Positions 1-25,639 of a stretch of DNA of 25,639 nt are shown piece after piece (the first letter of the stretch is position 1; each line of letters begins with the position of its first letter). The notes under the pieces were generated by a model that ran no database searches, was not told the origin of the DNA, and was given only the letters and a program-made list of their open reading frames with translations. Origin of the DNA: Chrysophaeum taylorii (Eukaryota > Sar > Pelagophyceae > Pelagomonadales > Pelagomonadaceae); contig JAQMWT010000338.1 of NCBI GenBank assembly GCA_029834535.1, forward strand, positions 1-25,639, read 5' to 3'. A program made the translations under genes and the position numbers.

Positions 1-2600
1 AGCAAGTGGCTTTGTAAAACCATCCGCCACGTTCAGCTTGCCGGGAACATGATGGACTCGTATTTTCTACAGCGAGATGTACTCACGGATTTTAAACCAT
101 CTGGTCGACAGTGCCTTGGATCGAGAGGACCCATCTGGGTTATTAGAGGTGTGAACAGCGGCAGCATTGTCAGACAAGAGGTAGGCTTCTGATGAAGCGC
201 ATATCTTCAGCAATTGGGTTGTCATTGTCATCGAAGTCAACAGGATCAGCGGTGTTCTCACCATTAGCATTGTTGACGTAGAAGGTGGGGTTGACGACAA
301 GGAGAGTTCCAACAGCAGCTTGCGTAGCCAAACAGCTTCATCAGCACAAATACTGAGGGCAATCAACTCAGCTTCGTGAGTTGAGCAGGAGACAATCGGT
401 TGAAGTTTGCTTTTCCAACCAATAAGGCAGTTGAAAAGATAGAAGACAAACCCGGTGGTAGATTTCCTATCTTCCTGTGCTAAGGAAGGGGCATTGTCAG
501 CGTCAACCATGGCAACTAAGGGGTCAAACTGTCCAGATACATCCTGCGGTTGGTAGTCGACCACAGTGGATAAATCAATTCGATTAGCGGAGACAGTGCG
601 AAGGTGAGCTTCAATGGCTTTACCTTTAGGATGGAACCAGAGGCGAAGTGAGCGGTTTTCCGGCTTCTTGAGGTAGCGAAGCAAATGCTCTAGCATTTGG
701 ACGTGAACATACGTAGGTGCATGCATACCACGCGAACATCTGCCCAAGGCTTGCGAGAAGTCAGGTCTGCAGGCAACTTGCATGAACACCAGCTTGCCAA
801 GGAGGGTGGCAAAGTGCGAATTGATGTACAACTCTGTTTCAGTGCTGGGAGTGCCATCTTTATACTTGAAGGACGATGACATGGGATATTTGAGCGGGGT
901 CAGTTGCTGCAAGACTGGGTGATCAGCGAAGAGTTCATCCAGCTGACAGGTTCAATCTGCTCTATAGCATACCGTTTGTGGAGGGCATCCTGTAATTCAG
1001 TACGAAGAGGGTCGTCATTGGACACAATAACAATGTCGTCTACAGACAGGCATACGACGAACTTAGCATGTGCGGATACTCGAGCATATAGGCAAGAGTC
1101 CGAATGTAGCGTTTGTAGCCAAGGCTACGGAAGCCGTCTATCTCTTTGTTTCAAAGAGATGGTGATTGCCGAAGTCCATAAAGTGACTTCAGCAGTTTCG
1201 GTAGACGTCGGCCCTTGTACTTAGCGTCATCGGGGTCGATAAGCTTGATGCCGTCTGGTAACTGAACATAGACATTGGCATCGATGTCAGACTGAACGAA
1301 GGCGTTCGGGACGTCTGCATGGTAGACAGGCAATTGCTTGTATGCTGCAATAGCTAGTAGTACCCGGATTGCGGTCATGGTGGCCATGGGGCTGAAGGTA
1401 CCAAAGAAATCGGCGCCAAGAGATGCTAGGAAGCCACGTAGTACGAGGCGAGCCTTGTGCTTAACGTATTTGCCTGCAGAGTCTGTTTTAATCTTCAGCA
1501 CCATCTTGCAGTCAATAGGACGAGAGACACCGTCGGGTAAGGAAAGTTTGAAGCAGCCAAAGCGGATAGTGTCGTGGAGTTCCTTGGCGATGGCCTTGAG
1601 GTAGGCGTGCCTGTTTTCAGGCGACAAACCGTGGAGGCACTTAAGTTTTTATTCGTCAATGGAAACGTCCGCTTCTTGGACCTTATATTCGTCAGGACCA
1701 ACAATGGCTGGTGAATTATAGTTTAGCGACGTTGCGGTCGAGGCAGTGTGCGCAACTTCGGGATAAGCGGAAACAGCGTCAGTAGGAGTAGTAGGTGCAG
1801 ATTCCAGTTGGATATGGATAGTAGGGTCGGTACGTAAGACCTGGGTGATAAACTCTGTAGAGACCAGAAGGTATTCCTCCAAGTCAGCCAGAGATGCAGA
1901 AGTAGCGCCAAGCTCGGATGAGTTGTGATCAATAAAGCTGGTCGGCGCCGGGTACGTAAGCGCATATTGTAAGGAAGAAGTGCCGAAGGCAGCAGCGTGT
2001 TCAGTGAACGCAGATAAAAGGGGCTGAGGAATAGGGCACGCAGGTGAACCATCAGCAGTTAAGAAGGTTGCAGCTGGGATGCTGGATGCGCACTTGGCGT
2101 GGGCGAAGTAACCATCGACATGCGGGTACCGGCCAAGTAAGTCAGTGCGGGCAAGTAAGTCAGTGCGCAACGGGAGAAGAAGACGAGCTAACAACGCATG
2201 TTCCCCCTCTGAGCAGATAGCAGACCAGAGGATACCACCACTGAGATGAAGGGCGGAGAGGGCGGGAGACTTGAACGTAAGAAAGTGGTGGCGAAGATCC
2301 CAGCGGAAATCGGCGAGCTTGCCACCAGCGGCTTTGTAAGCACCAATAGTAGACGCTTGTAACCGGGCTCGGATAGTTTTCATAGAAGTGGCCTTGCGGG
2401 TGTTAGGCTGTTTGGAACCTGGGACAAGAATGAGGTCATCTTGTGCAAAAAGGTCTTTGTAAGAAGGAAGCAAGGGCGGCGGTGACATAGAGCCAGAATC
2501 GTCGGCGAGAGTGTTAGAAGAGGGAGAAGAGGCAGGAGTAGGGGACGAAGAAGGAGCTGAAGGAGGTGGGGAGTGCCCCCTCTGAGGATGAGGAGTCCTT
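1..2600 (-). pseudogene. Element A pol remnant: linker, reverse transcriptase, RNase H
   Basis: The linker and the N-terminal RT share one frame from 2488 to 1151. That frame is broken by a single TAA at 1649-1651, where element C has a Tyr codon, and by a TGA at 1151-1153, where C has Trp after the SLYGLRQSP motif. The catalytic SVDD box of RT (1046-1035) sits in a second frame. About 25 residues present in C are deleted near 930-950, before a third frame carries the RT end and RNase H (912-70: DADNAP, DRKSTTG and the HEAELIAL block). A TAG at 67-69 is followed in frame by the typical copia end HVPGKLNVADGFTKPLA, running off the window. Reverse transcriptase and RNase H would copy the element RNA into DNA, but no intact product is possible from this copy. 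Confidence 0.88.
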
Positions 2601-3463
2601 GTCCCCCCTCTGCCTTGTTAAGTTGGTAAGAGATTTGCCTAAATAGTAGGACAGCTTCGATAAATACATGGACATACCAGTTAGGATTATAAACAACAGA
2701 GTTAATTTGCTGTTTCAAATAGGACACATCAGTAGTCGTAACAGACTCGTAGTGACTAAAGGCGATGAGCATAATAGCTCGAGCCTTGTTGGGTAAATAA
2801 CTTTTGTTGTATACCTCATTGATGGCGGGCCAGGTTGCAAGTGCCGGTTTTCCAACACTTTCAAGATTGAAGTAAGTAGCATACGTGTTCTGATAAGTGT
2901 GCCAGTCAGCAGCAGCTAACGAAAACATGGTAACAGGGGCACGAACACGGGTGTCGAAAGCTAGTGCCTTCGGGTGCGCGCGATTTAAGATTCGTTCCTC
3001 TTCTAAGAAACGGGCATTGATTTCAGGACGTAATGCCTTGACTTCATAGTCGTAACAGACAGTAGCTAGCTGAGCTACTTCTGCATCAGGTAAGTGGGGG
3101 AAAGCTTCGTTGGTGAAATGCCATTCCTGATACTCAGGGGGCAATTCATCAACAGCTAAACGGAGAATCAGCAGCCCTATCGGTCTTCCATTCCAGGAAA
3201 ACGCGATCGAGAATTTGATTCCGGAGGATCTCGTAGTCCTTGCATGACCGAGTATATGCTTCGTACGAGTCGTACTCGAGGAAAGCATCGGCATGACTGG
3301 ACCGTAACAATTGCTTAATGTGCTTGATTTGCAAGGATACCTTGCGAGTCTGAAGCTGAAATCGATTTCCATCGTTAAGAAACTCAACTACAGGAGCTTC
3401 GAGCTTCAATATATCCGCACCTGTGATCGCCTTGGGTGCGGCTCGTGCTGCGTGTTCTGCCAT
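2600..3463 (-). pseudogene. Element A gag remnant
   Basis: The ATG at 3463-3461 opens a gag-like frame whose N-terminal 90 residues align with the gag starts of elements B and C (shared KVSLQI, DAF and AYTR blocks). A frameshift near 3150-3190 moves the homology to another frame. That frame continues with LPDAEV, a YFNLES block, KPALA-WP, PNKARAIML and NWYVHVF, all with counterparts in B and C. The similarity stops at about QLNKAE (near 2615), where the sequence passes straight into the linker that precedes RT. Copia gag makes the virus-like particle shell. No CCHC zinc knuckle is visible here. The copy is dead from frameshift and deletion. Confidence 0.78.
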
Positions 3464-4297
3464 AGCAGTTGACGGGGGAACCTGTGGGTTCAGTCACGCA
3501 GTTGACACTGTCTAGACATTCTAAGGGGGTCTGTCTATAGGTGTCTATGTACACTCATCGTTTTCGATGGAAAGATGTCTATTTGACGACTGTGCAAGCT
3601 GTGAGTCCAGAGTAGTGTCGCTAAGCGTAGTCACTCAGGCAGCTGGTTAGTTTTGGTGCTCTCAAGGAGCTTGTTAAGTGCATTGCCATGAAATGTACGA
3701 GTGGACGTACCCAAAATATTCCATAACATGTGTGCAAGAGTACAGGTTAGCCAATTACACACACATCAACATTGACATGACAATACGATGCTATGAACAG
3801 GTGCACACAAGGTTACACGATCACGTGTGCAAAAAAGTATTATACAGCCCAATGGTAATGGCGTTGTATTTACAAGTGTGTTTACGTGGCGAGGCTGAGT
3901 CGGCGCGGTAACGACCCAATACCCATAGGTTACGTGCACGTTTTAACACATGGTTTCTCAGGGACCCGCCTGGGCCCATAACCTGCAGAGCATTAGCAAG
4001 CAGTGGTAAGTCACCTGGGAAACCATCCCGTCTCATCATGAACGTCTGGAAGTATTTAATTCGGGGAATGAAAAGGTATGTTCCCTATATCCTCAGAACA
4101 CGACAGGCGGCATCTAGAACTACACGAGAAAGGTAAAGTGTATAGTGCTACATACCTCGGGGCGCGCTAGACCATGATGATGAGCGCAGGCACAAATCAG
4201 AGGACTATTTGATTGTGTAGAAAGGAAGGAGAAGGGTAAGGAAGAGATCACGTTCTCAACGGAAGGATAAGGGTAAGAGGCAGCAGATTTCTCTGCA
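3464..4297 (-). promoter_or_regulatory. Element A leader and probable 5' LTR
   Basis: This is 830 bases without a credible coding frame, between the gag start of A and the end of B. Two elements are shared with the leader of element C: the 16-base box CAGGTTATGGGCCCAG (3985-3970 here, 16744-16759 in C) and a TATA-like GTATAAT downstream (about 3845-3838). I infer a promoter-bearing LTR. The LTR end and the primer-binding site could not be placed, and the second LTR is outside the window. Confidence 0.45.
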
Positions 4298-5723
4298 GGT
4301 CCATAAGAGACATATTAGAGCGTGCATTACGGTTAGAGGAGGGTGAGTAGACAGGACGATCGAAGCTGGTACCTTTGACGTTATAATTTGGGGGTGGACG
4401 ATAGTACGGCGTGTCACGAGGTAAAATTGTCGATGCATCATCTTTTGCATTACGAAGCTTACGAGCGTTGAAGCCAGACTGTCCAACAACAGTAGCTAAC
4501 AACGAGTAAGCGTTGTTTAAAGAGTCGTGGGATTGATGAATAGTATCCATCAATAATACTTTAGGTGGCTTGGTAGCGGTAGTACCAGGGATGTAAGGGA
4601 TCCAGGAAGCGGGTTTATCCAAGCGTCGGTTAGAGGAAAACTTTGTTTCATTGTATATCTTAACAAGAATTCCAGTAACGGACGAACGTCGTTAGCATCA
4701 ACTAGCTTTAACAATTCAGGATCGTGAATCGAGTTGTTCCCAGAGCGTGTCTCGTAGAGTTTACACCATTCCAATAAAGATTGAGAATAGCGCTCGTGAT
4801 CCGAGGGATTAGCATATAGACGGTAGATCTCCTCGTGAGCTTTAAGAGTAATTATGGATTTATTAACTTGGATTGATGCTTCATCATTATTTAATTGCTT
4901 TGCCTGAGATTGGAAAGCAAGAAGTTGCTCGACGAATACATGGGCATACCAATTAACATTTAAAGACATTCGATTAAACTGAGATTTAAGCTCAGTAACA
5001 TCTGTACAAGACACTGTCTCATAGTAATGGTAAGCTAAAAGCATTACTGCACGTAGTTTATTAGGATGTGCAGTAAGTGCATATGTCTTCTTTAATTGAG
5101 GCCACATAGCGAGTGCTGGTTTGTCTTGTGATTCCAAGTTAAAAAAATGTGTACAAGAAACCAGCATAAGTTTCGCAGTGTTTGATGCAGTCGGTATTAG
5201 AGAGACCTGTAAAGGATATGTTAGTTAGAGAAGAATCATACACAATTGATTTAGGGAATCGGGTATCTAATAGATTAAGGACACGTTTAACATCCTCATT
5301 TAATTCGGGACGAACGAGATTATAGGACTCTTGGTAATAAAGTCGTTCGAGATTGTTACGGACATCGACTGTTAGTTGATGTGATGAATTGACATGCCAA
5401 GTTTTAAAATGATCAGGCAGGGCATCTTCATCAGGTAAGTTTAAATCGTTTAGTTTTTCAGCTTTCCATTGAGCGAAGATAATATCGACGTCTTGTTCAA
5501 GAAGTTGATTGTACTCTGGAGCATTCCGGGTGTAAGCTTCTTATGAGTCGAAGCAGAATAACGCGTCCACATATGGACTTGTCATATGCCTGCGAAGCAC
5601 CTCAATTTGCAAGCTCACCTTGGTTGAGTTGTCTTGGAAACGCAATCCTGCGTTAATTTTATCAACGAGGATTTGTTCTTGTTTGTAAATATCCGTAGTG
5701 GATATTGTCTTTTGTTTTGACAT
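4298..5723 (-). pseudogene. Element B gag, truncated and frameshifted
   Basis: The ATG at 5723-5721 starts a gag closely matching element C (shared start block STTDIYKQEQILVDK). Lesions seen: a TAA at 5543-5541 just before EAYTRNAP; a one-base slip in a run of seven T near 5155-5165, where C reads TTTTTC; and a one-base loss near 4655-4660. After each slip the homology resumes in a new frame (5167-4550, then 4622 leftward). The product would be the particle-forming protein of the element. The coding part ends at the junction with element A after about 470 residues, against about 680 in C. Confidence 0.85.
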
Positions 5724-6310
5724 GATTGTGACCTATTAAGGAATAGGTTATAGGATTGATAGACATGTTCGACACATAAGAATGAAGGGTTTCTCGAGTG
5801 CGGGTTCTATGTACAGTACGCTATTTTAAACGTGGGCTTATTTGCAAGACCAAACAAATCAGCATGCCATTTAAACAGGATGACTTGAGACTGAAGAATG
5901 GATTTATTCTCGAACAGTCAGTCTTTTGTCGGGGAATGGAAGGAAAAACCCGTACAAGTTTCCGCGGCTTGTATAGGAGAAATCTTAATTTTGTTAGCTA
6001 TGCGAGTGCATATGACCAGTAAGGACATTAGGTCCCATAGAAGCGTTTACACTGACAACGAGGAACGAAGCCTCTGTTAATTAAACAGAAAACCCCGTAC
6101 CTGACGGTACGCACCTGGAGGCCTACTCCATGTTGGAAAAGAGCTTCAGACAGGGTTCTTCATAGTCATGAAAAGTATAATTGGGGAAGGGTAAGGAAGG
6201 AAGGATAGGAGGAACGAGGGAAAGCCGTATTACGGAGAGAAAACCCTCGTGTAGAGATAGGTGTGAAATGTTCCAGTGTCGCACACATAATAGTGTAGCT
6301 CTCTGGAACT
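5724..6310 (-). repeat. Element B 5' LTR/leader, missing the central promoter segment
   Basis: Shared blocks with 16345-17227 in opposite orientation include a GGTTTTCTCTCCGTAATACGG-like block (6241-6220), the GGAGTAGGCCTCCAGGTGCG palindromic stretch (about 6131-6111) and the block just before gag. Between 6020 and 6021 the copy skips the segment that C carries at 16627-16930. That segment contains the TATA-like box and the conserved 16-base box, so B may have no promoter of its own. LTR ends were not resolved. Confidence 0.72.
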
Positions 6311-6541
6311 AGGGGGAATCTATTAATTGATTGACGGTACTGTAGCAGCCTCGTGGCCCCCTCACCCCCAACATCACCATGCGCCCCAGCTGGGACAGCC
6401 GGTTGCTGTATGTATGACAACGGAAGGCTGCTCGCCGCAGCGGCGGCCCACTTCGCATGGCACCCTTGACGTCCAAATGGCAAGCGCACGAGGGGGCTGC
6501 CAAAGTGCGCACGGTGGTCGATAGCATCTGCCGTGGGCCAG

Positions 6542-7737
6542 TCAGCTCGCGGCGTCATTTTTGCCCGCTAAGGGGGGGGCTGTTGACAGCTCGGTCGCTG
6601 GAGGCGGTTTCTCGTAGGCTTTCTGTTTCCGCGTTTTCTTGTAACTGTGCTTGTCCCAATCGAGGAGAACGTAGAGGGTGGTTTTTACGGTCTTACTTGT
6701 GGCGGGGTCTACCGTAGTCTCTTCGTGGATTTTTATGCGGTTGGTTTCGCCAAAAGCCGGTCTCGGGCGCTTGTCGAGGAACGCGTTGAGGACGTCGCGT
6801 CGATCGCCGTCGACGAGGTTAAGCTTGTCACCGAAGACATCGCCTAGCGACCATTTTCTCTTGCCGTTTCCGTCGTCGCCAGGCTTCGCGTCGCCAGGCT
6901 TGGCATCGATAGGCTTGGCGTCGCTCATCTTGGCGTCGCTAGGCTTGGCACCGCTCGAGAGCTTCGGGGCTTTGCGGCTCGGCGGCATCTCATCGAGCTG
7001 GATGACGCGGCGACGCTTGGGTGCCGGCTTCGGGACCAATTTGGGTTGCAGTTGGACAGCTGGCGCCTTCCAGGAGGCCGCCTGCATCGCCGGGTCGGTT
7101 GGCTCTGGCCCTGAGCACCGCGTGAACGCGCCAACCTAAAGCACGAACCTTGCGTCTTAATTGGCGCGGGCTCCGCCTTGTGCTTCTCTTCGTTGCGAAC
7201 GTCCACCACTGTGAAGTGAACCGGCTCAGGTTCTGAGCAACCGGCTATCAGCGGAGAAAGGTACGCGACCTCGAGCCTGGCGATTCAGGTGACGAAAATT
7301 CCATGCGACATGCCGCACGGTTCGGTCGTCATATCGTCGGCAAGGTGCTTGATCGACGACTCGAGCTCCTCGGTCAATGCCTTTGCATCTCGCAGTTCGC
7401 CATCCGTGTGAAACAAGTCACGGGCAACAAGAGCCGCGGCCTACTAGTCGCGTCTCAACAGAACTTGAAGACACGCACAATCCGCGACCACGATCCACTC
7501 TCGGTTTGCGCGTGACGTCTGCGCCGGACTCGAGTTGCACTGACGAAGGGACGCACATCGCTGTCCTGAGCATCCGGCTGGCAGCCGCCTGACGCACTAG
7601 TCAGCCAAGCAAAAGCAATGATGGCGCACGCGCTCCTCGTCGGGCCGACCGGGGAGCGACAGCAGCCACTCCACCCGCGCATCGTCGTCAAATTCATCTT
7701 CCCACGCGAGTGTCGCGTTCTCTATCTTGTCCACCAT
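6542..7737 (-). CDS. Five-exon gene for a basic/acidic low-complexity protein of unknown function
   Basis: Read on the minus strand the exons are 7737-7650, 7588-7479, 7440-7319, 7276-7149 and 7110-6542. Together they give 1017 bases, 338 residues plus TGA, with every junction GT-AG and in frame. The introns are 61, 38, 42 and 38 nt. The last two junctions are strong because they join AEPAPIKTQ to GPEPTDP, and MTTEP to LEVAYLSP, without any stop. The first intron and the start are less sure. The protein has an acidic N-terminus (WEDEFDDDARVEW), a helical stretch (LTEELESSIKHLADDM), a basic Lys/Pro/Arg stretch suggestive of a nuclear localisation signal (PKPAPKRRRV), a degenerate DAKPG repeat of five units (about 6880-6955) and a conserved-looking C-terminal block (LNAFLDKRPRP, LYVLLDWDKHSYKK). 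I do not recognise the family. A nuclear role is a guess from composition. Confidence 0.68.
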
Positions 7738-7950
7738 AGTTGTCCAGGTAGGGTTTTTAACAGCGTTGTAATGAAGTGAACACTTTTTATTTCTCCTTTC
7801 TAGCGCGCGCCGGTCCCCGCCACCCCGCGTTGCCAGGGCCGCCAACCCTCGTGCTTGCCGCCCGGTACTGCTCAGGCCTGATGCTCTTCTATTCTCATTC
7901 GCGCTCTGGGGCGAAGGAGGGGTCGAGACCTGGGAGGGGGTATTTTCGCA
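7738..7950. other. Intergenic stretch upstream of the five-exon gene
   Basis: The stretch probably holds the 5' UTR and promoter of the minus-strand gene starting at 7737 and the 3' end of the candidate gene to its right. A TTCACTTCA motif lies about 35-45 bases upstream of the ATG on the minus strand (near 7772-7780), resembling motifs at 8540-8617. Nothing else is recognisable. Confidence 0.35.
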
Positions 7951-8514
7951 TTATATGATGTGAACGACCTCGGTGTCTTCGTCTTCTTCTTTCTCAACAT
8001 CCATCTCGAAAGAGTCACCGGGGTTGGTGCTCTCGGCGTTTTTGAACTCGCTGTTGGCGTCGTTGCAGCCTCCTTTTCTTCGTCCGTCTTTTGTTTCTTG
8101 GTGAGCTGTTGAGGGCCCAGCTCGTGCTCCGGATTCTTAGCCTTACATTGCGCAAGAGGCCGGGTTGTCTGCCAGGTGCCTCTCTTGGCGTCTTTTATCA
8201 CTTTGAGTCGCTCGAAGGTAGGTGCCTCTCTTGGCGTCTTTCGTGACCTTGAGTCGTACCCGGTAGAAGGTACGCGCAAGCGTTACCTTCCTGCTCATGC
8301 GGTCAGGATGATTTTCCGCCAGACGTCGCACGCTGTCCCACACCTTTCGTCTAGTTGCTCGTCCTTTCTTGGGTGAGTGAACCGTCAGCATCGACGCCTC
8401 AACCGGCTCGTGCTAGAGCTCTTACTTCTGTTCCGCCGGAGCCTCTTTCTCTTCCTCACCGATATCATCCACCGCCTCTAGGTACTGCGGCTCCACCACT
8501 TCGCTCATACACAT
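7951..8514 (-). CDS. Candidate host gene, charged protein; structure unresolved, possibly broken
   Basis: The ATG at 8514 opens an acidic start (SEVVEPQYLEAVDDIGEEE), which reaches a TAA about 30 codons on. Other frames further along look coding: VWDSVRRLAENHPDRMSRK (about 8345-8290), KNPEHELGPQQLTKKQKTD (about 8140-8085) and an acidic tail, FEMDVEKEEDEDTEVVHII, ending at TAA 7953-7951. An imperfect 46-bp tandem duplication (8175-8266) changes frame inside the gene; the two copies encode RLKVTKDAKRG and RLKVIKDAKRG in different frames. Short introns, as in the neighbouring gene, may join some blocks, but I could not find a complete set of junctions. It may be a real spliced gene or a decayed one. 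I do not recognise the family. Confidence 0.38.
8175..8266. repeat. Imperfect 46-bp tandem duplication inside the candidate gene
   Basis: The block GGTGCCTCTCTTGGCGTCTT occurs at 8175 and again at 8221, followed in both by a similar TTGAGTCG and GAAGGTA. The offset of 46 is not a multiple of three, so the duplication shifts the reading frame on the minus strand. Confidence 0.8.
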
Positions 8515-8539
8515 AGACGGCGTGTCGACCATCAGATCG

Positions 8540-8617
8540 GTGAAGTAAATACGTAGGGGATAGAATAAAAGTGAAGTAAATGCGAAGTAAAATGAATGTT
8601 AATTGAAGTGAAGTCAA
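8540..8617 (-). promoter_or_regulatory. Four copies of a TTTACTTCAC-like motif upstream of a start codon
   Basis: The plus strand reads GTGAAGTAAA at 8540 and 8571, GCGAAGTAAA at 8582 and GTGAAGTCAA at 8608. On the minus strand these are TTTACTTCAC-type boxes lying 26 to about 100 bases upstream of the candidate ATG at 8514. They could be promoter or UTR elements, or merely a short degenerate repeat. Confidence 0.35.
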
Positions 8618-8639
8618 ATTGGTGAAGCGAGCAAGGGCT

Positions 8640-10025
8640 TTAGAGTAAACTCAAAAGTTAAGGGCGGAGCGGGAGTGGAAGGGGGGCAGCTCAGAGTGGT
8701 CAATCAGAGATTCGAGAGCAAAGGAAAGCGGAGTGATTGAGGGCAAGTAAGGGCCTAGTGAATGAATATGCAACGCTGTTTTAAACACAGGTCGTTTGCT
8801 AAGTGATGGTGTGCGAGCGGGAGCTTGATGGTGTGCGAGCGGGAGCTTGAGGATTATGGTGGGTTGTGTGGAGACGCCGGGGATGTGCTGAAAGACAAAA
8901 AGTGGGTATTCCGGGGCTGGGTTAAAGACGCGAGGGATGCCTGAAAGGCGGGGCCCATTCGGGGTCATCGCCGAGCGGGGTAGGCGAAGAGAGGGCGGCC
9001 CCCGCCCGTAGATCATCCGCATGCTGCCGCCGGACGTATGTGCGACGAAGTGTGACGACATTCTGGGCGCAGGCGGGCTGGGTGGGGCTACCCGAAGCGG
9101 CGAAATGGCTGAGGGCGGGGAGGGCACGGCGCGTCCGGCCCAAGGCGCTGGCGATTTCCCACTCGCGGTAGATGCGGCGACCTTGTGGCCTGGGTAAAGT
9201 TGACACAGCCATATGTTCCTAGTAGACAGGGTTTTTTGAAATCGGCTGCAAAGAGCGGGCACGTCCTGAATCAGCGCGGTTTTTAATGGTCGACTGCTAG
9301 AGGGAGTCCTCACTGAGGACGCAGGTGCGTAGAGTGCATGGGGTGTTATGTGGAGACTCGAGAGATGCCTGGAATACTAAACTCGTTAGGGTTTCTAAGG
9401 GTCGACTGCGAAGAGAGGGAGTGACATGTGAGCGCGCAAGGCGTTGAGTGGTTGAGGAAAGTGTGTGGATACGAAAGTGGTGCCTGGAAGGCGGATTTAC
9501 CCCAACCGACTAGCCTCGGGGTCGTCGCCAGTATGGGATCGCTTTACAAGCGGCTTCAAAACCGGTGAGCCCCATAAAATGAGTTTATGGGGAGAGGTAG
9601 GTAATCGCGCACGAAGAATAGAAGGACCTACACTGGACAAAAGAGGACTACGCGAGCGGCTGGCTGGGGAGTCTGCGACAGAGAAGACGACGTAAACGAA
9701 GAGGAATCTGGACATAGCAAGGTGGGCAGAAAGCGATGAGATGGAGGTACTCGGAGGTGAAGTTAGACAGTACCGCACAAAGTCTTAGCACACTGTATGT
9801 GGTGGTACTGTGTAAGGGGATAAGGAGTAAACTCGAAGGTTAAAGGGCGGAACGTGCGCTGATAAAAGCAGCTTAGATTGGCGGGAGTCCGAGCGTCGAG
9901 CGTAAAGGAGAACTGGGAACTGGAACTGGGGTGAGTAGAAAGAAGGACATTGACAAAACATGCATGTTTTGACTCTAATGATGGCCGCACCCCATGTGTC
10001 TACCGTACGCGGAAAGACTTTCAGA
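8640..10025. repeat. Non-coding field of diverged repeats
   Basis: Several motifs recur here. A block of about 55 bases starting GAGTAAACTC occurs at 8643 and 9825 with similar downstream GCAGCT-AGA-TGG. GGTCGACTGC followed by an AGAGGGAG-like string occurs near 9288 and 9400. TGTGGAGAC followed by GATG occurs near 8864 and 9348. A 22-bp exact tandem duplication lies at 8805-8848. The open frames crossing the region, including one of 220 codons on the minus strand, have repeat-derived and low-quality composition. I take it as old mobile-element debris of unknown type. Confidence 0.5.
8805..8848. repeat. Exact 22-bp tandem duplication
   Basis: The unit GATGGTGTGCGAGCGGGAGC plus TT occurs twice in a row without mismatch (8805-8826 and 8827-8848). 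This looks like a recent local duplication in the repeat field. Confidence 0.95.
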
Positions 10026-11032
10026 TGACGAACCGGAGTTGGTCCGCTCGCGGCGAAGTTTCCCTTCGATGAATCGGCGTACGCCGACGACGTTGCCTTT
10101 CTCTTCTGGGACCGCCACATCGCCGCCAGCGAGACACCGCGCCTCATCGAACACTGCGACGCCTGGGGCATGGAGGTGCATTGCGGCAACCGACACACGA
10201 AAGCGGCGTCCAGAACGGAGATGCTGTTCGTCGCTCGCCCGGCACACCTGTACGGCGACCCAAAGTCGTTCGACGACACGAACCTCTCGGACATCGAGCT
10301 CGGGCGCGGCCGCTTCATACCGGTGGTCGACCAGTTTAAGTACCTCGGCTCGGTCCTCTCGCGCGACTGCCGCGACGACTCAGACGTCGACGCGCGGATC
10401 AAGAAGGCGTCTCAGGCCTTCGGTGCCTTGCGGGACTGCATCTTCGCCTCGAAGTCCGTCTCTGCTCGCGCCAAGCGCCTCGTCTATGTCTCGCTCGTCC
10501 TGGCCATCCTCCTTCACGGTGCGGAATCGTGGTGCCTCACCGAGGTCCTGTTCCGCCGGCTGCGGTGTTTCAACGCGCAGTGCGCCCGCGTCATGTGTCG
10601 TGTGACCCGGAAACACACCTGGCCCCACCACATCTCAACGGAGATCCTGCGGCGGCGCCTCGGCCTCGAGTCCATCGACGTCTACGTCACGCGCCGCCAG
10701 CTCCGCTGGGCCGGTCACGTCGCCCGCATGCCCTTCTCCCGACTCCCTCGCAAGATGCTCTCGTCTTGGGTACGCTCCAAGCGCCCACCGGGGGCTCCGC
10801 AGATGACGTACGGGAGGTCGCTCGCCAAGGCACTCCGGAAATGCGACATCCCCTTCAACTCGTGGCACGACCTCGCACAAGACCGCGCGCAGTGGCGGTC
10901 CGCCATCCATGCACTTTCATCCCAAGCTTCTACCCCAACTGTGTGATTTTTTTTGCTCTGTGATCCTGGACCGGCTACTACCGGCACAGCCTGGCTCCCA
11001 TGCCCGGGAGAGGTCCGAAGTTAGTTAGTTAG
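10026..11032 (+). mobile_element. 5'-truncated non-LTR retrotransposon (LINE) with (TTAG)3 tail
   Basis: The element consists of the C-terminal half of a LINE reverse transcriptase, a short 3' region with a run of T (about 10946-10955), and three TTAG units at 11021-11032. 5' truncation is the usual outcome of target-primed reverse transcription, and a short tandem repeat tail is typical of several LINE clades. The left limit is only approximate, and no target-site duplication was recognised. Confidence 0.75.
10029..10946 (+). pseudogene. LINE reverse transcriptase, C-terminal part
   Basis: An open frame follows a TGA at 10026-10028 and runs to the stop at 10944-10946. It contains the catalytic YADD box (10080-10091). 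Later blocks typical of LINE polyprotein ends include VDQFKYLGSVLS, LHGAESWCL and RRQLRWAGHVARM, followed by a Trp-rich C-terminus (WHDLAQDRAQWR). The endonuclease and N-terminal RT domains are absent, so the fragment cannot mobilise. The remaining frame has no stop over about 305 codons and is GC-rich, which suggests a fairly young insertion. The clade was not determined. Confidence 0.85.
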
Positions 11033-11217
11033 TGAAGCCCAGCAAGTGAGGCTGTAGTTTAGAACGGCAATTGGGATCCCAGTCTCGACGGACAGTGTTT
11101 CCAAATCGGAAGCGCTACAGTACTGTACCTGTCTGTAGTGCTGTGCTGGTAGTATTTTTTTGTGTTGTTATTGTGTGCCACGTCTTAAGTTGGGCGGTTG
11201 AAGTTGGCGGTTGAGAG
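11033..11217. other. Short upstream region of the acidic gene
   Basis: About 185 bases lie between the LINE tail and the ATG at 11218. A T-rich stretch is present near 11153-11172. There is no clear TATA box or other recognisable element. Confidence 0.3.
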
Positions 11218-11757
11218 ATGGAGGACGTCGATGGCGAGCCGGAGAACAGGTGCGTTTTTCACTTTGATGAGTGACGACGTCTCTCCAGGCAACCCGAATT
11301 GACTTCGGACGCAAATCCAGAGACTCTCGTCGAGACGCCGTCTGCAGCAGACGAGGACCTTGCCACACGAAGACGGAGGCGGGCGGCGGACCGCGAAGCG
11401 AGACGTCGCGAATACATCCGCATCGGTCGCCAAACTCAAGCTGCCGGAGAGCCGCTCCGTGTAAATGAAGCAGCCCAAACCGCAGAGGAGCCACTTTGGA
11501 GAGCCGACGATGACCAGAGACCGTCGGCTCTGAGAGACGACGCCGACGACGACTTCGAAGAAATTGATGTCGAAGAGTGCGCGGCAATGCTGGCTGAAAC
11601 GCGCAGCGACAAGGCTTTGATTGAAGGATGGCAGCAGCGGGTATCGAGCGTCAAGGCCATGCTCCTCGAAACGCAGCGAATGATCGAACTCGAAACGGCC
11701 GAACTCGAGGCCGAGGACCGTCTCAGTGAGGACTTCGCCGATGCGATGCCTCGCTGA
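11218..11757 (+). CDS. Two-exon gene for a highly charged, probably coiled-coil protein
   Basis: Exon 1 is 11218-11249 and exon 2 is 11289-11757, separated by a 39-nt intron that begins GTGCGT and ends CTCCAG. The joined frame is 501 bases (166 residues plus TGA). The ATG at 11218 is chosen because exon 2 has no upstream in-frame ATG of its own and exon 1 reads MEDVDGEPEN into it. The protein has an Arg-rich segment (about residues 35-55, RRRRAADREARRRE), then a long acidic region (RDDADDDFEEIDVEE) and a heptad-like C-terminal helix with many Glu, Leu and Gln. I do not recognise the family. The charge pattern resembles small scaffold or chaperone-type proteins, but no function is claimed. The intron is short but matches others in the window. 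Confidence 0.65.
11250..11288 (+). other. 39-nt intron of the acidic gene
   Basis: The intron begins GTGCGT and ends TCTCCAG. It interrupts an AGG codon after two bases. Its length and 5' splice site resemble the introns at 7441-7478 and 7277-7318. Confidence 0.62.
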
Positions 11758-12055
11758 AGACATTATCGTACGTACAGTGTGCCTGTTCAAGCACGGTGGC
11801 GCGCAACGACAACCACGTATAACTGTATGAAACATAAAGGCTTCCTTCAATACTCGCTCGTGGCGCGGAACCGCCGCCCGGATCGGCCCGGTACCGCCGC
11901 CCTTTCTTCTTCTTCTTTAAAAAAGGCGAGTCGAAACGCGCCATGCTGGAAAGAGGAGGAGGGTGAGAGCGCCCGTTCATTTCATTTCAGTTCAATATAT
12001 TTCATTTCAATAGATTTTGAGTAAGAAGGCACGCGCGGACGTCGCGCTCGAGAGG
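11758..12055. other. Region between convergent genes
   Basis: This is 298 bases between the stop of the acidic gene (plus) and the stop of the hydrolase (minus), presumably both 3' UTRs. A T/C-rich stretch (11899-11918) and a degenerate TTTCA repeat (about 11979-12012) are present. No other gene is seen. Confidence 0.4.
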
Positions 12056-12996
12056 TCATCCGATGTAGCGTTCCGCCCAAGTAGCAATCATGTCACCCGC
12101 GTATATGGCGTCCTTGCGATTGGAGAGAAGGTGGGTGGCACCATCAAGCGAGATGAAGGATTTTGGATGCTTCGCAGCCCAGAATATCTGCGCGGCGTTT
12201 TCGAGGGCCACGGTCTCGTCAGCGGGCGCATGGAGCACGAGGAGCGCTCTTCGGAGCGAGGCAATGTGGTCGGTGTCTTGAGCTCTGATGTCATCGAGAA
12301 ATTGCTTTTTGACTTTGAAGGTGCGGCCGGCGAGCTTGACCTCGGCTTGGCCGTATTCCTCGATTCGCGAGAGGTCCGCCTCAAAGTTATGAAGCACGTG
12401 TGCGGGGTCAAACGGGGCACCAACGACGGCGATGGCTTTGCACTCGACGACTTTTGGGGCGGCGGCGAGAACGGCAGCGCCGCCGAGCGAGTGGCCTACT
12501 AGAATCTGCGGCGCGCCCGTCGTCCCGCGAAGGTGGTCGGCCGCCGCCAACAAGTCGGCCACATTCGAGCTGAAGTTCGTGTTGGCCCACTCGCCGTCCG
12601 AGTGTCCGAGCCCCGTGAAATCAAATCGAAGGCAGGCAAACCCGTTCCGCGTCAACCTGAGCGAGCATCGGCATCAGAAGAACGAGGATGATCGACGGTA
12701 CGCGGGAATCGCGACGCGCCAGAAATGTACTTAGCGCTCATCACATCGCGCCCGCAGGTGAAGCAATGCGCGAACAGCGCGACGCCCTTAGGCTTCTCGA
12801 AGAGCTTGGGCAGTTCTAACAGCCCCGCCAACTTCTGGCCGTCGGCACCCACGAAATCCATACGTTGGCGCTCGGTTGTCGCGTCGGAGACGGGTGGTTT
12901 GTGCACAATCGGCGCGGCGGCGCACGACGCGTCGTCGCTCAGCCTGCGCCGAGCGATGCGAAACACTTGCTTCCCGACCACGAACACCCTCTCCAT
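12056..12996 (-). CDS. Alpha/beta hydrolase, two exons
   Basis: Exon 1 is 12996-12716 and exon 2 is 12656-12056, with a 59-nt GT-AG intron (12715-12657). The junction restores a continuous family pattern (ISGAL then [16 protein letters not shown]). The product is 293 residues. Visible features are the oxyanion-region [11 protein letters not shown], the nucleophile elbow GHSLGG (Ser150), Asp240 in PADETV and His269 in ATHLLS, a complete Ser-Asp-His triad. It belongs to the serine aminopeptidase/dienelactone-hydrolase-like group, and the closest patterns I recall are bacterial hydrolases, including those fused to OsmC domains; no OsmC domain is present here. The first 30 residues are Arg-rich with few acids at the start, so organelle targeting is possible. 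An in-frame TAG lies upstream, which supports the ATG at 12996. The substrate cannot be predicted. Confidence 0.86.
12657..12715 (-). other. 59-nt intron of the hydrolase gene
   Basis: The intron begins GTCGCG and ends GCTCAG on the minus strand, in phase 2. Removing it joins the two hydrolase frames exactly at the expected family position. Without removal, the first frame ends after about 25 unrelated residues. Confidence 0.85.
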
Positions 12997-13566
12997 AGAT
13001 TCTTCCGCTTCCCGGAACACGCCAGAATAAACTCTTGTCCCCGAAACTTGCTACGAGCGTTCTGTGTGCACGAGCAGTCAGTCAGACCCGAGGTGTTATG
13101 CACCACACACCCCCCCTCATAGCAGTCGACCTTTAAAGACAGACCCAAGGTGTTTTTAGGGACAGCTAAAAGTAGGCGAGACAGCCGAAGCACCGAGCGA
13201 GTCGGGCGCAAGCCCAGAGAACCTGCGAGAACAATAAGAACCAAGCTTGCACGACCATCGCGCGCATAGCGATGAAAGTTGCAAGCGAGACAGGTCGAGC
13301 GCTTACGACGCACGCGCCTCTCTCGTAAGTAAAGTAAAGTAAAGTAAAGTAAATTCGCGGCTTTTCTTCTTCGATGTCGACTTGAGCACGGGGACTCGGA
13401 CTCGCGGGACCCGCCATCACTCACTCACGACGCAAATTCGAGATTAACTATACATAGCCATGTATAAATGCGAACATCCAACTACGCACAAAAATATCCA
13501 AGCGTGGTAGGTGCTGTCAAGAAACGACAAGACCCGGAAAAAAAAAACATTCCAAGACATGGTGTT
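12997..13566. other. Intergenic region with an AAAGT pentanucleotide repeat
   Basis: This is about 570 bases between the hydrolase start and the ceramidase stop, both minus strand. Four AAAGT units with partial flanking units lie at 13327-13353. Small open frames on both strands lack coding character. It probably holds the hydrolase promoter and the ceramidase 3' UTR. Confidence 0.5.
13327..13353. repeat. AAAGT microsatellite
   Basis: Perfect AAAGT units run from 13331 to 13350, with a partial unit on each side. On the minus strand it reads as TTTAC-type repeats, similar in composition to the motifs at 8540-8617. Confidence 0.9.
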
Positions 13567-14352
13567 TTAGCTCGCCTTCTTGGGGCTGGCGTTAACGGGA
13601 TTCTCGAGAGAAACGACGGGCAGGCATCCGGCCCACCACTCAATACGCGGCGAACAACCTAGGTGCTGCGTTCGCGCGTAGGCGCCAAAGGTGATGCCGT
13701 AGTAGACATTTGCCCCCATGAATAGGTGCCACACGGCGTGTAAGTGGACGCGCTCGAAGCAGAACGAGTTGTCGAGAAGCCAGGCAACCAGGCCGACGAT
13801 GCCGCAGGCGACATACCGGCGGCAGAGCGTTCGTGCGACGTCGTCGGTGCAGTTGCGAAAATTTCGCCTGGTTCGCGGCAGCACGCTGACGGCGAGCGCA
13901 GCGAAGAGGACCTGGAAGGCAGTCGTCGGCCGCGCGCGCACGTGCCACGCAGCTTCGAGACAGGCGGCGATGATTAGTAGCAAAGCAAGGGTGCGACCGC
14001 CGTCATCGTAAACGACGTACGTCCAGCCGAGTGCGCCCCAGATCATGGGCAGTTCGTCGCCGAGCTGAGCCGCGTAAAGGAGCGTTGCGTGGAAGGCCAT
14101 CGAACCAATGCCAATTAATACGATGATAAGGAAAATCGCCGTAAAGCGCTTTTCCAGCTTCCAGCTCCACGCCATGCCGACGAGGCCCGGAACGACGAAA
14201 GCTAAGTTCGATGCCGTGTTCCAGGGTTCCGCGACCCACGTCGAGTGCGCGTAGTTGCGTTCGCACCAATCAATCGACGAAGTTGGCGTGCCCCAAACGC
14301 TCTCGGCGCTCCCAGCGCAGTCCAACGGATTGAAACATACGCGCGAAGTCAT
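13567..14352 (-). CDS. ACER-like: Alkaline ceramidase
   Basis: This is an intronless gene of 261 residues, the usual length for the family. The enzyme hydrolyses ceramide to sphingosine (or phytosphingosine) and fatty acid in the ER/Golgi membrane. All residues known from human ACER3 are present with the right spacing: the Ca-site set Asp28, Glu31, Asn33 and Glu42 (SIDWCERN and VAEPWNT); Ser84 and zinc-ligand His88 in GIGSMAFHATL; Asp99 in GDELPM; and His205 and His209 in HLHAVWH. Several hydrophobic segments fit the seven-helix fold of the ACER/PAQR superfamily. The C-terminus is KKAS, matching the KKxx dilysine signal for ER retrieval. It starts at 14352, 300 bases from the divergent ankyrin gene. 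Confidence 0.93.
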   Translation of the reverse strand: MTSRVCFNPLDCAGSAESVWGTPTSSIDWCERNYAHSTWVAEPWNTASNLAFVVPGLVGMAWSWKLEKRFTAIFLIIVLIGIGSMAFHATLLYAAQLGDELPMIWGALGWTYVVYDDGGRTLALLLIIAACLEAAWHVRARPTTAFQVLFAALAVSVLPRTRRNFRNCTDDVARTLCRRYVACGIVGLVAWLLDNSFCFERVHLHAVWHLFMGANVYYGITFGAYARTQHLGCSPRIEWWAGCLPVVSLENPVNASPKKAS

Positions 14353-14656
14353 CTAGGGCCCCATCAAACTTGCGGAGCTGGATCTTCGGTAGCAAAACCT
14401 CGCCACTCTTGGCGTCGAAAGTGATTATTTCCCTTACCCTTCAAAGCCCGCGCTTTGATACTGGTATTTTCGGTTCGGTATTTACGTATTTGTGATTCGT
14501 ACGCGGCATATTTACGTAATATCCTTTGGTTGAAAAACTAGCCCTCTCGAAGAGAAGGTGCTCTTCGGGTCGCGAAACCGTCGTCGTCGCTCAGTTTTTC
14601 TGAATGTTGGACACTAAACGGATATACTTTCAACCAAAGACGGCCACTAACACCAG
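14353..14656. promoter_or_regulatory. Divergent intergenic region with inverted repeat
   Basis: This 304-base gap separates the ceramidase start (minus) from the ankyrin start (plus) and should carry both promoters. A perfect 12-base inverted repeat (CTTTGGTTGAAA at 14524-14535, its complement at 14628-14639) encloses 92 bases. Inside it lies a small hairpin, CGAAGAG with CTCTTCG (about 14548-14567). A TATTTACGTA motif occurs twice (about 14478 and 14508). No canonical TATA box is evident. Confidence 0.45.
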
Positions 14657-15958
14657 ATGATGCATCGTGCGTGCTTCGCCGGCGATATAGGTGTCGTGCG
14701 GCGATTGGTTGCGCGTGATTCTTCCGCCGTGAAGAAGGTCGATGATGCTAACGGTTATTCGCCCCTGATTGTCGCGAGCTCCGCCGGCCAACGCAGTGTC
14801 GCGCGTCTTTTACTTTCACTCGGCGCTGATATCAACCATGCCGGAAAGAATGGTTCTACTGCCCTCCACGCCGCGTGCGAAAACGGCCGCGTCGACGTAG
14901 CAACCTTGTTGCTGGCGAGCGGCGCCGACGTCAACAATGTCAACAACAGTGGTGCCTCGCCCCTCATGGTCGCGGCTGTTCATGGCTACCTGAATATTGT
15001 TCAATTGTTGCTCTCCCGAGGGGCTGACCCCAACCAACGCCCTACCAACGGCGTCCCGCCGCTTGTCGTCGCGAGCGAAAAGGGTCAGGTCGAGTTGGCA
15101 CGCCTGCTCCTCGAAAACGGTGCTCGAGCCAACTCGGATTTAGACATACCTCCGCTTCACGCGGCAACGTATCACGGATTCGTCGAGTTGACCAGCTTGC
15201 TGCTCGAGCATGGTTCTGACGTCAACCAGGCCGACAACCGTGGTACCTCGCCGCTCTGCATCGCGAGTACGAACGGCGACGTCACCATCGCCCGCCTCTT
15301 GCTTGAACACGGCGCGAGAGTCAACCAGGCCAACGGCGTCGATGCTTCTCCGCTCTTAGCCGCTAGCTCGAACGGACACATCGACGTGGCTCGCCTGCTG
15401 CTCGAGCATGGCGCTGACGTCAACCAGGATTCCAATTTCGGTGCCTCGCCACAATACACCGCGCGCCAGAAAGACGTCAAGATCGGATCTTCGCCGCTCT
15501 TCATTGCTTGTCAGAACGGCAACGATTCGGTCGTCCGATTGCTCATTTCTCATGGCGCCGACGTCAATCAGACTACGAACCATGGCGCCTCGTCGCTCTT
15601 CATTGCCAGCTTAAACGGTCACCTTTCCATCGCCCGCTTCCTACTGGCGAACGGCGCCGATGTCAATCTGGCAACGACAAGAGGTATCCCACCGCTCGCC
15701 GTAGCTAGCTTCCACGGTCATGACGAGCTGGTGCGATTGTTGATAGCTCACGGCGCCAACTCTTTCTTTCTCGACGGTCTGACACTCCTCGATTTCGAGC
15801 ATGAGCCCATCTCCGGGGTACTCGCTAACCAGCTTCCTCTCCTCGACAAGGTCATCCTCGAATCTTCTTATACCGATGATGATATTGTCGTTCGGGAAGA
15901 ACGCCGCACAACGAGGAAATGTCCACGCTGCACCCGTCGACGCCCGCCTCTCGACTAA
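14657..15958 (+). CDS. Ankyrin-repeat protein
   Basis: This is an intronless ORF of 433 residues. About eleven ankyrin repeats of 33 residues run from residue 1 to about 370, with repeated GADVNQ turns and a PL-ASxxGH-ARLLL core. Repeat 6 is short, and one repeat (about residues 260-275) is broken: it reads GASPQYTARQKDVK and then passes directly into the next repeat. The C-terminal 60 residues lack repeats and end in an Arg-rich tail with a CPRC pair. There is no signal peptide, membrane segment or partner domain. Ankyrin arrays bind proteins; the partner is unknown. The first ATG in the frame is used, and the array begins immediately after it (HRACFAGDIGVVRRL). Strongly similar repeat units suggest expansion by recent internal duplication. 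Confidence 0.92.
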   Translation: MMHRACFAGDIGVVRRLVARDSSAVKKVDDANGYSPLIVASSAGQRSVARLLLSLGADINHAGKNGSTALHAACENGRVDVATLLLASGADVNNVNNSGASPLMVAAVHGYLNIVQLLLSRGADPNQRPTNGVPPLVVASEKGQVELARLLLENGARANSDLDIPPLHAATYHGFVELTSLLLEHGSDVNQADNRGTSPLCIASTNGDVTIARLLLEHGARVNQANGVDASPLLAASSNGHIDVARLLLEHGADVNQDSNFGASPQYTARQKDVKIGSSPLFIACQNGNDSVVRLLISHGADVNQTTNHGASSLFIASLNGHLSIARFLLANGADVNLATTRGIPPLAVASFHGHDELVRLLIAHGANSFFLDGLTLLDFEHEPISGVLANQLPLLDKVILESSYTDDDIVVREERRTTRKCPRCTRRRPPLD

Positions 15959-16344
15959 TCTACTCCTGTTAATTCAGGCGCAACACACACTTGTGATTAT
16001 GATCTGGCCCTGCCTGCCTGCCTTCCTTCCTTCTGGGTGTCAGAATTCCACTCATTATCATCATCTATCTAATGATGTCCCGGGGTATCTCGAGCGTGCA
16101 CTGCGGCGGGAACGAACTCCTGGTCCTTAGGGCTTACCCTGCATCTTTTTGTCTTACCGATTTCGGGTGCGCCCACTCTGCCCTCAACCTTTGAGTTTGC
16201 TCCTAAAACCCTCCGCGCTGTCAGAGGTATCTTTATCGTAGTTATGGCAGCTATGGCGGCACAGAAAAACCACTCCCGACACCCTGGTGACAAAGGGGGC
16301 ACTCACCGACTCGTCCTAGACCTCACTGAACGAGGAAAACTCCA
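15959..16344. other. Region between the ankyrin gene and element C
   Basis: These 386 bases hold the ankyrin 3' UTR and a CCTG/CCTT short repeat (16009-16033). A plus-strand frame of about 95 codons ends at the stop near 16363, overlapping the edge of the LTR. It has a weak ATG at 16243 and no recognisable domain, and I do not call it a gene. A purine run, AAAGGGGGC, lies at 16294-16302. Confidence 0.4.
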
Positions 16345-17227
16345 GAGCGCTACACTATAATGTGTACGACACTGGAACTCCTTACTCCTTTCACACCTTT
16401 TTCTACTTGAGGGTTTTCTCTCCGTAATACGGCTTTCCCTCTTTCCTTCCTTACCCTTCCGCAATTACTTATTTCATGACTATGAAGAATACAGTCTGAA
16501 GCTCTCTTCCAACATGGAGTAGGCCTCCAGGTGCGTACCGTCAGGTACGGTGTTTTTCTGTTTAATTAACAGAGGCTTCGTTCCTCGTTGTCAGTGTAAA
16601 CGCTTCTATGGGACCTAATGTCCTTAAGGAGTTAGGGCCTAAATCCCTACATTGTGTAGTAGCACGTGACAAACGGAATGGTCTGTACACGCCTAAGACT
16701 GCACGCAGTCTCTACCATGTACCCGGAGAGGGTCAAATCTCTCCAGGTTATGGGCCCAGATGCGTAGGTGTGTCAGCCCAACTGTGTTGTGCGTATAATG
16801 GAGTGATCAGTTTACGTCTGATTACGAGTACAACGCGACGATGTGTTTGGCGGTGGTCTACTGTACATATTTGTTGTGTGACGGTATGTGCCCACCAGTT
16901 AAATTGGTTTGTGACCGAGTTGGGTCGGCCACTGGTCATGTGCACTCGCATAACCAATAAAATTAAAATTTTTCCTACACAAGCCGCGGAAACTTGTATG
17001 AGTTTTTCCTTCTATTCCCCAACAAAAGGCTGACTGCTCGAGAACTAATCCATTATTCAGTCTCAAATCATCATGTTTAAATGGCATATTGATTTGTTTG
17101 GTCTTGTAAATAAGCCCACGCTTAAAATAGCGAACTGTACATACGCATCCGCATGTTAGAAACCCTTCATTCGAACATGTCAAATTGTTTTATCACTCCT
17201 TTAACCTACCTTTAACAGGTCATAATC
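16345..17227 (+). promoter_or_regulatory. Element C 5' LTR and leader
   Basis: The stretch is homologous in inverted orientation to 5724-6310 except for an extra segment at 16627-16930. That segment holds the box CAGGTTATGGGCCCAG (16744-16759, shared with element A) and a TATA-like GTATAATG (16793-16800), so it is probably the promoter. The exact LTR start (a short inverted CCAGAG...CTGG lies at 16341-16375), LTR end and primer-binding site were not resolved. Confidence 0.6.
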
Positions 17228-18956
17228 ATGTCAAAACCTAAGCCGATATCCACTACGGATATCTATAAGCAGGAACAAATTCTCGTTGATAAGCTCAACG
17301 ATGGTTTACGTTTCCAAGACAATTCAACTAAGGTCAGTTTGCAACTCGAAATGCTTCGTAGGCACATGACAAGTCCATACGCGGACGCGTTCTTCTCCTA
17401 CGACCCGTATGACGCGTACACGCGGAATGCCCCATAATATAACCAAATTCTCGAACACGAAGTTGATATCATTTTCCCCCAATCGAAAGCCGAGAAAATC
17501 AACGAACTACATCTACCTAACGAAGATGCCCTGCCTGACTATCTCAAGACATGGCATATTAATCATACACATCAGCTATCAGTCGATGCACGTAATGATC
17601 TCGAACGACTTTTCTTTCGAGAGTCATTTAATCTTGTTCGACCCGAATTAAATGAGGACGTTGAGCGCGTCCTCACTCTTTTAAATGCCCGATTCCCTAA
17701 ATCAATTGTGTATGATTCGTCTCTAACCAATGTATCCTCCTCAGGTCCTTCTAATGTCGACTGGATTAAACACTGCGAAACCTACGCGGGATTTTTGTAC
17801 ACGTTTTTCAACTTGGAACCTTAAGATCGCCCTGCCCTCGCCATGTGGCCGCAGTTGACGAAAATTTGCTCGTTTGCAGCGCATCCCAATAAAACGCGCG
17901 CTCTGATGTTGTTATCCTATCATTATTATGAAACTGTATCCTGTACGGATGTCACTGAACTTAAATCTCAATTCAATCGAATGTCCTTAAATGTTAATTG
18001 GTATGCTCATGTATTTGTCGAACAACTTCTTGCTTTCCAAACTCAGGCAAGTCAATTGAACAACGACGAAGCATCAATTCAATTTAATGATTCCATAATC
18101 GCACTTAAAGCTCACGAAGAGCTTTACCGTCTTTACGCAAATCCATCTGACCACGAGCGCTACTCTCAGTCACTATTAGAATGGTGCAAACTTTACGAAA
18201 CACGCTCGGGGAACAACTCGACTCGCGATCCTGAAGTTTTAAAGCTAGTTGATCCCAATGATGTTCGCCCGTTATTGGAGTTCTTGTTAAAGATATACAA
18301 TGAGACAAAACTCTCATCTAACCGACGCTTGGATAAACCCGCATCATGGATTCCATATATCCCTGGTACTACCGCTACCAAGCCACCTAAAGTATTACTG
18401 ATGGACACCATTCATCAGTCCCACGACTCTCTAAACAACGCTTATTCATTGTTAGCTACCGTCGCTGGACAGTCTGGCTTTAATGCTCGTAAGCTTCGTA
18501 ACGCAAAAGATAAGGCGCCGACAGTTTCACCTTGAGACACATCCTACTATCGCCCACCTTCTAATTATAATGCCAAAGGTACCAGTTTTGATCGTCCTGT
18601 CTACTCACAATCCACTAATCGCAATTCACGCTCTAACATGTCACCAATGGATCGCGCTACTTATCAAGAAGACCGTCTTCGCCATTTGTTTAATAAGCTA
18701 CAGAAAGCAAATCCCCATCCTTCTACCGATTCTAAAATAGTACAAGAGGAAATGAAGAGCTTACTAAGTACTCTCTGGACCACTGCTTCTCAAGCTTCTA
18801 CACAGACTCTCGATCCAGAAGAAGCCACCCAAGTTCACCTATACCTATCACGAGTTTATACAATGTCCAACACCATCTCGAACCTTCTAGAGACAGAAAA
18901 AGAGTCTCACATCGTAGAAGAAATGGATCAAGTTGAAACTTCTGCTCCTGCAGCGT

Positions 18957-18988
18957 CCCCCAGTGATGCGGAGCAGAGGGGGACTGCT
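18957..18988 (+). repeat. Internal 32-bp direct repeat, copy 1 (in gag)
   Basis: The copy contains GATGCGGAGCAGAGGGGGA, flanked by CCCCCA on the left and TGCT on the right. It matches 23156-23187 with two mismatches and encodes DAEQRG in both places. Confidence 0.92.
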
Positions 18989-19108
18989 GAAACGGAAAGG
19001 ATGTTTCACACTTTTCTATCTATCAAAGATGATGAAATCGATAATATTCCTCAACCGTTACTGCAGCATATAAATGCTAAAGCACAGAGTGCTATCGTTC
19101 GTCGTCAA

Positions 19109-19160
19109 GCTCGGGAAACTTCTTTGCACTCTGAGCTCGGGAAACTTCTTTGCACTCTGA
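19109..19160 (+). repeat. 26-bp exact tandem duplication at the gag-protease boundary
   Basis: The two copies, 19109-19134 and 19135-19160, are identical, each starting GCTCGGGAAAC. The length of 26 shifts the frame, which explains why gag and the protease-like part lie in different frames. Confidence 0.95.
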
Positions 19161-19799
19161 GCTTCCCAATAATCAACAAAACGAAGAAAACTAGGATGGT
19201 GCAGATCCCCCTGTGTTGCTCCCGAAATCAAATAGTGGTTTTACACTTGTCGTGGTACCTTCCGAACAAACGCAAAGTTTCATGACTCAGTATGTGTTTG
19301 GTCAAAGTTCTACACATGCTTGTTATGCAACAATGCTTAAACTGTATCATGAATACAACTTACCATTAATGACCACGCCTGGGTATGCTGATACGTGCGC
19401 TTCTGAACATGTGGTTAACTTTAAACGTTACGCCGACCCACTACATATCGTTAAACTGCCCGAGTCCTTGTCACCCGCCATCCAGACGGCTACAAACACC
19501 CAAAGTTTGAACAGTCATCCCTGCTCTTCCAAAGCATCCTAACGTTGGATATGTAAAGCTAGATGTTGCTCTTTTCCTACCCAAACAAAATCAACATAAC
19601 GATCCTGATTTGCACATCACCAGCATGACTAAATGGGGAGAAGACAAACTTGGTATACACCTCTATGGGGTTGAGTTTAAAGGACAATCATCTATCCAGA
19701 GCAAGATTGACGACAACGTCAAGATTACTTTGTTTAGATTAAACAATTTATTACCTACTCTCCCAATTTATTCGTTACAGCTAGCTAAAGCTCGAAAAA
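19161..19799 (+). pseudogene. Element C protease-like region
   Basis: Frame 19213-19542 contains YADTCASEHV (Asp at 19390). This is the position and shape of the copia aspartic protease active site, normally Asp-Ser/Thr-Gly-Ala/Cys-Ser followed by His; here Cys replaces Gly. The homologous reading appears to move to another frame after about 19510 (KHPNVGYVKLDVALF, then a hydrophobic-rich stretch to 19840). A copia protease would cut the gag-pol polyprotein. The unusual residue and the frame changes make this copy doubtful as an enzyme, and the assignment rests mostly on one motif and on its position. Confidence 0.55.
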
Positions 19800-22529
19800 A
19801 TGGAACTACGCTCTTTACAGTTCAGGTTGAGTGCTTTTAACCAACAGCGTGAGATGCTTAAACTATACTCCAAACTTCTTGAACGTGTAATTTACGTCCC
19901 GTGGTTTAAAACTATTTTGGAGTCCAAGCACTCACAGTTGCCTTATGTTCGCGAACATTTCTCACCTCCTGTATGACGCAAGTTTAACACACGCTTGCTC
20001 CATACTGTAACAGCCACTTCTAGTTCACGAGTACCTACTGTAACTCTACTTTGCTCCGGGATGTCCACTCCTGCATTCTTGGCTTGTGCTTCCAATGACT
20101 TGCGAATCAACATTAACGTTAAAGTTCTCGTTGAAAGCGATGAAAACCTTACGCATATGCTACGAAGACGGTTTGGTAATTCCATCGAAGTGTTTCCGTC
20201 ACTACCAAAGTTCCTTACCTATCTGCATCGAGCGTCGGATGCTGAACGTGCAAGATACTACTCTGACATTGTGGAATTGACTTCCCCATGTACCAATCGT
20301 AACATAATCAATGGGAGATCTATATCAACTTTCGAGCGAGATATGGACGACTCTTTATTTCCAAGTGCTCTAAGTGTACTTGAGCTTTTAAAGCCCCTTG
20401 TTCTTTTCATGGAGATGACACCACCACACTCTGCATCATATGAAGATCATATACGAGTTGCTAACCTGATCTTCTCCACAATGCATTACACGGTGGATAT
20501 ATGCGATCGCTTTCCATGTTACTTGTGTGGAGATTATCAAGCTAGAGAAAGATGGATCGTCGTTGCTCGCAAATATAATACCGGTCCACTAGATTTGCTC
20601 TCTTGGCCCAATATGCGAGTTACTTCTTTCCTGGACATTGCGGGTCATGTTAACTCCATAAGTCGCAAGTTAATTGTCGACGAACCCTGGACACAGGTCT
20701 TCTCGGATGTACCATTCGTTTCCATGCCTAAAACTTACAGCAGCTTCAGTCACACAGGATCCGTTCGCCTAACGGTTACCGAACTAAAGACACTAACCAT
20801 GCTGTTCCTCCGTTTGCATTCATATAAAACAATCGAACACCCAAGTCAAGACGAAATGGAGGGCATTTCTAACTTCCGCCTAGGATTTTTAGCGAATTCA
20901 AGAAAACCCCTAACGTGTATGACTTCACCTATTGAACTTAAGGCCTTTGTTGTCCTCTATAACATTATGGGACGCTTGTTCCCAAATTCTACTACATTAC
21001 CTGTGTCTTTTCGTATTACAACTATCGAATCTAACCAACCATCTCACAGGTTATTTTTAAATAAATCCTCTACTTCCTCCATTATCTACATCACTGGCGG
21101 AAGACACACAGGTGGAGACATCACAGTTTCTAACTCCTCCTCTAAATACCAGGCACACATAAATGCATTTGGGGAAACCTACACCTTGCAAACACATGAA
21201 ACAGGAATTGATAAGACTGCTTCTCTCAATCCTGTTACCGGTTTTCTTTGGTTATGCCAAGCTTACCACCATCATAATGAAACCCAAGACACCCGTCGTC
21301 TCGTGCAAACACTGGTCTCCCACACTTCACCTGTGCTTCACGATTCTTTCATTTTCTATCCCAAGACAAATCATCTTGAATTTATCGATAGAATCTTTGC
21401 TTTAAGTGACATGCATCTGTCTCAAAGCAGGTACCTTGGCTTCATCACATCCAGTGATAGAAAGATGGGCGCCAAAGTTCATTCTATTCACACACCAACT
21501 CCAACTATTCGTGGATTTGCGAACATGATCCTTTACGATCCACGGCTTGATCGCATTCGACATTACTCAACTCGCGAACTGGCACGCGCCAATAACTTCA
21601 CAGCGCACCAAATTAATTTTCTTCTGTCTTTGTCCCCGGACCTTTGTTGTGACATAATTGCTAATGCTATTCCGGCTGGAACCTATCATGTAATTTATAC
21701 ACATTTGTGTCAGATTGTCTATGATTTGCGTAAATTAACGTTATCACCATCTTTTGACCCTGATCATGCTTCTCTAACCAAAAACTATAGGCCAACCTCT
21801 TTCACTAACATATTTCCAACTGACACATCCTTCATATTAAACCAGAGTTCTATCACAATGTTATACATTTCTAATAAAGCATTCAAATGTTGTGACAACA
21901 TCTCTCCCAACCACGAACCTCCATTGTTTCATCTCGATTCAGTAGCCCAAGTATTCCTATCTAACATCTCATCCGCAGATGAACCATCTACTACAAAAGT
22001 GAAACACATTCCTCTCATAACTCCAAGACAGTTACATGAGAAACATGCTTCTTTTGACAGAAAAGTACATGCCAGAGGCACTCTCGCTTTTCGAGATGCT
22101 CAGCGACGTGCCACGAATTTTCACAACATTCACCATTCTAGTGATTCTCAGGCTATAAAAGCTGTTCAGGTCATTGCCAGCCCGGGACATCATCCTTCAG
22201 ATGTGCCCTACCGTAAGTTTTGTGTGGATTGTACCTTACATAAAAAACGTTTTCCTCATCCACATCATCTTACCAAGCAACCTTCATTTAAAAAAGTCTT
22301 TCAGCCCGGTGAAGCTTGGGCATGTGATGGTGGTTACGTATCTGTCCTATCCGAATGGGGCTCTTTTCGCCACATTTTAGTTTTCAAATGCCTCATCTCT
22401 AAATTTTTGTTAGTGTACTTTTGTCGTACCACTAATGCTAGTGCATTCTGTAATGCCCTCGAGTTTGTTCGCAATTTTTGCTCCACCTATGTTCATGTAC
22501 AATTAAAAATTAAAACAAATTTATTTTGA
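19800..22529 (+). CDS. Element C pol segment: C5 DNA methyltransferase-like domain followed by integrase
   Basis: The frame opens with ATG at 19800. One TGA (19975-19977) interrupts it, after which 850 codons are open. Residues are numbered here from the codon at 19995. Methyltransferase motifs in order: I (15-31, TVTLLCSGMSTPAFLAC), an acidic end of the next strand (VLVESDE, 44-50), IV (SPC, Cys99, followed by Asn101 and GR at 107), VI (FMEM, Glu140), VIII (QARER, 182-186), IX (TPTPTIRGF and STRELARANNF, 500-535) and X (IIANAIP, 554-560). A 300-residue region between VIII and IX replaces the usual recognition domain and includes an oxygenase-like stretch (about 335-410). Integrase follows: His-rich stretch 710-733, CVDC 743-746, and the first catalytic Asp778 in WACDGG. 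The expected second Asp may be Asn842 (KIKTN). It would methylate cytosine, perhaps on element cDNA, then integrate it. The distant match means activity is uncertain. Confidence 0.7.
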
Positions 22530-25500
22530 CTCTTTTAAACCCTATTTATCTCAACACGTGTTGAACATGGCATCAATATGTCTGCTTTCCCTCCCTACTT
22601 ACATGTGTTTATTCATGAAGTAGAAGCCGCTGTTGGTCATATAGCAACTGCTGCGTCTACACGACTCCGGACTCCGGCATATGCTTAATATATCCTATAA
22701 AGGTCACCCCCTAACAGATCCGGCACCACATTACCCGTGGGCTGTTATACATGCTCTTCAATCGTATAATCTCCTTCCTAATGTCTCTCTCGAACGCATT
22801 TATAATAAAGTCCTAAGCCCCCAACAAGTTTTGTTGGACCAATGTAATGTTCCCCAACAAGACTACCTCAAACCTTTTGGTTCTGTTTGTTATTTGCGTC
22901 TGGAGTCTAATGAATTTCACAAATATGAACCTTGATGCCGTCCCTACATTTTCTTATGTGGCGCTAATTTTATAAACCCTTTAGTCACACCCCATGTTAA
23001 CCACTTAGCTGGTGTTGTCCTCAATCCTGAGAACGGCCAAGTCCGTGTCTCTTCTAAACTTACCTTCCCTCATCTCATTTCTAAATCTCCTCCCGATTAC
23101 GAACAACATCCCCCACCCGCACCTTCACCCGAAATACCCTTTTCTGTTCAACGCACCCCCAATGATGCGGAGCAGAGGGGGAATGCTCTGTCCAACGACA
23201 TTGAACACGAGAGGGGGACTCCTTCACCCCTCGCACACGCTCCGACTCCCGTTCCCGCATGTGCTCCCGCTGCTTCTGCCCCCGGTGCTTCTATCGCCAC
23301 ACCTCCGGCATCTGAAGTGTCATCCACCACTTTACCCATTTTACAATCCTATCGGTCCCTATACTCCCAAGATGTCCTTCGTCTCACCCGCGGTTCTAAT
23401 CACCCTCAGCCTCGTCGCAAGACTAGTCTCAAGGCTGTCCTCAATCGTATTGCTTCGCCAACTGCTGCCGCTTATAACCAAGCTGGTGGCACGCTTGCTG
23501 ACTTCAAGTATGACCTCTCTAAGCAGTATATAACTTTCTGCGACCCCACCCTCCACTCCCTTCATATTGCTCACGGCATCCACTGGATGGCTATGCCTCC
23601 AGAGGGGGAATTTACACAAACTCTTCATCATCATGTTCACCAAGCGCTATTCCAGTCTTCTTCTGGTATATGTCATAGTAGCCTTAGCCATCCGTCGGCG
23701 GATGCCACTCCTGTTCATCTCCTCGACGACTTCAGCCTCGCGGACCTTCACCTTCCTCGTGCTCTTGTTCATCTAATTTCTGAACACGCTCAAGTTTTTC
23801 AAGTTCCTCCCGCTCAATATGCTTACGCTTTGCTAACGCCTCATTCTATTTTGGATCATAACGATGCTTCTTATGGCGCTTCAGAACCTCACCTCTCCGC
23901 CATTGAAGACTACATCACTGTGCAGTCTCATTACATTGATGCACACCTTGGAGATGACCCTCTACTAGTTATTCAACTTGTCGAAGATCCAGATCCCGCT
24001 CATACTAACGATATTGTTGATTCTTACACGATCATCCACCTTACCCATGCTCAAGATCCCAGCACTGTTGTTCCGGACGAATATAAAATTCCGGGCGAAT
24101 ATAAAATTCAAGCCAAGGATATCAAGATTGATGAATATGAGTTGACCTGCCTCAAAGGTCTTTCTGACGCTGATCGTAAGGCTTATATCTCCGCGATTTC
24201 CAAGGAGATTTTTGACATTGTCAAGTTTGGCTGCTTTAAACTCTCGTTGCCTATGGTCAACTCCAAGCCCATTGATACCCGACTGGTATTACGTATAAAA
24301 ACCAATGCTGCCGGCGAATACATCAAACATAAAGCGAGACTGGTCCTACGAGGATTCTTAGCTTCTCTGGGCACCGACTTTTTTAACACATTTAGCCCAA
24401 TGGCGCAGCTCACCGGTATCCGTTGTGTTCTGGCGCTCGCAGCCCACCTCCGACTTCCCGTCTACCACATAGACGTCCCTAATGCTTTTGTTCAAGCTCC
24501 TATAGACTCTCATGTCTACGTTAAACTGCCACAAGGTATTCACCTACTCGATCCTGAAGATGCAAAATATCAAGGACGACGTCTTCCAAAACTACTTAAA
24601 TCTCTTTATGGATTACGACAGAGTCCTGCTCTTTGGAACCAAACCATAAATGGTTTCTTCGACACGCTAGGCTATAAACGCTTTCGAACAGATACATGCA
24701 TCTATGCTAAAGTCCAAGCCGATGCTACGTTTTTACTTTGTACGCTATCAGTGGATGATGTTGTTATCATTTGTACATCGGAAAGTCTACGTCGTGAATT
24801 CCAACAAGCCATGAAGAAGGAATACTCGGTTGAAAACTTTGAAGAAGTTCATACTCTCTTAGGTATGCGCATAACTCGCACTACCGATGGTTCCATCTCA
24901 CTTGACTGCCAAGCTAAGATTGATGCATTGTTTGAAGAGTATCCCATCTTAACGCAGTTACGTCCCACATCAACTCCTATGTCCCCTTCAGCTACGTATA
25001 AAACTGGAGAGCCATCTTCTGATATGGACAAGTTCATCCAACACACCTTTTCCACCTTACTTGGCAAGCTTACTTTTGTACAGTTGGCCTGTCGCCCTGA
25101 TTTATCACAAAGCCTCAGTCGCTGTTCCCGAGGAATGCATAATCCAGCGTATTTGCATGTCCAAGTATTAACAGGAACTCTTCGCTATTTGCGCAAGCCT
25201 GAAAATCGCAATCTTCGACTATGGTACTACTCCGGTTCTTCCGCTCTAATGGACCATCTTAGATTTCTCATCGGCAATCGTACCGATATGGCAACCATGT
25301 TGGATTACACTAAAGAACAAGTGAATTCAGGTAATTTTGATCCACTGGTCGCGTTCGTCGATGCTGATAATGCACCCTCTTATGAACAAGATCGCAAATC
25401 TACAACTGGTTATGCCATCTTTTTATTTGGTTCCATCACTTGGAAGTCTAAACTACAGCCTATTACAGCTACTTCCGCGCATGAGAGTTAACTTATTGCC

Positions 25501-25639
25501 CTTAATATGTGCGCTGATGACGTGGTCTGGTTACGTAAATTGTTAACGGAAATGGCGTTTGCTATAAACCCGCAATACTATCTTCGCCAACCTCCAGGGA
25601 AAGATTTGTTATTAGATTATGATGCTCATGACAACCCTC
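22530..25639 (+). pseudogene. Element C pol: integrase end, linker, reverse transcriptase, RNase H
   Basis: After a frameshift near 22528 the integrase continues (GINMSAFPPYLHVF, then HEVEA with the probable third catalytic Glu). From 22681 one frame runs to the RNase H region with two stops: TGA 22933-22935 (Arg expected before CRPYIFLCG) and TAA 25489-25491 (Glu expected in HEAELIAL). The Pro/Ala-rich linker spans about 23090-23340. RT shows KHKARLVLRGF, DVPNAFVQ, KSLYGLRQSP and the catalytic SVDD (24748-24759). RNase H shows VDADNAPS and DRKSTTGY. The frame reopens at 22936 without need of the later ATG. The element leaves the window before RNase H ends. Confidence 0.88.
23156..23187 (+). 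repeat. Internal 32-bp direct repeat, copy 2 (in the linker before RT)
   Basis: This copy has the same core as the gag copy. Further AGAGGGGGA-type purine runs lie at 23209-23220 and 23600-23610, and on the minus strand in element A at 2211-2221, 2574-2585 and 2601-2614. Confidence 0.92.

Follow-up and report, generated by a model that had tools for sequence, protein, structure and literature searches.

A putative C5 methyltransferase-like domain within the Pol region of a Ty1/copia retrotransposon family of Chrysophaeum taylorii

Introduction

Methylation of cytosine is one of the classic means of combating transposons. C5 methyltransferases borne by the retrotransposons themselves have been described in LINE and DIRS elements of the dinoflagellate Symbiodinium and in gypsy elements of the charophyte Klebsormidium (de Mendoza et al. 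2018, PMC5890265), and de novo CG methylation by such retrotransposon DNMTs is reported in the sections of that paper cited here. The same sections state that the copia superfamily of Symbiodinium is devoid of a DNMT domain. A 2025 paper speaks, in the passage concerned, of DNMT3 in 'LTR Copia and DIRS' (PMC12344493), citing the 2018 paper, which describes Gypsy. The survey included in a study of orchid elements, as far as its cited part goes, found domain gain to be absent from plant copia elements (PMC9289625). Among the open-access papers listed by our literature searches, no other copia element is named with a C5 methyltransferase domain.

Here we analyse a stretch of 25,639 bases (hereafter the window) that constitutes the entire contig C338 of the 70.8-Mb assembly of C. 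taylorii, which comprises 697 contigs. The right end of the window is occupied by a Ty1/copia element on the + strand, in which a sequence-only reading had recognised a cytosine-5 methyltransferase-like domain placed between a protease-like region and the integrase.

Results

The features of the element are collected in Table 1. Its assignment to the Ty1/copia LTR retrotransposons is based on an LTR with an abutting primer-binding site and on an RVT_2 match downstream of the integrase, the integrase itself being recognised through a weak rve match (E 0.047) and through similarity to the integrase region of a sister family (24.8% identity between positions 22065 and 22511, E 5e-9). The methyltransferase-like frame precedes both a weak rve stretch and the RVT_2-bearing ORF, in agreement with the order proposed earlier. 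The label RNase H is given by position, a Pfam match for this domain not being among those listed. In another copy, a single 1464-aa frame runs from the methyltransferase part through SH3_retrovirus (22.7 bits) into the start of RVT_2 (16.5 bits), both scores being under their cut-offs. Upstream, the protease-like motif reads DTCAS where D[ST]GA is usual, with Gly replaced by Cys, and gave no Pfam match in the pieces scanned; the part that holds this motif is a candidate aspartic protease.

Most of the genome matches that reach the left LTR edge start at 16334-16341, and another copy starts at 16338. The 405-bp LTR unit is recurrent, with at least 42 occurrences among the matches listed (the best 40 of 703 candidates scored), and in contigs C54 and C12 it is found again some 8.5 kb beyond the start of the methyltransferase, so that an element of about 12 kb, running beyond the contig end, is deduced. 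The window copy would accordingly have its 3′ LTR outside the sequence analysed, further along than the contig reaches. LTR-LTR comparison in the copy on contig C317 gave no match, and the stretch compared there probably stops short of the 3′ LTR. The final bases of the window are matched in another genome copy. The window copy is damaged, its gag-protease frame and integrase being broken and its methyltransferase frame intact.

Table 1. Coordinates of the element and of its methyltransferase-like domain in the window
Feature	Position	Strand	Remarks
5′ LTR of copia element	16341..16745	+	About 405 bp; left edge accurate within a few bases
Primer-binding site, GGTTATGGGCCCAG	16746..16759	+	Follows the LTR without a gap, as it does in copies on C37, C81 and C34
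Gag and protease-like region	17228..19973	+	ORF pieces; stops and shifts interrupt the window copy
Protease-like motif GYADTCASEHVV (QHVI in other copies)	19381..19416	+	Text search, 21/30 copies
In-frame TGA between the protease frame and the methyltransferase-integrase-RT frame	19974..19976	+	Candidate readthrough stop
Open frame: methyltransferase-like domain, linker, integrase start	19977..22529	+	Stop to stop, 850 aa
C5-methyltransferase-like catalytic core (residues 9-224)	20019..20666	+	
Motif I, CSGM, residues 20-23	20052..20063	+	Gly22 in 22/22 aligned rows
Motif IV, Pro98-Cys99	20286..20291	+	Pro-Cys nucleophile in 22/22 rows
Motif VI, Glu140	20412..20414	+	22/22 rows; 29/30 copies
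Motif VIII, QARER, residues 182-186	20538..20552	+	Arg186 in 22/22 rows
Middle part (residues 225-480), at the place of the target-recognition domain	20667..21434	+	Beta-rich, possibly dioxygenase-like fold
Motif IX-X-like C-terminal part (PTPTI, STRELA, NAIP)	21435..21740	+	NAxP aligned with sister family (profile comparison)
Integrase region	22035..22935	+	Window-copy frame broken after 22529
Integrase end, reverse transcriptase, RNase H region	22936..25491	+	RVT_2 at residues 441-683, E 5.2e-43

Other copies of the element, which the sequence-only reading had proposed to look for, are abundant: at least 105 related places, the window included, were found in the 70.8-Mb assembly. The window domain itself matched 81 stretches, among them fragments that belong to the same copy, and the 30 best-scoring of these 81 matches, again including the window, formed the set of copies referred to below, a choice that favours intact ones. 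The TGA lies seven codons before the first numbered residue of the domain. Across the 30 copies the stop is TGA in 28 and TAA in one, the frame being shifted in the last. The frame before the stop is open over all 493 codons in view in four of the 30 copies and shorter in the rest. Reading of TGA as a sense codon was rejected, as Trp187 and Trp204 are both encoded by TGG and as stops account for 17 of the 24211 codon cells further downstream. A subfamily with 45-50% identity to the window carries TGA at the same place in seven of nine copies, followed by CTA (four copies), CTG (one) or AT (two), and the remaining two have a different upstream sequence with no stop in view. The context is UGA C in the window's branch and UGA CUA in four of the seven subfamily copies with the stop. 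UGA CU(A) is a reported readthrough motif in the cited part of its source (PMC4207609), and the element thus shows a conserved in-frame stop in a leaky context. Methyltransferase, integrase and reverse transcriptase would then be made as a minor readthrough product.

Within the open frame, the motifs named by the sequence-only reading occupy the residues it had given them: LLCSGMSTP (18-26), SPC (97-99), FMEM (138-141), QARER (182-186), PTPTI (501-505), STRELA (525-530) and IIANAIP (554-560). Conservation was examined in 22 aligned rows, 16 from the window's family with its near relatives and six from a sister copia family, which fall into four groups with 77-93%, 45-50%, 37% and 15-18% identity to the window. 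Gly22, Glu47, Asp91, Pro98, Cys99, Glu140 and Arg186 are invariant across these rows. Cys99, Glu140 and Arg186 had been singled out beforehand from one sequence, and all three fall among the 16 invariant positions of residues 1-224, with a nominal probability of 3e-4 that takes no account of some residue types being conserved more often. In the assigned motif VIII, Arg186 holds throughout; Gln182 and Arg184 do so in 16 of the 22 rows only, the six sister-family rows having Ile and Lys, so that the complete QxRxR belongs to the window's family and its near relatives. The 30 copies retain Cys99 in all cases, and Pro98, Glu140 and QxRxR in 29 cases each.

Scans of the window's own sequence against Pfam and NCBIfam gave no methyltransferase family match, and one of seven other copies of its family matched PF00145 (E up to 1). 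The sole protein returned for the window domain from 5.8 billion proteins (E<=0.001; 5399 candidates scored) was the MMETSP transcript P0002, 40% identical over 360 residues, which scored 20.2 bits against PF00145 (E 4.4e-4), under the curated cut-off of 22 bits. Against PDB sequences, P0002 returned mostly ankyrin-repeat designs, with one cytosine methyltransferase at E 0.49, and a phmmer search with the window domain had p53 as its best rows (E 0.05), taken as chance. Relatives sought in the viral and prokaryotic contigs scanned yielded none that was useful.

A PF00145 search of the C. taylorii genome gave 124 matches, among them copies of the second, sister copia family (32.2 bits, above the cut-off). 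One sister copy (L052) has a single 1801-aa ORF with the order PF00145 (E 9.8e-8, above its cut-off), rve (E 0.0055, below its cut-off) and RVT_2 (E 1.3e-17), and a second copy again shows PF00145 and RVT_2. PCQ together with the motif VI Glu was present in all 18 sister copies examined (one of the 19 in hand was excluded), a set biased towards good motifs because it was found by PF00145 score. A BLASTP alignment of the window and sister domains, located in their C-terminal part, scored no more than 25 bits (E 0.006). Profiles of the two copia families, on the other hand, aligned collinearly over 473 columns (E 2e-5) with a score of 47.8, the maximum among 200 column shuffles being 25.2. This collinearity points to one capture at one place in Pol, which probably predates the split of the two copia families in this genome.

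The profile of the window's family, taken without the sister family, was also compared with three C5 methyltransferases. A score of 37.2 was obtained over residues 15-198, whereas the highest of 200 shuffles reached 22.7 and the reversed profile 16.0; these controls were run because hhalign's own probability was low (25-31%). The same alignment pairs the Pro-Cys, Glu and QxRxR of the window's family with those of the C5 methyltransferases, so that Cys99, Glu140 and QARER do stand opposite motifs IV, VI and VIII, as the sequence-only reading had it, and Cys99, Glu140 and the last Arg of QARER stand opposite the same motifs in the sister copia domain. A joint profile of both families had C5 methyltransferases as the best 14 of the 15 PDB matches listed (best E 3e-6; best E 1.1e-4 with a wider joint alignment), and among proteins it retrieved one C5 methyltransferase, P0003 (E 1e-4).

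A chance likeness of motifs in an unrelated copia domain that is no methyltransferase would account for the lack of a direct Pfam match in the window copy, for the finding of no methyltransferase among PDB sequences by profiles of the window's family alone, and for the failure of a first, narrower family profile to match one host methyltransferase (C634). We strongly disfavour it and regard it as very improbable: mere motif resemblance is rejected by the 200-shuffle control of the profile match, and the fold match presented below and the collinear homology with a sister domain above the PF00145 cut-off speak against it as well. Stepwise evidence thus supports a relationship of the window domain to C5 METHYLTRANSFERASES, and we consider it a diverged homologue of a C5 cytosine methyltransferase with putative catalysis.

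The remaining PF00145 matches included 63 that span only the start of the profile (positions 1-77 at most), several of them below the cut-off. Four of these 63 were inspected. One of the four, L053, is a Ty3/gypsy element: downstream of its PF00145 stretch (21.9 bits, cut-off 22), adjacent frames carry RVT_1, RT_RNaseH and Integrase_H2C2. The four partial-match domains aligned with the three C5 methyltransferases over motifs I-IV (E 7e-7) and showed no similarity to the copia domain in profile comparison, for which reason a common origin of the gypsy and copia domains was rejected. By this evidence, at least two independent methyltransferase captures appear to have taken place in this genome.

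Pooled pairwise dN/dS in the 30 copies (435 pairs, fewer for linker and integrase) was 0.085 for the core, 0.108 for the middle part, 0.088 for motifs IX-X and 0.109 for the integrase start. The linker in between gave 0.293 and serves as a built-in control. The methyltransferase-like domain is therefore under purifying selection. In 18 copies of the sister family its three parts had values of 0.17, 0.28 and 0.31, and four copies of the gypsy domain gave 0.12. Presence in an element ORF, many copies and purifying selection, as in the DNMT-bearing retrotransposons of de Mendoza et al. (2018), are thus found together in the window's family.

At the positions of PCQ and ENV in the sister family, the window's family reads PCT and EMT: Asn-Val of motif VI is replaced by Met-Thr in the 16 rows of the family and its near relatives, ENV being kept in the six sister-family rows. 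The sequence-only reading had left it between divergence and loss of activity. The divergence is real, but it is not the decay of one copy, since all 30 copies have Thr100 and Met141, as does the subfamily with 45-50% identity. We accordingly rejected the view that PCT/EMT arose through the decay of a dead copy. Because these residues are kept and the domain is under purifying selection, PCT/EMT is a fixed trait of the window's branch and represents constrained divergence.

The replacement of the motif VI Asn-Val and the motif IV Gln throughout the window's family, unlike the sister family, is what gives weight to the main alternative, namely a methyltransferase-derived domain without catalysis, selected for binding to DNA or SAM or for an effect on the shape of the particle or the integrase. 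A non-catalytic, DNA-binding role has a real chance for the window's branch given these changes, but overall we give it a minor share of the probability, as Cys99 and Glu140 are retained almost without exception and as selection on the core is as strong as on the integrase start. We favour an enzyme that still acts on DNA; since PCT/EMT is changed yet conserved, an altered rate or specificity is to be expected rather than a dead enzyme.

In the predicted structure, strands and helices follow one another as in class I methyltransferases, consistent with the fold that the sequence-only reading implied. The best PDB fold matches (Foldseek, VIA-align) include DNMT1, DNMT2, M.HhaI, ZMET2, DNMT3A and DNMT5; VIA-align lists only methyltransferase matches and itself warns that it hardly tests the rest of the model. 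The model was predicted from the 22 rows, six of them of the sister family, and has a mean pLDDT of 54, with the motif IX-X part poorly placed at low confidence. An earlier model from a shallow alignment had a pLDDT of 37.

The presence of DNMT2 among the best fold matches raises the possibility of an RNA methyltransferase of DNMT2 type, acting on the element RNA or on the primer tRNA. In copia-type priming, the primer is a half-tRNA cut in the anticodon loop, a place that DNMT2 protects, and such a domain could therefore steer primer supply. The primer-binding site, whose complement has 549 occurrences in the genome versus 0 for the reversed control, fits what we take to be the anticodon arm of initiator tRNA-Met. 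ARAGORN, run at three candidate places, named no tRNA, however; the DNMT1 fold score is equal or better, and a methyltransferase-like domain is likewise present in a Ty3/gypsy family of this genome, so we judge an RNA substrate improbable.

The long middle part that the sequence-only reading had set apart from the usual C5 order corresponds to residues 225-480, and it is modelled as beta-rich strands with a block pLDDT of up to 85. Foldseek matched the model, of moderate confidence, to AlkB (E 4.7e-5, TM 0.48 by target length, aligned residues not given) and also lists viral 2OG oxygenases. A dioxygenase-like middle part may be suspected from this match, as a lead only. None of the sequence tests gave support for a dioxygenase identity: in hhalign comparisons, neither the window's family nor its middle part rose above noise with E. 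coli AlkB, YbiX or host AlkB-like proteins, and a search for proteins related to the middle part led nowhere. The HxD...H iron site is absent from the window's family, which has HRL at the likely place; the sister family has the His in 15/18, the Asp in 16/18 and the distal His in 16/16 copies. It is conceivable, if unlikely, that the segment forms a two-enzyme cassette, expressed by stop readthrough, in which the target-recognition part of a C5 methyltransferase has been replaced by an AlkB/2-oxoglutarate-dioxygenase-like domain. One Pol segment would in that case unite an enzyme that writes DNA methylation with an oxidising domain that erases or reads it.

Discussion

The data support the view that a Ty1/copia family captured a C5 methyltransferase domain, placed in Pol after the protease-like region and before the integrase, and that selection has retained it. 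The explanation that we consider probable extends this to function. Gag-protease would be the main product, and occasional readthrough of the TGA would yield a Gag-PR-MTase-IN-RT fusion, through which the methyltransferase would be packed in small amounts alongside integrase and reverse transcriptase. It could then methylate the newly made double-stranded cDNA, either ahead of integration or during it. This self-marking, as we infer it, may give the copy the appearance of methylated host DNA or adjust how the copy is expressed once inserted, to the benefit of the element.

On this explanation, a parasite may carry the chemical marking tool by which hosts silence such parasites. Copia, with two families seemingly sharing one old capture, is added to the known LINE, DIRS and gypsy carriers, and the gypsy case in the same genome, independent of the copia capture, suggests a repeated advantage and not a curiosity. 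A 71-Mb genome with more than 100 copies, in which a canonical PCQ/ENV family and a diverged PCT/EMT family are found together, makes the benefit to the element directly testable.

Among the described systems, and as far as the cited parts of the sources go, KnitGypsy-Dnmt3 of Klebsormidium nitens (PMC5890265) is similar in being an LTR element whose Pol ORF includes a C5 methyltransferase, in several copies and under purifying selection (Ka/Ks <0.2). KnitGypsy-Dnmt3 is a Ty3/gypsy element with a Dnmt3-related domain whose key residues are conserved, whereas the window element is Ty1/copia, with the domain between protease-like region and integrase and with motifs IV and VI changed. SymbioDIRS-Dnmt3 and SymbioLINE-Dnmt of Symbiodinium (PMC5890265) bring the C5 methyltransferases carried by retrotransposons in a single genome into the hundreds, again with conserved key residues, but in DIRS and LINE elements rather than copia. 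The AlkB-bearing Ty3/gypsy elements of orchids (PMC9289625) are likewise LTR elements that captured a nucleic-acid-modifying domain, AlkB being also a fold match here; unlike the window element, they are gypsy elements and carry it as a separate ORF for an active m6A RNA demethylase. In Tca2 of Candida albicans (PMC2194720) an in-frame UGA also separates gag and pol; the cited part of that report mentions no methyltransferase, and readthrough at the Tca2 junction was undetected in S. cerevisiae. Finally, Sola1-1_Ec32 of Ectocarpus (PMC12477816) is another algal transposon with a DNA methyltransferase, but it is a DNA transposon, with a predicted N4-cytosine or N6-adenine methyltransferase and a ParB-like domain.

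Methyltransferase-like domains in other element families

The sister copia family in the same genome (L052 on contig C96, L054 on contig C314) was found to carry canonical PCQ and ENV motifs within one long Pol open reading frame, of 1801 amino acids in L052. In this copy gag and pol lie in different frames, so that a frameshift would be required, instead of readthrough.

A C5-methyltransferase-like domain was also located immediately upstream of the reverse transcriptase in a Ty3/gypsy family (L053, G000:C235:17501-25500; L073-L075), with the motif words FSGAGG and SPPC. This domain, described from four of the 63 partial PF00145 matches, is unrelated to the copia one and represents a separate capture in the same genome.

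Other contents of the window and related genomic sequences

The minus-strand copia pieces have one 5′ boundary at about 6307, and no methyltransferase part was detectable in them. The LINE-like frame had no Pfam match at E 0.01. The three host-like genes (12056-15958) sit between the transposable elements of the window.

Features of the window outside the methyltransferase-bearing element
Feature	Position	Strand	Remarks
Copia pieces, opposite orientation	1-6307	-	gag and RT pieces
ORF with YADD-type motif	10029-10946	+	resembles LINE reverse-transcriptase end
Host-like gene, alpha/beta hydrolase	12056-12673	-	
Host-like gene, ceramidase	13567-14352	-	E 1.4e-52
Host-like gene, ankyrin-repeat protein	14651-15958	+	

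An identical 33-base tRNA-iMet-like 3′ stretch is common to four places (L078, L079, L080 and G000:C524:369573-369605), extending to 45 bases in the three places read, whose 5′ sides are unlike. ARAGORN predicted no tRNA at the three candidate places. Such sequences may be tRNA genes that are split or contain an intron, or else remnants of primers.

Two host-like C5 methyltransferases are encoded in the genome, in frames of 360 (L031, contig C634) and 2086 amino acids (L032, contig C621), the latter resembling DNMT5.
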